Assembly: GCF_000410515.1 (NCBI RefSeq)
Contig: NC_021500.1
Span: 1 to 64,000 of the forward strand
Direction: 5' to 3'
Source: Enterobacter sp. R4-368
Lineage (GTDB): Bacteria; Pseudomonadota; Gammaproteobacteria; Enterobacterales; Enterobacteriaceae
DNA length: 64,000 nt
The notes beneath the pieces were generated by a model. It was not told the DNA's origin and made no database searches. It saw only the letters and a program-made list of their open reading frames with translations. How positions within the stretch are numbered: the first letter of the stretch is position 1; every line of letters begins with the position of its first letter. A program made the translations under genes and the position numbers. Positions 1 through 64,000 of this stretch are shown here, in pieces.

Positions 1-1
1 T

Positions 2-121
2 GTTAGTGAACTAAGAAATAAGTACAAGATACCTCAACGAGATGATTGGGAGCCGCGCAACACTATCATTAACAGTATCAAACAAATGAATCGGGAAAGG
101 TCCTTATGTGAAATAAGGTAA
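2..121 (+). CDS. 3' end of an unknown gene, cut by the window edge
   Basis: A frame is open from the window edge and encodes 39 residues before a TAA at 119-121. The peptide is polar and charged, with an RDDWEPRN stretch and a basic end. I do not recognise the family. It may be the tail of a real gene that starts outside the window, or a chance open frame. The surrounding DNA is A+T-rich and holds decayed genes, so a fragment of a mobile or accessory gene is possible. Confidence 0.3.
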   Translation, partial: VSELRNKYKIPQRDDWEPRNTIINSIKQMNRERSLCEIR

Positions 122-327
122 ATGGAAAGAAAAGCCAAAAGGATTATGCAAAAGCATCTCCAAAAGAGTACTTAATCAAATATCTTTCTTAAGCTTATAA
201 TCACGCAGCGTATTTTTTTTGTTTTTCAGATACGCGGGCATTACAGCAGGCATTCACTGAGTGCCTGTGATAATGTTTCTTAACGTTGTAATGGCGTATG
301 ATTTTAATTAACGTAAAGGAATAGATT

Positions 328-624
328 ATGATAATTTCTGACGTGAAAACTTATTACGTAAGCAGCAAAACAGACCCACGACTTATTCGTTATGATGTTA
401 TTAAACTTAATAATGATGCCTATTAAGTGAAGGTGATTGATGATCAACAGCACGGTATTACTAGCCCAAGCGCGTTGATTCTGATCGACGATTTCCCAAT
501 CACCCGCAAAGAATATAATCAGCAACACCCTTCGGGCTTTCAACAGTCTGTAAGTATCGATACCAAGGCCCCATTCGAGAGCACCATAACCGACATTATT
601 CAAAAACATCGAGATCAAATTTAG
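328..624 (+). pseudogene. small unknown gene with an in-frame stop at codon 33
   Basis: ATG at 328 follows an AAAGGA ribosome binding site at 315-320. The frame runs 98 codons to TAG at 622-624 and is broken only by TAA at 424-426. The residues on both sides of the stop read as one coherent soluble protein. The part after the stop has a good candidate beta-strand segment (SALILIDDF) and ends KHRDQI. I do not recognise the family. Reading it as one gene with a nonsense mutation is an inference. The alternatives are a short 32-residue peptide followed by a separate frame, or a sequencing error. Confidence 0.45.
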
Positions 625-738
625 TAAAGACAAATATAATACCGTTTCTTTTCACAGTTCAATTTCATAACATGTTCTCCGGGTACCCAAAGGAGAAAAC
701 TATGTTTGTTGACCTGCCCCCGGGATTAGATACAACCT

Positions 739-1572
739 TCAGTTAGTGATGTCGGTTGGTTTTTCTTCATATTTCCTGTTTCGCCAGTCCGTAGCGAATT
801 CAGCTGGTGTCTGGTAATCCAGCGATGAATGGGGACGGCACTCGTTATAATCCTGCCGCCAGTCATTAATCGTTTTCCGGGCATGAAGAATATCGCTGAA
901 CCAGTGTTCATTCAGACACTCATCGCGAAAACGTCCGTTAAAACTCTCAATAAATCCGTTCTGCGTTGGCTTACCTGGCTGGATAAGCCGTAGTTCCACA
1001 CTATGCTCAAAGGCCCATTGATCGAGCGCGTGGCAGGTAAATTCCGGGCCCTGATCGGTTCTTATTGTCGTCGGATACCCCCGAAACAACGCGATGCTGT
1101 CCATAATACGCGTGACCTGAACGCCTGAAATACCGAAAGCAGCGCTGATCGTCAGACACTCCTTCGTGAAATCATCCACACAGGTCAGGCATTTTATCCT
1201 GCGACCGTTGGCCAGTGCGTCCATAACGAAATCCATCGACCATGTAAGGTTCGGTGCATCCGGGCGCAGAAGCCGAAACCGCTCGGTCGCCAGCCCTTTA
1301 CGGCGCCGTCTGCGTTTTACGCTCAGTCCATTAAGGTGGTAAATACGGTATACCCGCTTGTGATTGACGTGAAGGCCCTCCCTACGCAGCAACTGCCAGA
1401 TGCGCCGATAACCAAAACGTCTGCGTTCAAGCGCCAGCTCAGTAATACGCCCTGATAAATGTGCATCAGTAGCCGGACGCTGAGCATCATAACGGCAGGT
1501 CGACAGGGACAAACCTGTCAGCCGGCAGGCACGACGTTGCGACAGACCGGTCGCATCACACATCAACACCAC
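739..1572 (-). CDS. IS3-family transposase OrfB, DDE integrase (277 aa)
   Basis: This is the catalytic half of the transposase. The N-terminal third has the HTH_21-type region ([13 protein letters not shown], residues 53-65). The integrase core carries the acidic triad: Asp in WSMDFVMD, Asp in RTDQGPEF, and Glu in [16 protein letters not shown]. The C-terminal [12 protein letters not shown] stretch is typical of rve-type transposases. The first Met is probably not the true start, because the protein is normally made as an OrfAB fusion by frameshifting. No stop or frameshift is visible, so the element may still be active. Confidence 0.85.
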
Positions 1573-1595
1573 GGCTTCCCGCTTCTGGCCTGTCG

Positions 1596-1859
1596 TCAGT
1601 ACTTTCGCCCCAGAGCCCCCTGAAGCGCCTCCTTATCCAGCATGGCTTCGGCAAGCAGCTTCCTGAGCCTGGCGTTCTCTTCCTCAAGCGACTTCAGGCG
1701 CTTAACCTCGGGCACCTCCATACCGCCATACTTCTTGCGCCAGGTGTAAAAGGTGGCATCGGAAATGGCGTGCTTACGGCAGAGCTCACGGGCAGAAACC
1801 CCGGCTTCAGCCTCGCGGAGAATACTGATGATCTGTTCGTCGGAAAAACGCTTCTTCAT
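1596..1859 (-). CDS. IS3-family transposase OrfA (87 aa)
   Basis: This is the DNA-binding half of the transposase. It begins [20 protein letters not shown], the usual opening of IS3 OrfA proteins. A helix-turn-helix follows (residues 10-45, with [14 protein letters not shown]), then a Leu-rich coiled coil (residues 50-75, [15 protein letters not shown]) that serves for multimerisation. In this family a -1 ribosomal frameshift near the end of orfA gives the full OrfAB transposase. orfB lies just downstream in another frame, as expected. It is read from the right end of the element. Confidence 0.85.
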
Positions 1860-2008
1860 GGGGATGTCCTCATGTGGCTTATGAAGACATTACTAACATC
1901 GCGGTGTATTAATCAACGGGGGGCAGGTCATCATCAGAACCTATGATGGGGAATTGCCATCCGGCATAGCTAAAACATCACTATCGGGGATTTTTGGGGT
2001 TATTAATA

Positions 2009-2041
2009 CATTAGCGGCAGTTATAATAGCTGCCGCTAATG
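2009..2041. terminator. 12-bp perfect hairpin beside the acyltransferase stop codon
   Basis: CATTAGCGGCAG (2009-2020) and its exact complement (2030-2041) flank a 9-base A+T loop. The hairpin starts immediately after the acyltransferase stop codon on the minus strand. There is no T-run on either side, so termination is inferred from position and stem strength only. It could also be an RNA-stabilising structure. Confidence 0.5.
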
Positions 2042-3061
2042 TTATGCTATTACAGGAGGGGACTTCTTAAGTATGTGTTTGGATAGACTCCCTATAGGGC
2101 GCTCTATAAATTTGTAGCTTAAAAAAGAAACCGCCAAAGTTAATGGGACGCAAAGAATAGAAACGATATATTCGCGGTTATCAACTTCTTTAAAAGCATA
2201 AAGAAGAGAGCAGATTACGATAACGTGACATAAATATGTTGAGTAGGAGTAATCACCAAGTCTAACAAATATTTTCGTAAACTTATTATCTTTGATTGAT
2301 GACTCAAGACCTACGAAACATGCCACCACTACCGCACAAGGGAATCCAATATATAATATGTCATGATCCTCAGGCCTATTGTAAATGAAGACCAAAGCAG
2401 CCACCGACAGTCCGCTTAAAATTAATGGATTTATTTTTTCCAGCATACCGTTTTTATAGAAGTCAGCGACAAAAACGCCAAGAAGGAATTCAAGCATCAT
2501 GCCATTGCTATAAAATGGCATGGCTGATAATGATGGCTTAAGGTACTCGTAGCTGAAAATTATCACAAAGGAAATAAGCACTATAAAGCGTTTTCTGGAA
2601 GTTAAAATTACCAGACATGCCAGAAGGTAGAATAACATTTCATAGTTTAGTGTCCACCCAACTGTAAGGAATGGAATATAACCTATTATGTCAGTTCTTT
2701 CCGTCGGCAAGAAAAGAAGGCTTCTTATTAGAAGTTCCGGGTTAGTTGTGGTAGCAAACATTAACCCATTGAAGTAAAGAGCAAAAAATGCAGCTATACC
2801 GGTAAATAACCAGTATGCAGGCACAATGCGCATTACTCTGTTTAACGCAAACTGGGCGGCACTAACGCGCTTTGTATAGATGGTTTGATAAATGATAAAG
2901 CCACTGATTATAAAAAAAAGATCAACGCCTGCCGCGCCTTTGTGAGCAAGCTTATCCATGAAGGAATTAGAGAAGTGATCTGCGAATGCAATCTGTTTCA
3001 CATGATGCAGGACTACAAACCAGACAGCAAGAGCTCTAAGCATCTGAATTGATCGAAACAT
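2042..3061 (-). CDS. acyltransferase-3 family membrane O-acyltransferase
   Basis: This is an integral membrane acyltransferase of the OafA/WcaH-like acyltransferase-3 family. These proteins usually O-acetylate surface polysaccharide such as LPS O-antigen or exopolysaccharide. The N-terminus has the family signature (SIQMLRALAVWFVVLHH), with the His predicted to be catalytic. FFIISGFII follows, then about ten hydrophobic segments, and FIERPIG near the C-terminus. I place the start at the second Met (3061, 339 aa) because family proteins begin there and a GGTAAG site precedes it. An upstream ATG at 3094 would add 11 residues. The gene is A+T-rich and sits among decayed genes next to an IS, so horizontal acquisition is likely. 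The substrate cannot be read from sequence. Confidence 0.85.
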   Translation of the reverse strand: MFRSIQMLRALAVWFVVLHHVKQIAFADHFSNSFMDKLAHKGAAGVDLFFIISGFIIYQTIYTKRVSAAQFALNRVMRIVPAYWLFTGIAAFFALYFNGLMFATTTNPELLIRSLLFLPTERTDIIGYIPFLTVGWTLNYEMLFYLLACLVILTSRKRFIVLISFVIIFSYEYLKPSLSAMPFYSNGMMLEFLLGVFVADFYKNGMLEKINPLILSGLSVAALVFIYNRPEDHDILYIGFPCAVVVACFVGLESSIKDNKFTKIFVRLGDYSYSTYLCHVIVICSLLYAFKEVDNREYIVSILCVPLTLAVSFLSYKFIERPIGSLSKHILKKSPPVIA

Positions 3062-3272
3062 GAACTTACCAAAATAAAATTTTTCATTAAGCATAATCCG
3101 ATAGACAGCCTTTGTCTATGTTCGCTCGCAAGGTTCGTTGTAATTATATCTTAGGTGACTGCTGGTCAAAAAATACCAATATATACATAAAGTAGCCATT
3201 ACTTTTAATTCTAACGATAGCCTTTGCAACTAATTTGATTTGCATTTTTGAGATGTAACCTTATGGCTTGCG

Positions 3273-3288
3273 CTGTTTATATACACAG
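3273..3288. promoter_or_regulatory. LexA (SOS) operator
   Basis: CTGTTTATATACACAG matches the LexA consensus CTGT-N8-ACAG exactly, with an A+T-rich centre. It lies 21 bp before an ATG at 3310 that has a good AGGGAGAAG ribosome site, but that frame stops after three codons. The umuD-like remnant starts about 250 bp further on. In E. coli, umuDC is SOS-controlled and lies on this side of dsbB, so this looks like the operator of a lost SOS operon. Confidence 0.75.
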
Positions 3289-3541
3289 TGTTAGTGCAAG
3301 GGAGAAGCCATGCCGCGCTAAGATGATAAGATCACCGCTCTATACTCAGTAACCCGCGAGCCTTTGGGTCGGATGGTTGTTAGGACGAACGTGTGAAACC
3401 TGGCGGACCTGAATCATCACTTGTCACTTGCCGAGGGCAACCGGTGGGTCAGGACGTACGCCCGCACATACCGCGATGCGTCGACCTCTTGAGGCCTGGA
3501 CTGTATCTTTTTCTAGTTCAACCCGAACGGAGGGCTCTGTT
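3289..3541 (+). other. degenerate stretch after the SOS box
   Basis: An ATG at 3310 with a strong ribosome binding site opens a frame that hits TAA at once (Met-Pro-Arg-stop). The following bases, with the stop ignored, read DDKITALYSVTREP and hit more stops. Short open stretches exist in all three frames, but none reads as a known protein. I take this as the scrambled 5' part of the SOS gene whose 3' part is recognisable from 3542. Confidence 0.4.
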
Positions 3542-3847
3542 ATGGGCTTTCCTTCGCCAGCTGCTGATTACATGGATGAGAAGATATTGCTCGACCATGA
3601 GCTGATTCGCGTGCCTTCCGCGACGTACTTCCTGCGCGCCGGCAGCGAGTCCCGCAGTGAAGCGATAAATAAGGGGGGCTTTGCTGGTTCTGATATGTCG
3701 GCCACGCCAGTAGTCGGGGGAGATAGCGATGTGCTATCTGGATGAGACGATGAGGATTTCGATGGCCGACTGGTCTTTAAAGGAATGCTCACCTACATCA
3801 TCAACGACGCACGCACCAGCGAGTTCGATGACAACCCAGTGATATGA
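3542..3847 (+). pseudogene. umuD: umuD-like SOS peptidase remnant
   Basis: The frame from 3542 reads MGFPSPAADYMDEKILLDHE and then SATYFLRAGSES. This closely matches the cleavage region and core of UmuD, which has GFPSPAADY and PSATYF. In UmuD the Ser of GDSM is the nucleophile. Here that site reads GSESRSEA, so Met is replaced and the following segment has drifted. The frame meets TGA at 3743, then continues in the same frame with DGRLVFKGMLTY to TGA at 3845-3847. The N-terminal 20 or so residues are absent or scrambled. UmuD cleavage needs the Ser-Lys dyad, and the product here would be non-functional. No umuC follows. Confidence 0.6.
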
Positions 3848-4030
3848 TAAATGGGGCAAAAAATTAGCGCAAAACAACTCAAAACCACTAAAGGTGGCGA
3901 TTCGTCTTGCGCTAATGCATTGCTTTTCACCTGCTTTCTTTTCACTTCAACGCAGTATCAAAATTAACTACTGCCTGTTCTTAATAAGCCTTAATGGGCT
4001 GACTAACAAAAACGTCATACATAACCGGGA

Positions 4031-4058
4031 CAGTCAGCAGTCAGCAGTCAGCAGTCAG
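4031..4058. repeat. 7-bp tandem repeat, four copies
   Basis: CAGTCAG is repeated four times without a mismatch at 4031-4058, followed by a partial CAGGGCAG. The unit is not a multiple of three. The array runs across the 3' end and stop codon of the minus-strand membrane-protein gene at 4055-4300. Slippage could change copy number, but only the last codons of that gene lie in it. Confidence 0.9.
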
Positions 4059-4300
4059 CAGGGCAGGGAAAAGTGAAGAACCGCGTTCTTGTCACGCGGG
4101 CGCTTCAGGGTCGGTAAGATGACGAACGCGACGAACAAAGAGGCCAGCAACAGTCCGCTAGAAGCGTACTGGTAGCAGCGATAAGCAGCAATATAGAGAA
4201 TAAAAGAAGAGACAATGGCGAACAGCCTGATCTTCTGCGTAAAAAAGAGCGTACCTGAAGCGAAGTCAATAAGTGCGATAACTCCAGCCACCCGAATCAT
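4055..4300 (-). CDS. small hydrophobic membrane protein, unknown (81 aa)
   Basis: I do not recognise this protein. It has two to three hydrophobic segments, around residues 4-20, 24-40 and 47-64, separated by short loops. The C-terminus is basic (KRPRDKN). AGGG lies five bases before the ATG. Its stop codon lies inside a 7-bp tandem repeat. It is transcribed toward the decayed umuD region and sits just downstream of the dsbB terminator. It could be a genuine small inner-membrane protein or the remnant of a longer one. Confidence 0.45.
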   Translation of the reverse strand: MIRVAGVIALIDFASGTLFFTQKIRLFAIVSSFILYIAAYRCYQYASSGLLLASLFVAFVILPTLKRPRDKNAVLHFSLPC

Positions 4301-4354
4301 CCTTTTCCCTGCCAGTATTCATCTTTGCGGATGTTGCCTTGATCCTGAATCAGT

Positions 4355-4381
4355 CAAAAAAAACGCTCCCGAAGGAGCGTT
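4355..4381 (-). terminator. rho-independent terminator of dsbB
   Basis: AACGCTCC (4362-4369) pairs with GGAGCGTT (4374-4381) around a 4-base loop. On the minus strand it is followed by a run of T residues. It starts a few bases after the dsbB stop codon. Confidence 0.85.
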
Positions 4382-4384
4382 CTG

Positions 4385-4915
4385 TTAGCGACCAAACAGG
4401 TCGCGTTTTTTCGGTTTGAACGGCTGGGCAATCAGCACCAGCAGTGCAACAACCAGATAAGCGACAAAAATGCCCAGCAACCATTGTGGCATTTCCAGCG
4501 TCAGGAATGACCACTGGCGCTCGGCACAGTCGCCAGAAGCGACAAACACCTGCGGCAGCCATTTATCCAGCGGCAGCCAGCCCGGAAAACGAGCGGCAAA
4601 ATCGCAGGTCATAAACGGCGAAGGATGTAACTGGATCATGGTATGTTCCCAGGCCAGCTGGATGCCGCGCCACGCGCTGTAGATCCAGATAGCCAGAGCG
4701 ACATAACGTAATGGTGTTTTCGGCGCAATGGCTCCGACAATACCCGCGCCCATTACGCCAAAGAGCGCACTGCGTTCATAAATGCACAGGACGCAAGGTT
4801 TAAGCAGCATGACATGCTGGAACCACAATGCGACCATTTCCAGCGCAAACGCTGTTAGCGCCATCAAAAGCCAGGCGCCGCGCCCGCGTGAGCACCCGTT
4901 TAAATATCGCAACAT
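4385..4915 (-). CDS. dsbB: disulfide bond formation protein B
   Basis: DsbB is a four-helix inner-membrane protein that reoxidises periplasmic DsbA and passes the electrons to ubiquinone or menaquinone. The 176-residue product is near-identical to E. coli DsbB in length and sequence. All four essential cysteines are present: the Cys41-Val-Leu-Cys44 pair and the second periplasmic pair at about 104 and 130. I start at the ATG at 4915 because the AGGGA site is then eight bases away and the protein begins MLRYLN, as in E. coli. An ATG two codons upstream is too close to that site. In E. coli the next gene upstream is nhaB, which is absent here. Confidence 0.97.
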
Positions 4916-5247
4916 AATCATTTCCCTGGGAGATGCTTAGACAAAGCAGTGTAAACGAAATCATTGCGCAGGCCACTAGCGGGCAAGAAAATAATGCGTA
5001 ATCGAATGTTTATCATGCGAAAAGTCAAACCTGGCAACAAAGTGCTGCCATTTACGCAACAAAATATCCTCCGTGCTGCGGGGTAAATATTGCGCATCAA
5101 AGCCCTGTTACTTTTACGGATAAGCGTTGTTAAATCGCCAAAATGGATCCCCGATCCCCTTTTTTCTTCATGAGGTACGCTACCTGCACCGGGTGCGGTC
5201 TGGTATGATGAGTGTCCTTTGCTTAGCTGTGTAATGGAAATCTCTCT
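4916..5247. other. dsbB-fadR intergenic region; nhaB absent
   Basis: These 332 bp hold no convincing gene in either direction, and no NhaB-like membrane segments can be read in any frame. The fadR side keeps a promoter-like sequence: TATGAT at 5204-5209 preceded by TG (an extended -10), 38 bp before the fadR ATG. In E. coli this gap is filled by the 1.5-kb nhaB gene. Confidence 0.6.
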
Positions 5248-5967
5248 ATGGTCATTAAGGCGCAGAGCCCGGCGGGTTTCGCGGAAGAGTACATCATTGA
5301 AAGTATCTGGAATAGTCGCTTCCCTCCGGGGTCGATTCTTCCGGCTGAACGCGAACTCTCTGAACTGATTGGCGTCACTCGTACCACATTGCGTGAAGTT
5401 TTACAGCGCCTCGCCCGTGATGGCTGGCTGACAATTCAGCACGGCAAGCCGACAAAAGTGAACAACTTCTGGGAAACCTCCGGGCTGAATATTCTGGAAA
5501 CGCTGGCGCGTCTGGATCACGAGAGTGTTCCGCAACTGATCGATAATCTGCTTTCAGTGCGTACCAACATTTCCACGATTTTTATTCGCACCGCGTTTCG
5601 TCAGCATCCGGAAGACGCGCTGAAAGTGCTGGCCAGCGCGCGTGAAGTTGAAGATCATGCTGATGCCTTCGCTGACCTCGATTACAACATTTTCCGCGGT
5701 CTGGCATTTGCGTCCGGTAACCCAATTTATGGTTTGATCCTTAACGGCATGAAAGGGTTGTATACGCGAATTGGTCGCCACTATTTCTCAAGCCCGGAAG
5801 CCCGCAGCCTGGCGCTCGGTTTCTACCACCAGCTGGCGCAAGTGTGCGAACAGGCGCAGCATGACAAAGTCTACGAAGTTGTGCGCCGCTATGGTCATGA
5901 TAGTGGTGAGATCTGGCATCGGATGCAGAAAACGATGCCGGGTGATTTAGCCTTACAAAGCCGATAA
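5248..5967 (+). CDS. fadR: fatty-acid metabolism regulator FadR
   Basis: FadR is the acyl-CoA-responsive GntR-family regulator. It represses fatty-acid degradation (fad) genes and activates fabA and fabB. Long-chain acyl-CoA releases it from DNA. The product has 239 residues, the same as in E. coli. The N-terminal winged helix (residues 10-72, with PAERELSEL and [11 protein letters not shown]) is essentially unchanged, and the C-terminal all-helical acyl-CoA domain is collinear. It is divergent from dsbB and convergent with ycgB, with a shared hairpin terminator between them. Confidence 0.98.
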
Positions 5968-5973
5968 GCAAAG

Positions 5974-5997
5974 AAAACCCCTCAACAGAGGGGTTTT
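5974..5997. terminator. bidirectional terminator between fadR and ycgB
   Basis: AAAACCCCTC pairs perfectly with GAGGGGTTTT around a 4-base loop. It gives a T-run for fadR on the plus strand and one for ycgB on the minus strand. Confidence 0.9.
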
Positions 5998-6000
5998 TCA

Positions 6001-7533
6001 TTACAGGCTGTTGGCGCGCGGCGGACAACGCTCCAGTAACTCCACACTGCCATCTTCGTTTTGCTGTTCCAGCAACACATCAAAACCCCATAAACGATGC
6101 ACATGTTTCAGCACTTCGCGGCGCCCCTTATCCAGCGGCGCACGGTTGTGCGGAATATAGCGCAGCGTCAGTGAACGGTCGCCGCGCAGATCCACATTCC
6201 ACACCTGGATGTTGGGCTCAAGGTTGCTGAGATTGTATTGCGAGGAGAGTTTCGAGCGGATCTCCCGGTAACCCTCTTCATTATGGATAGCGGCAATCTC
6301 AAGATAATTATTACGGTCATCATCCAGCACGGTAAAGAAGCGGAAATCACGCATGATCTTCGGCGACATAAACTGGCTGATAAAGCTCTCATCTTTGAAA
6401 TCGCGCATCGCGAAATGCAGCGTTTCCAGCCAGTCCGAACCGGCAATATCCGGGAACCAGTAACGGTCTTCATCCGTTGGCGACTGGCAAATACGCTTAA
6501 TATCCTGGAACATCGCAAAGCCCAGCGCATACGGGTTAATGCCGCTGTACCACGGGCTGTTATAGGGCGGCTGGAACACCACGTTGGTGTGGCTGTGCAA
6601 AAATTCCAGCATGAAGCGGTCGGTCACTTTGCCTTCGTCATACAGGTGGTTAAGGATGGTGTAGTGCCAGAACGTCGCCCATCCTTCGTTCATCACCTGC
6701 GTCTGTTTTTGCGGATAGAAATACTGGCTCACTTTACGCACGATGCGCAGGATCTCGCGTTGCCACGACTCGAGTAACGGCGCATTTTTTTCCATAAAGT
6801 AGAGCAAGTTTTCCTGCGGCTCTGCCGGGTAGCGACGCGCCTGCGCGATGGTTATTTCTTCTTCGCGTTTGGGCAGCGTACGCCACAGCATATTCACCTG
6901 GCTTTGCAGATACTCTTCACGGCTTTTCTGCCGTGCTTTCTCCTCCTGCAACGAGATTTTCTGCGGACGTTTGTAGCGATCGACGCCGTAGTTCATCAGC
7001 GCGTGGCACGAGTCGAGTAACTTTTCCACTTCGTCCACACCGTAGCGTTCTTCGCAATCGGTGATGTATTTACGCGCGAAAATCAGGTAGTCGACGATTG
7101 AGCTGGCATCGGTCCAGCTTTTGAATAAATAATTGTTTTTAAAGAAAGAGTTATGTCCATAGCAGGCGTGCGCCATCACCAGCGCCTGCATGGTAATGGT
7201 GTTCTCTTCCATCAGATAAGCGATGCAGGGGTTAGAGTTGATGACTATCTCGTAGGCCAGCCCTTGTTGCCCATGCTTATAAAGCCGCTCGGTTTCGATA
7301 AATTTCTTCCCGAACGACCAGTGAGGGTAATTGATCGGCATGCCGACGCTGGAGTAAGCGTCCATCATCTGCTCTGAGGTGATCACTTCGATTTGGTGCG
7401 GATAGGTATCCAGCCGATAAAGTTTCGCCACCCGGTCAATCTCCGCCAGGTAATCATCCAGCAGTTCGAAAGTCCAGTCGGGTCCATCGCTCAGACGAAT
7501 AGAATCCTTATTCATTGAGTCAATCGTAGCCAT
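6001..7533 (-). CDS. ycgB: SpoVR-family protein YcgB
   Basis: YcgB is the enterobacterial member of the SpoVR family and has 510 residues, as in E. coli. Family members are cytoplasmic proteins of unknown biochemistry. In Bacillus, SpoVR is needed for spore cortex formation. In enterobacteria the gene is RpoS-linked and often works with yeaG/yeaH. The conserved core is visible: NEGWATFWHY, and the GINPYALGFAMFQDI region near the middle. The gene shares its terminator with fadR and is divergent from dadA. Confidence 0.95.
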   Translation of the reverse strand: MATIDSMNKDSIRLSDGPDWTFELLDDYLAEIDRVAKLYRLDTYPHQIEVITSEQMMDAYSSVGMPINYPHWSFGKKFIETERLYKHGQQGLAYEIVINSNPCIAYLMEENTITMQALVMAHACYGHNSFFKNNYLFKSWTDASSIVDYLIFARKYITDCEERYGVDEVEKLLDSCHALMNYGVDRYKRPQKISLQEEKARQKSREEYLQSQVNMLWRTLPKREEEITIAQARRYPAEPQENLLYFMEKNAPLLESWQREILRIVRKVSQYFYPQKQTQVMNEGWATFWHYTILNHLYDEGKVTDRFMLEFLHSHTNVVFQPPYNSPWYSGINPYALGFAMFQDIKRICQSPTDEDRYWFPDIAGSDWLETLHFAMRDFKDESFISQFMSPKIMRDFRFFTVLDDDRNNYLEIAAIHNEEGYREIRSKLSSQYNLSNLEPNIQVWNVDLRGDRSLTLRYIPHNRAPLDKGRREVLKHVHRLWGFDVLLEQQNEDGSVELLERCPPRANSL

Positions 7534-7852
7534 TAGCGCGCCCTCGTTGTTAACGACACTCTCTGTATGGAGCGTCTCATTTCAAGCATAGAACACGCAA
7601 TTAAATCTGTACCTAAGCCATAAATTTTTCTTCGCGATTTTTCATCATATCAACGGCGTAAATGGCAAGTGTTGCGAAATATTATGCTGCGGCGAAAAGT
7701 CGCGCAGCAGGAGATGCTAAATAACAGAAACCCTTGTCATACGGCGAAGCTGTGAGGGAGCTCACCATAAAAAAGCCATATGTTGAATAATATTTTCATC
7801 TGGGTTATCAATTTGTAATCAGATGATCGTGCTTTACTCACAGGAGAGGGAT
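7534..7852. other. ycgB-dadA divergent regulatory region
   Basis: These 319 bp are A+T-rich and hold no gene. They must carry the promoters of ycgB and dadAX. In E. coli the dadAX promoter is controlled by Lrp and CRP. The A+T tracts near 7780-7820 fit Lrp-type binding, but I cannot point to a certain site. A strong GGAGAGGG ribosome site lies at 7842-7849, before dadA. Confidence 0.5.
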
Positions 7853-9151
7853 ATGCGAGTTGTTGTGTTAGGAAGTGGCGTGGTGGGTGTCACCAGCGCC
7901 TGGTATTTACGCCAGGCCGGGCATGACGTCACGGTGATTGATCGCCAGCCGGGTCCCGCGCAGGAAACCAGCGCCGGTAACGCCGGGCAGATCTCACCAG
8001 GCTACGCCGCGCCCTGGGCGGCGCCAGGTGTGCCGTTAAAAGCCATTAAATGGATGTTCCAGCGCCATGCGCCGCTCGCAATTAGCCTCGACGGCACCTC
8101 ATCGCAACTGAAATGGATGTGGCAGATGCTGCGCAACTGCGACACGCGCCACTATATGGAAAATAAAGGCCGCATGGTGCGTCTGGCGGAATACAGTCGT
8201 GATTGCCTGAAACTGCTGCGCGAAACTACCGGTATTCAGTATGAAGGGCGGCAAGGCGGTACATTGCAGCTGTTTCGCACCGCCGAGCAGTACGAAAACG
8301 CCACGCGTGATATTGCCGTATTACAGGATGCCGGCGTGCCTTATCAGCTGCTGGAGTCTGCGCGGCTGGCGGAAGTCGAACCCGCGCTGGCGGAAGTTGC
8401 ACACAAACTGACCGGTGGTTTGCGTCTGCCAAATGATGAAACCGGCGACTGTCAGCTTTTCACCCAGCAACTGGCGCAGATGGCGGCGCAGGCGGGCGTG
8501 GAGTTTCGTTTTAACACCCCGGTGGATCGCCTGCTGTACGAAGGCGAAAACATCTACGGTGTGAAGTGCGGAGAAGAGGTGGTCAAAGCCGACGCGTACG
8601 TGATGGCATTTGGCTCGTGGTCTACCGGCTTACTGAAAAATATCGTCGATATCCCGGTATACCCGCTGAAAGGTTATTCATTAACGATCCCGATTGCCGA
8701 AGAAGACGGCGCACCGGTTTCAACGATCCTGGATGAAACCTACAAAATTGCCATTACCCGCTTTGATCAGCGTATTCGCGTCGGCGGCATGGCGGAAATC
8801 GTTGGCTTTAATACGGAACTGCTGAAACCACGCCGCGAAACGCTGGAGATGGTGGTGCGCGATCTCTTCCCGCGTGGCGGATTTGTCGAGCAAGCAACTT
8901 TCTGGACCGGCCTGCGCCCCATGACGCCAGACGGTACGCCCGTTGTCGGACGCACGCCGTATAAAAACCTGTGGCTGAACACCGGGCACGGCACCCTTGG
9001 CTGGACAATGGCTTGCGGTTCCGGCCAGCTGTTAAGCGACCTGATGTCCGGCAGTACTCCTGCGATTGCTGCTGATGATTTAAGCGTGGCGCGTTATTCG
9101 CCTGGCTTTACCCCTGTGCGCGCGCACCATTTACACGGTGCTCATAACTGA
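7853..9151 (+). CDS. dadA: D-amino acid dehydrogenase small subunit
   Basis: DadA is a membrane-associated FAD/Fe-S dehydrogenase. It oxidises D-alanine to pyruvate and feeds electrons to the respiratory chain, as the second step of L-alanine catabolism. The protein starts [13 protein letters not shown], a clear Rossmann FAD-binding motif, and has 432 residues as in E. coli. I start at 7853 because the CAGGAGAGGG site is correctly spaced there. An upstream in-frame start would add ten residues. The C-terminal [14 protein letters not shown] motif is conserved. dadX follows 18 bp later in the same operon. Confidence 0.97.
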
Positions 9152-9169
9152 TTCGAAGAAGGAATAGGA

Positions 9170-10240
9170 ATGTCTCGTCCGGTTCTCGCCACGCTTGATT
9201 TAACGGCGCTGAGCAATAACTTACAGGTTGTGCGCCGCGCGGCACCTGCCGCAAAAGTCTGGTCGGTTGTGAAGGCGAACGCCTATGGTCACGGTCTGGA
9301 TCGCATCTGGCGCGCGCTCAACAGCACAGATGGCTTTGCGATGCTCAATCTTGAAGAAGCCATTTTGCTACGCGAACGCGGCTGGAAAGGGCCGATTCTG
9401 ATGCTGGAAGGGTTTTTCCATGCCGACGAACTGCCGCTGTTTGATAAATATCGCCTGACGACCAGCCTGCACAGCAACTGGCAGATCAAAGCCTTGCAGG
9501 ACGCGCGTCTGCAGGCGCCGCTCGACGTTTACCTGAAGATCAACAGCGGGATGAATCGTCTCGGCTTTATGCCTGAACGCGTGCACACCGTGTACCAGCA
9601 ACTCAATGCCTTTACCAATGTGGCAACCGTGACGCTGATGTCCCATTTTGCTGAAGCGGAGCGGGCAGACGGTATCGCCGCGCCGCTGGCGCGTATTGAG
9701 CAGGCGGCGGAAGGCATTAACGCGCCGCGCTCGCTGGCTAACTCCGCCGCCACGTTGTGGCATCCGGAAACGCACTATGACTGGGTGCGCCCCGGCGTGG
9801 TGCTGTATGGCGCTTCGCCATCGGGCGCGTGGCAGGATGTCGCCAACAGCGGGATCCGCCCGGTAATGACGCTGAGCAGTGAGATCATTGCCGTGCAGAC
9901 GCTGAAAGCCGGTGAAACGGTGGGCTACGGTTGTCGTTACCGCGCGCAGAGCGAGCAGCGTATCGGTGTTGTCGCCTGCGGGTATGCCGACGGCTATCCG
10001 CGCATCGCGCCTTCCGGCACGCCAGTGCTGGTGGATGGCATTCGTACCGGCATTGTTGGCGCGATCTCAATGGATATGCTGACGGTGGATTTAACCCCGT
10101 GCCCGCAGGCCGGGATTGGTACGCCGGTTGAGCTATGGGGTAACGAGATAAAAATCGATGAAGTGGCGGCGGCGGCCGGAACAGTAGGGTACGAATTGAT
10201 GTGCGCCCTGGCGCCGCGCGTGCCTGTTGTGACAGTGTAA
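9170..10240 (+). CDS. dadX: catabolic alanine racemase
   Basis: DadX is a PLP-dependent cytoplasmic racemase that makes D-alanine from L-alanine for DadA. It has 356 residues, as in E. coli. The PLP lysine is Lys35 in VVKANAYGHG. The catalytic-tyrosine region of the second domain (TVGYGCRYRA) is present, as is the C-terminal GYELMCAL. It is co-transcribed with dadA. A hairpin follows the stop codon and overlaps the end of cvrA. Confidence 0.97.
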   Translation: MSRPVLATLDLTALSNNLQVVRRAAPAAKVWSVVKANAYGHGLDRIWRALNSTDGFAMLNLEEAILLRERGWKGPILMLEGFFHADELPLFDKYRLTTSLHSNWQIKALQDARLQAPLDVYLKINSGMNRLGFMPERVHTVYQQLNAFTNVATVTLMSHFAEAERADGIAAPLARIEQAAEGINAPRSLANSAATLWHPETHYDWVRPGVVLYGASPSGAWQDVANSGIRPVMTLSSEIIAVQTLKAGETVGYGCRYRAQSEQRIGVVACGYADGYPRIAPSGTPVLVDGIRTGIVGAISMDMLTVDLTPCPQAGIGTPVELWGNEIKIDEVAAAAGTVGYELMCALAPRVPVVTV

Positions 10241-10247
10241 CTTAACG

Positions 10248-10268
10248 CGAGGCGGTTATTCCGCCTCG
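10248..10268. terminator. hairpin between convergent dadX and cvrA
   Basis: CGAGGCGG and CCGCCTCG form a perfect 8-bp stem around TTATT. It lies across the cvrA stop codon. There is no T-run on the plus strand, so termination is only probable. Confidence 0.45.
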
Positions 10269-11989
10269 TCTTCCGCCACGCGAACGCCGACTTTCAGTAC
10301 CGCATTATCGGCTTTTTCCGCCACTGTCCAGATCATCCCGGCGAACTCGACCTGATCCCCCACGACCGGCGCGGCACCCAGCAGTTGCTGCACAATATCG
10401 CCCAGCGTTTGCTGGCTTTCACGATACTCCAGCCCCTCTTCCAGACCGTAAATCAGCGCCACATCGGCAAATTTAGCATCCGCTTCAAGAATAAAATCAC
10501 CGAAGAAGCGCTGATCCAGCGCCACCGGCGGAGACTGGCTAAACAGTTTCCCGAGCGCGGGGAGATCGCTTTCGCGACCAATCACGCATAGCACATCGCC
10601 TTCACGCAGCCGGGTACTGCCGGTCGGGTGCAGAAGGCTGTTGTCACGAAACAGTGCCGCAATACGCGTATCCGCAGGCATGTGTAAATCACGCAGCGCA
10701 GCACCCACACACCATTTATCCGCACTGAGTTGATAAACAAACTGCTCAAACGGATTGTCCGGGTGAATATCCAGACCGACGCGGGAGACCGGCCAGCCAA
10801 CCGGTGGCACGACAACTTTGGCTTTTTTCGCCGCCCACGAGAGCGACGTTCCCTGAAAAAGCAGCGAGATTAACACCACGAAAAAGGCGACATTAAAGAA
10901 CAAGCGCGCGTGATCAAGCCCGGCCATCATCGGGAAGGTGGCGAGAATAATCGGCACCGCGCCGCGCAACCCCACCCAACTGATAAAAATGCGTTCGCGC
11001 AGGTTAAAACCGCGAAACGGTAACAGGCTGGCAAACACGGACAGAGGACGAGCAACAAAAATCATCCACGCCGAGAGGATGAGTGCGGAAACCGCAATCG
11101 GCAACAGATCAGACGGTGTGACTAACAGACCCAGCACCAGGAACATGGCGATTTGCGCCAGCCAGGCCAGCCCATCGAAATTTTGCAGGATACCGTAACG
11201 GTTGCGGATAGGACGGTTGCCCAGCACAAAACCACACAGATAGACCGCCAGAATGCCGCTACCGTGCAGGGCCGTAGTTAAGGCGAAAACCAGAATCCCG
11301 CCGCTCAGTGCCAGCAGCGGATAAAGGCCCGGCGGCAGAGAGATGCGGTTAATCATCTGCTGCAACAGATAGCCGCCCAGGCCGCCGAGCAGAATACCGA
11401 GGCCAAACTCCCGCACAATATGCACGAGGAACATGATGTCGATGTCGGCCGTGTGCTTCTGGATCATCTCAATCAGCGTGATGGTAAGAAACACCGCCAT
11501 CGGATCGTTGCTGCCGGATTCGATTTCAAGGGTAGAACCGACACGCTCGTTCAGCCCTTTACCGCCGAGCAGCGAGAACACCGCGGCGGCATCGGTGGAG
11601 CCAACAATCGCGCCGATCAAAAAGCCTTCCATAATGTTGAGCTTGAACAGCCAGGCGGCCATCATCCCGGTTAAACCGGAAGTGACCAGCACACCAATAG
11701 TCGCCAGGGAAAGCGCGGGGCCAAGCGCGACGCGAAACGAGCTGGCGCGGGTACGCATGCCGCCATCGAGTAAAATGATCGCCAGCGCGAGGTTACTGAC
11801 CATGTAAGCAAAAGGGTAGTTATCGAACGGAATACCGCCGATACCGTCAACACCGGCCAACATACCGATTGCCAGAAAGATAACCAGAATGGGAATACCA
11901 AGGCGGGAGGAGAAAGAACTTAATAAAATACTGCAGGTTACAAGAACTGAACCCAGAATAAACAGACTGATTATCGCCTCAGCGTCCAA
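10256..11989 (-). CDS. cvrA: K+/H+ antiporter NhaP2 (CvrA)
   Basis: CvrA/NhaP2 is a CPA1-type antiporter that exports K+ in exchange for protons and affects cell volume at low osmolarity. The product has 577 residues (E. coli 578). About twelve membrane segments fill residues 1-390, and the antiporter core includes GSTDAAAVF near 130. After that come a cytoplasmic TrkA-C (RCK_C) domain at about 400-480 and a CorC-like C-terminal domain at about 490-570. It is convergent with dadX and in tandem with ldcA upstream on the same strand. Confidence 0.96.
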
Positions 11990-12112
11990 TGGTGTGCTTC
12001 TCCTTAATCCTCACCGTGGGGGATCCCGGGCGGCAGTAACCGGCCGGGTTGATTAGTGCGTCATATAATAACGGCAGAAACAAGGCTTTAATAAGAGCAT
12101 AAAGCGCTTTTT

Positions 12113-13024
12113 TTACCTCAAGATCGTGGGATGACCCGTTAAGGTCAGTTGCGTCTTTTCAGCATGTTGCAACCGGGCATGCGCACCGAGCGGCAGTGTG
12201 ACGGTCTGCGGTTCATGACCAAACGCCAGCCCGCTGACCACCGGGATCGTCAATTGCGCGCGCAGATAGTCGATCATCTTATTAAGATTGTAGCCCGCAT
12301 CGTAATCGTTGGGTTGCGCCAGCGAGAAACTGCCGAGGATCAGCGCCCGCTGCTGCGCCAGAATACCTGAGTGCAACAACTGCAACAGCATGCGTTCCAC
12401 GCGGTAGGGATGTTCATTAATGTCTTCCACCACCAGAATGCCGCCGGGTATGGACGGCAGCCAGGGCGTACCAATCAGCGAGGTTAACATCGCCAGGTTT
12501 CCACCCCACACCGTGCCTGCCACGTCACATTGCGGGCCTTCACCGTCCCACTCAATGGTAAAGGTTTCATTGCTGATGGCGCGCCAGAAGTGCTCTGCCG
12601 TAAAAGTATCCAGCGTTTCGGCACCGAAATTACCGGCCAGCATTGGCCCGCTAAACGTGATGACTTTTCCGTATGCCAGCAATCCAAGTTGAATGGCGGT
12701 GAAATCGCTATGGCCGCAAATCAGCAACGGTTGATGCTGCTGGCGCGCCACCAGCGCCTGCCAGTCAATATCCGCGAGCAGACGGCTGACGCCGTACCCC
12801 CCGCGCACCGGCATCACGATAATGTTGTCGCCCGGCAATTGCGCCAGTGCGTTGATATCCGCCAGGCGCTCTTTGTCATGTCCAGCGAAACGCTCATGAC
12901 GGCGGGTGATGACGTGCTGATTGTTAACCTGATGGCCTTGCGAAGTGAGACGTTCGACGCCAAGCGCTGCGGCGTGCTGGTTAATGCAATAGCCGGAAGG
13001 GGCAATCAGATGGAAGGTGGACAT
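12113..13024 (-). CDS. ldcA: muramoyltetrapeptide (LD-)carboxypeptidase A
   Basis: LdcA removes the terminal D-Ala from muropeptide tetrapeptides in the cytoplasm during peptidoglycan recycling. It is a Ser-Glu-His hydrolase of family S66. The 303-residue length matches E. coli (304). The nucleophile elbow CGHSDFTA is visible near residue 105, and the later GLAFGHEPQT holds the His of the triad. It is divergent from emtA, another peptidoglycan enzyme, with a 100-bp shared promoter region. Confidence 0.95.
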   Translation of the reverse strand: MSTFHLIAPSGYCINQHAAALGVERLTSQGHQVNNQHVITRRHERFAGHDKERLADINALAQLPGDNIIVMPVRGGYGVSRLLADIDWQALVARQQHQPLLICGHSDFTAIQLGLLAYGKVITFSGPMLAGNFGAETLDTFTAEHFWRAISNETFTIEWDGEGPQCDVAGTVWGGNLAMLTSLIGTPWLPSIPGGILVVEDINEHPYRVERMLLQLLHSGILAQQRALILGSFSLAQPNDYDAGYNLNKMIDYLRAQLTIPVVSGLAFGHEPQTVTLPLGAHARLQHAEKTQLTLTGHPTILR

Positions 13025-13124
13025 GGCAATTCCTTGCTGACATCTATAGGGAAACAGTTATCATGCCGCTAACCTGTGTCGTTGTCATCCGTAGCCGATG
13101 ACACTTATAGAAGGATTAGCTTGC

Positions 13125-13736
13125 GTGAAATTGAGATGGTTTGCTTTTTTAGTGGTACTGCTCGCCGGATGTAGTTCAAAACAGGATTATCGTAACCCGG
13201 ACTGGAACCCGGAAGTGCCGGTAAAACGCGCAATGCAGTGGATGCCCATCACCGAAAAAGCCGGTGCAGCCTGGGGCGTCAGCCCGCAATTGATCACCGC
13301 GATGATCGCCGTGGAATCCGGCGGTAACCCGAATCTGGTCAGCAAATCCAATGCCGTTGGCCTGATGCAGCTTAAAGCCTCCACCGCCGGGCGCGAAGTT
13401 TACCGTCATATGGGCTGGAGCGGGCAACCGTCCACCAGCGAACTCAAAAACCCGGAGCGCAACATCTCCATGGGGGCGGCTTATTTGAGTATTCTTGAGC
13501 ACGGGGCGCTGGCAGGCATCCGCGATCCGAAAGTGATGCAGTACGCGCTGGTGGTCTCGTATGTGAATGGCGCAGGCGCGCTACTGCGGACTTTCTCGTC
13601 CGACAGAAGCGAAGCCATTGAAGAGATAAACGAGTTAAGCGCAGACGCGTTTATGAAGCATGTGGCGGAAAACCACCCCGCGCCGCAGGCGCCGCGCTAT
13701 ATCTGGAAAGTGCAAAAAGCGATGGATGCGATGTAA
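13125..13736 (+). CDS. emtA: membrane-bound endolytic murein transglycosylase E
   Basis: EmtA (MltE) is an outer-membrane lipoprotein that cuts glycan strands endolytically and leaves 1,6-anhydroMurNAc ends. I use the GTG at 13125, which has AAGGA in front. This gives 203 residues, the E. coli length, and a clean lipoprotein signal ending LLAGC at Cys16. The catalytic Glu64 lies in AVESGGNP, followed by AVGLMQLK and the SLT-type core. An ATG 27 bases upstream would bury the signal peptide. The stop codon directly abuts that of convergent ycgR. Confidence 0.96.
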
Positions 13737-14468
13737 TTAGCGTACCCGGCTGGCGCGTTCGCGCGCCTCGCGCTCCAGGGCAAAAATAATGCGCTGGAGC
13801 TCGCGTTCCACGCCCGGGCTGACATTCAAAAAGCGAAAGCTCAGACGCGGCGTGACAATGGTTTCATTCTTGCCATCAACGACTTTACGCTCGCCAATCG
13901 CGATCAACTGCGCGTCAAAATAGAACTGCCCCCACGACGCCATATCCAGTTCCACTTTGGAAAAACGCATGCCTGGTTGCAACGCGGCAGGCGCTTCGCC
14001 ATCCAGCAGCGCGCCCATGCCGCCTAATGACAGGTCGAACAGACGAAAGCGAATCTCGCTTTTATCCGGCATAAATGCCTTACAAAAATAGGCCGGGTGG
14101 AGCGGGGCGCTGATGCGAAAATATTCACGGCGCTGAATAAACCACAGCGTTTCCGGAAGCGGAGTAATAAAAGCAGGTAAAGCCTGAAAATCGCCTGCAG
14201 AAAGCTTTGTCAGTGTGAACTCGACTTTGGCGCCATGTGTTTCAGCGGTCACGGTAACCTTTCCCGCACGCTGTACTGCGTTGTTCTCGTACTCCTGGCT
14301 GCCAAAATCCATGACCAGCTCTTCTGGATTCACTTCCAGTATCTTGCTGATGAACTGACCGCTGCCCCAGGTGATGCAAACGGGCACCTGGTTCTTTTGC
14401 AGGTCGCGTAAAACGCCCAGCACGGCCAGAGGATTTTGTTTCAGGAACTGCTCACTGTAATTGCTCAC
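13737..14468 (-). CDS. ycgR: cyclic-di-GMP-binding flagellar brake protein YcgR
   Basis: YcgR binds c-di-GMP and then contacts the flagellar motor to slow swimming. The N-terminal YcgR domain (residues 1-105) is followed by a PilZ domain with the RxxxR motif (RREYFR, about 115) and DLSLGGMG. I choose the GTG at 14466-14468 as start because an AAGGAG site is nine bases upstream and the protein then begins like E. coli YcgR (243 aa; E. coli 244). The ATG at 14495 would place that site inside the coding region. In E. coli it is a flagellar-regulon gene. Confidence 0.95.
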   Translation of the reverse strand: MSNYSEQFLKQNPLAVLGVLRDLQKNQVPVCITWGSGQFISKILEVNPEELVMDFGSQEYENNAVQRAGKVTVTAETHGAKVEFTLTKLSAGDFQALPAFITPLPETLWFIQRREYFRISAPLHPAYFCKAFMPDKSEIRFRLFDLSLGGMGALLDGEAPAALQPGMRFSKVELDMASWGQFYFDAQLIAIGERKVVDGKNETIVTPRLSFRFLNVSPGVERELQRIIFALEREARERASRVR

Positions 14469-14678
14469 GCCGAATGGCTCCTTGATGGCTGACACACCTT
14501 CGTTGCTTTATCGGCATTTCCGGCAAGAACTTAATACAAATAACGTAATTATTTTCGTAATCCGTTTGAATTAAGTCTGTGAGATGAAAATGTTTTATGA
14601 CCGACATCTATACTGTAGCTAACGCGTCGCCGAAGTGGTATGTGCGCGTCAACAAGACTAACAGAAGGAGAGAGAAAC

Positions 14679-14933
14679 ATGGGCATTCTCGCGTGGATCG
14701 TTTTTGGCCTGATTGCTGGCGTTATTGCTAAGTTGATTATGCCAGGACGGGATGGGGGCGGTTTCATTCTGACTTGTATACTTGGGATCGTCGGGGCCGT
14801 TGTCGGCGGCTGGCTCGCGACACAATTTGGTTATGGCGGAGATATTACCGGCTTCAACTGGCACAGTTTCCTGATCGCGGTGCTGGGTTCGATTGTCGTG
14901 CTGGCCGTCTTCCGGTTGTTCAGACGGAATTAA
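14679..14933 (+). CDS. ymgE: GlsB/YeaQ/YmgE family membrane protein
   Basis: YmgE is an 84-residue inner-membrane protein of the transglycosylase-associated family. It has three hydrophobic segments and many small residues, including GRDGGGF and GIVGAVVGGW. Its function is not established; relatives are linked to stress response. The ATG at 14679 follows AGAAGGAGAG, and an in-frame upstream ATG at 14640 has no such site. It faces treA, and the two share a hairpin terminator. In E. coli ymgE lies on the opposite strand relative to treA's neighbours. Confidence 0.92.
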   Translation: MGILAWIVFGLIAGVIAKLIMPGRDGGGFILTCILGIVGAVVGGWLATQFGYGGDITGFNWHSFLIAVLGSIVVLAVFRLFRRN

Positions 14934-14960
14934 CCGCCAGTTCATCCGTTTTTTGAGACA

Positions 14961-14992
14961 AAAAAGCCGCAACATGATTGTTGCGGCTTTTT
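14961..14992. terminator. bidirectional terminator between ymgE and treA
   Basis: AAAAAGCCGCAAC pairs exactly with GTTGCGGCTTTTT around a 6-base loop. T-runs are present on both strands. Confidence 0.93.
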
Positions 14993-15002
14993 ACTGTGCG
15001 CG

Positions 15003-16724
15003 TTACTGCGCGACGGCTTGCTGCTGTTTTTGCGGCTGAGTCGTTGGTTCAACCTTCGCGGCAGCCTGCTGTGCGGGCTGCGTTTGCGGTACGCTGTCGC
15101 ACGGTTTCTCTTTCGGGCAGATCAGATCGAGCATTTTCAGCGTCACACCGTTGGTCCAGCCGAAACCGTCCTGCAGCGGATATTCGCCACCGCCGCCACC
15201 GGTGCCGGTGGTGCTGACATCATATTTCTCGACCAGTTTTTTCTCACGATCGTAAGTGTGCTGCACATTAGTCAGAAAACGCCAGCTCACTTCCATTGCC
15301 AGTTTCTGCTGATCGTAATTTTGCAGGCCCGCTGTTGCCACCCATTGCAGCGGCGCCCAGCCGTTCGGCGCATCCCACTGCTGACCGCTCTTCACCGTGG
15401 TGGTAGCGATACCCCCCGGCTTCAGCAACCGTTCTTTTGCCGCGCTGGCCACTTTATCGGCGCGATCTTTAGCGGCGGCATTAACAAACAACGGGTAAAG
15501 CGCTGCGGCTGTCAGCTGATTACGCACCTTCTTCGTCTTCAGATCGTAATCCGCGTACCAGCCCTCTTTTTCATTCCACAGATTGGCTTCAATACCTTTC
15601 TGACGCGCGTTCGCCAGCGCATCGTACTGGCTTGCTTTCGCGCTATCGCCGGCTGCCTGATAACCACGGGCGAGCATTTTTTCCATCTTGAACATCAGCG
15701 CATTCAGATCAACCGGCACAATGCTGGTGGTGCGAATAGTGCCAAGCTGATTGGGATCGTCCATCCAGCGGGAGCTAAAATCCCAGCCCGACGCGGCGGC
15801 AGAACGCAAGTCGCGGTAAATCTCGGTTGCCGGGCGATTGGGGTTATTTTTGGCCGTTGTTACATCATCCAGCCACGACTCCGGGCGCGGCGTATCGCGA
15901 TCGTCCCAGTAGCGGTTCAGGATGCTGCCATCGCTGAGCTTAACCACGCGCTTATTGGCCTGGCCTGGCTGCAGCGTATCTGCACCTTCCATCCAGTACT
16001 GGTACTCTTTTTCCATTTGCGGCAGCCAGGTTTTCAGCGCTTCGTCACCGTCGTGCGTGGCCAGCAATTCCACCATCAACGAGAAGAAGGGCGGCTGCGA
16101 GCGGCTCAGGTAGTAGCTGCGGTTGCCGTTAGGAATATGGCCCCACGTATCGATTTCATGGCCAAAGTTGCTGATCATGTCTTCAATCTTGTCCCAGTGG
16201 CCGCTCTCGGCGAGACCGAGCATCGTGAAATAACTATCCCAGTAATAGACTTCGCGAAAACGTCCACCCGGCACGACATAAGGTTTTGGTAGCGGCAGCA
16301 GCGAATCCCATTTCCCGGCGCTGTCGGTGGTGCGTGTTAACACCGGCCACAGCCCGTCAATATGCTCACGCAGGTTTTGCCCTTCAGGCGGAACATACTT
16401 TTCCCCCTCTTTGGGCAGCGTAAAGTTCACATCGACAAAGTGGCGTAAATCGAAACTGGTTTGCGTGCGCTGCATGCGGTAATCCGCGAGGATCATCAGC
16501 GGGTCGCCTTTCGGCACGGCATCGACAAAGGTTTTTTGATCGGGAAAGAGCTTAGCGGTTTGCACATCGCTGAACAGCGGACCGAGCAGAACATCCGGTG
16601 GCTGCGGCGTATTTTGCGCCTCGGCGGCGAAAGAGTGGGTAGCTGTGGCGAGTAACGCGCCGCCTAACGCGATTTGCATGACCAGCAGCAGAGCGCGCGG
16701 TCGGTGTAGAACAGGTCTTGTCAT
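15003..16724 (-). CDS. treA: periplasmic trehalase
   Basis: TreA hydrolyses trehalose to two glucose units in the periplasm and is used at high osmolarity. It is a GH37 enzyme of 573 residues (E. coli 565). A Sec signal peptide occupies about residues 1-34, ending SFAAEA. The two trehalase signatures are present, [14 protein letters not shown] near 150 and [10 protein letters not shown] near 460. The tail is rich in Gln and Ala after residue 545. It is the last core gene before the T6SS locus, which begins on the far side of a 1-kb gap. Confidence 0.96.
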
Positions 16725-17706
16725 CGATTATTCTCCTTAGCGGGTGCACAGCGGTGCTGCCGCAATCAACCTTGCACAAAACCATAGTCGAATCTGAAAC
16801 AAATCGTGTGTCGCGTTTGGCATTTTGCACGATTCCAGACAATTTCCCCGTCTGGCTGGCAGAGCAGGGGGCGGATTTTATGCTCTCGCTGCACAAATAA
16901 TCAGCACCGGCTGCATACCTGTCCGTCAGGGGCTTTTTATTTATTTGCGACAGGGCCCGAAATGGGTAAATAGTGCGCTGTATCAATTTTGCTGAATGGG
17001 TTCGTTTATTGTCGATTCACAAAAATTAAGTCTGACTACACAATTTAAGGTGGGTTGAAATTTCATATGAAAGTAAAGAATGTTTCCTGTCAGGGACTGT
17101 TACACACTTGACTATCGTGCTGTGGAAATAATGTTTATTTGTTCAATATATTTTGCCTATCAAAGCCAAAATAACGCCGTTGCTTATCTTGTACGTTAAT
17201 CCGCACTTTTATTCAGGTAATTTGGCTACTAAATATTGTAGGGTTTATCACATTAAATTAGTTTTTAGGATTCATCCTATCTCGCATTTTAAAATATATG
17301 CTATTGCCTTGTTGTCACTAATATTGATTAATAATCAGCGATTTATGCAAAGATTGCGCACCGTTACAAAATGGGTGGGTTGGCATCTTTACGGATTATC
17401 ATCTAAAGTGAAATTCTTTCTTGAGAATTGTCCTAATTTGCAAAAAAATTAAATAATAGTATTTCAACAGGTCGGAGATCATATTGAATTGAATAATCTG
17501 ATCTGTAAAATTGTGTCACGATAGTCAATGAAAAGTAATATTATTGCGGCCTGTCCCTGCGACAGACTCGTGCGGTAGCTATGCCTTTTATTCATTATCT
17601 GAGCGTTTAACTGGACATGGATTTGCGTCATTTAGAGCGATTTAAATACCCTTTCCAAAACGCTCCAGGTCAACACAGTAATATATTTGCAATGGAAAAA
17701 AACGTT
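16725..17706. other. long A+T-rich region between treA and the T6SS locus
   Basis: No convincing gene is seen in 982 bp. The only sizeable frame is a 99-residue, TTG-started one at 17153-17452 without a ribosome site and with an unlikely composition. The treA promoter must lie at the left. The T6SS promoter is probably within the last 250 bp. The A+T richness contrasts with the G+C-rich genes on both sides and fits H-NS-type silencing, which is an inference. A 12-bp inverted repeat brackets the most A+T-rich 400 bp. Confidence 0.55.
17108..17528. repeat. 12-bp inverted repeat pair around a 400-bp A+T-rich block
   Basis: TTGACTATCGTG at 17108-17119 is exactly repeated in inverse orientation at 17517-17528. 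Outside each arm lies a further matching CAGGGAC, at different spacing. This may be paired regulator sites or the remnant ends of an inserted segment. Confidence 0.6.
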
Positions 17707-18198
17707 ATGAACATGCGAATGGTATTGGCTCTTCTTTTTGTCTTTGGCGTTTCGGCTTGTAAAGCGCCACCTAAACCCGCCCCAACCGATGACACCATCG
17801 TCACCAGCGAAGTGAACGGTGTCACGCTGACACACCGCTACGCGGTTATTCCGCCTAAGGAATTCCAGCCTATCAAACAAGACTATCGCGCGCTTTACCC
17901 GGCGTCGGTGATGAGCACACCGGATTTCGGCGGCAAAGTAATTCGCCAGCTGCAAGCCGGTAAAACCTATGTGGTTCTGGGTCAGGTTGAACACTTCTGG
18001 ATGGCGCTGGCCGATGAAGGTCAGGAAGAGCTGATTGGTTATGTACCGATGCGTGCCGTCGTGAAAAGCGAGCTGTACGAAAAAACCCTGCGTGATGACG
18101 CACGCAAACTGAAACGTAAAAAACAGACCTGCGTGACTGTCGATGGCAGCGGTAAGGCTTGCAAAAACGCCAACTCCGGAACGTGGATCATCAATTAA
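17707..18198 (+). CDS. T6SS-associated SH3-like lipoprotein
   Basis: This is the first gene of the T6SS operon. It has a lipoprotein signal (hydrophobic residues 5-15, then VSAC with Cys18) and then a Pro-rich linker. About 75 residues in the middle resemble a bacterial SH3-like fold (AGKTYVVLGQVEHFWMAL and IGYVPMRAVV). The tail is basic with two Cys. Such lipoproteins accompany some enterobacterial T6SS loci, but their role is not defined. An outer-membrane or peptidoglycan contact is a reasonable guess. I chose the ATG at 17707 because it gives a compact signal peptide; 17692 is also possible. tssJ starts 23 bp later. Confidence 0.75.
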   Translation: MNMRMVLALLFVFGVSACKAPPKPAPTDDTIVTSEVNGVTLTHRYAVIPPKEFQPIKQDYRALYPASVMSTPDFGGKVIRQLQAGKTYVVLGQVEHFWMALADEGQEELIGYVPMRAVVKSELYEKTLRDDARKLKRKKQTCVTVDGSGKACKNANSGTWIIN

Positions 18199-18221
18199 TC
18201 CAGCCGTGACGAGTACCTGGT

Positions 18222-18728
18222 ATGAATAATAATTCGGTTGTACGCCAGATTAGCCTGGTGTTTTTCTTTGTGCTGGCCACCCTGGCCAGCGGTTGTGGCT
18301 CCTCTTCACACAGCGTACCTACCAGCTATAACCTTCAGTTCAGGGCTCATCCGCAAATCAATGAGTCCGCTCCCCTTAAAGTCAGGGTGTTGCTGTTGAA
18401 ATCGGACGCGACATTTATGTCCGCCGATTTCTGGTCGCTGCAAAACAACGCAGATAGCGTACTTGGCGCCAACCTGCTGAACAGTGATGAATTTTTCCTG
18501 ATGCCCGGCCAGTTGTCGAAAACGCTGAGCGGTAAAAGCGCGCCCGACGCGCGTTACATCGGCGTGATGGCGGAGTATCAGGCGCTGGATGGCAAAAAAT
18601 GGCGGATGTCCTTACCGCTCCCGGTGCAGGGAGAGACGCACTTCTACGAATTCTGGAAATCGTCGTCAGACGAACTGGAAGCCAACATCTTCCTCGACGT
18701 CAATGGCATCCGTGTGATTTCCAAATAG
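18222..18728 (+). CDS. tssJ: T6SS outer-membrane lipoprotein TssJ
   Basis: TssJ anchors the T6SS membrane complex in the outer membrane and binds the periplasmic end of TssM. The 168-residue protein has a lipoprotein signal ending LASGC (Cys25), followed by a Ser-rich linker. The rest matches a TssJ transthyretin-like beta-sandwich, with PLKVRVLLLKSDATFMSADFW near the middle of the first half and LPGQ-type loop residues (LMPGQLSKTL). It is in tandem with tssK, with 24 bp between them, in the usual J-K-L-M order. Confidence 0.93.
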   Translation: MNNNSVVRQISLVFFFVLATLASGCGSSSHSVPTSYNLQFRAHPQINESAPLKVRVLLLKSDATFMSADFWSLQNNADSVLGANLLNSDEFFLMPGQLSKTLSGKSAPDARYIGVMAEYQALDGKKWRMSLPLPVQGETHFYEFWKSSSDELEANIFLDVNGIRVISK

Positions 18729-18752
18729 CGCCAGTCTTAACAGGAAAACCGT

Positions 18753-20096
18753 ATGAACAAAGCAGAAAAGGTCGTGTGGACCGAAGGTATGTTTCTGCGC
18801 CCTCATCACTTTCAGCGAGCGGAAAGCTATCTGCAACACCATATTCGCGAGTGGGGGACACTGCAGCGCCCGTATCTTTGGGGCTACCTTGATATCGAGC
18901 TCGACGATGCCATGCTGCGCCAGGGCTGTATTGCCCTGAGTTATGCCAGCGGTTTACTGCCGGATGGCACGTTCTTCTCATTCCACGATGCTCGCCAGGC
19001 GCCCACACCGCTGGCTATCCCTGACAACATCAACAATGAGCGCGTGGTGCTGGCGCTGCCTGCCCGTCGCGGCGGGCGTGATGAGGTGATCTTTAGCGAA
19101 GAGAAAGATTCGCTGGCGCGTTATGTCACCTGGGAAAGCGAAGTCGATGACGATAACGCCATGTCCGTCGGGCCGGCGGCGGTGCAGTTTGGCCGTCTGC
19201 GTCTGAAACTGATGCTGGAAAAAGATCTCTCGGCAGAGTGGACGGCGATCGGTGTCGCGCATGTTGTAGAAAAACGTAACGATAACCACGTTCGAATTGA
19301 TAGCCGTTATATTCCGCCGATGCTGAATGCGGTTAACAACCCGGCGATTTACGCCATTATCAACGATCTGCAAAGTTTGCTGATGCAGCGTAGCCAGCAG
19401 ATTGGCCAGCGTCTGCGCCAGCCGGGGCGTTTTAATACCTCTGAAATGGTGGAATTCACGCTGCTGGCCTTGATTAACCACCATGTCGGCCAGGTTTCCC
19501 ATCTGAAAACGCTGCCGATGATCCACCCGGAAGAGTTGTGGCGCAGCTGGCTGGCGTTTGCCACCGAGCTGACCACCTGGACCGCGTCACGCTCGCCGGA
19601 AGAGACGCTGCCGGTTTACGACCATGACGATCTGGCCGGCTGTTTTGGCAAGTTACAACTGATGCTGCGCAATGGGTTGTCTCTGGTGATGGAAGAGCAC
19701 GCCATCCAGTTGCCGCTCACCGAACGCACGCACGGGTTGAATATCGCCACGTTGCCGACCACCACCATGGCGCGCGAGTTTGGTTTCGTGCTGGCAGTGA
19801 AAGCCAGTGTCCCGGGCGAAATCCTGCAAACCCATTTCCCGGCCCAGATGAAAGTCGCGCCGGTCACCAAAATCCGCGACCTGGTGCAGTTGCAACTGCC
19901 GGGTATGAAGTTGCGCACCATGCCGGTCGCGCCGCCGCAAATTCCGTGGCATGCCGGTTACAACTATTTCGAACTGGAAAAGGGCGGCGAGCTGTGGAAC
20001 GAAATGGAAAAATCGGGGGCTTTCGCGCTGCATCTGGCAGGTGAATTCCCGGGTCTTGATATGGAGTTTTGGGCCATCCGTAGCCCGACTGAATAA
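18753..20096 (+). CDS. tssK: T6SS baseplate protein TssK
   Basis: TssK is the trimeric baseplate adaptor that links the TssE-F-G wedge to the TssL-M membrane complex. The 447-residue product begins with the family signature (VVWTEGMFLRPHHFQ) and contains the expected shoulder and neck regions (residues 20-310) and a C-terminal head domain. Its ATG follows AGGAAAA. It is cytoplasmic, with no membrane segment. It is translated between tssJ and tssL in one operon. Confidence 0.96.
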   Translation: MNKAEKVVWTEGMFLRPHHFQRAESYLQHHIREWGTLQRPYLWGYLDIELDDAMLRQGCIALSYASGLLPDGTFFSFHDARQAPTPLAIPDNINNERVVLALPARRGGRDEVIFSEEKDSLARYVTWESEVDDDNAMSVGPAAVQFGRLRLKLMLEKDLSAEWTAIGVAHVVEKRNDNHVRIDSRYIPPMLNAVNNPAIYAIINDLQSLLMQRSQQIGQRLRQPGRFNTSEMVEFTLLALINHHVGQVSHLKTLPMIHPEELWRSWLAFATELTTWTASRSPEETLPVYDHDDLAGCFGKLQLMLRNGLSLVMEEHAIQLPLTERTHGLNIATLPTTTMAREFGFVLAVKASVPGEILQTHFPAQMKVAPVTKIRDLVQLQLPGMKLRTMPVAPPQIPWHAGYNYFELEKGGELWNEMEKSGAFALHLAGEFPGLDMEFWAIRSPTE

Positions 20097-20113
20097 TACA
20101 GCGAGCGCACAAT

Positions 20114-21352
20114 ATGCAGGAACAACAAGCCTCCGGCAGCGATGCCGCTCTGGCAGGAGCAAGTGGCAACAATCCTTTGGTCGCGGCCGCCAACCCGCTA
20201 CTTAACGCGATACCGCAGATCCGCTATTCCGTTTCTCATGATGATCAAAGCGGTCTGCGCCAGCACCTGATTGATGAAATTCGCCGTTTTGAAGTGCGCT
20301 GCCAGCAATCCGGGCTGGCCTACGAAGTGATCGTCGGCGCCCGTTACTGTTTATGCACCGCGCTGGATGAAGCGGCGGCGCTCACGCCGTGGGGCAGCCG
20401 TGGCGTCTGGTCCGGTAGCGGTCTGCTGGTGACGTTCCACAACGAAACCTGGGGCGGGGAGAAATTCTTCCAGCTGCTGGCGCGCTTGTCGCAAAACCCG
20501 CGCGAGCATATCGCGCTGCTGGAGCTGATCAACTTCTGCCTGTTACTCGGTTTTGAAGGACGTTACCGGGTGATGGACAACGGCCGCACGCAACTGGAAA
20601 CCATCAAACAGCGCTTGTGGCAGATGATTCGCGGTGTGCGTGGCAACTATCCGCCGCCGCTGTCGCCGCACCCGGAAGATCAACCGGTCATGCGCAAATT
20701 GTGGCGGCCGGTTATTCCGCTGTGGGCGTGTGTCGGGCTGGCGGGATTTCTCGCCTGCCTGTTCTATATCGTGCTCAACTGGCGTCTGGGTGACAGCACC
20801 AACCCGGTGCTGGCGAAAATTTACCAAACCCAGTTGCCGGAAGCGGCCATTGAGCAGCCGGTACAAAACGTGCAGCCGGTACTTAACCTGCGCGCGTTTC
20901 TGCGCCCGGAAATTCAGGCAGGCCTGGTGGCGGTGCGCGATGAAGCCGATCGCAGCGTGGTAACACTCAAAGGCGATGGGTTGTTTGCCTCGGGATCGAC
21001 GGTGGCACGCGAAAGCTATGAACCGGTTATCGATCGTGTTGCGCAGGCGATGAATAACGTCAGCGGCAAAATTCTGGTGGTGGGTTTCAGTGACAACGTG
21101 CCGATCCGCAGTGCGCGTTTCGCCTCGAACTACGAGCTGTCGCTTGAGCGCGCGCGTTCTGTGCAGTCGCTGCTGCAAAAACACCTGTCGCAACCGGCGC
21201 GTGTGAAAGCGGAAGGACGAGGGGAGATGAACCCGATAGCGCCGAACAACTCGGCTGAAAACCGCGCCCGTAACCGCCGCGTAGAGATTACTTTGCTGGT
21301 GTCGCCGGGAAATACGGCCGCCGAGCTGAACGGATTGCCGCAAGGAAACTAA
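20114..21352 (+). CDS. tssL: T6SS inner-membrane protein TssL with OmpA-like domain
   Basis: TssL (DotU/IcmH type) is the inner-membrane component that recruits the baseplate. This 412-residue form has the cytoplasmic DotU domain (residues 40-190, with YCLCTALDEA), one membrane helix at about 200-221, and a periplasmic OmpA/MotB-like peptidoglycan-binding domain at about 285-400 (ending NRARNRRVEI). Extended TssL proteins like this attach the complex to the cell wall directly, so no separate TagL is needed. It ends three bases before tssM. Confidence 0.95.
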   Translation: MQEQQASGSDAALAGASGNNPLVAAANPLLNAIPQIRYSVSHDDQSGLRQHLIDEIRRFEVRCQQSGLAYEVIVGARYCLCTALDEAAALTPWGSRGVWSGSGLLVTFHNETWGGEKFFQLLARLSQNPREHIALLELINFCLLLGFEGRYRVMDNGRTQLETIKQRLWQMIRGVRGNYPPPLSPHPEDQPVMRKLWRPVIPLWACVGLAGFLACLFYIVLNWRLGDSTNPVLAKIYQTQLPEAAIEQPVQNVQPVLNLRAFLRPEIQAGLVAVRDEADRSVVTLKGDGLFASGSTVARESYEPVIDRVAQAMNNVSGKILVVGFSDNVPIRSARFASNYELSLERARSVQSLLQKHLSQPARVKAEGRGEMNPIAPNNSAENRARNRRVEITLLVSPGNTAAELNGLPQGN

Positions 21353-21355
21353 AGG

Positions 21356-24300
21356 ATGAATATGTTGCTTTCATTGCTGACCAACCGCATTTTGTGGGGT
21401 TTCCTTGGCGTAACGGGGCTGGCCGCGGTTATCTGGATGATTGGCCCGCTGCTCTCCGTCGTGGATTCCCGCCCGCTTGAGTCTGAGCAAAACCGCATGA
21501 TCACCATTGCGGTGATGTACCTGATTTGGGTTCACAGCCACATTGTGCCGCGTCTTTACAACGCCTGGCTCAACCGCAAGCTGATGGACAACCTGAAAAG
21601 CGAAGAGGCAAAAGATCCGGTTGAGCGCAAACGCCTCAATAACGAAGATCAGGTGCTGAACGAGCGTTTCGAAGAAGCTGCGCAGGTACTGAAAAAAGCG
21701 CACTTCAACCAGCCAGGTCAGCGCGGACAGTGGGCGCAGCGCTTCAGCACCCAGTATCTGTATCAACTGCCATGGTATGTGATTATCGGTGCGCCGGGTT
21801 CCGGTAAAACCACTGCGCTGGTCAACTCCGGCCTGCAATTCCCGCTGGCCGATCGCTTCGGTAAAACCGCGCTGCGCGGTATTGGCGGTACGCGTAACTG
21901 TGACTGGTGGTTTACCAACGAGGCTGTGCTGCTTGATACCGCCGGGCGTTATACCACGCAGGAGAGCGAGCAGGTTCAGGATGCGAGCGAATGGTTGAAG
22001 TTTCTTGGCCTGCTGCAAAAGTATCGCCGCCGTCAGCCGATCAACGGTGTGATTGTGACGGTAAGCATTGCCGATCTGCTCACCCAGTCAGCCGAGGCAT
22101 CGCGCGAACAGGCGCTTAACCTGCGCCAGCGTTTGACCGAGTTGCATGAACAACTGGGGATCCGTTTCCCGGTGTATGTGCTGGTGACCAAAGCGGACTT
22201 GCTGAAAGGTTTTCGCGCGTACTTTGCCGGGTTTGATAAAGCGCAGCGCGATCAAATCTGGGGTTTCACCTTCCCGTGGGAAAAAGCCAAACTGGCGGAT
22301 TTCGACCTGCAGGGCAGTTTTATTCAGGAATTCGCGCTGCTGCAACAGCGTCTGGACGCGGCCCTGCCGGATACGCTACTGCGTGAAAGCGATGCGCAAG
22401 CCCGCGCGGAATGTTTCCTGTTCCCGCAGGAGTTCGCCGCGCTGCGTCCGCTGCTGGCAGATTACCTGAACACCATTTTTGCCCGCTCTAACTTTGAAAC
22501 CGAGTTCTCCCCGCGCGGCATCTATTTTGCCAGCGGTACGCAGGAAGGCCTGCCGTTTGACCGCGTGATGGGCGAACTGAACCGCGCGCTGTCGCTGCCG
22601 CAGGGTAAATCAGGCGATAACTGGGATTCGGTCAGCAAAGAGGAACCGGTGCCGGGCGGGAAAGGGCAGAGCTTCTTTATCAAGCATCTGCTGCAAAACG
22701 TGATCTTCCAGGAAGCCGGTATCGCCGGGCAAAACCGCTGGTGGGAACTGCGCAGCCGGGCGGTGATCTGGTCCGGTTATGCGGCGCTGCTGGCGCTGCT
22801 GATTATTATCAGCGCCTTGTGGTTTACCAGCTACGGCAACAACCGTGATTATCTGGATGAAGTGCAGGCCAAAGTACCGGCCCTTGACCAGCAGATCAAA
22901 GCGCTGCGTAACCGCCAGCAGGGCGATCTCTTTGCCTTGCTGCCGCTGCTTAATGGCCTCTCTGCGCTGCCGGAAAGCGAGAAGTTTGACGTCAATAACC
23001 CACCGATCACCCGCCGTATGGGGCTCTATCGCGGTAACGATGTGGCTGACGCCTCGCAAACCCTGTACCAGAAAGCGCTGCAACAGATGCTGCTGCCGGA
23101 AGTGGCGATGCGCATCACCACCTGGCTGCGTAACGACAATGGCAGCGATGTGGAATACAGCTATGAAGCGCTGAAAGCCTATCAGATGCTGTATCAGCCG
23201 AAGCATTACGACGGTAAGTTCCTGCACTCGTGGGTAATGCTCAATCTGCAACGTAACCTGCCGCAGAACGTTACCAAAGCGCAGTTAAGTCAGCTTGAGT
23301 GGCACCTGACGCAACTGCTGGAGCCGCAAATTCAGTCGTCGCCGTATGCCAAAGACGAGGCGCTGATTAGCCGCGAACAGGCATTGATCAACCAGCAACC
23401 GCTCTCCACCCGCGTTTACGGGCGGCTGAAACGCCTGCTGGAGCGCGATGAAAACCTGAAGCAGGTTTCGCTGGCGTCGCTTGGCGGCCCGCAGAGTGAA
23501 CTGGTCTTTTCCCGCAAAAGCGGTAAGCCGGTCGGTGAAGGGTTGCCGGGGTTGTATACCCCGGATGGTTACTGGAACAGTTTCAATGCGCAAATCGCGC
23601 CGGTCACCGCCTCGCTGCATGAAGATGATGTCTGGGTGCTTGGCTCCACCACGCAAGCGGAAGACAAACAGCAAACCGATAACGCGGTGCGCCAGTTGTA
23701 TGCACGGGATTTTATCGCCATCTGGGATAACTTCTTAAGTGACATTCAGCTTAATAACAGCGCGGATCTGAACCAGCGCATCAATACCGCGCGTCTGCTT
23801 TCCGGAAACAACTCACCGCTGCGCCGGCTGGTTATCAATCTCAGCCAGCAGTTGAAACTCAGCCGTGATGACGTGGCGGATGGTAAAGAGAAAGCGCCGG
23901 AGAGCAGCAACCGTGGTACGCAGATGCTCGAAACGCTGTTCAGCAACCATGACGGCGCGTCAGCCACGGCAAACGCCGCCGCCAGCCAGACGCCGGAACA
24001 GCGTGTCACCGAACATTTCGCGCCGATCATCGAACTGGCGCAGCCGCTGGAAAAGGGCGGCAAGACCATTGTGTTTGATGATTTTCTCAAACAGGTTGAT
24101 GAGCTTTATCGTTACCTGACCGCCGTGCAGGATGCCGCCAACAGTGGAATGCCACCGCCGGGCGGCGAAGCAATCAGCCGTTTGCAGGCCAGTGCCGGGC
24201 GTTTACCTGGCGGGCTGCAAACCATGTTCAGCAACATGGCGGTTGGCGCGAGCAGTGATACCCAGCGCCGGGATATGGAAAACGTGCGCAAGCGCATCAG

Positions 24301-24967
24301 CGTGGAAGTGGGCAGCTTTTGCCGCCAGGCGATTGCCGGACGCTACCCGTTAGTGCGTTCCGCCAGCAGCGAAGTTACCCCCGACGATCTGGCACGCATG
24401 TTTGCCCCTGGTACTGGCCTGATGGATGTCTTTTTTCGCGACAACCTGACCAACAAAGTCGATACCACTCAGGCGACATGGCGTTTTATGCCGGGCATCG
24501 ATGGCAAAACCCTGCCGGGCAGTGAAGGGGTGCTGGTGCCGTTTCAGCAAGCGCAATCGATTCGTGACGCGTTCTTTGCCAACGGCAGCGCAACACCGTC
24601 GTTTCGCACCACGGTGCGTACGGTGCGCATGGATAACACCATCCTGAATATGACGCTGGATGTAGACGGACAAATCCTTCGCTACAGCCACGGCCCACAG
24701 GCGGTGCAAATCGTTAGCTGGCCGGGTTCCGGCGGCACCAACCAGGTGCGGATGCAGTTAGGGCTGGCCAACGGTACAACCGCTACGCTTGTGACCAACG
24801 GCGCCTGGGCGCTGAACCGCTTTTTCGATAAAGCGCGCGTCAGCCCCGGCAGCAGCAGCCTGAGCCGCCAGGCGACATTCACGGTTGACGGACATCAGGT
24901 GACGCTGGAATTCGCGCCGAACAGCATCCGCAACCCGTTCCAGCTTCCACGTTTCGCATGTCCTTGA
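21356..24967 (+). CDS. tssM: T6SS membrane-complex protein TssM (IcmF)
   Basis: TssM is the large inner-membrane protein that spans the periplasm and binds TssJ. The product has 1203 residues. Two membrane helices lie near residues 10-65 and a third near 468-490. The cytoplasmic part holds a P-loop, GAPGSGKT, at 145-152, so this is a Walker-type TssM. The rest is the periplasmic IcmF-related and C-terminal beta domain that contacts TssJ. The ATG is preceded by AAGGAAACTAAAGG; a second in-frame ATG lies two codons later. tagF follows after 18 bp. Confidence 0.96.
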   Translation: MNMLLSLLTNRILWGFLGVTGLAAVIWMIGPLLSVVDSRPLESEQNRMITIAVMYLIWVHSHIVPRLYNAWLNRKLMDNLKSEEAKDPVERKRLNNEDQVLNERFEEAAQVLKKAHFNQPGQRGQWAQRFSTQYLYQLPWYVIIGAPGSGKTTALVNSGLQFPLADRFGKTALRGIGGTRNCDWWFTNEAVLLDTAGRYTTQESEQVQDASEWLKFLGLLQKYRRRQPINGVIVTVSIADLLTQSAEASREQALNLRQRLTELHEQLGIRFPVYVLVTKADLLKGFRAYFAGFDKAQRDQIWGFTFPWEKAKLADFDLQGSFIQEFALLQQRLDAALPDTLLRESDAQARAECFLFPQEFAALRPLLADYLNTIFARSNFETEFSPRGIYFASGTQEGLPFDRVMGELNRALSLPQGKSGDNWDSVSKEEPVPGGKGQSFFIKHLLQNVIFQEAGIAGQNRWWELRSRAVIWSGYAALLALLIIISALWFTSYGNNRDYLDEVQAKVPALDQQIKALRNRQQGDLFALLPLLNGLSALPESEKFDVNNPPITRRMGLYRGNDVADASQTLYQKALQQMLLPEVAMRITTWLRNDNGSDVEYSYEALKAYQMLYQPKHYDGKFLHSWVMLNLQRNLPQNVTKAQLSQLEWHLTQLLEPQIQSSPYAKDEALISREQALINQQPLSTRVYGRLKRLLERDENLKQVSLASLGGPQSELVFSRKSGKPVGEGLPGLYTPDGYWNSFNAQIAPVTASLHEDDVWVLGSTTQAEDKQQTDNAVRQLYARDFIAIWDNFLSDIQLNNSADLNQRINTARLLSGNNSPLRRLVINLSQQLKLSRDDVADGKEKAPESSNRGTQMLETLFSNHDGASATANAAASQTPEQRVTEHFAPIIELAQPLEKGGKTIVFDDFLKQVDELYRYLTAVQDAANSGMPPPGGEAISRLQASAGRLPGGLQTMFSNMAVGASSDTQRRDMENVRKRISVEVGSFCRQAIAGRYPLVRSASSEVTPDDLARMFAPGTGLMDVFFRDNLTNKVDTTQATWRFMPGIDGKTLPGSEGVLVPFQQAQSIRDAFFANGSATPSFRTTVRTVRMDNTILNMTLDVDGQILRYSHGPQAVQIVSWPGSGGTNQVRMQLGLANGTTATLVTNGAWALNRFFDKARVSPGSSSLSRQATFTVDGHQVTLEFAPNSIRNPFQLPRFACP

Positions 24968-24985
24968 ACTGCAAAGGAACGCCTA

Positions 24986-25696
24986 ATGACTACGACTTCT
25001 GCAATTAGCTGGTATGGCAAACTGCCCAGTGCGGGCGATTTTTTACAACGCCGCTTTCCTGATGCGCTTCAGCGTCAGTGGTCCCACTGGTTTCAGGTGG
25101 GGCTGATGAACTGGCAGAAAGAAGAACAGCGTACAAACGACCGGCAGTTCAGCAATGCGCCGATCTGGAATTTTGTTGTCCCGCCGATGCTCGGCGGGCA
25201 GCAGGTGCAAATGGGTTGTCTGCTGCCAGGGCGCGACAGCGTTGGTCGTCAGTATCCACTGTGTGCGTTAATGGCGATTAACCCGCTGGAGTGGTCGCCA
25301 CGCCATTTAGCGAAGGCGGGTGACTGGTATGAACAACTCGGGCGCACCATGCTGCATGCCGTGCGCAATGGGTTTTCACCCGAACAGCTCGACCAGGCGC
25401 TGCTCTCCATTCCACCCGTGCAACTGGTGGAGCCGGAAACGCGCTCGGAAATTCTGGATGTGATTGGTTATGACGGCGACGGCGAATCCACCATCGGCTG
25501 GCGACAGGCCGCCGAATGTTTTGATCCGCTGCGCCAGATCAGTTTCTGGTGGACCAACCGCAGCGATGGCTACCCGCTCTACACCCATGTGCACAGCGGC
25601 AATTTTACCGGCCAGTTATTCACGCTGTTGTTTGAGCCGGCGGGTGGCGCAAGACCCGGTCGCCATGGCCTCTACCCACCGATGTTTGAAGAATAA
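24986..25696 (+). CDS. tagF: T6SS accessory protein TagF (ImpM)
   Basis: TagF is a cytoplasmic regulator. In Pseudomonas it represses T6SS assembly post-translationally, and it counters or is fused to PppA in some species. The 236-residue protein starts with the family pattern ISWYGKLPSAGDFLQRRFP and contains the DUF2094 fold up to about residue 190. With fha, pppA and ppkA also present, it completes a phosphorylation-based switch. AAAGGAA lies correctly before the ATG. Confidence 0.92.
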   Translation: MTTTSAISWYGKLPSAGDFLQRRFPDALQRQWSHWFQVGLMNWQKEEQRTNDRQFSNAPIWNFVVPPMLGGQQVQMGCLLPGRDSVGRQYPLCALMAINPLEWSPRHLAKAGDWYEQLGRTMLHAVRNGFSPEQLDQALLSIPPVQLVEPETRSEILDVIGYDGDGESTIGWRQAAECFDPLRQISFWWTNRSDGYPLYTHVHSGNFTGQLFTLLFEPAGGARPGRHGLYPPMFEE

Positions 25697-25707
25697 GCAG
25701 GTTGCGG

Positions 25708-26721
25708 ATGACTATAGAATCGTTACTCGCTCCGGTCAGCCCGGAGCAGCCTTGCGGTGAGAATCTGGAGTACGACGCCGATTTCCAGGCGATGGAGCAG
25801 GCGAGCCTCGGCAAAGCCGAGCAGCAGTTTGGCAGCACCATTATTCCCGCCGAACCGGCAGACTGGACGCGGGTGGAAAAACTGGCCACCGGGCTGCTGG
25901 CGCGCACCAAAGATATCCGCGTAATGATGGCGTTAACCCATGCGTGGACTCGACGTCGCGGGCTGGAAGGCTATGCTGATGGTTTAATGCTGTTAGGCCA
26001 GGCGCTGGCGCTGTACTGGGATCAACTCTGGCCTTCGCTGACTGACGGTGGTGAATTCGACCCGTTTTATCGCATTAATGCGCTGGCGGGGTTAAGCGAT
26101 AAATCTTCGCTGACCACCACGCTGCGCCAGTCGACGCTGCTGCGCAGCAACGGTGATGAGCTAAACGTGCGCGACGCGCAGGCGTTGCTTGACGGCAGCA
26201 AAACGGAATGTGCAGGCTATCCTGGCGGTCGGGTGCGTCTGATTGATGAACTCACGCGCGGCGGTCAGCCTGGCATTGAGGCTATCTGCCAAATCGAAGG
26301 GCGTCTGCAAACGATCCGTACATGGTTGCTCGAACAACTGGGCGAAAGCGGGGTGCCGGAAATGGAACAGTTACTCAAAACGGTCGGGTTAATCGCCGGC
26401 GTCAGCCGCGCTAACCGCACGGAAGAGCAACAGGCGACAGAACAAACGGCACCTGCGGAGAGCGCACCGCAAGCGGTTGTCGCGACACCGCTTGCGGCGC
26501 ATACCGACTGGCGAACCGCACAGGTTACCACGCGTGCCGATGCGCAACTGATGCTGGAAAAAGTGAAGCAATATTTCACCCAGCACGAGCCGAGCCACCC
26601 CGCGCCGTTGATGATTGACCGCGTACAGCGGCTAATCGAACTGGACTTTATGGAGATTATTCGCGATCTGGCGCCCGATGGCGTGAATCAACTGCAAAAC
26701 ATCTTTGGGCGTCAGGACTGA
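25708..26721 (+). CDS. tssA: T6SS cap/baseplate protein TssA
   Basis: TssA coordinates the assembly of the tail tube and sheath. The N-terminal ImpA_N domain (residues 1-120) begins with the conserved PVSPEQPCGENLEYD. A Thr/Ala-rich linker and a short C-terminal domain (residues 270-337, including LIELDFMEIIRDLAPDGV) follow. The length of 337 residues is in the short TssA class. I start at ATG 25708; a TTG two codons upstream is also open. Confidence 0.92.
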   Translation: MTIESLLAPVSPEQPCGENLEYDADFQAMEQASLGKAEQQFGSTIIPAEPADWTRVEKLATGLLARTKDIRVMMALTHAWTRRRGLEGYADGLMLLGQALALYWDQLWPSLTDGGEFDPFYRINALAGLSDKSSLTTTLRQSTLLRSNGDELNVRDAQALLDGSKTECAGYPGGRVRLIDELTRGGQPGIEAICQIEGRLQTIRTWLLEQLGESGVPEMEQLLKTVGLIAGVSRANRTEEQQATEQTAPAESAPQAVVATPLAAHTDWRTAQVTTRADAQLMLEKVKQYFTQHEPSHPAPLMIDRVQRLIELDFMEIIRDLAPDGVNQLQNIFGRQD

Positions 26722-26795
26722 CGCGTACCGAGTTATGACGGCAGGCGCGTTGCCGGTCGTCAAACCTTCACCGCGCATATTCGATGGAGAACATC

Positions 26796-27320
26796 ATGGC
26801 AATAAGTAACAGTGGTCAGAAATTTATCGCCCGCAACCGTGCCCCCCGCGTACAGATTGAGTACGACGTGGAAGTGTACGGCGCGGAGCGCAAAATCCAG
26901 CTTCCGTTTGTGATGGGCGTAATGGCGGATCTGGTAGGGAAACCGGTGGAGAACTTACCTTCTATTGAGGATCGTAAATTCCTCGAAATCGACGTCGACA
27001 ACTTCGACGAACGCATGAAAGCGCTGAAACCGCGCGTGGCGTTCAACGTCGACAACACGCTGACCGGCGAAGGTCGTCTGAACGTCGATTTAACTTTCGA
27101 CAGCATGGATGACTTCCTGCCGGACGCGGTGGCGCGCAAAGTTGAGCCGCTGAACAAGCTGCTGGAAGCGCGTACTCAGCTCTCCAACCTGCTGACCTAC
27201 ATGGACGGCAAAAACGGCGCGGAAGAGTTGATTGCCAAAGTGTTGCAGGATCCAACCCTGCTGAAATCGCTCAGCCAGTTACCGAACAGTGAAGACAGTG
27301 CGCAAGGTAAAGAGGAGTAA
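26796..27320 (+). CDS. tssB: T6SS sheath small subunit TssB (VipA)
   Basis: TssB pairs with TssC to build the contractile sheath. The 174-residue product has the family opening (SNSGQKFIARNRAPRVQIEYDV, given here only as a landmark at residues 4-25) and the conserved region PVENLPSIEDRKF near 50. The ATG at 26796 has GGAGA in front, while an upstream ATG at 26784 overlaps that site. tssC follows after three bases. Confidence 0.96.
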   Translation: MAISNSGQKFIARNRAPRVQIEYDVEVYGAERKIQLPFVMGVMADLVGKPVENLPSIEDRKFLEIDVDNFDERMKALKPRVAFNVDNTLTGEGRLNVDLTFDSMDDFLPDAVARKVEPLNKLLEARTQLSNLLTYMDGKNGAEELIAKVLQDPTLLKSLSQLPNSEDSAQGKEE

Positions 27321-27323
27321 ACC

Positions 27324-28826
27324 ATGAGCAACCCTTCTCAACAGCAAGAATTGCAGCAGGGCGCACAGGCCTTCAGCCAGGATGAATTCAGCGCGCTGCT
27401 CAGCAAAGAGTTCCGTCCGAAAACGGATCAGGCGCGTTCAGCGGTAGAAAGCGCGGTGAAAACGCTGGCGCAACAGGCGCTGGAAAACACCGTCACCTTC
27501 TCCAGCGATACCTACCGCACCATTCAGAACCTGATTGCCGGGATTGATGAAAAGCTGTCGCAGCAGATTAACCAGATCATCCACCACGAAGATTTCCAGA
27601 AACTGGAAAGCGCGTGGCGCGGTCTGAGTCATCTGGTGAACAACACCGAAACCGACGAGATGCTGAAAATTCGCTTTATGAGCATCTCCAAGCAGGAGCT
27701 GGGCCGTAACCTGAAACGCTACAAAGGCGTGGGCTGGGACCAGAGCCCGCTGTTCAAAAAAATCTATGAAGAAGAGTATGGACAGTTCGGTGGCGAACCG
27801 TTTGGCTGCCTGGTTGGCGACTACTACTTCGACCACAGCCCGCAGGATGTCGAACTGCTGGGCGAAATGGCGCGCATCGGCGCGGCGGCACACTGCCCGT
27901 TCATTACCGGTACTGCGCCAAGCGTGATGCAGATGGAGTCCTGGCAGGAGCTGGCGAACCCGCGCGATCTGACGAAAATCTTCCAGAACACCGAATACGC
28001 CGCCTGGCGTTCACTGCGTGAATCTGAAGATGCCCGTTACCTTGGCCTGGTCATGCCGCGCTTCCTGTCGCGTCTGCCGTACGGTATCCGCACCAACCCG
28101 GTTGACAGCTTCGATTTCGAAGAAGAGACCGATGGCGCGAACCACAACAACTATTCGTGGGCGAACGCGGCCTACGCCATGGCGACCAACATCAACCGTT
28201 CCTTCAAAGAGTACGGCTGGTGTACCTCGATTCGCGGTGTGGAATCCGGTGGTGCGGTAGAAAACCTGCCATGCCATACCTTCCCGAGCGATGACGGCGG
28301 CGTGGACATGAAGTGCCCGACCGAGATCGCCATCAGCGACCGTCGCGAAGCAGAACTGGCGAAAAACGGCTTTATGCCGCTTATCCATCGTAAAAACTCC
28401 GACTTCGCTGCCTTTATTGGCGCACAGTCGCTGCAAAAACCGATGGAGTACCACGACGCCGACGCGACCGCTAACGCACGTCTCGCTTCCCGTCTGCCGT
28501 ATCTGTTCGCCTGCTGCCGTTTTGCGCACTACCTGAAGTGCATTGTGCGCGACAAAATCGGCTCATTCCGCGAGCGTGACGAAATGGAACGCTGGCTGAA
28601 CGACTGGGTGATGAACTACGTCGACGGCGACCCGGCGAACTCCTCGCAGGAAACCAAAGCGCGTAAACCGCTGGCTGCGGCAGAAGTGCAGGTGCAGGAA
28701 ATCGAAGATAACCCTGGTTACTACGCGGCGAAATTCTTCCTGCGTCCGCACTACCAGCTGGAAGGTCTGACCGTTTCTCTGCGTCTGGTATCCAAACTGC
28801 CGTCGCTGAAAACCAAAGAGGCGTAA
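27324..28826 (+). CDS. tssC: T6SS sheath large subunit TssC (VipB)
   Basis: TssC is the main sheath protein. It has 500 residues. Conserved blocks include WRGLSHLVNNTETDEMLKIR near 95, GEPFGCLVGDYYFDH near 160, and the C-terminal region ending VSLRLVSKLPSLK. Its start codon lies just after tssB, and AGAGGAG overlaps the tssB stop. It should be co-translated with tssB in equal amounts. Confidence 0.97.
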   Translation: MSNPSQQQELQQGAQAFSQDEFSALLSKEFRPKTDQARSAVESAVKTLAQQALENTVTFSSDTYRTIQNLIAGIDEKLSQQINQIIHHEDFQKLESAWRGLSHLVNNTETDEMLKIRFMSISKQELGRNLKRYKGVGWDQSPLFKKIYEEEYGQFGGEPFGCLVGDYYFDHSPQDVELLGEMARIGAAAHCPFITGTAPSVMQMESWQELANPRDLTKIFQNTEYAAWRSLRESEDARYLGLVMPRFLSRLPYGIRTNPVDSFDFEEETDGANHNNYSWANAAYAMATNINRSFKEYGWCTSIRGVESGGAVENLPCHTFPSDDGGVDMKCPTEIAISDRREAELAKNGFMPLIHRKNSDFAAFIGAQSLQKPMEYHDADATANARLASRLPYLFACCRFAHYLKCIVRDKIGSFRERDEMERWLNDWVMNYVDGDPANSSQETKARKPLAAAEVQVQEIEDNPGYYAAKFFLRPHYQLEGLTVSLRLVSKLPSLKTKEA

Positions 28827-28865
28827 GCCAGACAGGCTGACACCGCTCACCACAAGGATGTGACG

Positions 28866-29303
28866 ATGCGACATCGTATTATGTTAGTCGGTCTGTTGTT
28901 CTGCTCAACGCTCGGTTGGGCAGAACAGGATTACACACCGCGCGCACAGGCGTTGCCGCAAGATGATACGGCCAATTTTTTGCGCGACCCGACGTTGCTT
29001 ACCAGCCAGGATGTGAATATGCGCGGCGAGCGTTTTTTTAACGCCTGGACATCCAAAAGCAACGAGCGCGAGCGCATTAAAGCCGATCTCTATTTACTGG
29101 GTGTGCTGGATACCACGGAAGGGACGGTCTGGTGCAGTTACCGACGGTTTAAATCCACCACGCTACATGAAATTGTGTATCGCTATTTTCGCGACTTGCC
29201 ACCGCAAAGGTTGAAGCAGGAGCGCGCGTCGAGGTTAATTATCGAAGCGATGACTCAGCATCACGGCGGCTGCGAAAATAGCAAATCATCGCAAAATAAA
29301 TAA
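28866..29303 (+). CDS. Rap1a/Tai-family periplasmic immunity-like protein
   Basis: This small secreted protein has a Sec signal (residues 1-20, ending LGWAEQ) and a domain of the Rap1a/Tai type. The family pattern is visible: LYLLGVLDT, a Cys in TVWCSY, the LHEIVYRYFRDLP stretch, and a final Cys. Rap1a and Tai4 proteins protect against T6SS peptidoglycan amidases such as Ssp1 and Tae4. No amidase gene lies beside it, so it is either an orphan immunity gene or has a different partner. ATG at 28866 has AAGG eight bases upstream. An upstream GTG is too close to that site. Confidence 0.75.
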   Translation: MRHRIMLVGLLFCSTLGWAEQDYTPRAQALPQDDTANFLRDPTLLTSQDVNMRGERFFNAWTSKSNERERIKADLYLLGVLDTTEGTVWCSYRRFKSTTLHEIVYRYFRDLPPQRLKQERASRLIIEAMTQHHGGCENSKSSQNK

Positions 29304-29342
29304 CGCGAGCGAATTATCTGAGCGCTGATAGTGCTATTTCCG

Positions 29343-29358
29343 TAACGCCACGGCGTTA
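29343..29358. promoter_or_regulatory. 16-bp palindrome upstream of hcp
   Basis: TAACGCC and GGCGTTA are exact inverted repeats around AC. The site lies in the 249-bp gap between the Rap1a-like gene and hcp, about 195 bp before hcp. It has no T-run. It could be an operator for separate hcp expression or a weak terminator stem. Confidence 0.45.
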
Positions 29359-29552
29359 TATTGGCGTCAGGATGTGATGAATTCTTTCTCTCCCCCGAGG
29401 GAATGAGTGTTTCTGAACAGATGCATAATCTTTTCAGAATCGAACGAGGCAGAGGTAAAATATGGACGGTTTTATTCGGCCCCATGCTTACCCGTTTGCC
29501 ATATAAGCGCTTTTTCGAAAGCAATATTTATCATTAACGAAGAGTAAATATT

Positions 29553-30035
29553 ATGGCTATTGATATGTTTCTGAAGGTCGATGGAGTTACGGGTGAATCT
29601 AAAGACTCTAACCACACCGGCTGGACTGATATCACATCTTTTTCCTGGGGTGCTTCACAACCTGGGAACATGAGCGTTGGCGGTGGCGGCGGTGCCGGTA
29701 AAGTCAATTTTAATGACCTGCATGTTAACGCACTCATTGATAAATCCACGACGGCTATCCTGAAACATTGCGCCAGCGGCAAACACTTGACCAAAGTTGA
29801 GCTGTCTGTCTGCAAAGCAGGCGGCCAGCAGGTTGAGTATGCGCGCATCACGCTGGAAGACGTGCTGGTGACTTCCGTTCAGTACACCGGTGCTGACAAC
29901 GGCGACACCGTAGGTGTGACCTATGCATTCCAGGCTGCGAAAGTGAAACAGCAGTACTGGGAGCAGTCCTCCTCCGGCGGTAAAGGTGCTGAAACCACCG
30001 CTGGCTGGAACATCAAAGAAAACAAAGAAGCGTAA
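29553..30035 (+). CDS. hcp: T6SS tube protein Hcp
   Basis: Hcp forms the hexameric rings of the inner tube and carries small effectors in its lumen. The 160-residue product shows the family features: AIDMFLKVDGVTGES at the start, TDITSFSWG near 26, and the C-terminal TVGVTYAFQAAKVKQQY. It has no C-terminal toxin extension. A 249-bp leader and a strong downstream terminator suggest it can be made in excess from its own promoter, as is common for Hcp. Confidence 0.97.
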   Translation: MAIDMFLKVDGVTGESKDSNHTGWTDITSFSWGASQPGNMSVGGGGGAGKVNFNDLHVNALIDKSTTAILKHCASGKHLTKVELSVCKAGGQQVEYARITLEDVLVTSVQYTGADNGDTVGVTYAFQAAKVKQQYWEQSSSGGKGAETTAGWNIKENKEA

Positions 30036-30042
30036 TCGCTGT

Positions 30043-30078
30043 GGTGAGCCCGCAAGGGCTCACCTTGTTTTTTTTCTG
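30043..30078 (+). terminator. rho-independent terminator after hcp
   Basis: GGTGAGCCC pairs with GGGCTCACC around GCAA and is followed by TTGTTTTTTTT. It starts eight bases after the hcp stop, so downstream genes rely on readthrough or their own promoter. Confidence 0.92.
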
Positions 30079-30161
30079 GCAAATGACGATTTAATTATTA
30101 ATTTTTTCTCTCTTTTTTATATCGGGTTAGTCGCGTTATCCCCAACAAAATAATTTGCTAC

Positions 30162-30203
30162 TCAAACGCAGCCGCTTTTATGAAAGCTGTTTCTTTTGAG
30201 TGC
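30162..30203. repeat. 42-bp imperfect palindrome, copy 1 (left of lysozyme cassette)
   Basis: The element begins TCAAACGCAGCCG and ends TTTGAGTGC. Its ends are near-complementary, so it can fold as a hairpin. A second 42-bp copy with identical first 13 and last 9 bases lies at 32869-32910. The first copy is 35 bp before the lysozyme ATG. Confidence 0.8.
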
Positions 30204-30238
30204 GTATAAAAATTAAAGAATAATTTGAGGATGAACGA

Positions 30239-31072
30239 ATGAGTGTTATGCGCAAGGGTGATCGTGGTACGAATGTTAAAGAGCTACAGCAGCTTCTGAA
30301 TAAATCGGGAGCGAAAGTCGGTGAAGATGGTATTTTCGGCTTAAAAACCGAAATGGCTGTCAAACAATTCCAGGCGAAACAGAATTTACACGTCGATGGA
30401 ATTGTCGGGCGACGCACCCTTGCTGCACTGGGAAAACCGATCACCACCCGCGCGCCACAGCCGCCGATTTCCGGCAGCGCCGGGCGACAGGCTGTCGGTG
30501 CGATGGATATCTCCGCCAGTGGCATGACCTTTATTTTTCATCGCGAAGCCTGGGCAAACAAAAGTTGTTACCTGCACTGGCCAGGCGGCGCAAGCGGCGT
30601 GACGCTCGGGCCGGGCTACGACATGAAAGAGCGCTCAGAGCAATCTATCAAAGCGAAAATGATTGAAATCGGCATTGATGCGATAACCGCGGAAAAAATC
30701 AGTAAAGCCGCCAGATTGCATGATGACCAGGCCAGCCAGTTTGTCGCCGATAACGCGAAACTGGTGCGTCTTACCGCCGATCAGGAGACAAATTTACTGC
30801 GTGCCACCGTTCCGCCGTACGTTAACGCGGTGAGAAATGGTATTTTTGTGCCGCTGAAGCAGTATGAATTCGACGCGCTGGTCTCCTTTGCGTATAACCC
30901 TGGTGGGCGGCTGAACAACGTGTTTGGCTTTATCAATCGCGGGCAGATCTCTGATGCGATGACGGAAATTAAACGCGCGAATACCAGTAAACACAAAGTT
31001 ATGAAGGGTTTGATTAATCGTCGTAATTTTGAAGTGAATCTTTTCTTAAACGGCGACTACGGGACAAATTGA
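30239..31072 (+). CDS. T6SS lysozyme effector: peptidoglycan-binding plus pesticin-like muramidase
   Basis: The protein has 277 residues and no signal peptide, so it would need T6SS delivery. Residues 4-65 form a PG_binding_1 domain (KGDRGTNVKELQQLL, DGIFG, DGIVGRRTLAAL). Residues 90-277 read as a T4-lysozyme/pesticin fold: Glu103 in FHREAW, Thr122 and Asp128 in GVTLGPGYD, and ALVSFAYNPGG further on. Thr and Asp are six residues apart, as in pesticin, where a Glu, Thr and Asp are catalytic. It should cut the glycan strand of rival cell walls. Two LprI-type secreted inhibitors follow directly, the first three bases after the stop, which supports an effector-immunity role. The family match is from motifs only. 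Confidence 0.8.
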   Translation: MSVMRKGDRGTNVKELQQLLNKSGAKVGEDGIFGLKTEMAVKQFQAKQNLHVDGIVGRRTLAALGKPITTRAPQPPISGSAGRQAVGAMDISASGMTFIFHREAWANKSCYLHWPGGASGVTLGPGYDMKERSEQSIKAKMIEIGIDAITAEKISKAARLHDDQASQFVADNAKLVRLTADQETNLLRATVPPYVNAVRNGIFVPLKQYEFDALVSFAYNPGGRLNNVFGFINRGQISDAMTEIKRANTSKHKVMKGLINRRNFEVNLFLNGDYGTN

Positions 31073-31075
31073 TCA

Positions 31076-31870
31076 ATGACGACTCACACTAAACAGATCG
31101 TAGCGGCAACCATGACTTGCCTGGCGTTGTTCTCTTCGGCAGTGCAGGCGGGCAATTCACCTGTACAGGGCGAGTGGCAGGTTGAGAAAGCGTTTATTAA
31201 TACCGAAACAGAACGCACCCTGAACTATCAGTTCAATGATGATCGCCTTGTCGGGCGTTTTCTGAGCGTGACACCACAAGGGATCAGCACTACGCTGCCA
31301 GGCGGCTCGAATTGCCAGTCACCCGCGATGAAAGAAAGCAGCAGCACGCTGGATGCCTGGGTTGCTACCACGCAGTCCATCCCGGAGAAAGACGCGGCAA
31401 AAACCTATGAGCTGGGATTAGACGGGAGCGCGAAAACGCAGGTCGAAAACATTACCTGCGCATCCGGTTACTTTGCCAACGGTGATGCGGGCAGCGATGC
31501 CAGCCTGGCGTTCGTCAATCAGCGCTTACTGCTGAACTGGACGGATGGCACCATCCTTTTGCTCAAGCCGGTCGATAAAAACAGCAAACCGCAGGCATCG
31601 TTTGATTGTGCAAAAGCCGCTTCCGCGCCGGAAAAAACGATTTGCGGCGATCGCGAGCTGGCGGCCCTGGATAACAGCGTTGCCCGTTCGTACAAAGCAT
31701 TTCGAAAAGAAGCCGCCTCGCTTGGCAATAACGATCTGGAAAACAAACTGCAATCGCAACAGAAAGCCTGGCTAAGCCAGCGCAATAGCTGCAATGGCGA
31801 TGTGCAATGCCTGAAAAAATCGATGAACGATCGACTGGAAACGCTGGCGCACAGCCTGGATGGGGTCTGA
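31076..31870 (+). CDS. LprI/DUF1311-domain periplasmic lysozyme inhibitor, likely immunity 1
   Basis: The 264-residue protein has a Sec signal (residues 1-25, ending AVQAGN). A beta-rich middle domain of unknown family follows. The C-terminal DUF1311/LprI domain begins near residue 175: FDCAKAASAPEKTICGDREL, and then QKAWLSQRNSC near 225, with four to six Cys. LprI proteins inhibit lysozyme. Its position right after a lysozyme effector makes immunity in the periplasm the natural reading. The gene starts three bases after the effector stop. A paralogue follows. Confidence 0.8.
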   Translation: MTTHTKQIVAATMTCLALFSSAVQAGNSPVQGEWQVEKAFINTETERTLNYQFNDDRLVGRFLSVTPQGISTTLPGGSNCQSPAMKESSSTLDAWVATTQSIPEKDAAKTYELGLDGSAKTQVENITCASGYFANGDAGSDASLAFVNQRLLLNWTDGTILLLKPVDKNSKPQASFDCAKAASAPEKTICGDRELAALDNSVARSYKAFRKEAASLGNNDLENKLQSQQKAWLSQRNSCNGDVQCLKKSMNDRLETLAHSLDGV

Positions 31871-31968
31871 GTCGTGTCATAAGGGGATGGCGGGCTGCCA
31901 TCCCTGCTAAGCAGTAAGACGTTATCGGTATTGCATGTACGCCACTGGATGAGATGGCAGGGAAAAAC

Positions 31969-32805
31969 ATGACAGGAAGCATCATTCGGTTCACCCCGGC
32001 GCGCGTAAAGTGTGTCGCCTTAGCCGCACTGGTTTCGTTGAGTCACTGCGCGGCCAGCGCAGCAGAAGCGCCAGCCTCTATTTCGGGGCCCTGGCGTATT
32101 ATTGCCAATTCAACGGATACGCAAGCCACCATCTCCTTCTATACCAAAGTCAACGATCCCAGCTATGTTGGCCGCGTGGTGCGTTTTGATAACCACGCGG
32201 TAAGTGGCGACGCGGCGCTGAACATTGATTGCCAGCAACCCGCATACCTTCAGCAATCGCCGATGACGCTAAATGAAGCGATAGTAAAAACCTCCGGCGA
32301 GCGCCGTTTTCCGCCCAAAATTCCTGTTGCAGAAGATTTCGGTTTGAACGGGCAAGGCATGCAGAAAATCACCCCAATTGTGCTGCAATGCCAGCAAGGG
32401 CACCTGGGGCCGGATGGCGAATCCATCGGTAACTGGGTAGCGTTGTTATCTGCCGATAAGCTGCTGATGTACGGGAATGACAACAGCTATTTTGTGCTGA
32501 AACGCGTGACGGCTGATGAAAAAATTACGCCCCGTTTTTCCTGTAACGCTAAGCTAAGCGCCACCGAGCAAGCGATTTGTGGTGACAATGAACTGGCGGC
32601 CTGGGATCGCAGCGTGACCGATGCCTACACTATTCAGTTGCAGCAACAGCAAGAAATTGACCCGGCGGATAAAGCCACGTTGGCGGGCATGAAAGCGGCG
32701 CAGCGCGACTGGCTTAAAAAACGCAACCAGTGCCAGACAGACGCCGCCTGCTTAACAAAATCGATGCAAGAACGGACCTTTGAATTGGTCAGTAAAATCC
32801 AGTAA
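31969..32805 (+). CDS. LprI/DUF1311-domain periplasmic lysozyme inhibitor, likely immunity 2
   Basis: This is a diverged paralogue of the preceding gene with the same layout: signal peptide (ending CAASAAEA), unknown beta-rich domain, and a C-terminal DUF1311/LprI domain. In the last, FSCNAKLSATEQAICGDNELAAWD and QRDWLKKRNQC stand near 190 and 245. I start at ATG 31969 because AGGGA precedes it; 31954 is in frame but would overlap the site. Two inhibitors for one lysozyme suggest duplication after exposure to several variants of the toxin. It is possible that one inhibits a different lysozyme. Confidence 0.78.
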   Translation: MTGSIIRFTPARVKCVALAALVSLSHCAASAAEAPASISGPWRIIANSTDTQATISFYTKVNDPSYVGRVVRFDNHAVSGDAALNIDCQQPAYLQQSPMTLNEAIVKTSGERRFPPKIPVAEDFGLNGQGMQKITPIVLQCQQGHLGPDGESIGNWVALLSADKLLMYGNDNSYFVLKRVTADEKITPRFSCNAKLSATEQAICGDNELAAWDRSVTDAYTIQLQQQQEIDPADKATLAGMKAAQRDWLKKRNQCQTDAACLTKSMQERTFELVSKIQ

Positions 32806-32868
32806 AACAAGAGACTTATCCGGTGGCTGCGCCGGGTTCGCGAACGTCGACCTTCTTTTCGCTTGTCT

Positions 32869-32910
32869 TCAAACGCAGCCGTTTTAGCTAAAGCGGCACC
32901 GTTTGAGTGC
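32869..32910. repeat. 42-bp imperfect palindrome, copy 2 (right of lysozyme cassette)
   Basis: This is the second copy of the element at 30162-30203: the same 42-bp length, identical first 13 and last 9 bases, and a drifted centre that here contains the perfect palindrome TTTAGCTAAA. It ends 24 bp before the fha gene start. The pair brackets the lysozyme and its two inhibitors. Confidence 0.8.
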
Positions 32911-32934
32911 ACATAACTCCAGCAGGAATACGCG

Positions 32935-34740
32935 ATGCGATTCACTATTATTACCAGTAAACCCGGTCATCAGCCGCCACAAAGTAGCTGCGACTTTTAT
33001 CCCCCGGGCGGCACCATTGGCCGCGGCACGGACAACAATCTGGTGCTGCCGGACAACGACCGTTCCATTTCACGTTTGCAGGCGATTGTCCATATCGCCG
33101 GCAATGGCGAGTGCCGCGTCACCAACCGTGGCAACGTGACCCGCGTCGTACTGAATGACATCCCCCTTGAACGTGGGCGTCAGGTTGAGCTGCAGGATGG
33201 CGATATTCTTGGCATCGATGAGTACCGTATTGAAGTCACCGATCTGATCCAGGATACCCGTCCCGTCACCCGTATGGCGGAAGAAATGTATCCGAAGCCA
33301 GCGCAGCCGCAGGTGGCGAAACCGGCACCTGCTCCGGCGCAGAAAAACGCGCCAGAAGGCGCACCGGCGTCCGTGCCGACGGAAATCTGGGACAGCCTGA
33401 TGCAGGAGTTTTCCATCTCCGACAGCATCTCCAGCAGCCGTGCGAAACCGCAGGAAGCGCAAAATCTTAACCCGTTCGCCGCGCCGAAAGGGCCGGAGCG
33501 CAACCCGGAAGATCCGCTGTCGCTGCTCAATAACAATGAACCGCTGGTGACGCCGAAATCGCTGGCCTCGGATCAGCTGTTTAACGACGAACAGTTGTTT
33601 AAAAACGACAGCATCTTCAACGATTCCACGCCTTCTGCGCTGGTGCCGCCGGTTGAACCGACACAAAAATCGCACACGCCGGATAGCGACGAGCTCGATC
33701 CGCTGGCGCTGTTTGGCGGTAGCGGTAGCACGAAGCAAACCCGCAGCGACGATCCGCTTGGCCTGCTGAGCGGCGCGGTGCCGCTGGCGCATGCCGATGA
33801 ACTGGCGGCGCAGAAACCGGCTGAACCGCAGCCGATCATTACCGATCTCAACACGCCGGAACCGCCGCCAACCGCTCAGCCGATTATTACCGAGCTGCGC
33901 CCGGAAGATTTAAGTTCGACGCCGCTATTTGCCGACGACGCGCCGCTCTCCGCGCCGGAAGAGGTGCAGGAGCAGCAGGATTACGCTGGTATCACGCTGC
34001 CAACACCGCAGGCGGTGCAGCGCAGCGCGGCGCAAACGCCGAAAGGGCGTCTGCGTATCGATCCGGTTCAGAGCAATGGCACGAAGAGCACGCCCTCAGT
34101 CAGCACCGGCGACAGCGGTGATGTGCTGAAGGGTGAGCTGCTTGATGCGCTGCTTGAAGGCATGGGACTGAGCGACATGCAGCCGGTGCCGCAGTTCGAT
34201 AAAGAAAACATGCGCCAGTTCGGTCAGATGCTGAGCATGTTCTCGCAGGGCACGGTTGCGCTGTTGTCGTCGCGTTCTATTCTGAAACGCGGTGTAAAAG
34301 CGGACATGACCATGGTGCTGGATGACGCCAACAACCCGTTCAAACTGCTGCCGTCGGGTAAAACCGTATTAATGCAGATGTTCGGCACGCGTATGCCTGG
34401 TTTTATGCCGCCGAAAAAATCGGTGCGTGACGCGCTGATCGATTTACAGGCGCACCAGCTGGGGATGATCTCCGGTATTCGCGCCATTATCGCCGCCATG
34501 TTGCAGCAGTTTAATCCGGAGCAACTGGAAGATGACGCCAAACGCGACGGCGCAACCGCGCGGCTTGGCGTGCTCTCCAACCGTAAAGCCGCGTTATGGG
34601 ATTACTACGTTCGTACTTACGCCCAGACGGCCGGTGAGATTGACGATGACTTCCACACCCTGTTTGGCGAAGCGTTCCTCCACGCTTACGACATGGAAGT
34701 CAACCAGTACAAAGACTCACAAAGCGGATCGGAAGAATGA
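32935..34740 (+). CDS. tagH: T6SS FHA-domain protein TagH (Fha)
   Basis: Fha is the forkhead-associated scaffold that PpkA phosphorylates to switch on T6SS assembly. The FHA domain covers residues 1-95, with GRGTDNNLVLPDNDRSIS at 29-46. In the usual SRxHA motif the His is replaced by Gln (SRLQA). A long acidic, Pro/Ala-rich and probably disordered region (100-395) carries repeated DPL(A/S/G)L motifs. The C-terminal TagH domain (400-595) has AHQLGMISGIRAIIAAMLQQF. The gene overlaps pppA by four bases. Confidence 0.93.
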   Translation: MRFTIITSKPGHQPPQSSCDFYPPGGTIGRGTDNNLVLPDNDRSISRLQAIVHIAGNGECRVTNRGNVTRVVLNDIPLERGRQVELQDGDILGIDEYRIEVTDLIQDTRPVTRMAEEMYPKPAQPQVAKPAPAPAQKNAPEGAPASVPTEIWDSLMQEFSISDSISSSRAKPQEAQNLNPFAAPKGPERNPEDPLSLLNNNEPLVTPKSLASDQLFNDEQLFKNDSIFNDSTPSALVPPVEPTQKSHTPDSDELDPLALFGGSGSTKQTRSDDPLGLLSGAVPLAHADELAAQKPAEPQPIITDLNTPEPPPTAQPIITELRPEDLSSTPLFADDAPLSAPEEVQEQQDYAGITLPTPQAVQRSAAQTPKGRLRIDPVQSNGTKSTPSVSTGDSGDVLKGELLDALLEGMGLSDMQPVPQFDKENMRQFGQMLSMFSQGTVALLSSRSILKRGVKADMTMVLDDANNPFKLLPSGKTVLMQMFGTRMPGFMPPKKSVRDALIDLQAHQLGMISGIRAIIAAMLQQFNPEQLEDDAKRDGATARLGVLSNRKAALWDYYVRTYAQTAGEIDDDFHTLFGEAFLHAYDMEVNQYKDSQSGSEE

Positions 34741-35531
34741 ATATCAGCACGGCCTCTATTTCGCGACAGGGCGAACGTGCCAGTAATCAGGATCAGACCG
34801 GGGAAACCATCGGCGAGCGCGCCGCCTGCTTTGTGGTCTGCGATGGCATCGCCGGTTTACCCGGCGGTGACGTGGCGGCGAAACTGGCGCGAAACGCCAT
34901 TATCACCCGGTTCGACGGTGACGAGCACCTCAATGCCCAGTACATTCGTCAGTACGTGAATGGCGCGAACCGCGCCATCCGCGAAGAGCAAAAAGCGGTG
35001 CAGGATTATCACCGCATGGGCACCACCATGGTGAGCCTGTTTATCGATCGCGATTACCAGCTCGCCTACTGGGCGCACGCGGGTGACAGCCGGTTATATC
35101 TGTTTCGTCGCGGCTGGCTTTACCACGTCACCACCGATCACAGCCTCGTCCAGCAGATGAAAGACGCCGGGCACCAGACCGAAGGTATCAATGGTAACTT
35201 GCTCTATTTCGCGCTGGGGTTGGGCGAGGATGAGCGTGAACCGAGCTACAGTGATGTGGTGCCGATTGAAGATGGCGATGCTTTTTTGCTGTGCACGGAT
35301 GGTTTCTGGCACGGCGTCACCGAGGAGCAGATGCAACAGTCGCTGCACATGGTGAACACGCCGGATGAGTGGCTGACGTTGATGAATCAAATCCTGCTGA
35401 AAAACGGTGTCGGGGCGCAGACCCAGCAGGACAACTATAGCGCCGTAGCGGTGTGGATGGGCACGCCTCAGGAGACGACGCTTTTGCATACGCTCTCTGA
35501 AGCCGCGCAGTTTTTCCCTCTTCGTGATTGA
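34737..35531 (+). CDS. pppA: T6SS PP2C phosphatase PppA
   Basis: PppA removes the phosphates that PpkA places on Fha and so turns the T6SS off. The 264-residue PP2C domain keeps its metal ligands: Asp19 (SNQDQ), Asp36-Gly37 (CDGIAG), Asp in LCTDGFW, and Asp in QDNYSAV near the C-terminus. AHAGDSRLY is also present. Its ATGA start/stop overlap with tagH implies coupled translation. Confidence 0.94.
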   Translation: MNISTASISRQGERASNQDQTGETIGERAACFVVCDGIAGLPGGDVAAKLARNAIITRFDGDEHLNAQYIRQYVNGANRAIREEQKAVQDYHRMGTTMVSLFIDRDYQLAYWAHAGDSRLYLFRRGWLYHVTTDHSLVQQMKDAGHQTEGINGNLLYFALGLGEDEREPSYSDVVPIEDGDAFLLCTDGFWHGVTEEQMQQSLHMVNTPDEWLTLMNQILLKNGVGAQTQQDNYSAVAVWMGTPQETTLLHTLSEAAQFFPLRD

Positions 35532-35551
35532 TACAGCTTACAAGGACTTTT

Positions 35552-36541
35552 ATGAAACTTTGGCTACCGGGTTTGGCCCTGCTGGCAGTGTGTGGCAGTG
35601 TGCAGGCAGAAAACTACCGCATCGTGCAATCGCCTTCGCAAAAACTGGATGTCTGGATCGATAACGTCGCCGATAACACGCCAAAAAGCTGGTGTGCGAA
35701 GACGCTGCCGCTGCGCATTGTCGCCAGCGGCGATAAAAAACCCTCGGTACTGAATAGCTTTTTACCGCGTCTTGGCGCGCTGCTGGAAAACCAGTGCGGC
35801 ACGCTGACGCAGGTGCGCTGGAAACTGACCGACCCACAAGGCACGACGCTGGCTGAAGGCACCGCCGATAAAGCCAAAGAGTGGGATCCGGTGGTCACCT
35901 CAACCGGTGCGGCTACCGCGCCCGCCGCAACCCCGAGCGCCGGACTGGTTGCCCCTACCGGTCGCGCCGAAGATCTCTCGCCGCCCGCCAGCCGTGCGCC
36001 GTGGCAGGAGTTCACCTTGCAGGATGGCTGCCACCTGCGCACCTTCTGGCAGGGCGGCGCCGGTACGCCTGCGCTGTTTATTCCCGCCAAAGAAGATGGC
36101 AAGTGTGAGAAGGGCGGCTGGCTGAACGGTCGCAGCGTGGTGACGCAACTCAGCAACGGCGTGGAAAAGAAAATCACCATGACCTTCGTACACGGTTTCC
36201 CGGTCAGTGGCCTGAATGCCAGTGTGGATGCGGATCGCCTGTTGATTACCACCGTCAACAACGAACGTATGGTGGTCAGCGAAGGTACGCTGGCGCAGAG
36301 CTGGATGATCCTGCCGTATATTGACAGCCTGAATGGCTGGCAGGCGAATGGCACCGTGGCGGTGGAAATCTCCCGCGACGTGGCAAATGATCCGGCGCGT
36401 TTACAGGCGCGTATTGAAGAAGTGCGCAAAGCGTGGATGCCGTGGTTTGAACCGGGTACGCACCTGAATATTTTGCTGATTGACTCGCTGCATCCGCAGC
36501 TGCGCAACCCGGCGGTTGGCACCTATAAAACGGTTAATTAA
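35552..36541 (+). CDS. uncharacterised T6SS-linked periplasmic protein (329 aa)
   Basis: I do not recognise a named family. The protein has a Sec signal (residues 1-19, ending GSVQA) and no later membrane segment, so it should be periplasmic. Two parts can be seen: residues 20-110 with paired Cys (SWCAKTLPLRIV and ENQCGTL), and residues 150-329 after a Pro/Ala/Thr linker with Cys at DGCHLR and GKCEKGG. I use ATG 35552 because AAGGA precedes it. It lies between pppA and tagJ in the operon, on the regulation side of the locus. A role in the periplasmic part of the T6SS is inferred from position. Confidence 0.65.
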   Translation: MKLWLPGLALLAVCGSVQAENYRIVQSPSQKLDVWIDNVADNTPKSWCAKTLPLRIVASGDKKPSVLNSFLPRLGALLENQCGTLTQVRWKLTDPQGTTLAEGTADKAKEWDPVVTSTGAATAPAATPSAGLVAPTGRAEDLSPPASRAPWQEFTLQDGCHLRTFWQGGAGTPALFIPAKEDGKCEKGGWLNGRSVVTQLSNGVEKKITMTFVHGFPVSGLNASVDADRLLITTVNNERMVVSEGTLAQSWMILPYIDSLNGWQANGTVAVEISRDVANDPARLQARIEEVRKAWMPWFEPGTHLNILLIDSLHPQLRNPAVGTYKTVN

Positions 36542-36550
36542 GGAGCGGCG

Positions 36551-37363
36551 ATGAACACGTTGTTTCAACAACTGGCGGGCGAATCGTTGCGGGAAAGCCT
36601 GGCGCAGCTCGAAAGCCGTATCCGCACGCAGCCGGGCGACGCCGATCTGCGCGCCGCGTTCGCCCAACTGTTGTGCCTTGATGGCAACTGGTCGCGCGCG
36701 CTGGCGCAGTTAAAAAGCTGGCAGGCGTTAAAACCGCAGGCACAGCCAACCGTTACGCTGCTGGAACAAGCCATTGAAGGCGAACGCCAGCGTGCGGACG
36801 TGATGGCCGGTCGCGCGCGTCCGGTTACGCCGGATCAACAATGGCCGTGGCTGGCATCAATGGTCAGCGCGCTGGAGCCGGAAGCGGCGAATGCCAGCGC
36901 AGATCGTGAAGCCGCGCTGGAAATGGCCGACGCTAACCCCGGGCAGTTGACGACGCAGGACGGTCAAACGCTGAACTTTGACTGGCTGATGGATGGCGAT
37001 TGCCGCTTTGGCCCGGTCTGCGAAGCTATCGTCAATGGCCGTTATTTCTGGCTGCCGTTCAGCGCCATTTCCGCCATGCAGTTCCAGCCCCCGGCCAGCG
37101 TCACCGATTTAGTATGGCGTCACACGCTGGTGCGCTTGCAGGATGGCAGCGAACAGGTGTGCCAGATCCCGGCGCGCTATCCGCTGGATGCGAATGCCGA
37201 TGACCGCTTTAAGCTGTGTCGCGTCACCGAATGGCAGCCGTTGCCAGGCGATGCGCCGCACTATATCGGGCAGGGGCAAAAAGTGTGGCTTAACGACAGC
37301 GCCGAATATTCGCTGCTCGATCTCGCCACCGTCAGCTTTAACGTGGAAGCCGCAGATGAGTAA
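36551..37363 (+). CDS. tagJ: T6SS accessory protein TagJ (ImpE)
   Basis: TagJ is a cytoplasmic TPR-like protein that binds the N-terminus of the TssB-type sheath subunit in some systems and may help ClpV act on the sheath. The 270-residue product begins with helical repeats (residues 5-75, with LAQLESRIRTQPGDADLRAA) and contains the ImpE domain, including DGDCRFGPVCEAIVNGRYFWLPF near 150. It overlaps the tssE start by eight bases. Confidence 0.9.
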   Translation: MNTLFQQLAGESLRESLAQLESRIRTQPGDADLRAAFAQLLCLDGNWSRALAQLKSWQALKPQAQPTVTLLEQAIEGERQRADVMAGRARPVTPDQQWPWLASMVSALEPEAANASADREAALEMADANPGQLTTQDGQTLNFDWLMDGDCRFGPVCEAIVNGRYFWLPFSAISAMQFQPPASVTDLVWRHTLVRLQDGSEQVCQIPARYPLDANADDRFKLCRVTEWQPLPGDAPHYIGQGQKVWLNDSAEYSLLDLATVSFNVEAADE

Positions 37364-37925
37364 CTCTGCGCATGATGAAGAGAGCGACCTGCTGCGTAGC
37401 GGCTGGCGCTCGCGGCGCGGGAAAGAGACCGTTGGCGCGCGCGATAAAATGCAGCCTTCGCTGCTCGATCGCCTGACGGATGACGCGCCGGATAAAGTGC
37501 AGGAGCCGGTGAACAACAATCTGGTTTCGCACTCCGCGCTGCGCCGCCATGTGCTGCGCGATTTGCAGTGGCTGTTCAACACCATTAATAACGAAGCGCA
37601 ACAGGATCTCTCAGGTTTTGACCAGGTGCGGCGTTCGGTGGTGAACTTTGGCGTGTCGCCGCTGGCGGGCAAGCGCATGTCGGATATCGAATGGCTGGAT
37701 ATCCAGCGCAAACTGACCGACGCGATTTTGCATTTTGAACCGCGCATTCTTCCGCAAGGATTGCAGGTGCGCTGCATCTCCGATACTAAGTCGCTGGATC
37801 TGCATAACGTCCTGTCGATTGAGATCAAAGGCCGCCTGTGGTGCGTGCCTTATCCGCTGGAGTTCCTGTTTCGTACCGATGTGGATCTGGAAAACGGGCA
37901 TTTCGAGCTGAAAGACGCGGGGTAA
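37356..37925 (+). CDS. tssE: T6SS baseplate protein TssE
   Basis: TssE is the gp25-like baseplate protein that starts sheath polymerisation. I place the start at ATG 37356, inside the end of tagJ, which gives 189 residues beginning MSNSAHDEESD. The family core is clear: LRRHVLRDLQWLFNT near 65, VRRSVVNFGVSPLAG near 90, and a C-terminal VDLENGHFEL. The open frame extends upstream of the true start but is out of family there. tssF follows after two bases. Confidence 0.92.
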   Translation: MSNSAHDEESDLLRSGWRSRRGKETVGARDKMQPSLLDRLTDDAPDKVQEPVNNNLVSHSALRRHVLRDLQWLFNTINNEAQQDLSGFDQVRRSVVNFGVSPLAGKRMSDIEWLDIQRKLTDAILHFEPRILPQGLQVRCISDTKSLDLHNVLSIEIKGRLWCVPYPLEFLFRTDVDLENGHFELKDAG

Positions 37926-37927
37926 CG

Positions 37928-39799
37928 ATGGACAGCAAATTACTCGAATATTACAACCGCGAACTGGCCTGGCTGCGCGAAATGGGTCAGGAATTCGCCG
38001 CACGCTACCCGAAAGTTGCCGGGCGTCTGGGTATGCGCGGCATGGACGTCTCCGATCCGTATGTCGAACGCCTGATGGAAGGTTTTGCCTTTCTGACCTC
38101 GCGCGTGCAGTTAAAAATGGACGCCGAGTTCCCGCGTTTCTCCCAGCGTTTGCTGGAAATGGTCGCGCCGAATTACCTTGCGCCCACGCCGTCCATGGCG
38201 ATTGCCGAACTGCAACCGGACAGCGCGAAAGGCGATTTGAGCAACGGTTTTGTGGTGCCGCGCGGCACCATGATGGACAGCCAGGTGATGAAAAAGAACG
38301 GCGTCACCTGTAGCTACACCACCGCACATGATGTCACGCTGCTGCCGCTGAAAATCAGCCAGGTGGAACTGGGCGGTGTGCCCGCCGATCTGCCGCTGGC
38401 GCAGGTTGGTTTAAGCCAGCGCGGGGCGCAAAGCGCACTGCGTATTCGCCTGAGTTGCGACGGCCCGGTAAACCTCAGCCATCTTGATTTCGACCGTCTG
38501 GAGTTCTTCTTAAGCGGCCCGGATATGCAGGCGCTGAAGCTCCTCGAGCTGGTGATGGAGCATCAGGTCGGCATTCTGTGCCAGGCGAACGGGCAGAAAA
38601 CCCCGCCGCTGGTGCTGGCCGACGATGCGCTGCGCCAGGAAGGGTTCAGCGCAGACCAGGCACTGCTGCCGGACGATTTGCGCAATTTTGACGGCTACCG
38701 CCTGTTGCAGGAGTACTTTGCTTTTCCGTCGCGTTTCCTGTTTATCAGCCTGCATGGCTTGCGCACGATGCTGACGCAAAGTGGCGAAGCGAAGTCCTTC
38801 GATATCATCATTCTGCTCGACAAAGCCGATGCGCAGCTTGAACGGGTGGTGGATAAGAGCCACCTCGCACTTCACTGCACGCCAGTGATTAACCTGTTCC
38901 CGAAAGTGGCGGAACGCCAGAAACTTAGCGACAGCCTGCATGAGTACCATCTGGTGGTCGATAACATCCGTCCGCTGGATTACGAGATCTACGCCGTTAC
39001 CAAAATTCACGCCAGCATCGACGGTCAGCGTGATGAACAAACATTTCGCCCGTTCTGGAGTAGCTGGAGCCAGGACGAAGGTAACTACGGGGCTTACTTT
39101 TCGCTGCGCCGTGAACAGCGTGCGTTATCGGAACATGCGCAGCGTTACGGCACGCGTACCGGCTACATCGGTTCGGAAGTGTTCGCCTCGCTGGTGGATG
39201 AACAGCATGCGCCGTGGCGGGAAGAGTTACGCTACATCACCGCCGAAGTGCTGTGCACCAGCCGCGACTTGCCGCTGATGTTGCAGCAGGAGATTGGTCA
39301 GTTTGTGTTGCCGGATTCGCTGCCGGTTAAAACATTACAACTGCGCAAAGGCCCGACACCGCCGCGTCCGGCGCTGGCAGAAGGATTGAGCACCTGGCGG
39401 CTGATCAGCCAGTTGCAGATGAACTATTTAAGCCTGATGGATGGCGAAGACGGTGAAGGCGCTGCGGCGCTGCGGCAGTTGCTGGGGCTTTATACCCGGC
39501 TGGCGGAAGCACCGGTCGCGCGTCAGATCGAAGGCGTGCGCCACTGCGTGCTTGAACCGGTGCATCGCCGCGTGCCGGAACCGGGACCGATTGTTTTCGC
39601 GCGCGGTATTGGCATTACCCTGACGGTCGATGAGCAGGCGTTCTCCGGCTTCAGTCCGTACCTGTTTGGCAGCGTGCTGGAGCGCGTTTTTGCCCGTCTG
39701 GTGGGCATGAACAGCTTTACCGAGTTCACGCTTAAGAGCCAGCAGCGCGGGGAAGTGGGTTACTGGCCGCCGCGCATGGGCAAGAGGGCGCTGATATGA
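37928..39799 (+). CDS. tssF: T6SS baseplate protein TssF
   Basis: TssF forms the baseplate wedge with TssG and TssE. I start at ATG 37928, where the protein begins MDSKLLEYYNRELAWLREMG, the standard family opening, and has 623 residues. Other landmarks are FARRYPKVAGRL-like EFAARYPKVAGRL near 22 and DPYVERLMEGFAFL near 45. It overlaps tssG by four bases (ATGA). Confidence 0.95.
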   Translation: MDSKLLEYYNRELAWLREMGQEFAARYPKVAGRLGMRGMDVSDPYVERLMEGFAFLTSRVQLKMDAEFPRFSQRLLEMVAPNYLAPTPSMAIAELQPDSAKGDLSNGFVVPRGTMMDSQVMKKNGVTCSYTTAHDVTLLPLKISQVELGGVPADLPLAQVGLSQRGAQSALRIRLSCDGPVNLSHLDFDRLEFFLSGPDMQALKLLELVMEHQVGILCQANGQKTPPLVLADDALRQEGFSADQALLPDDLRNFDGYRLLQEYFAFPSRFLFISLHGLRTMLTQSGEAKSFDIIILLDKADAQLERVVDKSHLALHCTPVINLFPKVAERQKLSDSLHEYHLVVDNIRPLDYEIYAVTKIHASIDGQRDEQTFRPFWSSWSQDEGNYGAYFSLRREQRALSEHAQRYGTRTGYIGSEVFASLVDEQHAPWREELRYITAEVLCTSRDLPLMLQQEIGQFVLPDSLPVKTLQLRKGPTPPRPALAEGLSTWRLISQLQMNYLSLMDGEDGEGAAALRQLLGLYTRLAEAPVARQIEGVRHCVLEPVHRRVPEPGPIVFARGIGITLTVDEQAFSGFSPYLFGSVLERVFARLVGMNSFTEFTLKSQQRGEVGYWPPRMGKRALI

Positions 39800-40839
39800 C
39801 CGAAACGCTGAGCAGCGCGCCGGTCATTACGCGCGCCAGTGCGCTGCCGGAGGCATTCTGGCAAAACGTAATGGCGACGCCGTGGCGCTACGATCTGTTT
39901 ACGCTGCTGCGCCGCGTCGATGCGCGTGGCGGTGAGCGTTACCCGCTGGGTCGCGCGCCGCTGCCGCGTTTTGAGCCGTTGCGCATTGGTCAAACCCCCT
40001 CACTTGGCTTTGCGCCATCGACGCTGTCAAGCGTGCGCCAACGCGAAAACTCGTCGCTGTATGACGTCTCGATTCTCAGTTTTGGCCTGTTTGGCCCCAA
40101 CGGCCCGCTGCCGGTTCACCTGACTGAATACGCCAGCGAACGTATCGCGCACCACCAGGATGACAGCCTGAGCGCCTTCGCCGATCTTTTTCATCACCGC
40201 CTGGCGCTGCTGTTTTACCGCGCCTGGGCCGATGCGCAACCGACTGTTTCGCTGGATCGCCAGGATAACAAACGTTTTGAGCAGTACATCGCCTCGCTGA
40301 TCGGCATGGGGCAGCCAGGACAACTGGAAAAAGGCAGCTTAAGCCCGCACGCCCGCTTTGCCCTTGCCGGGCATCTGACCCGCAACGGGCGCGACCCGGA
40401 AGGGCTGGCGAAGATCCTGCGCATCTATTTCAACGTGCCGGTCACCATTGTCGAAAACGTGCCGCAGTGGATGCCGCTCAGTGAACGTGAACGCGCGCGC
40501 TTACAGGGCGGGCGACACGCGCCGCGCCTCGGGCAATCGGCGTTTCTTGGCGAAGCTGTACGCGATGTGTGCCATAAGTTTCGCATCGAAATTGGCCCGC
40601 TTAACGTCGATACCTACCGGCGCTTTATGCCGGGTGAACAGTGGGTTACCGCGCTACGCGACTGGGTGCGCCAGTATCTGGGCATTGAGTACCAGTGGGC
40701 GGTGAAAGTGATTTTGCGCAGTGAAGATGTCGCTGGTGCCACGCTTGGTGGAGCCGGGCGTCTGGGTTACAGCGCCTGGCTTGGTACACAGCCCAGGCCA
40801 CAGGCGCGAGGAGATTTGGTTTTCAGCCCGGAGGGGTAA
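39796..40839 (+). CDS. tssG: T6SS baseplate protein TssG
   Basis: TssG completes the TssE-F2-G wedge. The 347-residue product has the family landmarks FDLFTLLRR-like YDLFTLLRRVDA near 34, FGLFGPNGPLPVHLTEY near 98 and HHRLALLFYRAW near 133. It ends about 100 bp before clpV. No terminator is seen in that gap, so the operon probably continues. Confidence 0.95.
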   Translation: MTETLSSAPVITRASALPEAFWQNVMATPWRYDLFTLLRRVDARGGERYPLGRAPLPRFEPLRIGQTPSLGFAPSTLSSVRQRENSSLYDVSILSFGLFGPNGPLPVHLTEYASERIAHHQDDSLSAFADLFHHRLALLFYRAWADAQPTVSLDRQDNKRFEQYIASLIGMGQPGQLEKGSLSPHARFALAGHLTRNGRDPEGLAKILRIYFNVPVTIVENVPQWMPLSERERARLQGGRHAPRLGQSAFLGEAVRDVCHKFRIEIGPLNVDTYRRFMPGEQWVTALRDWVRQYLGIEYQWAVKVILRSEDVAGATLGGAGRLGYSAWLGTQPRPQARGDLVFSPEG

Positions 40840-40952
40840 CCTCCGTTGTTAGTTTCCTGGTCTGACGTACGCACACATCCTGCATGTCGTATCGCGCGAC
40901 GAGCTGGCTTGTAAGGATGACTGCACACTAATTATGAATAATGGATGAACTC

Positions 40953-43571
40953 ATGTCAGAAATCAGCCGCGCCGTTCTGTTCGGCAAACTCGATACGCTG
41001 TTATTTACCTCGCTGGAAAGCGCCACCGCCTTTTGCAAGCTGCGTGGCAACCCGTATGTGGAGCTGGTTCACTGGCTGCATCAACTGATGCAACAGACGG
41101 ACGGCGATCTGCAACAGGTTATTCGCCACTTTTCGCTGGATGAAGAGGCGCTGACGCGCGATATCGTCGCGGCGCTGGACAAACTGCCGCGCGGCGCAAG
41201 TTCGGTTTCCGACTTGTCAGAACACATTGATACCGCCGTTGAACGCGCGTGGGTATATGGCTCGTTAAAATATGGCGTGACGCGCATTCGTGGCGGCCAT
41301 CTGCTGGCCGGGATCCTGAAAACCTGGAGTCTGGCGAACGTGCTGAAAGGCATTTCGCCGCAGTTTGAGCGTATCAGCGCCGATGCGTTGCTGGATAACT
41401 TCGACGCCATTTTCGCTAACAGCAAAGAGAGCCAGCAGGTCACCGTGGCGCTGAACGATGACGCAGGCGCAGGCGTACCGCAGCAACAGGGCACGCTGGC
41501 GCAGTATGGTCAGGATCTGACCGCCCGGGCGCGCGACGGCAAAATCGACCCGGTAGTGGGGCGCGATGAAGAGATCCGCCAGATGGTCGATATCCTGATG
41601 CGTCGCCGCCAGAACAACCCGTTGCTGACCGGTGAAGCGGGCGTCGGTAAAACGGCGGTCGTGGAAGGGCTGGCGCTGCGCATTGCCGCAGGTGATGTGC
41701 CGGAGCCGCTGGTGGATGTGCAACTGTGGCTGCTTGATATTGGCATGTTGCAGGCGGGCGCGGGAATGAAGGGCGAATTTGAAGCGCGTTTACAGTCGTT
41801 GATTAACGAAGTGCAATCCAGCCCGACGCCGATCATTCTGTTTATCGACGAAATTCACACGCTGATTGGCGCCGGCGGCCAGCAGGGCACGGGCGATGCC
41901 GCCAACCTGCTGAAACCGGCGCTGGCGCGTGGTCAGCTTCGCACCATCGGCGCGACCACCTGGGCGGAATACAAAAAATACATTGAGAAAGATCCGGCGC
42001 TGACCCGCCGTTTCCAGACCGTACAAGTCGCCGAACCAGACGAAGAAAAAGCCGTTCTGATGCTGCGCAGCACCGTTTCCGCCCTGGAAAAACACCACCG
42101 CGTGCTGCTGCTGGATGAAGCGGTTGTCGCGGCGGTGAAACTCTCGCACCGCTACATTCCGGCGCGCCAGTTGCCGGATAAAGCCGTTGCGCTGCTCGAT
42201 ACCGCCTGTGCGCGCGTCGCGGTAAGCCAAAGTTCTCCGCCGCCGCAGCTGGAAGATTGCCTGCACCGCATCGCCGCGCTGGACGTGGAAGTTGAAATTG
42301 CCAACCGTGAAGCGAAAATGGCGACCGGTGAAAGCGATCGCGTGGAAAAATTGCAGGTCGAGCTGGAAAAACTGGCGCAACAACGCGACGAACTGACGGC
42401 GCGCTGGGAGCAGGAGCAAGCGCTGGTTGACGCGATTATTGCGCTGCGCGCGCAGCTGCATACTTCGCCGGAAGAGGCGCAGGCCGATTTACGCGCCACG
42501 CTGACGCAACAGCAGGCCGAACTGCGTGCGCTACAGGGCGACGCGCCACTGCTGTTTACCTCGGTGGATGCCAACGTGGTCGCCGCCGTGGTTTCCGACT
42601 GGACCGGCATCCCGCTGGGCCGGATGGTGAAAAACGAAATCGATGCGGTGTTAAAACTGGCCGATACCCTGAACGAACGCGTAATTGGACAGCGCCACGG
42701 CCTGGAACTGATTGCCAAACGGGTACAGACCTCGCGTGCGCGCCTGGACGATCCGAACAAACCGGTAGGCGTCTTTATGCTGTGCGGCCCGTCCGGTGTC
42801 GGTAAAACCGAAACCGCGCTGGCGCTGGCGGAGTCGCTGTACGGCGGCGAGCAGAACGTTATCACCATCAACATGAGTGAGTTCCAGGAAGCACATACGG
42901 TTTCCACGCTGAAAGGTGCGCCTCCGGGATATGTGGGTTACGGCGAAGGCGGTGTGTTAACCGAAGCGGTGCGCCGCCGTCCTTACAGCGTGGTGCTGCT
43001 CGATGAGATCGAAAAAGCCCACCCGGATGTGCATGAAATCTTCTTCCAGGTGTTCGATAAAGGCTGGATGGAAGATGGCGAAGGCCGCCATATTGATTTC
43101 CGTAACACCATTATTATTCTCACCTCCAACGTCGGGACTGAGCTGATTACCGGCATGTGCGCCGATCCGGAACTGATGCCGGAACCGGACGCCCTGCGCG
43201 ACGCGCTGCGCCCGCCGCTGTTGCAGGTTTTCCCGCCCGCGCTGCTGGGCCGTTTGCTGGTGGTGCCGTACTACCCGCTCAGCGACGAGATGCTGGCGAT
43301 GATTGTGCGCCTGCAGCTTAAACGCATTCAGCGCCGTCTGGCGGACAACCACGGGATTGTGTCGGAAGTGGACGACAGCGTGGTGGAACAAATTGTTGCC
43401 CGCTGCACGGAAGTCGAATCAGGCGGCCGTATGGTGGACGCCATCCTTACTAATACACTGCTGCCGCTGATGAGCCAGCTATTACTCGACGCCAGCGCGC
43501 GCGACGAGCAATATAAGCGCTTACGGGTCACGTTTGAGCAGGGTGAGTTTCACTGTCAGTTTGCGGCGTAA
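40953..43571 (+). CDS. tssH: T6SS sheath-recycling ATPase ClpV (TssH)
   Basis: ClpV is the AAA+ unfoldase that disassembles contracted TssB-C sheaths. The protein has an N-terminal ClpV-N domain (residues 1-160) and two AAA domains, with Walker A motifs GEAGVGKT at about 227 and GPSGVGKT at 612. Walker B FIDEIHT and LLDEIEK are also present. The middle coiled-coil is present at about 420-520, and the C-terminal D2-small domain ends the protein. I start at ATG 40953 (MSEISRAVLFGKLD, 872 aa), the usual family start; ATG 40941 is also in frame. Confidence 0.96.
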   Translation: MSEISRAVLFGKLDTLLFTSLESATAFCKLRGNPYVELVHWLHQLMQQTDGDLQQVIRHFSLDEEALTRDIVAALDKLPRGASSVSDLSEHIDTAVERAWVYGSLKYGVTRIRGGHLLAGILKTWSLANVLKGISPQFERISADALLDNFDAIFANSKESQQVTVALNDDAGAGVPQQQGTLAQYGQDLTARARDGKIDPVVGRDEEIRQMVDILMRRRQNNPLLTGEAGVGKTAVVEGLALRIAAGDVPEPLVDVQLWLLDIGMLQAGAGMKGEFEARLQSLINEVQSSPTPIILFIDEIHTLIGAGGQQGTGDAANLLKPALARGQLRTIGATTWAEYKKYIEKDPALTRRFQTVQVAEPDEEKAVLMLRSTVSALEKHHRVLLLDEAVVAAVKLSHRYIPARQLPDKAVALLDTACARVAVSQSSPPPQLEDCLHRIAALDVEVEIANREAKMATGESDRVEKLQVELEKLAQQRDELTARWEQEQALVDAIIALRAQLHTSPEEAQADLRATLTQQQAELRALQGDAPLLFTSVDANVVAAVVSDWTGIPLGRMVKNEIDAVLKLADTLNERVIGQRHGLELIAKRVQTSRARLDDPNKPVGVFMLCGPSGVGKTETALALAESLYGGEQNVITINMSEFQEAHTVSTLKGAPPGYVGYGEGGVLTEAVRRRPYSVVLLDEIEKAHPDVHEIFFQVFDKGWMEDGEGRHIDFRNTIIILTSNVGTELITGMCADPELMPEPDALRDALRPPLLQVFPPALLGRLLVVPYYPLSDEMLAMIVRLQLKRIQRRLADNHGIVSEVDDSVVEQIVARCTEVESGGRMVDAILTNTLLPLMSQLLLDASARDEQYKRLRVTFEQGEFHCQFAA

Positions 43572-43597
43572 AGCCATTATCAAGAGAGTTTTCCAAT

Positions 43598-45064
43598 ATG
43601 ACGGATCACGATAACAACCGGAGTGTACCGAATGCACTGCCACCGGGATATCGCTTCAACGAGTTTGAAATTTTAGAAGTGATCGGCGGCGGTGGTTTTG
43701 GCATCGTCTATCGCGCCAAGGATCACCAGCTTGAGCGAACCATCGCGATTAAAGAGTTTATGCCGTCGTCGCTGGCGGTACGTAATGATGACATGACGCT
43801 GGTGCTGCGCAGCGAGCGCTTCAGTAAAGCATTTACCGCCGGGCTGAACAGTTTTATTCAGGAGGCGCGTCTGCTGGCGCGCTTCAACCACCCGAACCTG
43901 CTGCATGTGCTGCGCTTCTGGGTGCAGAACGACACCGCCTACATGGGAACGGTGTTTTACAGCGGCACCACGCTTTCCCGCCTGCGTGAAAAGAACCCGA
44001 CGCTGATTAATGAAGCGTGGATCCGCCGCATGCTGCCGATGCTGCTGGGTGCTATCAAAACCATTCATGACGAAGGCTATCTGCACCGCGATATCTCACT
44101 GGATAACATCCAGATTCAGGATAACGGCCTGCCGGTGTTGCTCGATTTCGGCTCTGCGCGTCGCAGTATTGGTTCGGTATCCGATGAAACCGAAACCATG
44201 CTGCGTCCGGGCTATGCGCCGATTGAGCAATACACCGACGACAATGAAAGCGAGCAGGGGCCGTGGACCGATATTTACGCCCTTGGCGCGGTACTGCACA
44301 CGCTGATTATTGGCTCACCGCCGCCGGTAAGCGTGGTGCGCAGCATCCAGGACACCTATGTTCCGCTGACGCAGCGCGGTTTGCCGGGGTATTCGCATAC
44401 GCTGTTGCAGGCGGTGGATCGCGCGCTGTCGCTGAAAATGGAAGACCGTCCGCAAACGGTGGATGAATTCGCCGCGCTGATTGAAATGCCGGTCGCCGGG
44501 ATCGACGACGTCATGAGCGTAAAACAGCCGGGTACCATGCTGGTGCCGGTGGAGGAAACGACAGAAAAAACCGATGCGCTGAGTAGCGTGAAGCGTTACA
44601 AAGTGCCGGGGCTGGTGGCCGCTGGCGTGATCGTTGGGGTGATTGCGGGGGCGGTGCTGTTTGGCGGGAATTCCTCGTCGGACACGACGCCGAACGCCAG
44701 CAACAGCGATCAGCAGCAGACCACGCAGCAGGCCGCTGAACCGCCGCGCCAGACCGTACAGGAGACAAACACCGCACCTGCAGCAACACCTTCGCAAACC
44801 ACGCAGACGCAGGCACAAAGCCAGACCACTGCGCCTGCGGTACAGGAGCCGGTAGCGCAGATTTTTGTGCGTATGAACGAGGGTGAAAAACTGACGTTGA
44901 ACGGCGAAGCGCAGTCTGTCTCTCCGGCCACCAACGGTTTTGCCTCGTTGAAGCTGCAACCGGGGCGTTACAACCTGGTACTGCAGGGCAACGGTCAGAC
45001 CCGCAGCCAGACTATTACTATTGGGCAGCCAGGTACCTGGCTTATCAACCCGCAAGCACAATAG
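43598..45064 (+). CDS. ppkA: T6SS serine/threonine kinase, PpkA type
   Basis: PpkA-type kinases phosphorylate Fha on threonine to start T6SS assembly. The cytoplasmic kinase domain has the Gly loop GGGGFG at 30-35, Lys52 in AIKEF, His-Arg-Asp at 163-165 (HRDISLDN) and Asp-Phe-Gly at 183-185. One membrane helix lies at about 336-356. The Thr/Gln/Ala-rich spacer at 365-415 and the last 70 residues, which look like a small beta domain, would face the periplasm and could sense a signal there. The lysine usually after HRD is replaced by Ser, which is unusual for a classical Ser/Thr kinase. The gene is the last of the structural operon. Confidence 0.88.
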   Translation: MTDHDNNRSVPNALPPGYRFNEFEILEVIGGGGFGIVYRAKDHQLERTIAIKEFMPSSLAVRNDDMTLVLRSERFSKAFTAGLNSFIQEARLLARFNHPNLLHVLRFWVQNDTAYMGTVFYSGTTLSRLREKNPTLINEAWIRRMLPMLLGAIKTIHDEGYLHRDISLDNIQIQDNGLPVLLDFGSARRSIGSVSDETETMLRPGYAPIEQYTDDNESEQGPWTDIYALGAVLHTLIIGSPPPVSVVRSIQDTYVPLTQRGLPGYSHTLLQAVDRALSLKMEDRPQTVDEFAALIEMPVAGIDDVMSVKQPGTMLVPVEETTEKTDALSSVKRYKVPGLVAAGVIVGVIAGAVLFGGNSSSDTTPNASNSDQQQTTQQAAEPPRQTVQETNTAPAATPSQTTQTQAQSQTTAPAVQEPVAQIFVRMNEGEKLTLNGEAQSVSPATNGFASLKLQPGRYNLVLQGNGQTRSQTITIGQPGTWLINPQAQ

Positions 45065-45076
45065 TGGTGGTTCCTC

Positions 45077-45119
45077 CGGGCTGACGCCCGGTAGCGCGCG
45101 GGAAGCCATTCCCGCGCGC
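45077..45119 (+). terminator. two tandem hairpins after the kinase gene
   Basis: CCGGGC/GCCCGG (45077-45092) is followed by a perfect 10-bp stem, GCGCGCGGGA with its complement (45094-45119). Only a short T-rich stretch follows. The position after ppkA suggests the end of the structural operon. Confidence 0.65.
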
Positions 45120-45130
45120 GTCACTTTTCA

Positions 45131-45150
45131 CATTGCATGCTGATGCAATG
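45131..45150. other. 8-bp perfect hairpin before the truncated chaperone gene
   Basis: CATTGCAT and ATGCAATG flank GCTG. This third hairpin in 75 bp stands 56 bp before the next start codon and is followed by TCTTCTTGTT. It may be part of the terminator region or the edge of a rearrangement. Confidence 0.5.
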
Positions 45151-45206
45151 TCTTCTTGTTGCAATAACAACGCTCGTCTCGCTCGTTATATTAAAAAGAC
45201 AGAACT

Positions 45207-45584
45207 ATGAATTTATTAACACACAGCAATCAGGGTGGCGGTGAATTTACGTTTGTCGTATCGCGAAGTAATGCAAAAGCTGACGATAAAGTTCACGCTC
45301 TCGCTGCCCGAAAAACGCGTGAGCTGGAGATGACGCTCATCGATTTTCATCTTGAATCGTCGGAAATGCTGGAAGTGGACGGTTATCCCGCCGTGGAGCT
45401 CTTCTACCAGTTTAAAAATGACAACCACGTTATCTTCCAGCGCCAGACGTTAATTTTGCTCGACGATCCCGCCGGGAAAAAAATGGTGAGCTACGTGGGT
45501 ACCTGCCCTGGCGAATTCAGCGAAGAACATCAAAAGCAATATCAACAAATCATCCAGAGTATTAAATTTCATCGCGCAAAATAG
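45207..45584 (+). CDS. DUF1795 (Eag/DcrB-like) chaperone, N-terminus missing
   Basis: DUF1795 proteins of the Eag type shield the membrane helices of PAAR and Rhs effectors before loading. The 125-residue frame matches the family from its second strand onward (TFVVSR, GYPAVELFYQF, MVSYVGT, QIIQSIKF). Compared with the intact 142-residue relative at 59720, it lacks the first 15-20 residues. The three codons just upstream of ATG still read Asp-Arg-Thr, as in the family, and then a stop and unrelated bases appear. So the gene lost its 5' end. No ribosome site is visible and the partner effector is not adjacent. Confidence 0.65.
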   Translation: MNLLTHSNQGGGEFTFVVSRSNAKADDKVHALAARKTRELEMTLIDFHLESSEMLEVDGYPAVELFYQFKNDNHVIFQRQTLILLDDPAGKKMVSYVGTCPGEFSEEHQKQYQQIIQSIKFHRAK

Positions 45585-45644
45585 CGTGCAGGTTTTACCG
45601 TGCGCTGATTGCCGTTGACAGACATTGAGTAGGGATCTCTCGTT

Positions 45645-47873
45645 ATGCAGAACAGAATCACGGCGACGTTACCCGTCGGGGGCTTACTTTTCTGGAAACT
45701 CTCCGGGCGCGAAGCGCTGTCCGAGTCATTTACGCTGGCGCTGACGGTACTGGGCACCGATGCGCGGGCAGACCGCAGCAAGCTGCTGGGGCAATCCGCA
45801 ACCATCAATATTCCCACCCAGGGAACGGGCATGCGCTATATCAACGGCAAAATCACCCGCGTGGCGGTGAGCGCCGTTGAACTTTCGGGGACGCGTTACG
45901 CGGTGTACCAGCTCACCGTGGAGCCGGATTTGTGGCCGATGAAACGCGACCGCAACCTGCGTATCTTCCAGGGCCAGACTGCGCCGCAGATTGTGAAAAC
46001 GCTGCTCGGCGAATATCAGGTGAACGTGGAAGATAAGCTGACCGGCAGTTACCGCACCTGGGATTACTGCGTGCAGTACCAGGAATCGAGCCTCGATTTC
46101 ATCAGCCGTCTGATGGAGCTTGAGGGCATCGCCTACCATTTCCGCCACGAAGCCGACCGCCATGTGCTGGTGCTGACCGACGCGGCGACCGAACATCAGC
46201 CCTTCAGCGGCTACGAAACCATTCCGTATCACCAGACGCCGTCCGGCGGCAGCACGGATGAAGAGGGTATCAGCCAGTGGGCGCTGGAGGACAGCGTGAC
46301 GCCGGGCATTTACAGCCTCGACGATTACGACTTCCGCAAACCGAACGCGTGGCTGTTCCAGGCGCGGCAGAACCCGGCGTCACCGCAGCCGGGCAGCATT
46401 GACGTGTACGACTGGCCGGGGCGTTTTGTCGAGCACGGTCACGGGGAGTATTACGCACGTATCCGCCAGGAGCGCTGGCAGGTGGAGCACCAGCAGATTC
46501 AGGGCACCGCCACGGCGGTTGGTGTCGCACCGGGAAACACCTTCGCGCTGTATAACGCGCCGTTTTTCAGCGATAACGGCGAGTACCTGACCACCGAAGC
46601 GAACTACTTTTTCGAGGAAAACCGCTACGCCAGCGGCTCTGATGGCGAAACGGTGCACCGCATTGATTTCACCGTCATTCCGTCGTCGGTGGTGTTCCGC
46701 CCGGCGGCGGTGACGGCGTGGCCGAAAACCTACGGGCCGCAGACGGCAAAAGTGGTCGGCCCGCAGGGCGAGAGCATCTGGACGGATAAATATGGCCGGG
46801 TGAAGGTGAAATTCCACTGGGACCGTCTGGCGAAAGGCGATGACACCAGCTCCTGCTGGGTGCGTGTGTCGAGTGCCTGGGCGGGGCAGGGCTTCGGCGG
46901 GGTGCAGATCCCGCGCGTGGGCGACGAAGTGGTGATCGACTTTATTAACGGTGATCCGGACCGGCCGATCGTTACCGGGCGTGTCTATAACGAATCCAGC
47001 ATGCCGCCGTGGACACTGCCGGATGATTCAACTCGCATGGGCTTTATGACCCGCAGTAAAGACGGCAGCAAAGACAACGCCAGCTACCTGTTTTTTGAGG
47101 ATCGCGCCGGGAGTGAAGCTGTTGAGTTGCATTCCGAAAAAGATATGAAAGTCTCGGTGGAAAATGACAAGACGGTCAACATTGACGGTAATCGCACGAC
47201 GACCATTCTGAAAGAGCAGAAAGACGATGTCACCGGCGACGCCTCGTTTTACTATCGGGCGAAGCGCACGACTACGGTAGATGAAGCGGAAACCACCACC
47301 TTCAACAACAGCCAGACGGAAACCATCAAGAATGGGCGTACGCTGAATATCACCAGCGGCGGTGATGTTGTTAATATTAAAGGTGATCGTATAACCGATA
47401 TTGACGGCACGAATTTGCATCATGTTACTAAATTAGTTACTGAGAAATTTGATGGTGGCCTTAACACTACTATTGCCAATGGGGTAGCGCTTAATATTAC
47501 AAGTAACGGGAGCCAGCAAAATATTAAGGGTAATGTGCTGGTTAATGTTGAAGGTGATTACACAAAATTGGTATCCAGCAAGATAGTTATAAAAGCACCA
47601 AGCATCGTGTTTGACTCTCCTTCTGTAGAATATACTCATAAAGAAGAAAAGAGTTTTTGGGAGGATTATTTTAGTGCGAAAACAGTGTCATTTGCATTTA
47701 AAGGTGGTGATGCTAGTGTGTCGTTGCTTTCCACGGCTTTCAAAGGAATGGCTTATAATAAAACAGGATTTGAGATTTCTAAAGAGGAAGGCATGGTGGC
47801 GTTTAAAAATACTCTATACCATACGCAAGCAAATTTGCGGAGTATGGCTTTTGCTCTCATGCTAGTATTATGA
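45645..47873 (+). CDS. vgrG: T6SS spike protein VgrG1 with a variable tail
   Basis: VgrG trimers cap the Hcp tube and carry effectors. The 742-residue product has the gp27-like part (1-380), the gp5-OB region (400-450, with GFGGVQIPRVGDEVVIDFINGDPDRP) and a long beta-helix of VgrG/DUF2345 type (480-640). From about residue 640 to the end lies a specific tail (KSFWEDYFSAKTVSFAF, then a hydrophobic end, SMAFALMLVL). Base composition turns A+T-rich from about 47400. Residues 1-450 are almost identical to VgrG2. The tail is followed at once by small membrane proteins that look like immunity genes, so the tail could be a toxin or an effector-binding site. Neither is proven. Confidence 0.93.
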   Translation: MQNRITATLPVGGLLFWKLSGREALSESFTLALTVLGTDARADRSKLLGQSATINIPTQGTGMRYINGKITRVAVSAVELSGTRYAVYQLTVEPDLWPMKRDRNLRIFQGQTAPQIVKTLLGEYQVNVEDKLTGSYRTWDYCVQYQESSLDFISRLMELEGIAYHFRHEADRHVLVLTDAATEHQPFSGYETIPYHQTPSGGSTDEEGISQWALEDSVTPGIYSLDDYDFRKPNAWLFQARQNPASPQPGSIDVYDWPGRFVEHGHGEYYARIRQERWQVEHQQIQGTATAVGVAPGNTFALYNAPFFSDNGEYLTTEANYFFEENRYASGSDGETVHRIDFTVIPSSVVFRPAAVTAWPKTYGPQTAKVVGPQGESIWTDKYGRVKVKFHWDRLAKGDDTSSCWVRVSSAWAGQGFGGVQIPRVGDEVVIDFINGDPDRPIVTGRVYNESSMPPWTLPDDSTRMGFMTRSKDGSKDNASYLFFEDRAGSEAVELHSEKDMKVSVENDKTVNIDGNRTTTILKEQKDDVTGDASFYYRAKRTTTVDEAETTTFNNSQTETIKNGRTLNITSGGDVVNIKGDRITDIDGTNLHHVTKLVTEKFDGGLNTTIANGVALNITSNGSQQNIKGNVLVNVEGDYTKLVSSKIVIKAPSIVFDSPSVEYTHKEEKSFWEDYFSAKTVSFAFKGGDASVSLLSTAFKGMAYNKTGFEISKEEGMVAFKNTLYHTQANLRSMAFALMLVL
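45651..46992 (+). repeat. 1.35-kb direct repeat shared by vgrG1 and vgrG2 (copy 1)
   Basis: From the second or third codon of vgrG1 to the codons for Val-Tyr-Asn-Glu the DNA matches the same region of vgrG2 (copy 2 at about 56614-57955) with only scattered, mostly silent changes. The copies are 10,963 bp apart in the same orientation, and similarity stops abruptly at the start of the beta-helix. This is large enough for homologous recombination, which would delete or swap everything between. Confidence 0.9.
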
Positions 47874-47893
47874 ATAAATTGAAGAGGAACGTA

Positions 47894-48199
47894 ATGGGTT
47901 ATTTACTGCTAATTGCAATGGCGGCTGTATTTCTTATTATCATTTATAAAGGTACCGCCAGGCATGACAGATTGATGCGTGACGGGCGGCCTGTTATGGC
48001 GACGATAGAAAATGTCACCCCAGTCAGTTCTGATGATGCCGGTAATACAACAATTGTTTATACGCTCAATATAGAAGGTCGGCATGTTAAAGGGAAAGAA
48101 AAAATTGACACGTTTTTTTCGCCACAATTTCAGCCGGGGATGCAGATAAAAATTATGTATATCAATGATGAAGATTATATGTTTGTTTTTAAAAAATAA
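47894..48199 (+). CDS. small DUF3592-like membrane protein A (probable immunity)
   Basis: The product of about 101 residues has one membrane helix (residues 2-18) and then a soluble beta-rich domain with DGRPVMATIENV and PGMQIKIMYI. The layout of helix, small beta domain and a final (V/I)xYxxxxP-type strand is that of DUF3592 proteins. AGAGGA precedes ATG 47894. An earlier in-frame ATG at 47870 overlaps the vgrG1 stop (ATGA) but lacks a ribosome site. A close paralogue stands at 50387. An immunity role is inferred from position after vgrG1. Confidence 0.65.
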   Translation: MGYLLLIAMAAVFLIIIYKGTARHDRLMRDGRPVMATIENVTPVSSDDAGNTTIVYTLNIEGRHVKGKEKIDTFFSPQFQPGMQIKIMYINDEDYMFVFKK

Positions 48200-48436
48200 T
48201 TAAAAATATATGCCAGGCCTGTGAGGCATCGAGTACTCGGTGATCGCAAGCCTGTATATCTATGTCGTAGTGGTCATCGACTTTATTAGACGAAGTTGAA
48301 TATCGGTAAACGGTATATGCACAAATACTTATTCTGTTATCGGTGGCGATGGTGATGTGTAAACCTAATAATAGTGAGTAATAGGCTGCAACCATTAATT
48401 AATGACGGCGTTAACATTTTTTATAACAGAGGGACA

Positions 48437-48808
48437 ATGAGTTATTTATCGTATATTATGCCTAAGCTTGCCTGGTTTATACCACTGTGCATATTGCTTT
48501 TTGTTGGGTATGTTGTTTATAAGAACAGGCAGCGTGATGCTCAGGATGCTTATATTAAAGAGCATGGCGTTAGCCTCGATGCTGAAATATCAGATGTAGT
48601 TTAAGATAAGATTCAAAGGATAAGCAATTATTTTGTGGTGGTAGCGTCAGTCAAATATAATTACAGTGATAAAATTTTTGTTTCCAAAAGAGGCTTTTCT
48701 TTCTTGATTACTGAAAAAGAAAAAATTATTCTTGGGCAAATCATCAAAATCAGAGTCAATCGTAACATGCCTGAGCAGTTTTATTATGAAGATTATCAAA
48801 ACTATTAA
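48437..48808 (+). pseudogene. DUF3592-like gene with in-frame TAA at codon 56
   Basis: ATG 48437 follows GAGGGAC and starts a protein with one helix (MPKLAWFIPLCILLFVGYVV). At codon 56 a TAA (48602-48604) interrupts, but the same frame then continues for 67 codons with a normal soluble part (VASVKYNYSDKIFVSKRG, QIIKIRVNRNMPEQF) up to TAA at 48806. The full frame would give 123 residues of DUF3592-like layout. So this is one gene broken by a single nonsense change. Restart or suppression is not excluded. 237 bp of A+T-rich DNA without a gene precede it. Confidence 0.7.
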
Positions 48809-48919
48809 CAAAAATCTTTAAAGGGTAGTGTGTTTGATGGTGTATTAATTCAGGTTTGGCTGTTTATTCGTTATCAGTGTCGTCAGATCGAAATATATAT
48901 TAATCAAGGAAATCTCTCC

Positions 48920-49294
48920 ATGGATTATTTGAAGATCCTGCATATCATTTTGGTTGGGCTGGTAGCAGGACTTATCATTTATTTGATCTGCAGGGACATA
49001 GTTTGGGGGGTGATGAAAAAAATCATTCTTAGAAATCCGGTCTATACCCATGCGACTATCTCAGCCGTTATGCCAGGAACGCCGTCATCAAACGGATTGG
49101 TTAACTTAACGATCGATTATGAATTTAAAGATTTAACTGGAGCGAACTACTCGCGCAAGAACGTACTGACAATAATTAAAACAATTAACCTTATCGAATA
49201 TCAGATCGGTAGTACCGTTCCGGTTGTCTATTTACGTACTAATCCTGAAAAACATTTTCTGAATGAAGGGAAAGATGGTGTGTTGATCAGGTGA
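48920..49294 (+). CDS. small DUF3592-like membrane protein B
   Basis: ATG 48920 follows CAAGGA and gives 124 residues. One helix (residues 8-24) is followed by a basic stretch and a domain with HATISAVMPGTPSSNGLVNL, DYEFKDLTG and TVPVVYLRTNPEKH. The last motif is characteristic of DUF3592. It is a clear paralogue of the protein at 51438, with which it shares the MDY(L/F)K start and the PGTP-like motif. The longer open frame from 48830 has no ribosome site. Confidence 0.7.
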   Translation: MDYLKILHIILVGLVAGLIIYLICRDIVWGVMKKIILRNPVYTHATISAVMPGTPSSNGLVNLTIDYEFKDLTGANYSRKNVLTIIKTINLIEYQIGSTVPVVYLRTNPEKHFLNEGKDGVLIR

Positions 49295-49359
49295 ATCTCT
49301 ATTGTCACCATACCATTAACGAATCCAAAGTTTGTTGTTAGTCCAATTTGTTTATTTAC

Positions 49360-49752
49360 ATGGCAGTGAATATGAGTGCTTTTACAGAAACTCCCTTAAT
49401 AATCGGCGTTATCGTATCTATCCTGGGGATTATACTGGCCTTTTCAACATTAAAGCCGAATAAAGATGAAGTTACCACTCTGCGTGACTGGTCATCCAGA
49501 GAAAAGTGGAGTGGTCAAATTATTGAGACGTCACTTGAATCATGGCATCAAACAGATACCAAGTACGGCAATGATTTTTTATACGATTTTACTTTTACGG
49601 CTACTATTAATGACACAAGGAAAAAATATGTCGCAAAAGGTCTGGTTAGACCTAATGAGATACATAAGATTCAGAAAGGGTTAACTCTAATAATAAAATA
49701 TAATGCTGATAATCCACCACGTATAGCTGTGATAGCTATCGATTATAAATGA
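49360..49752 (+). CDS. small DUF3592-like membrane protein C
   Basis: The product of about 130 residues has one helix (residues 14-31) and then TTLRDWSSREKWSGQII, NDFLYDFTFTATI and LIIKYNADNPPRIAVI. It resembles the protein at 51040 and the remnant at 50847. No strong ribosome site is seen, so starts at 49360 and 49372 are both possible. The soluble part would face one side of the inner membrane and is the likely toxin-binding part if this is an immunity protein. Confidence 0.6.
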   Translation: MAVNMSAFTETPLIIGVIVSILGIILAFSTLKPNKDEVTTLRDWSSREKWSGQIIETSLESWHQTDTKYGNDFLYDFTFTATINDTRKKYVAKGLVRPNEIHKIQKGLTLIIKYNADNPPRIAVIAIDYK

Positions 49753-49894
49753 AGCCTATATTATTTTTTAAATAATGAATAATGATGGTTTTGAATTGGC
49801 ATCATATATATATCATTTCTTTAGTATTACATTTTAGCTGAAGTTATTCATTAAAAGCCATCTTATCGATAAATATAAATCTTAAGAGGTTATA

Positions 49895-50221
49895 ATGTTC
49901 ACTGGCGATAATGTTGGCCTGATATTAAGCATTGTAGCGCCATGCTTCCTCATTTATTTGGTATTCCATACAGGGATGGTTCATGATGATTTTAAAAAGA
50001 ACGGTATAAGGACAGTTGCTAAGATAAATAATATCAAGCAAATATCCACTTCAGGTACTGGTTCGCCAAAATGTGTCTTTACGCTTTCGTTTACTACCCA
50101 AGATGGTCACGATATAAGTCTGGAAAAAAAACAGGTCGTTACTGTGTTAGATATGATGCCTCTCGAGCGAGAACGCAAAGTGGATATTTACTACAAGAAA
50201 GAAAATCCTAAAAAGATATGA
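49895..50221 (+). CDS. small DUF3592-like membrane protein D
   Basis: ATG 49895 follows AAGAGG. The 108-residue protein has one helix (residues 7-25), then RTVAKINNIKQIS, KCVFTLSFTTQDG and KVDIYYKKENPKK. It has the DUF3592-like plan but is the most diverged member and has no close paralogue in the array. The DNA is strongly A+T-rich, unlike the core genome. It ends just before the vgrG relic. Confidence 0.6.
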   Translation: MFTGDNVGLILSIVAPCFLIYLVFHTGMVHDDFKKNGIRTVAKINNIKQISTSGTGSPKCVFTLSFTTQDGHDISLEKKQVVTVLDMMPLERERKVDIYYKKENPKKI

Positions 50222-50275
50222 CTAATACTTGAATCAGAAAGCCGGATAAAGTAATGACAATTATGGTTAGGTCGC

Positions 50276-50338
50276 GACGATGTCACCGATGATACCTCAT
50301 TCCACTATCGTGCGAAGCGCACGACCACAGTAGATGAA
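50276..50338 (+). pseudogene. 63-bp relic of a vgrG beta-helix region
   Basis: This stretch matches vgrG1 at 47224-47286 at about 85% identity. Its translation, DDVTDDTSFHYRAKRTTTVD, corresponds to DDVTGDASFYYRAKRTTTVD in VgrG1. The flanks do not match. Immediately downstream is a paralogue of the gene that follows vgrG1. It is therefore the scar of an earlier vgrG tail that lay here. Confidence 0.85.
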
Positions 50339-50386
50339 TATGTCTGCACAATTGACTATGTATTTATGAAAAAAGGAATGAGCAAT

Positions 50387-50695
50387 ATGATGGGGATTTT
50401 ATTAGCGATTGGCATGATTTCTGCGCTTGTTATTATGTGTTTTATTTCTGTTAATAAAAGGGAAAGAATAATTCGTGAAGGCCGCCCGATTATGGCCGTG
50501 ATTGAAAATATCAGGCCCGTTTCCACGGATGACTCTGGGAATACAACTGTAGCTTATGTTTTAAATGTGGAAGGGCGTAAAATTGAAGGTCGTGAAAAGA
50601 TTGATACCTTCTACGCTCCACAGATGCAACCTGGTATGCATATAAAAATCATGTATGTCGATGATAAACATTTTGTTTTCATTTTTGAAAAATAA
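50387..50695 (+). CDS. small DUF3592-like membrane protein A', paralogue of A
   Basis: The protein of about 102 residues is very close to protein A at 47894: one helix, then EGRPIMAVIENIRPVSTDD, KIDTFYAPQMQPGMHIKIMY and a C-terminal VFIFEK. Like protein A, it stands directly behind vgrG sequence, here the relic. AAAAGGA precedes the start region. ATGs at 50366 and 50378 are alternatives. It is a duplicated, diverged immunity candidate that outlived its vgrG. Confidence 0.7.
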   Translation: MMGILLAIGMISALVIMCFISVNKRERIIREGRPIMAVIENIRPVSTDDSGNTTVAYVLNVEGRKIEGREKIDTFYAPQMQPGMHIKIMYVDDKHFVFIFEK

Positions 50696-50846
50696 AATAT
50701 GTATAATAGAAAAGATTAATGCTCGCTATTGTTTATTCGTACTGATGTTCAGGAACGGTCGAATAGCTCATTCGCTGCGAAATGGTTTGAGAATATTGCT
50801 TGGGTGCTAATAAATTAAAGGGAGGAGACGCTGTTTTTAACTACTG

Positions 50847-51017
50847 GATAATGACTTCTTTTATGATATTCGCTTTCACCTGCCGGGCGGTGATCAACTC
50901 TACACTGCTAAAACACTGGTGAACATTTCTCAGTTGCCATTGATCCAACCTGGACTGCGAATCAGAGTGAAGAAAGGAAGCGAAGGCCGCTTAGCGGTCA
51001 TTAAAATTGAGTTTTAG
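50847..51017 (+). pseudogene. C-terminal remnant of a protein C-type gene
   Basis: An open stretch of 56 codons ending at TAG 51015-51017 reads NDFFYDIRFHLPGG, then IQPGLRIRVKKG and LAVIKIEF. This aligns with the last 55 residues of protein C (NDFLYDFTFTATI to IAVIAIDY). The N-terminal helix part is gone, and a stop lies just upstream at 50838. The next gene begins inside or just after its end. Confidence 0.7.
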
Positions 51018-51039
51018 CGAAGATAAGGTATTGCCATTC

Positions 51040-51438
51040 ATGACGGACCTCATTGCAAAAAACCTCACGCTCTTTTCATGGTATATATTGGCTATTTTTA
51101 TTTACCTTTTCATTAAAGGTCTGCGTGAGCCTACCGGCGATGCGAAATTAATCCAGTATCGTGCAACGTTACGTGACTGGTATGGCCCTGAAAAAGAGGG
51201 CGTGCTGGAAACATGGGCACCGTTAAAATCAACGCCAAAAGGCGAATATTTTCTATTCCATTTCATCATTGTGATTGATCGGAAAACGCAAAAGAAAAAA
51301 GCAGCGGCTTTAATTAATGCAAGTGATATCGAAAGGTTAAAGCCGGGCCTTAAGTTGCGCATAAAATATCAAGGGTTGCTTACAAAGAAAATCGCTGTCG
51401 CCGATATTGTTTTTGATGAATCATTTCAGGAAACGTAA
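51040..51438 (+). CDS. small DUF3592-like membrane protein C'', paralogue of C
   Basis: The 132-residue product has one helix (residues 10-26) followed by RATLRDWYGPEKEGVLETW, GEYFLFHFIIVID and LKLRIKYQGLLTKKIAV. It has the same plan as protein C. ATG 51040 is used; a TTG at 51007 would overlap the remnant gene. It overlaps the next gene in TAATG, so the two are co-translated. Confidence 0.65.
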   Translation: MTDLIAKNLTLFSWYILAIFIYLFIKGLREPTGDAKLIQYRATLRDWYGPEKEGVLETWAPLKSTPKGEYFLFHFIIVIDRKTQKKKAAALINASDIERLKPGLKLRIKYQGLLTKKIAVADIVFDESFQET

Positions 51439-51800
51439 TGGACTATTTTAAGTATCTTGCTTATCTCTTTCCCGCGCTGGTAATTATTGTTTTTATTAAA
51501 ATCGCGATTCGCGATATAAAAAACAACCGAATAAAAAAGCGCATCGCCAGCGATCCTGTGCATGTTAATGCGCGAATAACTCAGGCCGTGGCGGGAACGC
51601 CCGCGCCAAATGGCATCGTCAATGTCACACTGGATTATGAATTTAACGATCATACCGGCAAGGTTTTCACACAACAAAATGTGGTTACCGTGGTGAAAAC
51701 GATGGAGATGCTTAACTATAAAGCGGGCGAAACCGTTCCGGTCATTTATTTGCGCAGCGATCCTTCGCTCAATAAGGTTAATCTTCCGCGCGTATTTTAA
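51438..51800 (+). CDS. small DUF3592-like membrane protein B', paralogue of B
   Basis: The 120-residue protein is a clear relative of protein B: MDYFKYLAYLFPALVIIV helix, then HVNARITQAVAGTPAPNGIV, DYEFNDHTG and TVPVIYLRSDPS. It starts on the last base of the previous gene's stop codon. It is the last member of the array. The adaptor operon starts 85 bp later, where base composition returns to G+C-rich. Confidence 0.7.
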   Translation: MDYFKYLAYLFPALVIIVFIKIAIRDIKNNRIKKRIASDPVHVNARITQAVAGTPAPNGIVNVTLDYEFNDHTGKVFTQQNVVTVVKTMEMLNYKAGETVPVIYLRSDPSLNKVNLPRVF

Positions 51801-51885
51801 ATTCATAAATTATTTCATCGTAAGGCGCTCTTTCCTGACGTTAAAAAAACGCCAACGATACGCTTAATCTTCCAAAGGATGTTAT

Positions 51886-54426
51886 ATGAAGATTATTAAA
51901 CCGCTGCGGCTGAGTGTGCTTAATCGCCCATTTCGCCTGCAGGGGCAAAATCACCTGGGTGTTTCTGTTCTCGCGCTGCTGGATATGAGCGCGCAACCAA
52001 AATTACGTCCTGAAGTCGAGTTGTGGCAGCTGGCCGCCAGCGAGTTGCAAACCAGCGGCGGCGTGCTGGATATGGCAATGCCGAAAGCGCGCGCCGAATT
52101 CCTCGCTACCGGCTTCGCTTATTCGCACCATCATCAGGATAAAACCGCGTGTGCGGTGCGCATTGAAATCGGTGAGCTCAGTAAAACGCTGGCCGTCACC
52201 GGCGATCGCTACTGGGCCGGTTCGCGCCCGACCGCCGCCAAACCTTTTGAACAGATGCGTCTCGACTGGAGCCGCGCTTTCGGGGGCGAAGGTTTTGAGG
52301 AAAACCCGCACGGTATCGGCGCCGTGGAAGAAAACCACAACGGCACCCGATTTCGTCGCCTGCCTAATATTGAACTCTTAAATCAGCGTGTCACGTCTCC
52401 GCGCGCAAAACCTGAACCAGCCTCTTTCGGCCCGCTGGATCTTCTCTGGCCTCGCCGCTTTCGCCGGATGGGTAAAAACTACGATGCCCGCTGGTTGCAG
52501 TATGATTTCCCCGGTTTTGCGCCCGATATTGACTGGCGGGTATTTAACGCCGCCAGCCCCGATCAGTGGTGGGAAGAGCGGGATGCGCTACCACCGCAGG
52601 CCGCATGGCGCATCTGGAATATGCACCCGGAGCAGCATTTGCAGGAAGGCACGCTGCCGCCGTGGCAGGCGCGCTGCTTTATGCAGCGCCAGCGCGGCGA
52701 TGAGATCCTGTTTGAAGAGATCGCGTTGCGCGCCACTACGGTGTGGTTTTTCCCGCATCTTGAACAGATGGTGCTTATCTGGCAGGGCAATCAGCGTGTC
52801 AATGAAGACGATGCGGCAGACGTTTTGCAACTGATGCCTGCGCTGGAAAAAATCGGTGCTCCCCGCTCGGTCAACCACTATCGCAAAGTGCTCCATCAGC
52901 GTCTGGATAAAGAGAAAGGCGCGCTGTTTGCCTTCCGTGAAAAAGATTTGATACCTGAAGAGGTTATCGGCCCGTGGATCGACAGCGAGGTACAGGAAAA
53001 CCACAGCCCGATGCGTGATAACCAGCAAAACCGCGCCATGCAGCTGCGCGAGCAGCATCGTGCGCGGCTGGAAGCACAGGGCGCGGATACCGCCGATCTG
53101 CTCCAGGAGATGGAGGAGCCCGCACTTCCGAAGCTGGAGGATTTGCCTGAGTTTATCGAAGAGATGGAGCGCAAAGCCCGGCAAATGCAGGCGCAGGCCG
53201 AAACACGCAAAGCAGAGATGGAGGCGCGTTTCCCGCAGATGAATGCGCAGGAAAACCAGCCGCGCGGGCCGGAATCGATGATGCGCATGCAGGATTTACT
53301 GGAGCGCAACGCCGACAGCATGAGTGAGAAAAAGCTAAAGCAGAGCCGGGAAGCGCTGCACAAACTCTATCTGATGTCTGCCGCCGAACAACCACCTGCC
53401 ATCAAACTGACTGGCGATATCGCGCTGATTATTCGCCAGCGTGCCGAAAGAACGATGGCGCAGGGCGGGGATTTCAGCGGGCTGGATCTGACCGGCGCGG
53501 ATTTTTCCGGCATGGATCTCCGTGGTGCCAATTTCCGCAATGCACTGCTGGAGTGTGCCAACCTCAGCCAGTGCCAGCTTGACGGCGCTGATTTCAGCAA
53601 TGCGATGCTGGCGCGTACGGATTTACAGGGTGCCTCGCTTTGCGAATGCAACTTCACCGAAGCAAGTCTTGCGCTGGCGCAGTGCCACCAGACCAATTTC
53701 ACCGGTGCGCAGTTTACAGAATCGGAAATGACCGATGCGCTGTTTGACGCGTGTGATTTCAGCCATGCACGGCTGGAAAAACTACTGCTGCGTAAAACTG
53801 GCTTTAGCCAGTGCGTATTCCGTCACGCGACGCTGGATAATTGTGTGTTTATGGAACTTACGCTGCCGCAACCTGACTTTAGCGCGGCAACAATGAATAA
53901 AAGCAGTTTTATCCAGTGTGATCTGCAAAGTGCCTCTTTTGCCGGGGCACATCTGGAAGGCTGTTCCTGGGTAGAGAGCCGCCTGGAGCGAGCCCTGTTT
54001 CGTGACGCCACGCTTATCACCTGTGCGGTGGCATCCGGAGGCACGCTGTGCGGTGCAGATTTCAGCGGCGCGCAGCTAAAGCAGAGCAATTTACGCCAGG
54101 CGGTACTGACTGACGCCCGTTTCGTTCGCGCGAAGCTCGATAACAGCGATCTCAGCGAGGCGCAATGTGAAGGGGCGGATTTTAGCGGTGCGACGCTAAC
54201 CGGCAGTCTGTTTATGCGTACTGATTTTCGACGTGTGCGTTTTACCGACGCCAATTTAATGGGCGCGATGATGCAAAAAAGCCGTCTTGAAGGTGCCGAT
54301 CTCAGTTTCAGCAATCTGTTCCGCGCCGATCTTTCCCAGTCGATAGCGGACAGCACCACGAAATTTGAGGGTGCCTATAACAAACGCGTGAAAACCCTGC
54401 CGAAGCGCGACGGGGAGGTGATATGA
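51886..54426 (+). CDS. DUF2169 adaptor fused to pentapeptide repeats
   Basis: DUF2169 proteins are T6SS adaptor-chaperones that help load PAAR-linked effectors onto VgrG. This 846-residue protein has DUF2169 in residues 1-320 (RPFRLQGQNHLGVSVLALLD, FGPLDLLWPRRFRRMG), a charged helical linker at about 380-500 (EEMERKARQMQAQAETRKAE) and some 30 pentapeptide repeats from about 525 to the end (pattern A(D/N)(L/F)xx). The repeats would form a right-handed beta-helix. AAAGGATG precedes the ATG. It overlaps the next gene by four bases. Confidence 0.9.
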   Translation: MKIIKPLRLSVLNRPFRLQGQNHLGVSVLALLDMSAQPKLRPEVELWQLAASELQTSGGVLDMAMPKARAEFLATGFAYSHHHQDKTACAVRIEIGELSKTLAVTGDRYWAGSRPTAAKPFEQMRLDWSRAFGGEGFEENPHGIGAVEENHNGTRFRRLPNIELLNQRVTSPRAKPEPASFGPLDLLWPRRFRRMGKNYDARWLQYDFPGFAPDIDWRVFNAASPDQWWEERDALPPQAAWRIWNMHPEQHLQEGTLPPWQARCFMQRQRGDEILFEEIALRATTVWFFPHLEQMVLIWQGNQRVNEDDAADVLQLMPALEKIGAPRSVNHYRKVLHQRLDKEKGALFAFREKDLIPEEVIGPWIDSEVQENHSPMRDNQQNRAMQLREQHRARLEAQGADTADLLQEMEEPALPKLEDLPEFIEEMERKARQMQAQAETRKAEMEARFPQMNAQENQPRGPESMMRMQDLLERNADSMSEKKLKQSREALHKLYLMSAAEQPPAIKLTGDIALIIRQRAERTMAQGGDFSGLDLTGADFSGMDLRGANFRNALLECANLSQCQLDGADFSNAMLARTDLQGASLCECNFTEASLALAQCHQTNFTGAQFTESEMTDALFDACDFSHARLEKLLLRKTGFSQCVFRHATLDNCVFMELTLPQPDFSAATMNKSSFIQCDLQSASFAGAHLEGCSWVESRLERALFRDATLITCAVASGGTLCGADFSGAQLKQSNLRQAVLTDARFVRAKLDNSDLSEAQCEGADFSGATLTGSLFMRTDFRRVRFTDANLMGAMMQKSRLEGADLSFSNLFRADLSQSIADSTTKFEGAYNKRVKTLPKRDGEVI

Positions 54427-55508
54427 GTCAGTTAAGTGCCGCAGAGTTGCAGCAAAAAGTGAAAAGCGGCGAGGCCATTATGGAACTCAACCTTGATGGC
54501 TGCGATCTGCGCGGATGTGATTTATCCGGCGGGATTTTTCAGGAGGTGTCGTTCGAAGGGGCCAGTCTGCAGGGCTGCAATCTGCAGGAGAGCGTTTTTA
54601 CCGAATGCCAGCTTGCAGGCGCCGCGCTTACAGCGGCACACCTCGAAGAGACCGTGTTTAACCAGTGTGATGTAGCCGCGGCGAATTTCAGCAATACCGC
54701 GCTGCTGCGTTGCGTATTCAACGAATGCACATTAAACGGCTGCGACTTCACGCAGTCGGCTTTTGACAGCATCCAGTTTATGCGCAGCCCGCTGAATAAA
54801 AGCCTTTTTACCGGTGCGCGTTTAGAACGTTCGACACTGTTTGAGTGCCCGCTTGATGGGGCGAAACTCAACCATTGCCATAACCTGCTGACCACGTACT
54901 ACGGCATCGATCTGCGCAATACGGATCTCAGCGGGAGCCAGTTTGAACGGGCGGTGTTTTTTAACTGCGACCAGCGCGGCAAAAACTATGCGCAACATCA
55001 GTTCACCGGCTGCCAGTTTACCGATAACCAGCTTGATGGCGCTGATTTTAGCGGGGCGCAGCTCACCCAGTGCAATTTCAAAGGCGCATCGCTCAGACAA
55101 GCGCGACTGAACAACGTTAATGCCACGCAGGCGCTGTTTATGCAGGCCGATTTGAGCGGCGCGCACGCCCACGGCAGCCTGTTCGATCAGGCGATTTTTG
55201 TCGGTGCGACATTACAGCAGGCCAGTTTTAAACAGAGCCGTTTTTTCCAGAGCATCCTGCAACACGTTGCGGCCCGGCAGGTCGATTTCACCCTGTGTGA
55301 TTTTACCTATGCCGATTTCAGCGGCGCGGAGGTGTGCGAAGCCGATTTTCGCGGCGCGATCTTCTCGCGCAGCCGTTTTCATCGCGCGCGGCAAGAGGGC
55401 GCGCGGTTTGCCGATCGCAAAGGCATTCTTGAGTACGACGAAGAGTTACTGGCGGCGGAGGCCTGGACCGCCGAACGCCACAGCCGAATTTACGGAGACT
55501 TGCAATGA
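54423..55508 (+). CDS. pentapeptide-repeat protein (361 aa)
   Basis: Almost the whole protein is pentapeptide repeats, rich in Cys and Phe at the central position (CDLRGCDLSGG, ADFSGAQLTQCNFKGA). The last 30 residues are not repeats (RKGILEYDEELLAAEAW). It has no signal peptide. Pentapeptide proteins next to DUF2169 are part of the PAAR-adaptor module in many T6SS loci, but what they do is not settled. A gyrase-mimic or a spike-extension role is possible. It is translationally coupled on both sides (ATGA overlaps). Confidence 0.85.
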   Translation: MSQLSAAELQQKVKSGEAIMELNLDGCDLRGCDLSGGIFQEVSFEGASLQGCNLQESVFTECQLAGAALTAAHLEETVFNQCDVAAANFSNTALLRCVFNECTLNGCDFTQSAFDSIQFMRSPLNKSLFTGARLERSTLFECPLDGAKLNHCHNLLTTYYGIDLRNTDLSGSQFERAVFFNCDQRGKNYAQHQFTGCQFTDNQLDGADFSGAQLTQCNFKGASLRQARLNNVNATQALFMQADLSGAHAHGSLFDQAIFVGATLQQASFKQSRFFQSILQHVAARQVDFTLCDFTYADFSGAEVCEADFRGAIFSRSRFHRARQEGARFADRKGILEYDEELLAAEAWTAERHSRIYGDLQ

Positions 55509-56110
55509 ACAACCTCAATCAACCTTTGACTCTCGCCACGCTGCCCGGCGGCCAGTTTTCCGCACGCGTCACCCACTGTTTTGACGATGGCAGCCTGATG
55601 GTCGAATGCGACGGGCGCGGCTGGCACTGCCGCCGGGCAGTAAGTTGCGTGATTGCACCGCAGGCGGGCGATACGGTGCTGATAAGCGCGGTCGATAACC
55701 AGATGTGGCTACTCGCCGTGCTGGAGCGCGGTAACGAGGACGCCACCGAGCTGAGTGTGCCGGGCGACTTGCGTATCACAAGCCAGGGCGCATTAACCCT
55801 CAGCAGCGATGCGCTGAATGTCAGTGCGGCGAAAGGCGATTGCCATATCAGCGAGATGAACTACAGCGGCGACAAGATTTCCGCATGGATTACGCTTTCG
55901 CGCATTGTTGGCAAACGGGCGGAATCCGTCTGGCAGACGGTCACGCAGATGAGCCAGCACCTGTTTCGCACCACCCGCCAGACCGAGCATGTGCGCGCCG
56001 GGCAACTGGATATGAAAGCGGAAGATTATCTGCGTATGCACGCGCAAAACACGGTGATCACCTCGAAAGCGATCACTAAAGTCGATTCTGAACAGATCCA
56101 TATGGGGTAA
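55505..56110 (+). CDS. DUF3540-family T6SS adaptor-operon protein
   Basis: The 201-residue protein matches the DUF3540 layout: an N-terminal OB-like part (LPGGQFSARVTHCFDDGSLMV, GDTVLISAVDNQMWLLAVLER), a beta-helix-like middle with ITSQGALTLSSDALNV, and a C-terminal stretch of short repeats. In known operons it lies between DUF2169 and DUF4150 genes and may shape the spike tip. It overlaps the preceding gene by four bases. Confidence 0.8.
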   Translation: MNNLNQPLTLATLPGGQFSARVTHCFDDGSLMVECDGRGWHCRRAVSCVIAPQAGDTVLISAVDNQMWLLAVLERGNEDATELSVPGDLRITSQGALTLSSDALNVSAAKGDCHISEMNYSGDKISAWITLSRIVGKRAESVWQTVTQMSQHLFRTTRQTEHVRAGQLDMKAEDYLRMHAQNTVITSKAITKVDSEQIHMG

Positions 56111-56114
56111 TTCG

Positions 56115-56507
56115 ATGTTTGCAAACTGCCAGTTGATGGGCGTTGATCTCGCGTTTCCGGATGTCTGTCTGACGCCGATGCCAGCTCCGACGCCAATCCC
56201 GTACCCGGATATCGCGCTGGGGCCAACCGCGATACCGAACGCGCTCAATATTCTGTTTATGGGCATGCCCGCGCACAATATGGCGACCATTACACCGCTG
56301 ACCAACGGCGATAACCCCGGAGTGGCAACGGGAGTGGCGTCCGGTACGGTGATGGGGCCGTCGCGCCATCTGACCGGCGCGTTCACCGTGCTGCTGAAAG
56401 GTACACCGGCAACGCGCTTAACCAGCGTCAGCCTGCAAAACTCCACCAATGCCATTGGTATGCGCATTGTGCCAAGCCAGTTCAAAGTATTAATGCTGGC
56501 ACCGTAA
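56115..56507 (+). CDS. DUF4150 PAAR-like spike-tip protein
   Basis: DUF4150 proteins are PAAR-like cones that sharpen the VgrG tip and bind effectors. The 130-residue product is rich in Pro and Gly (PMPAPTPIPYPDIALGPT) and carries HNMATITPLTNGDNPGVATGVASG and KGTPATRL, all typical. It has no C-terminal toxin domain, so it is a stand-alone tip for a non-covalently bound cargo. It closes the DUF2169-pentapeptide-pentapeptide-DUF3540 operon. vgrG2 starts 100 bp later. Confidence 0.88.
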   Translation: MFANCQLMGVDLAFPDVCLTPMPAPTPIPYPDIALGPTAIPNALNILFMGMPAHNMATITPLTNGDNPGVATGVASGTVMGPSRHLTGAFTVLLKGTPATRLTSVSLQNSTNAIGMRIVPSQFKVLMLAP

Positions 56508-56607
56508 CGGCACACGCAACGCACAGTAATTTTCCACCTAAAAAAACGAACGCACAGGCAACAGCAAGTGCGCTTTCCGGTGATTGATTTTTTACGGAAT
56601 CATGGTT

Positions 56608-59217
56608 ATGGCGAACAGAATCACGGCGACGTTACCCGTCGGGGGCTTACTTTTCTGGAAACTCTCCGGGCGCGAAGCGCTGTCGGAATCATTTACGCTG
56701 GCGCTGACGGTACTGGGCACCGATGCGCGGGCAGACCGCAGCAAGCTGCTGGGGCAATCTGCAACCATCAATATTCCCACCCAGGGAACGGGCACGCGCT
56801 ATATCAACGGCAAAATCACCCGCGTGGCGGTGAGCGCCGTTGAACTTTCGGGGACGCGTTACGCGGTGTATCAGCTCACCGTGGAGCCGGATTTGTGGCC
56901 GATGAAACGCGACCGCAACCTGCGTATCTTCCAGGGCCAGACTGCGCCGCAGATAGTGAAAACGCTGCTCGGCGAATATCAGGTGAACGTGGAAGATAAG
57001 CTGACCGGCAGTTACCGCACCTGGGATTACTGCGTGCAGTACCAGGAATCGAGCCTCGATTTCATCAGCCGTCTGATGGAGCTTGAGGGCATCGCCTACC
57101 ATTTCCGCCACGAAGCCGACCGCCATGTGCTGGTGCTGACCGACGCGGCGACCGAACATCAGCCCTTCAGCGGCTATGAAACCATTCCGTATCACCAGAC
57201 GCCGTCCGGCGGCAGCACGGATGAAGAGGGTATCAGCCAGTGGGCGCTTGAAGACAGCGTGACGCCGGGTATTTACAGCCTCGACGATTACGACTTCCGC
57301 AAACCGAACGCGTGGCTGTTCCAGGCGCGGCAGAACCCGGCATCACCGCAGCCGGGCAGCATTGACGTGTACGACTGGCCGGGGCGTTTTGTCGAGCACG
57401 GTCACGGGGAGTATTACGCACGTATCCGCCAGGAGCGCTGGCAGGTGGAGCACCAGCAGATTCAGGGCACCGCCACGGCGGTTGGTGTCGCACCGGGAAA
57501 CACCTTTGCGCTGTATAACGCGCCGTTTTTCAGCGATAACGGCGAGTACCTGACCACCGAAGCGAACTACTTTTTCGAGGAAAACCGCTATGCCAGCGGC
57601 TCCGACGGCGAAACGGTGCACCGCATCGATTTCACCGTCATTCCGTCGTCGGTGGTGTTCCGCCCGGCGGCGGTGACGGCGTGGCCGAAAACCTACGGGC
57701 CGCAGACGGCGAAAGTGGTCGGCCCGCAGGGCGAGAGCATCTGGACGGATAAATATGGCCGGGTGAAGGTGAAATTCCACTGGGACCGTCTGGCGAAAGG
57801 CGATGACACCAGCTCCTGCTGGGTGCGTGTGTCGAGTGCCTGGGCGGGGCAGGGTTTCGGCGGGGTGCAAATCCCGCGCGTGGGCGACGAAGTGGTGATC
57901 GACTTTATCAACGGTGATCCGGACCGGCCGATCGTTACCGGGCGTGTCTATAACGAAGCGAGTATGCCGCCGTGGGCATTACCTGCTGCTGCCACGCAGA
58001 TGGGCTTCCTCAGCCGCTCGAAAGATGGATCGGTCGATAACGCCAACGCCCTGCGCTTTGAAGACAAGGCGGGCGAAGAGCAGGTGTGGATCCAGGCGGA
58101 ACGTAACATGGATGTTCACGTCAAAAACGACGCCTCGCGCTCGATCGGCAGTAACCACAGCCACTATGTACGTAAAAATGAGCTGTACCGCGTCGAAACA
58201 AATCAGACTCAGGCCGTGAAAGGGCAAACGGAAATCCTTACCGGCAAAGGCAAGCTCGATGCGGTGGTGGAGCAGTTTATTCTGGCTTCCGGGACGCAAC
58301 TGCGGCTGGTATCCGGTCACAGCGCCATTGAGCTTAATGCGAATGGCAAAATCAACCTGATTGGTAAATCCTTTAACTTCTTTGTCGAAGAAGATGGGCA
58401 CATTACCACCGGCGGTAAGTTGCATCTCAATGCTCCCGGAACAAAAGCCCCGACTACCGCGCCAGGAGCTGACCATAAAGGGAATATTAACTCTGCGGTA
58501 CAGGCGAAATTTTCCCCGCAGGGTAACGTGCAACACGCGGCCCCTGTGGCAGCGGCTCCGGCGGGGGCGGCCAAACCGGTGACGAAATACAAAGCGCCAC
58601 CGCCGCTGAAGGGGGATTATGTTTTTAGTAACGAGAAGAGTAAAAGTCAATTCATGCCGTTCAGTGATGGCGTGGTGAAGAAAATAAACAGTTCCCCCAA
58701 AATGCAGAGCGATTTAAAAAAGCTCATGGATGATCAGTGGAATATATCACCTAACGTTCCAGGGGGTGGAAGCTGGACCGATACGAAAAATAAAGTCATG
58801 GTATTAGATCCGGAAAGTATGGCGGATGATAATGAAGCGGTCATGACGCTGGCGCATGAAGTCGGCCATGCGACCAGCCCCTATAAAAATGACTTCAGCT
58901 CAAAAAGTAATTTTGTTAACGGCATGCTTAAAGATGAAGGGCAGGCCACGCTGAATGAAATTCAGGTCCGCCGCGAAATTTATCATAATAGCGGTATAGA
59001 TATTGGCTCAATGACTGACTCATCGAATGAGATGAAATATATCCAGGCATTTAAAGATATGGACAGCGGAAAAATAACCCGCGATGAAGCCAGTAAAGCA
59101 ATTGGAGAAATTTACCGCAGGGGTGAAGTTGCATCCGGTTCAACTACCAATGAAGTTTATGAAGACCATTACGGGAATATGTACGATGACTATATGCAAG
59201 GTAAGGCACCTCACTAA
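56608..59217 (+). CDS. vgrG: evolved VgrG2 with C-terminal zinc-metallopeptidase domain
   Basis: Residues 1-450 are nearly the same as VgrG1. A shorter, different beta-helix (about 460-610) and a Pro/Ala-rich linker (620-665) follow. The last 200 residues are an added domain with His750-Glu-Val-Gly-His754 (LAHEVGHATSPYKNDF) and Glu777 in KDEGQATLNE, matching the HExxH plus distant Glu plan of zinc peptidases. This should be a toxin carried directly by the spike. The start at ATG 56608 aligns with VgrG1 (ATG 56602 also possible). The 3' end overlaps a lipoprotein gene, the likely immunity gene. The target is unknown. Confidence 0.93.
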   Translation: MANRITATLPVGGLLFWKLSGREALSESFTLALTVLGTDARADRSKLLGQSATINIPTQGTGTRYINGKITRVAVSAVELSGTRYAVYQLTVEPDLWPMKRDRNLRIFQGQTAPQIVKTLLGEYQVNVEDKLTGSYRTWDYCVQYQESSLDFISRLMELEGIAYHFRHEADRHVLVLTDAATEHQPFSGYETIPYHQTPSGGSTDEEGISQWALEDSVTPGIYSLDDYDFRKPNAWLFQARQNPASPQPGSIDVYDWPGRFVEHGHGEYYARIRQERWQVEHQQIQGTATAVGVAPGNTFALYNAPFFSDNGEYLTTEANYFFEENRYASGSDGETVHRIDFTVIPSSVVFRPAAVTAWPKTYGPQTAKVVGPQGESIWTDKYGRVKVKFHWDRLAKGDDTSSCWVRVSSAWAGQGFGGVQIPRVGDEVVIDFINGDPDRPIVTGRVYNEASMPPWALPAAATQMGFLSRSKDGSVDNANALRFEDKAGEEQVWIQAERNMDVHVKNDASRSIGSNHSHYVRKNELYRVETNQTQAVKGQTEILTGKGKLDAVVEQFILASGTQLRLVSGHSAIELNANGKINLIGKSFNFFVEEDGHITTGGKLHLNAPGTKAPTTAPGADHKGNINSAVQAKFSPQGNVQHAAPVAAAPAGAAKPVTKYKAPPPLKGDYVFSNEKSKSQFMPFSDGVVKKINSSPKMQSDLKKLMDDQWNISPNVPGGGSWTDTKNKVMVLDPESMADDNEAVMTLAHEVGHATSPYKNDFSSKSNFVNGMLKDEGQATLNEIQVRREIYHNSGIDIGSMTDSSNEMKYIQAFKDMDSGKITRDEASKAIGEIYRRGEVASGSTTNEVYEDHYGNMYDDYMQGKAPH

Positions 59218-59716
59218 AATAATCGTAATGACATTCGCTTTATTCTCCTCATTTTATTCATGCGCAGAAGAAAATAATATGAAAGTACAATCATTATGGC
59301 AATTCGCGACACAGCTTAAAAACACAGTCGGCCAGGATGTAGAAGAACTGGATGCAATCATTCCCGGCAGATTTGTGCGTGAAGATCCCAATATTGCGGA
59401 GAGATTAAAAGCAGAACCGTTCACGATTGACGGCGGTATTGAAATCAGAAATATGGAAGTCCGTCTTGATCTGCATAATCCGGGTAAGGTTTATATCATT
59501 TCTTACGATGTCGCGAATGCCGATATTTTGTTAGAGGACGTCAGGAAAACCTACCCGCAATTAAAGTTAATTGATGTTCCGCGCGGGCGTTCTAAAGATG
59601 AAACTTTCTCCTGGATCACACCACTTGATGAAAAGGGAAATGGCATTGGATTTGGTTTTCCTTATGCGCAACCCTCTTATTTAAAAAATATGACCCTCAG
59701 GAATTTTCAGGATTAA
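59186..59716 (+). CDS. lipoprotein, probable immunity to the VgrG2 metallopeptidase
   Basis: The family is not recognised. From ATG 59186 the 176-residue product has a lipoprotein signal: basic start (KVRHLTK), a hydrophobic core, then FYSC with Cys26. The mature part is about 150 residues without membrane segments and ends in an LKNMTLRNF stretch. The gene overlaps the end of vgrG2 by 32 bp, which is typical of toxin-immunity pairs. A periplasmic lipoprotein would fit a toxin that acts in the periplasm. ATG 59228 is a shorter alternative but cuts into the signal. Confidence 0.65.
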   Translation: MTICKVRHLTKIIVMTFALFSSFYSCAEENNMKVQSLWQFATQLKNTVGQDVEELDAIIPGRFVREDPNIAERLKAEPFTIDGGIEIRNMEVRLDLHNPGKVYIISYDVANADILLEDVRKTYPQLKLIDVPRGRSKDETFSWITPLDEKGNGIGFGFPYAQPSYLKNMTLRNFQD

Positions 59717-59719
59717 CTT

Positions 59720-60148
59720 ATGCAATATACCCTCCAGGAAGGTTCCTTTTCATTATTTCCTGCCGGCTGGCAGGACACCAGTATGACCATGCTTCGCGAT
59801 GAAGAGAGTGGCTTATCGCTGATCGTCAGTCGCGGCCCGATCCCGGACGGCAGCGATTTTGAGAAAGAGTTTTATCGCCAGTGGGACGTGCTGCGTACGC
59901 AAATGGGCGACATCGCACAGAGCGAATTCGCGCGTATTCTCGTTGGCCGCGACAACAAAACCCGCGCGGTGGAAGTGGAAACGGTATTTACCCGTAACGG
60001 TCAGCAAATCTGGCAAAAACAGTTTGCCGTTCAGGCGCCGGGCGCGGCGGTAGTGATGATCTTTACCCTTTCGGCACTGCGCGCCTTTACCGATGACGAT
60101 GGCGAGCGCTGGGACGCCATCAAACACAGTCTGACGCTGCACGAATAA
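59720..60148 (+). CDS. DUF1795 (Eag-type) chaperone for the Rhs effector
   Basis: Eag chaperones bind the prePAAR and membrane helices of Rhs/PAAR effectors and keep them soluble until loading. The 142-residue DUF1795 protein is complete: YTLQEGSFSLFPAGWQDTSM at the start, TRAVEVETVFTRNGQ in the middle, and a final WDAIKHSLTL helix. It lies 13 bp upstream of the Rhs gene, whose N-terminus has the helices such chaperones recognise. AGGATT precedes the ATG. Compare the truncated relative at 45207. Confidence 0.85.
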   Translation: MQYTLQEGSFSLFPAGWQDTSMTMLRDEESGLSLIVSRGPIPDGSDFEKEFYRQWDVLRTQMGDIAQSEFARILVGRDNKTRAVEVETVFTRNGQQIWQKQFAVQAPGAAVVMIFTLSALRAFTDDDGERWDAIKHSLTLHE

Positions 60149-60161
60149 CGGAATCGGTAGC

Positions 60162-63100
60162 ATGAGCGACAAACACGCGGCCCGTCAGGGCGATGAAATC
60201 ATTCACTCGAGCGTTTTCGCCGATATCACCAGTATCGTTGCCGAAGGGGTCGCTTATGCGGCGATTGGTTCGGCGGTGGCGTTCGCGGCGGCGACTGCAG
60301 CGCCTTTATTGGGCGCCGGTGCTGCTGCCGCGAGTGTGGCGGCGATTGGTTCCAGTTGCCTGTTAAGCGGCATTGTTGGCGGCATCCTCGCTAACGTCGC
60401 CGGGATCACCGATGACATCAGTAATATGGCGAATAGCCTTGGCGACGCGCTTTTCCCGCCGTCGCCCGCGGGTAAAATCGTTACCGGCTCGGCCAACGTA
60501 TTGACCAATAATAAGCTCGCAGCGCGAGCGGCCGGAACCTTAACCCCGGCGGATACACCGCCTGCCGAGCCGCAATCGCCCGCCAGTTTCGCCGATTACG
60601 CTGGCATGCTACTTGCCGGAGCAAAACATTTTGGCAGCGAAATGTGGCAGCCGACCGTCGGCTCGGCGGACGCCGGGACATCGCCGCTGGAGCAGGACAA
60701 AGTGGCCTGCAAGAAGCACTCCGGGCCGCAATATCTGGCCCAGGGGTCGAAAAGCGTGTTTATCAACGGCCAGCCAGCCGTACGCGCGAAAGACAAAACC
60801 ACCTGTGAAGGCACCGTTTCCGATAATGTCTCGCCGAATGTGATCATTGGCGGCGAAACCCTGACGGTGCGCGATATCAAAAGTGGCAAATTGCCCGGTT
60901 TAGCGGTGGCGATGATCGCGTTGTCGCTTATCCGCGGACGCCCCGGCAAAATTTTAAAAAATATGCCCTGTGCGCTGGCGTCCGCAGGCGGCGGTATGTT
61001 AGCGGACATGGCGGTGAATGCGATATTTGGCTCACCGCACCCGGTGCATGCCGCCACCGGTGTGAAAGTCCTTAATGACGAGCAGGAACTTGATTTCTCA
61101 CTGCCGGGGCGCTTTCCGCTGCGGTTGCAGCGCAGCTATAACAGCCTGACGTCACGCGCCGGGCTGTTTGGTGCGGGCTGGTCGACCGTTTTTGATAGTT
61201 ATCTGGTGCTGACGGGGGATGAAGCCTGTTGGTTTGACGAAACCGGGCGTGAATTGCGTTTCACCTTGCCGTCGGTTGATCACGCTATGTACAGCATCAG
61301 TGAAGGGGTGATCATCCGGCGCAATGATAATGGCGATGTCGCCATTGCTGATGATGACGGCGCGGTATGGCGTTTATTCAAACCCACCCGCGCCAACCCG
61401 GCGATCCTGCGCCTTGCCTCGCTCAGTGATGAATATGGCAACGCGCTGGAAACCGGCTGGGATGAGCACGGGCGTCTGGTACGGCTTCACGATGCGCCCT
61501 GCGCGATTGATGTGACGTTCGCTTATGATGACGCGCGTTTTTCGCAGCGTGTGACGTCCGCCAGCCATTTTGATGGCGAACAGCACTGGCCGCTAATGCG
61601 CTGGCATTACGACGCGCGCGGTCAACTGGCAACGGTAACCGATGCCAGCGGGATCGTGACGCGCGAGTATCGTTATAACGATGACGGCCTTATGGTCTGG
61701 CACCGCGCCGCGGGCGGGCTGGAAAGCGAATACCGCTGGGCGATGTTTGATCACTGGCGCGTCATTGAAAACCGCACCAATACCGGAGACGGCTGCCGCT
61801 TTGCCTACGATCTCGATGCCGGGTTAACTACCGTTACGCACTATGACGGCCAGACGCGCCAGCACTACTGGAATACGCAGGGGTTGATTGTGCGCTTCGT
61901 CGATGAACGCGGTGAAAACTGGCGTTTCGAATGGAACGACAACGAGCAATTAACCCGCCGTATCGATCCGCTCGGCAATGCCATGACCTTCGTTTATGAC
62001 GAGATGGGCAACCGGGTCCAGGAGATTGATGCCGACGGCAATGAACGCGCCACCCAGTGGCTGGAAAATCGCGCGTTGCCAGCGGTAATAACCGAACCCG
62101 GGGGCAGTACAACACGCTTTTTTTACGACCCACATTTTGGCCTCGCGCGCACGGTGGACGCACTGGGGCAGAGCACCGTCTGGCATCGCGACGAGTTTGG
62201 TCAGGTTATCGAAGAGGTGGATGCGGCTGGCAATAGCCGTCGCATGGAGTACAACGATGCCGGTCAGGTTATCCGCGAAACGGATTGTTCCGGGCATCTC
62301 ACTCGTTATCACTACCATCCTCTCGGCTGGTTGGTTGCGGTGCAGGCGGCGGACGGGGAAGAAACCCGTTACCACTATGATGCCGCAGGCCGCCCGGTGC
62401 AGCTTGAGCGGGCAGAAGGCTGGCTGGAAACGCTGCGCTGGAACGAACAGGGGTTACCGACAGAACATGAAGCGGCGGATGGCAGCCGCAGCGCGTTTCG
62501 TTATGACAACACCGGACGGCTGGTGGCGACGCGTAACCATCTTGGGGAAGAGGTCCGCCGCAGTTGGGATAGCCGTGGCCGTCTGGTCGCCCTGCATAAC
62601 GAGAACGGGGAAGCCTACCAGTTCCGTTGGGGGGCGGATTCCCTGTTGCTGGAAGAGCAGGGGCTGGATGGTGTTGTCAGCCGCTATACCTACGATGCCT
62701 GCGGACGCACGTTGTCGCGCACATTTGCCGCCGGGCACCCTGAGGCGATTATCCACCGTTTTAGCTGGAGCGCGGCTGGGCAGTTGCTCGCGCGATCCAC
62801 ACCGGAAGTCCAGACGCGCTGGCGCTGGTCTGCTGCGGGATTTCCTGAACGCATTAGCCTGCATCCCGCGCTTGATGAAAACAGCTGGAGCGCCGAAGCG
62901 GAGCAGGAGCTGAACTTCACTTTCGATGCGCTGGGACGCGTGATCGGCGAGCAGGGGGAAAACGGTACACTCGGCTGGGGCTACGATGCGCTGGGTAACC
63001 GCACCTCGCTACAGTTGCCGGATGGCCGTGAGCTGAAACAGTTCTATTACGGCAGCGGGCATTTGTTAAGTATTGCGCTGGATAACCTGCCGATCAGTGA

Positions 63101-64000
63101 TTTTGGCCGCGACACCTTGCACCGGGAAATTAGCCGCACACAAGGGCTGCTCACCACCCGCAGTGATTATGATCGCCTTGGGCGCCTGCATCGGCGAGAC
63201 GTCTTTAGCGGCAACGCGCAGCGTCCGGCGCCGCGACGCTGGTCCCGCCGCTGGGATTACGATCATCGCAATAATCTGGTGCGCGAAGAGCGGGACGATA
63301 ATCCGTTTAACTGGTATCGCTGGAAATACGACGATGCCGGGCGCTTGCTGACGCAGGACGGTACTCTGCCGGGGCAGGAGCAGTGGCGCTGGGATGCGGC
63401 GAGCAACCCTGTCGATACAACGGTGCAGCATGCCGTGCGCCACAACCGCGTCACGCAGTTGCATGGTATCCGCTGGCAATATGACATCCACGGTCGCACC
63501 GTGGAGAAAGATAACGGCCAGACGCGCTGGCGCTATCGCTATGATGGCGAACACCGGCTGACGGAGGTCATCAGCCAGCCGCGTGACCGCAATAAGCCGC
63601 AGGTGCAGGTCAGTTTTCGTTATGACCCGTTGGGACGACGCATCAGCAAAACACGCCGCCAGATGCGCGCTGGCCAGCCGGTCGGGCAAAGCGTTACCAC
63701 GCGTTTCGTCTGGGACGGTTTCAGGTTATTACAGGAAATTTACGACGATGTGCCGCTGACCTATGTTTACAGCGATCAGGGCAGCTTCGACCCGCTGGCG
63801 CGCATCGACGGTATTACCGACCCGGACGTTTACTGGTTTCACAATCAGCCAAATGGCACACCGGAGCGTCTCACCGACGTGGAAGGTGAGTTGCGTTGGG
63901 AAGGGCAGAATAGCGCGTGGGGTAAACTGCTGCATGAAACACCGCTGCGCGCACCTGAATATGCCCAGAACCTGCGCATGCAGGGACAGTACCTGGATCG
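60162..64000 (+). CDS. rhs: Rhs effector with prePAAR, membrane helices and PAAR; 3' end outside window
   Basis: This is a class I T6SS Rhs effector. The first 1279 codons are in the window with no stop seen in the stretches translated. A prePAAR motif lies at residues 6-15 (AARQGDEIIH). Hydrophobic helices follow at about 24-90, and a PAAR domain at about 178-240 (VACKKHSGPQYLAQGS, NVIIGGE). From about 300 the protein is Rhs/YD-repeat cage. The sequence ends within the conserved end of the cage (YAQNLRMQGQYLDR), just before the usual DPxGxxGG cleavage region. The C-terminal toxin and its immunity gene are therefore outside the window. Confidence 0.93.
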   Translation, partial: MSDKHAARQGDEIIHSSVFADITSIVAEGVAYAAIGSAVAFAAATAAPLLGAGAAAASVAAIGSSCLLSGIVGGILANVAGITDDISNMANSLGDALFPPSPAGKIVTGSANVLTNNKLAARAAGTLTPADTPPAEPQSPASFADYAGMLLAGAKHFGSEMWQPTVGSADAGTSPLEQDKVACKKHSGPQYLAQGSKSVFINGQPAVRAKDKTTCEGTVSDNVSPNVIIGGETLTVRDIKSGKLPGLAVAMIALSLIRGRPGKILKNMPCALASAGGGMLADMAVNAIFGSPHPVHAATGVKVLNDEQELDFSLPGRFPLRLQRSYNSLTSRAGLFGAGWSTVFDSYLVLTGDEACWFDETGRELRFTLPSVDHAMYSISEGVIIRRNDNGDVAIADDDGAVWRLFKPTRANPAILRLASLSDEYGNALETGWDEHGRLVRLHDAPCAIDVTFAYDDARFSQRVTSASHFDGEQHWPLMRWHYDARGQLATVTDASGIVTREYRYNDDGLMVWHRAAGGLESEYRWAMFDHWRVIENRTNTGDGCRFAYDLDAGLTTVTHYDGQTRQHYWNTQGLIVRFVDERGENWRFEWNDNEQLTRRIDPLGNAMTFVYDEMGNRVQEIDADGNERATQWLENRALPAVITEPGGSTTRFFYDPHFGLARTVDALGQSTVWHRDEFGQVIEEVDAAGNSRRMEYNDAGQVIRETDCSGHLTRYHYHPLGWLVAVQAADGEETRYHYDAAGRPVQLERAEGWLETLRWNEQGLPTEHEAADGSRSAFRYDNTGRLVATRNHLGEEVRRSWDSRGRLVALHNENGEAYQFRWGADSLLLEEQGLDGVVSRYTYDACGRTLSRTFAAGHPEAIIHRFSWSAAGQLLARSTPEVQTRWRWSAAGFPERISLHPALDENSWSAEAEQELNFTFDALGRVIGEQGENGTLGWGYDALGNRTSLQLPDGRELKQFYYGSGHLLSIALDNLPISDFGRDTLHREISRTQGLLTTRSDYDRLGRLHRRDVFSGNAQRPAPRRWSRRWDYDHRNNLVREERDDNPFNWYRWKYDDAGRLLTQDGTLPGQEQWRWDAASNPVDTTVQHAVRHNRVTQLHGIRWQYDIHGRTVEKDNGQTRWRYRYDGEHRLTEVISQPRDRNKPQVQVSFRYDPLGRRISKTRRQMRAGQPVGQSVTTRFVWDGFRLLQEIYDDVPLTYVYSDQGSFDPLARIDGITDPDVYWFHNQPNGTPERLTDVEGELRWEGQNSAWGKLLHETPLRAPEYAQNLRMQGQYLD

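Follow-up and report, generated by a model that had tools for sequence, protein, structure and literature searches.

Why should a single vgrG gene be followed by a long row of small genes, each for a predicted membrane protein? The question arises in the window analysed here, a stretch of 64,000 nucleotides from Enterobacter sp. R4-368 (NC_021500.1, positions 1 to 64,000), where a Kosakonia type VI secretion system (T6SS) locus carries such an array between vgrG1 and a DUF2169 gene. ORF analysis places all of the array genes on the + strand, in the single direction reported in the original prediction, and finds seven intact (A, B, C, D, A′, C″ and B′) and two broken (P and a remnant); the prediction had the broken pair right and the intact genes, at six, one short. 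The start of A overlaps the stop of vgrG1, the start previously given (47894) being an inner ATG of the full ORF 47870-48199. The features are as follows.

45645..47873, + strand: vgrG1, 742 aa; shares its core, to about residue 640, with the vgrG2 of this locus
47565..47873, + strand: C-terminal tail of VgrG1 (residues 641-742), of type T1 and with a hydrophobic end, putative toxic module; pairs with A-type genes
47870..48199, + strand: A, DUF3592-like, one predicted TM segment, candidate cognate immunity gene of the T1 tail
48266..48288, + strand: possible vgrG scrap, marginal, where the K. pseudosacchari homology begins (48286)
48437..48808, + strand: P, broken immunity-like gene, split by an in-frame stop; K. 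cowanii and Pluralibacter gergoviae have intact relatives immediately downstream of VgrG tails
48920..49294, + strand: B, orphan immunity-like gene; 46% identity with its first-position counterpart after a K. pseudosacchari VgrG
49324..49362, + strand: scrap of a vgrG 3′ end, tail type T8 (K. quasisacchari, P. ananatis)
49360..49752, + strand: C, orphan immunity-like gene; 98% identity with its first-position counterpart after a K. quasisacchari VgrG
49895..50221, + strand: D, orphan immunity-like gene, 96% to a K. quasisacchari second gene and 31% to a first-position gene following a K. cowanii VgrG
50276..50338, + strand: vgrG scrap, 90% to K. quasisacchari vgrG and 84% to vgrG1
50366..50695, + strand: A′, second A-type gene, 52% to A
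~50847..51017, + strand: what remains of a type F gene, its C-terminal part
51040..51438, + strand: C″, C-type gene, close first-position counterpart not found
51438..51800, + strand: B′, B-type gene that closes the array; 54% identity with its first-position counterpart after a K. pseudosacchari VgrG
51886..54426, + strand: DUF2169-pentapeptide repeat gene, array boundary, present in 13 of the 15 genus genomes, counting its own

The array is A+T-rich, as had been claimed, with a GC content of 31-46% in 500-base windows from 47250 to 51999. Windows lying entirely beyond 47000-51750 have 52-63%, the exception being a value of 50% near 45.0-45.7 kb. Its seven intact products (108-132 aa) each possess a single N-terminal hydrophobic segment and no second one by Kyte-Doolittle analysis, which agrees with the one N-terminal helix originally proposed. 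The array holds 16 promoter-like and three terminator-like sites against 15.7 and 3.2 in shuffled sequences, so these counts permit no statement on separate promoters. DcrB-family genes also lie nearby at the locus.

The C-terminal extension of VgrG1 measures 102 residues past the part shared with vgrG2, and 122 past the alignment with the solved P. aeruginosa VgrG1 chains, which ends at residue 620. The T1 tail occurs in two of 15 genus genomes (own included) and, among 295 genomes of the order, in its own genome only, while a protein search returned two proteins, one of them that of the window. No enzyme domain was found in it with Pfam or NCBIfam, the window tail being the one scanned. For comparison, loci from several genera were gathered by a genome-contig search with the VgrG core, giving a class of 36; L078 was left out as identical to L077, and G160 and G161 stand outside the 36 since their array-adjacent vgrG is broken or shortened. 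The last six tail residues have a mean Kyte-Doolittle value of 2.10 in the class (n=36, lowest 1.00) versus −1.09 in other VgrGs (n=46). The latter include L107, L109 and L119, with a TM gene at +89 to +134 nt and thus beyond the distance limit, and L103, the sole other VgrG above 0.98; its contig ends just behind, and it is probably a class member cut off there. All 36 tails score below the threshold used for a TM helix, which the headless tail ORF in G160 barely attains (1.7).

The small genes fall into related sets. Comparison of window-product pairs, with E-values from a small database, bears out the proposed A/A′ and B/B′ sets (52% and 43% identity, respectively). C and C″ are 35% identical over 89 aa; the third member assigned to them, the remnant at about 50847-51017, shows 58% identity to a first gene of type F, and since type F is itself related to C, that set was nearly right. 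D, thought to stand alone, bears a weak resemblance to A (32% over 57 aa, E 1e-5, small database). As to the description of the products as DUF3592-like, 15 of 30 members of the wider family match DUF3592 at E≤0.1 (best 4e-7); all seven intact window products fall below the Pfam gathering cut-off for DUF3592 (PF12158), and only B (E 0.023) and B′ (E 0.15) are listed with it at all. Profile comparison joins most types of the wider family, none of 132 null comparisons reaching a probability of 50. Pfam and NCBIfam searches with single window products found little, and a PDB sequence search with the small genes gave no convincing relative (best E 0.008). Streptomyces too has A-type relatives, so the fold extends beyond T6SS immunity. 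A search of the open-access literature found no paper joining DUF3592 with type VI secretion.

Tail type predicts the type of the first downstream gene. Over the 36 loci the Mantel correlation between the two is 0.94, stays at 0.94 as a partial correlation given the core, and was reached in 0 of 5000 permutations; tail and core correlate at 0.21, and core and gene at 0.16. Where a second TM gene follows within 1 kb (21 loci), tail type correlates at 0.93 with gene 1 and at 0.24 with gene 2, the latter also above chance (reached by 12 of 2000 permutations). Nearest tail and nearest gene coincide in just 25 of the 36 loci. Of 29 further tails, 14 were dropped at ≥97% identity to the data set; the remaining 15 all have a classified gene directly behind them, of the matching type in 13 and disagreeing in two. 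In G160, headless tails (those without a VgrG head) precede an A-type and an H-type gene.

Some correlation is to be expected from physical linkage alone, tail and gene 1 being adjacent, and the small genes could have an unrelated role and merely hitch-hike, as the rows of related genes away from any vgrG match and the Streptomyces relatives might suggest. We regard this as extremely improbable: the VgrG core, which also adjoins, hardly co-varies (r 0.16-0.21), nor does gene 2 (0.24), and the pair of T8 tail and C-type gene recurs in two genera, Kosakonia and Pantoea. A partnership of tail and first gene is shown by their co-variation across genomes; that the gene neutralises the tail is what we infer. 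A second reading makes gene 1 a small membrane-acting cargo toxin carried on the tail, and the array a store of toxins. Small TM proteins adjoining vgrG would suit it, and vgrG islands of Pantoea and Erwinia have been interpreted as effector islands (PMC3235180). In L077 and L067, however, the DUF2169 gene follows the first gene at a distance of just 50 and 199 nt, leaving no room for another small gene to serve as antidote, and orphan toxins stored without antidotes would be suicidal, which makes this reading very unlikely.

Most array genes find their counterparts elsewhere. P, B, C, B′ and the F remnant match first genes behind other VgrG tails, and D does so weakly (31%). A is the one gene that pairs with the tail of the window itself, and for C″ a search of first-position genes gave nothing close (best 35% over 89 aa). 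This emerged when the same locus was compared in related genomes, a check proposed with the original prediction. Window positions 49324-50288 are 93% identical to K. quasisacchari, beginning inside the 3′ end of its vgrG, and C corresponds to the first gene there; 48286-49444 matches K. pseudosacchari, and G157 has matches to 50352-50708 and 50850-51958 in its distal array. The array DNA had no near match in the E. coli collection, and a genome-contig search with A as query gave no match. Related genes also stand in rows away from any vgrG match. Pure tandem duplication as the origin of the array was ruled out because the copies are closer to other genomes than to each other: in pairwise identity C is 98% to the K. 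quasisacchari gene versus 35% to C″, and B is 90% to a K. pseudosacchari B gene versus 43% to B′.

Scraps of vgrG lie between the array genes, a feature overlooked in the original prediction. That at 50276-50338 scores 87.8 bits, the 39-nt scrap at 49324-49362 scores 38.3, and the marginal one at 48266-48288 scores 33.7 (37.4 with another query). In 100 first-order-resampled arrays, searched on the plus strand, the best score was 31.0 bits with the same two queries and 42.8 with all 79; in the latter case one array exceeded 38.3 and three reached 33.7. The scrap at 49324 is also the start of a 973-nt match at 93%. These fossils are of DNA only, since tblastn found no tail as a protein fossil in the array at E<0.1 (best 0.14). 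With orphans matching first genes behind other tails, and C, 98% identical to its K. quasisacchari counterpart, following a T8 vgrG scrap, growth mainly by successive tail replacement is supported, rather than duplication against one toxin. It is likewise supported that, apart from A and perhaps A′, the assignable array genes answer to tails other than that of VgrG1.

The orphans also bear on a third reading. T6SS loci often carry adaptors, and gene 1 might be a tail-specific adaptor or chaperone that loads VgrG or its cargo, the array then consisting of old adaptors. The same co-variation would be expected, and DcrB-family genes do occur near the locus. An adaptor should be of no use once its tail has gone, yet the orphans are intact and under purifying selection: dN/dS is 0.07-0.28 for the C″ and B′ pairs. 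For A′ a plain pair comparison gives 92/105 aa and 290/315 nt. Known T6SS adaptors are soluble, unlike the array products with their predicted TM anchor. We therefore consider this reading unlikely.

The array is, very probably, a T6SS immunity gene bank laid down by successive exchange of VgrG C-terminal tails, the tail being toxic and the next gene its antidote; most array genes have the appearance of antidotes that outlasted the tail they belonged to. The last 60-100 VgrG residues would form a small toxic module, and the gene directly behind would encode a predicted membrane-anchored, DUF3592-like antidote. An incoming tail-plus-antidote module would recombine at the conserved vgrG core, severing the old tail and displacing the old antidote downstream, where it may be retained since it would still protect against kin using the old tail. 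The immunity bank originally proposed stands insofar as it is tied to VgrG tails by tail-first-gene matching, purifying selection on the orphans and the vgrG scraps; its portrayal as an expansion against variants of VgrG1's own tail does not.

Where such tails would act is a separate matter. Their hydrophobic ends and the predicted membrane anchors of their partners point to the inner membrane, which they might, at a guess with about an even chance, perturb or depolarise; that none of the 36 reaches the TM-helix score counts against membrane action. That the VgrG end is a polymorphic inner-membrane-attacking toxin, with about a dozen specificity types across Enterobacterales, each with a DUF3592-like membrane antidote, is put at slightly under an even chance. 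Toxic tail and protective gene 1 could also be combined with a non-membrane target, such as peptidoglycan or a periplasmic or cytosolic enzyme, a variant with a real chance of being correct, though short of even. The lack of TM-scoring tails would fit it, as would a crude charge count over 43 partners (22 N-out, 7 N-in, 14 ties), which places the soluble domain more often in the cytoplasm and does not fit simply with a periplasmic antidote. Against it stand the window tail, without an enzyme domain in Pfam or NCBIfam, and the hydrophobic end common to all 36 otherwise diverse tails.

If the immunity bank reading is true, some VgrGs now regarded as no more than structural spikes are weapons, and there is a testable role for genes that carry a hypothetical or DUF3592 annotation. 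The attack-defence history of a lineage could then be read from its ordered old antidotes and vgrG scraps, and sequence would predict which strains resist which tails.

Among known systems, specialised VgrG effectors have an antidote gene adjacent. In V. cholerae VgrG-3 and P. aeruginosa VgrG2b a toxin is fused behind the spike (PMC11148199), as is proposed for the tail. The window extension is much shorter, VgrG1 at 742 aa lying below the 796-aa length criterion of that effector survey, while the class member from K. pseudosacchari has 797 aa; if the tails are toxins, length cut-offs help to conceal them from such surveys. The vgrG islands of Pantoea and Erwinia (De Maayer 2011, PMC3235180) resemble the present locus in low GC, variable VgrG C-terminus and the same kind of place; they were taken as effector islands, and the word "immunity" is absent from the main text of that paper.

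The closest parallel answers the original remark that no described system of this exact form was known: the T6SS immunity gene arrays of Vibrio cholerae (Kirchberger 2017, PMC5361080) have the same general form. As described there, and as in the window, a variable region lies between an effector-immunity module and a conserved gene, orphans match cognate genes of other strains, and a partial vgrG-3 effector remnant lies between immunity genes as the vgrG scraps do here; new modules enter beside vgrG and shift older genes back, as proposed for the window. The V. cholerae arrays involve other toxins and antidotes, whereas in the window the exchanged part would be a short VgrG tail, with antidotes that look like a single DUF3592-like group, and this kind is found across genera of Enterobacterales. 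Polymorphic small toxins with likewise polymorphic small membrane antidotes are also known from the CDI ionophore toxins and their CdiI proteins (Halvorsen 2024, PMC11630599); those toxins are helical ionophores carried on CdiA, and the CdiI proteins are predicted two-helix hairpins of 72-100 residues, unlike the window products of 108-132 aa with one predicted TM segment and a small domain. What is new is that short VgrG tails with hydrophobic ends form a polymorphic family, and that their partners are DUF3592-like.

The window is the opening 64 kb of C2, one of the two contigs of a 5.16 Mb genome. Nine short genes, seven intact and two broken, lie in it between vgrG1 and a DUF2169-pentapeptide repeat gene; all are encoded on the + strand and run in the order A, P (broken), B, C, D, A′, F-remnant, C″ and B′. 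The GC content of this array is 31-46%, against mostly 52-63% in its surroundings, and every one of the seven intact genes encodes a product with a single predicted transmembrane (TM) segment, at the N-terminus. The original prediction had described short genes in one direction behind vgrG1 in A+T-rich DNA, each with one N-terminal helix, which agrees with these data; it counted six intact and two broken genes, of which the two broken ones stand and the six become seven intact ORFs. The remnant at 50847, which it had placed in the C set, is closest to type F, which is itself related to C.

Features of the array in the window
45645-47873, vgrG1, the upstream bound of the array
48266-48288, marginal vgrG scrap, 33.7 bits
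49324-49362, vgrG scrap, 38.3 bits; 39 nt matching the last nucleotides of the K. quasisacchari/P. ananatis vgrG type
50276-50338, vgrG scrap, 87.8 bits
51886 (start), DUF2169-pentapeptide repeat gene, the downstream bound of the array

The core of a second gene, vgrG2 (56584-59217), is nearly identical to that of vgrG1; its long tail has no Pfam match and possesses, by eye, an HEVGH zinc-protease-like motif. The gene at 59084-59716 overlaps its end and may be an antidote to that tail.

Related VgrG cores were collected from named genomes (397 relatives, of which the best 80 were kept, giving 78 distinct loci). In 32 of these, a gene for a product of 85-165 aa with a TM segment follows the VgrG at a distance of -30 to +60 nt, the limits for gene length, TM score and distance having been chosen after looking at the data. 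The remaining 46 include L103, probably a member of this class cut by a contig end, and three loci with a TM gene further away. After one duplicate was dropped and five loci from genomes of the genus, the window's own included, were added, 36 loci were compared. Distances between tails (the last 90 aa of each VgrG) and between the genes directly behind them (gene 1) correlate at r = 0.94, a value reached in 0 of 5000 permutations of these loci, which are not phylogenetically independent. The partial correlation given 110 aa of VgrG core is likewise 0.94, with tail-core and core-gene values of 0.21 and 0.16. Thirteen tail clusters and 11 gene clusters agree with an adjusted Rand index of 0.78, and the nearest tail belongs to the nearest gene in 25 of 36 loci. 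Where a second small TM gene lies within 1 kb (21 loci), the tail correlates with gene 1 at 0.93 and with gene 2 at 0.24 (reached by 12 of 2000 permutations); the exchangeable module thus mostly ends after gene 1. Linkage of neighbouring genes is, on these sequences, still a conceivable source of some of the correlation. First genes of types E and F were further searched in 295 family genomes each, partly overlapping the earlier set. Among the resulting 60 loci there were 29 distinct tails. Fifteen of these share less than 97% identity with the data set, and each of the 15 is directly followed by a classified gene, of matching type in 13, where chance would give about a quarter (a hand calculation from type counts); the exceptions are a C-tail with an F-gene and an H-tail with a K-gene. 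These comparisons show that the tail and gene 1 are exchanged together, as a single module.

Comparison of the small proteins with each other and with DUF3592, as originally proposed, links most types by profile and leaves every window product below the Pfam DUF3592 cut-off. In the wider family, 15 of 30 members match DUF3592 at E≤0.1 (best 4e-7); among the relatives of A, some carry the NCBI name DUF3592 domain-containing. Among the profiles of 12 types, A, B, D, L, E, G, K and P form a network in which many, not all, pairs score 82-99% (A-E 27, A-G 38 and G-P 11 are low), and C, C″ and F are tightly linked at 97-100%. Type E bridges to C (90%) and C″ (85%), and H has links to E (84%) and P (68%) alone. 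When the alignment columns following the TM segment were shuffled, none of 132 comparisons reached 50%; together with the profile links, this makes a common fold likely. A sequence search of the PDB gave no convincing relative of the small genes. A-type relatives also occur in many Streptomyces (P0021, P0025, P0028 and others), which are not known to have a T6SS of this kind, so the small domain is used beyond T6SS immunity.

Within the array, A adjoins the window's own VgrG1 tail; a similar tail-A pair without a VgrG head stands beside further vgrG remnants in genome G160. C shares 98% identity with the gene directly behind a K. quasisacchari VgrG and 50% with that of P. ananatis, and the two pieces of P share 62% and 48% with the first gene behind a K. 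cowanii VgrG. B and B′ (46% and 54%) resemble the K. pseudosacchari first gene, and the F-remnant (58%) that of G157. For D the identity is no more than 31%, with a first gene of K. cowanii, and C″ has no close first-position counterpart in the fetched VgrG loci (best 35% over 89 aa). Comparison with the same locus in related genomes, another proposed check, gave matches at 86-96%. Positions 49324-50288 are 93% identical to K. quasisacchari DNA, starting inside the end of its vgrG, an arrangement expected of the window before it had A, P and B ahead of this segment. K. pseudosacchari DNA matches 48286-49444 and 49741-50323 at 86-87% and 50850-51974 at 96%; that of G157 matches 50352-50708 at 92% and 50850-51958 at 90%. 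In this comparison with the three genomes the array appears as stacked layers. As to the scraps, 100 first-order-resampled arrays gave at best 31.0 bits with the same two vgrG queries, and 42.8, 34.6 and 33.7 bits as the best three with all 79 queries. The ends of old vgrGs have been worn down to such scraps.

The DUF2169 gene was found in 13 of 15 genomes of the genus, own included, and the vgrG-to-DUF2169 interval was taken from the 12 others. Type profiles gave 76 matches on the 13 intervals, the window's included (2 to 12 each). Of these matches 57 are of full length, and the minus strand has none; each half of P is counted separately, and some of the matched sequences had gone into the profiles. 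By sequence comparison the orphans, array genes away from a matching tail, are retained. dN/dS is 0.14-0.28 for C″ pairs, 0.07-0.27 for B′, 0.15-0.20 for D, 0.18 for B and 0.44 for C, the last based on few changes; for the DUF2169 gene it is 0.00-0.07. Genes of first-gene type have been left behind in order and kept.

Related rows occur elsewhere. In G160, L054 (~2766-8123, reverse strand) has several broken vgrG pieces and headless tails between small genes, and is the richest record of tail exchange among the loci examined here. L055 (~4341-7972; G160 C1 ~662.3-666.0 kb) has eight B-/P-type matches, seven of full length, in a row on one strand, next to genes resembling, by eye, a betaine transporter operon; the 14 kb retrieved there contain no vgrG match, and this may be an immunity island separate from any vgrG. 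L056 (5664-8047; G160 C1 ~3814.7-3817.0 kb) has a row of five B-like matches beside a gene that looks, by eye, chitinase-like and is present in two copies; here, too, the 14 kb retrieved contain no vgrG match. The window's own genome has a lone gene of type E (L152 1498-1869; C2:1820776-1821126), which lies beside a substrate-binding-protein-like gene. In K. quasisacchari L068 a neighbour of this kind adjoins a vgrG with tail, an E gene and a second gene much like that E gene, so the lone gene may be another orphan remaining after vgrG loss.

Mechanistically, the VgrG tail would be toxic and gene 1 would neutralise it. The DUF2169 gene follows gene 1 after 50 nt in L077 and 199 nt in L067, leaving gene 1 as the only candidate antidote there. 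Our guess that the tail acts on the inner membrane draws on the hydrophobic ends of all 36 class tails (last six residues: mean 2.10, lowest 1.00; 45 of 46 other VgrGs lie below 1.00, the exception being L103) and on the predicted membrane anchor of the partners. Against it, none of the 36 tails reaches the TM-helix score, and by a crude charge count the soluble domain of the partners would lie in the cytoplasm more often than outside it (22 N-out, 7 N-in and 14 ties of 43).

Low-GC vgrG islands with variable VgrG ends are described as effector islands in Pantoea and Erwinia, where 7 of 13 T6SS-1 VgrGs are extended (PMC3235180); a P. ananatis study, in contrast, reports its T6SS-1 VgrGs to be without C-terminal extension (PMC3942780). 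A large survey of specialised effectors retained only VgrGs >796 aa whose extensions measured at least 120 aa (PMC11148199), and one in Serratia left out extensions <120 aa (PMC12165300). VgrG1, at 742 aa with 102 or 122 residues beyond the core, depending on the cut point, falls outside the 796-aa limit; one class member, the K. pseudosacchari VgrG (797 aa), is just over it. No paper treating DUF3592 together with type VI secretion was found in the open-access literature searched, and the putative toxin-antidote family thus looks new as far as the searches reach. The array itself looks to be of a known kind: in the V. cholerae immunity arrays, effector-immunity modules are inserted at vgrG, old antidotes are pushed back, and a partial vgrG effector remnant lies between immunity genes (PMC5361080), the same mode of growth as in the window.
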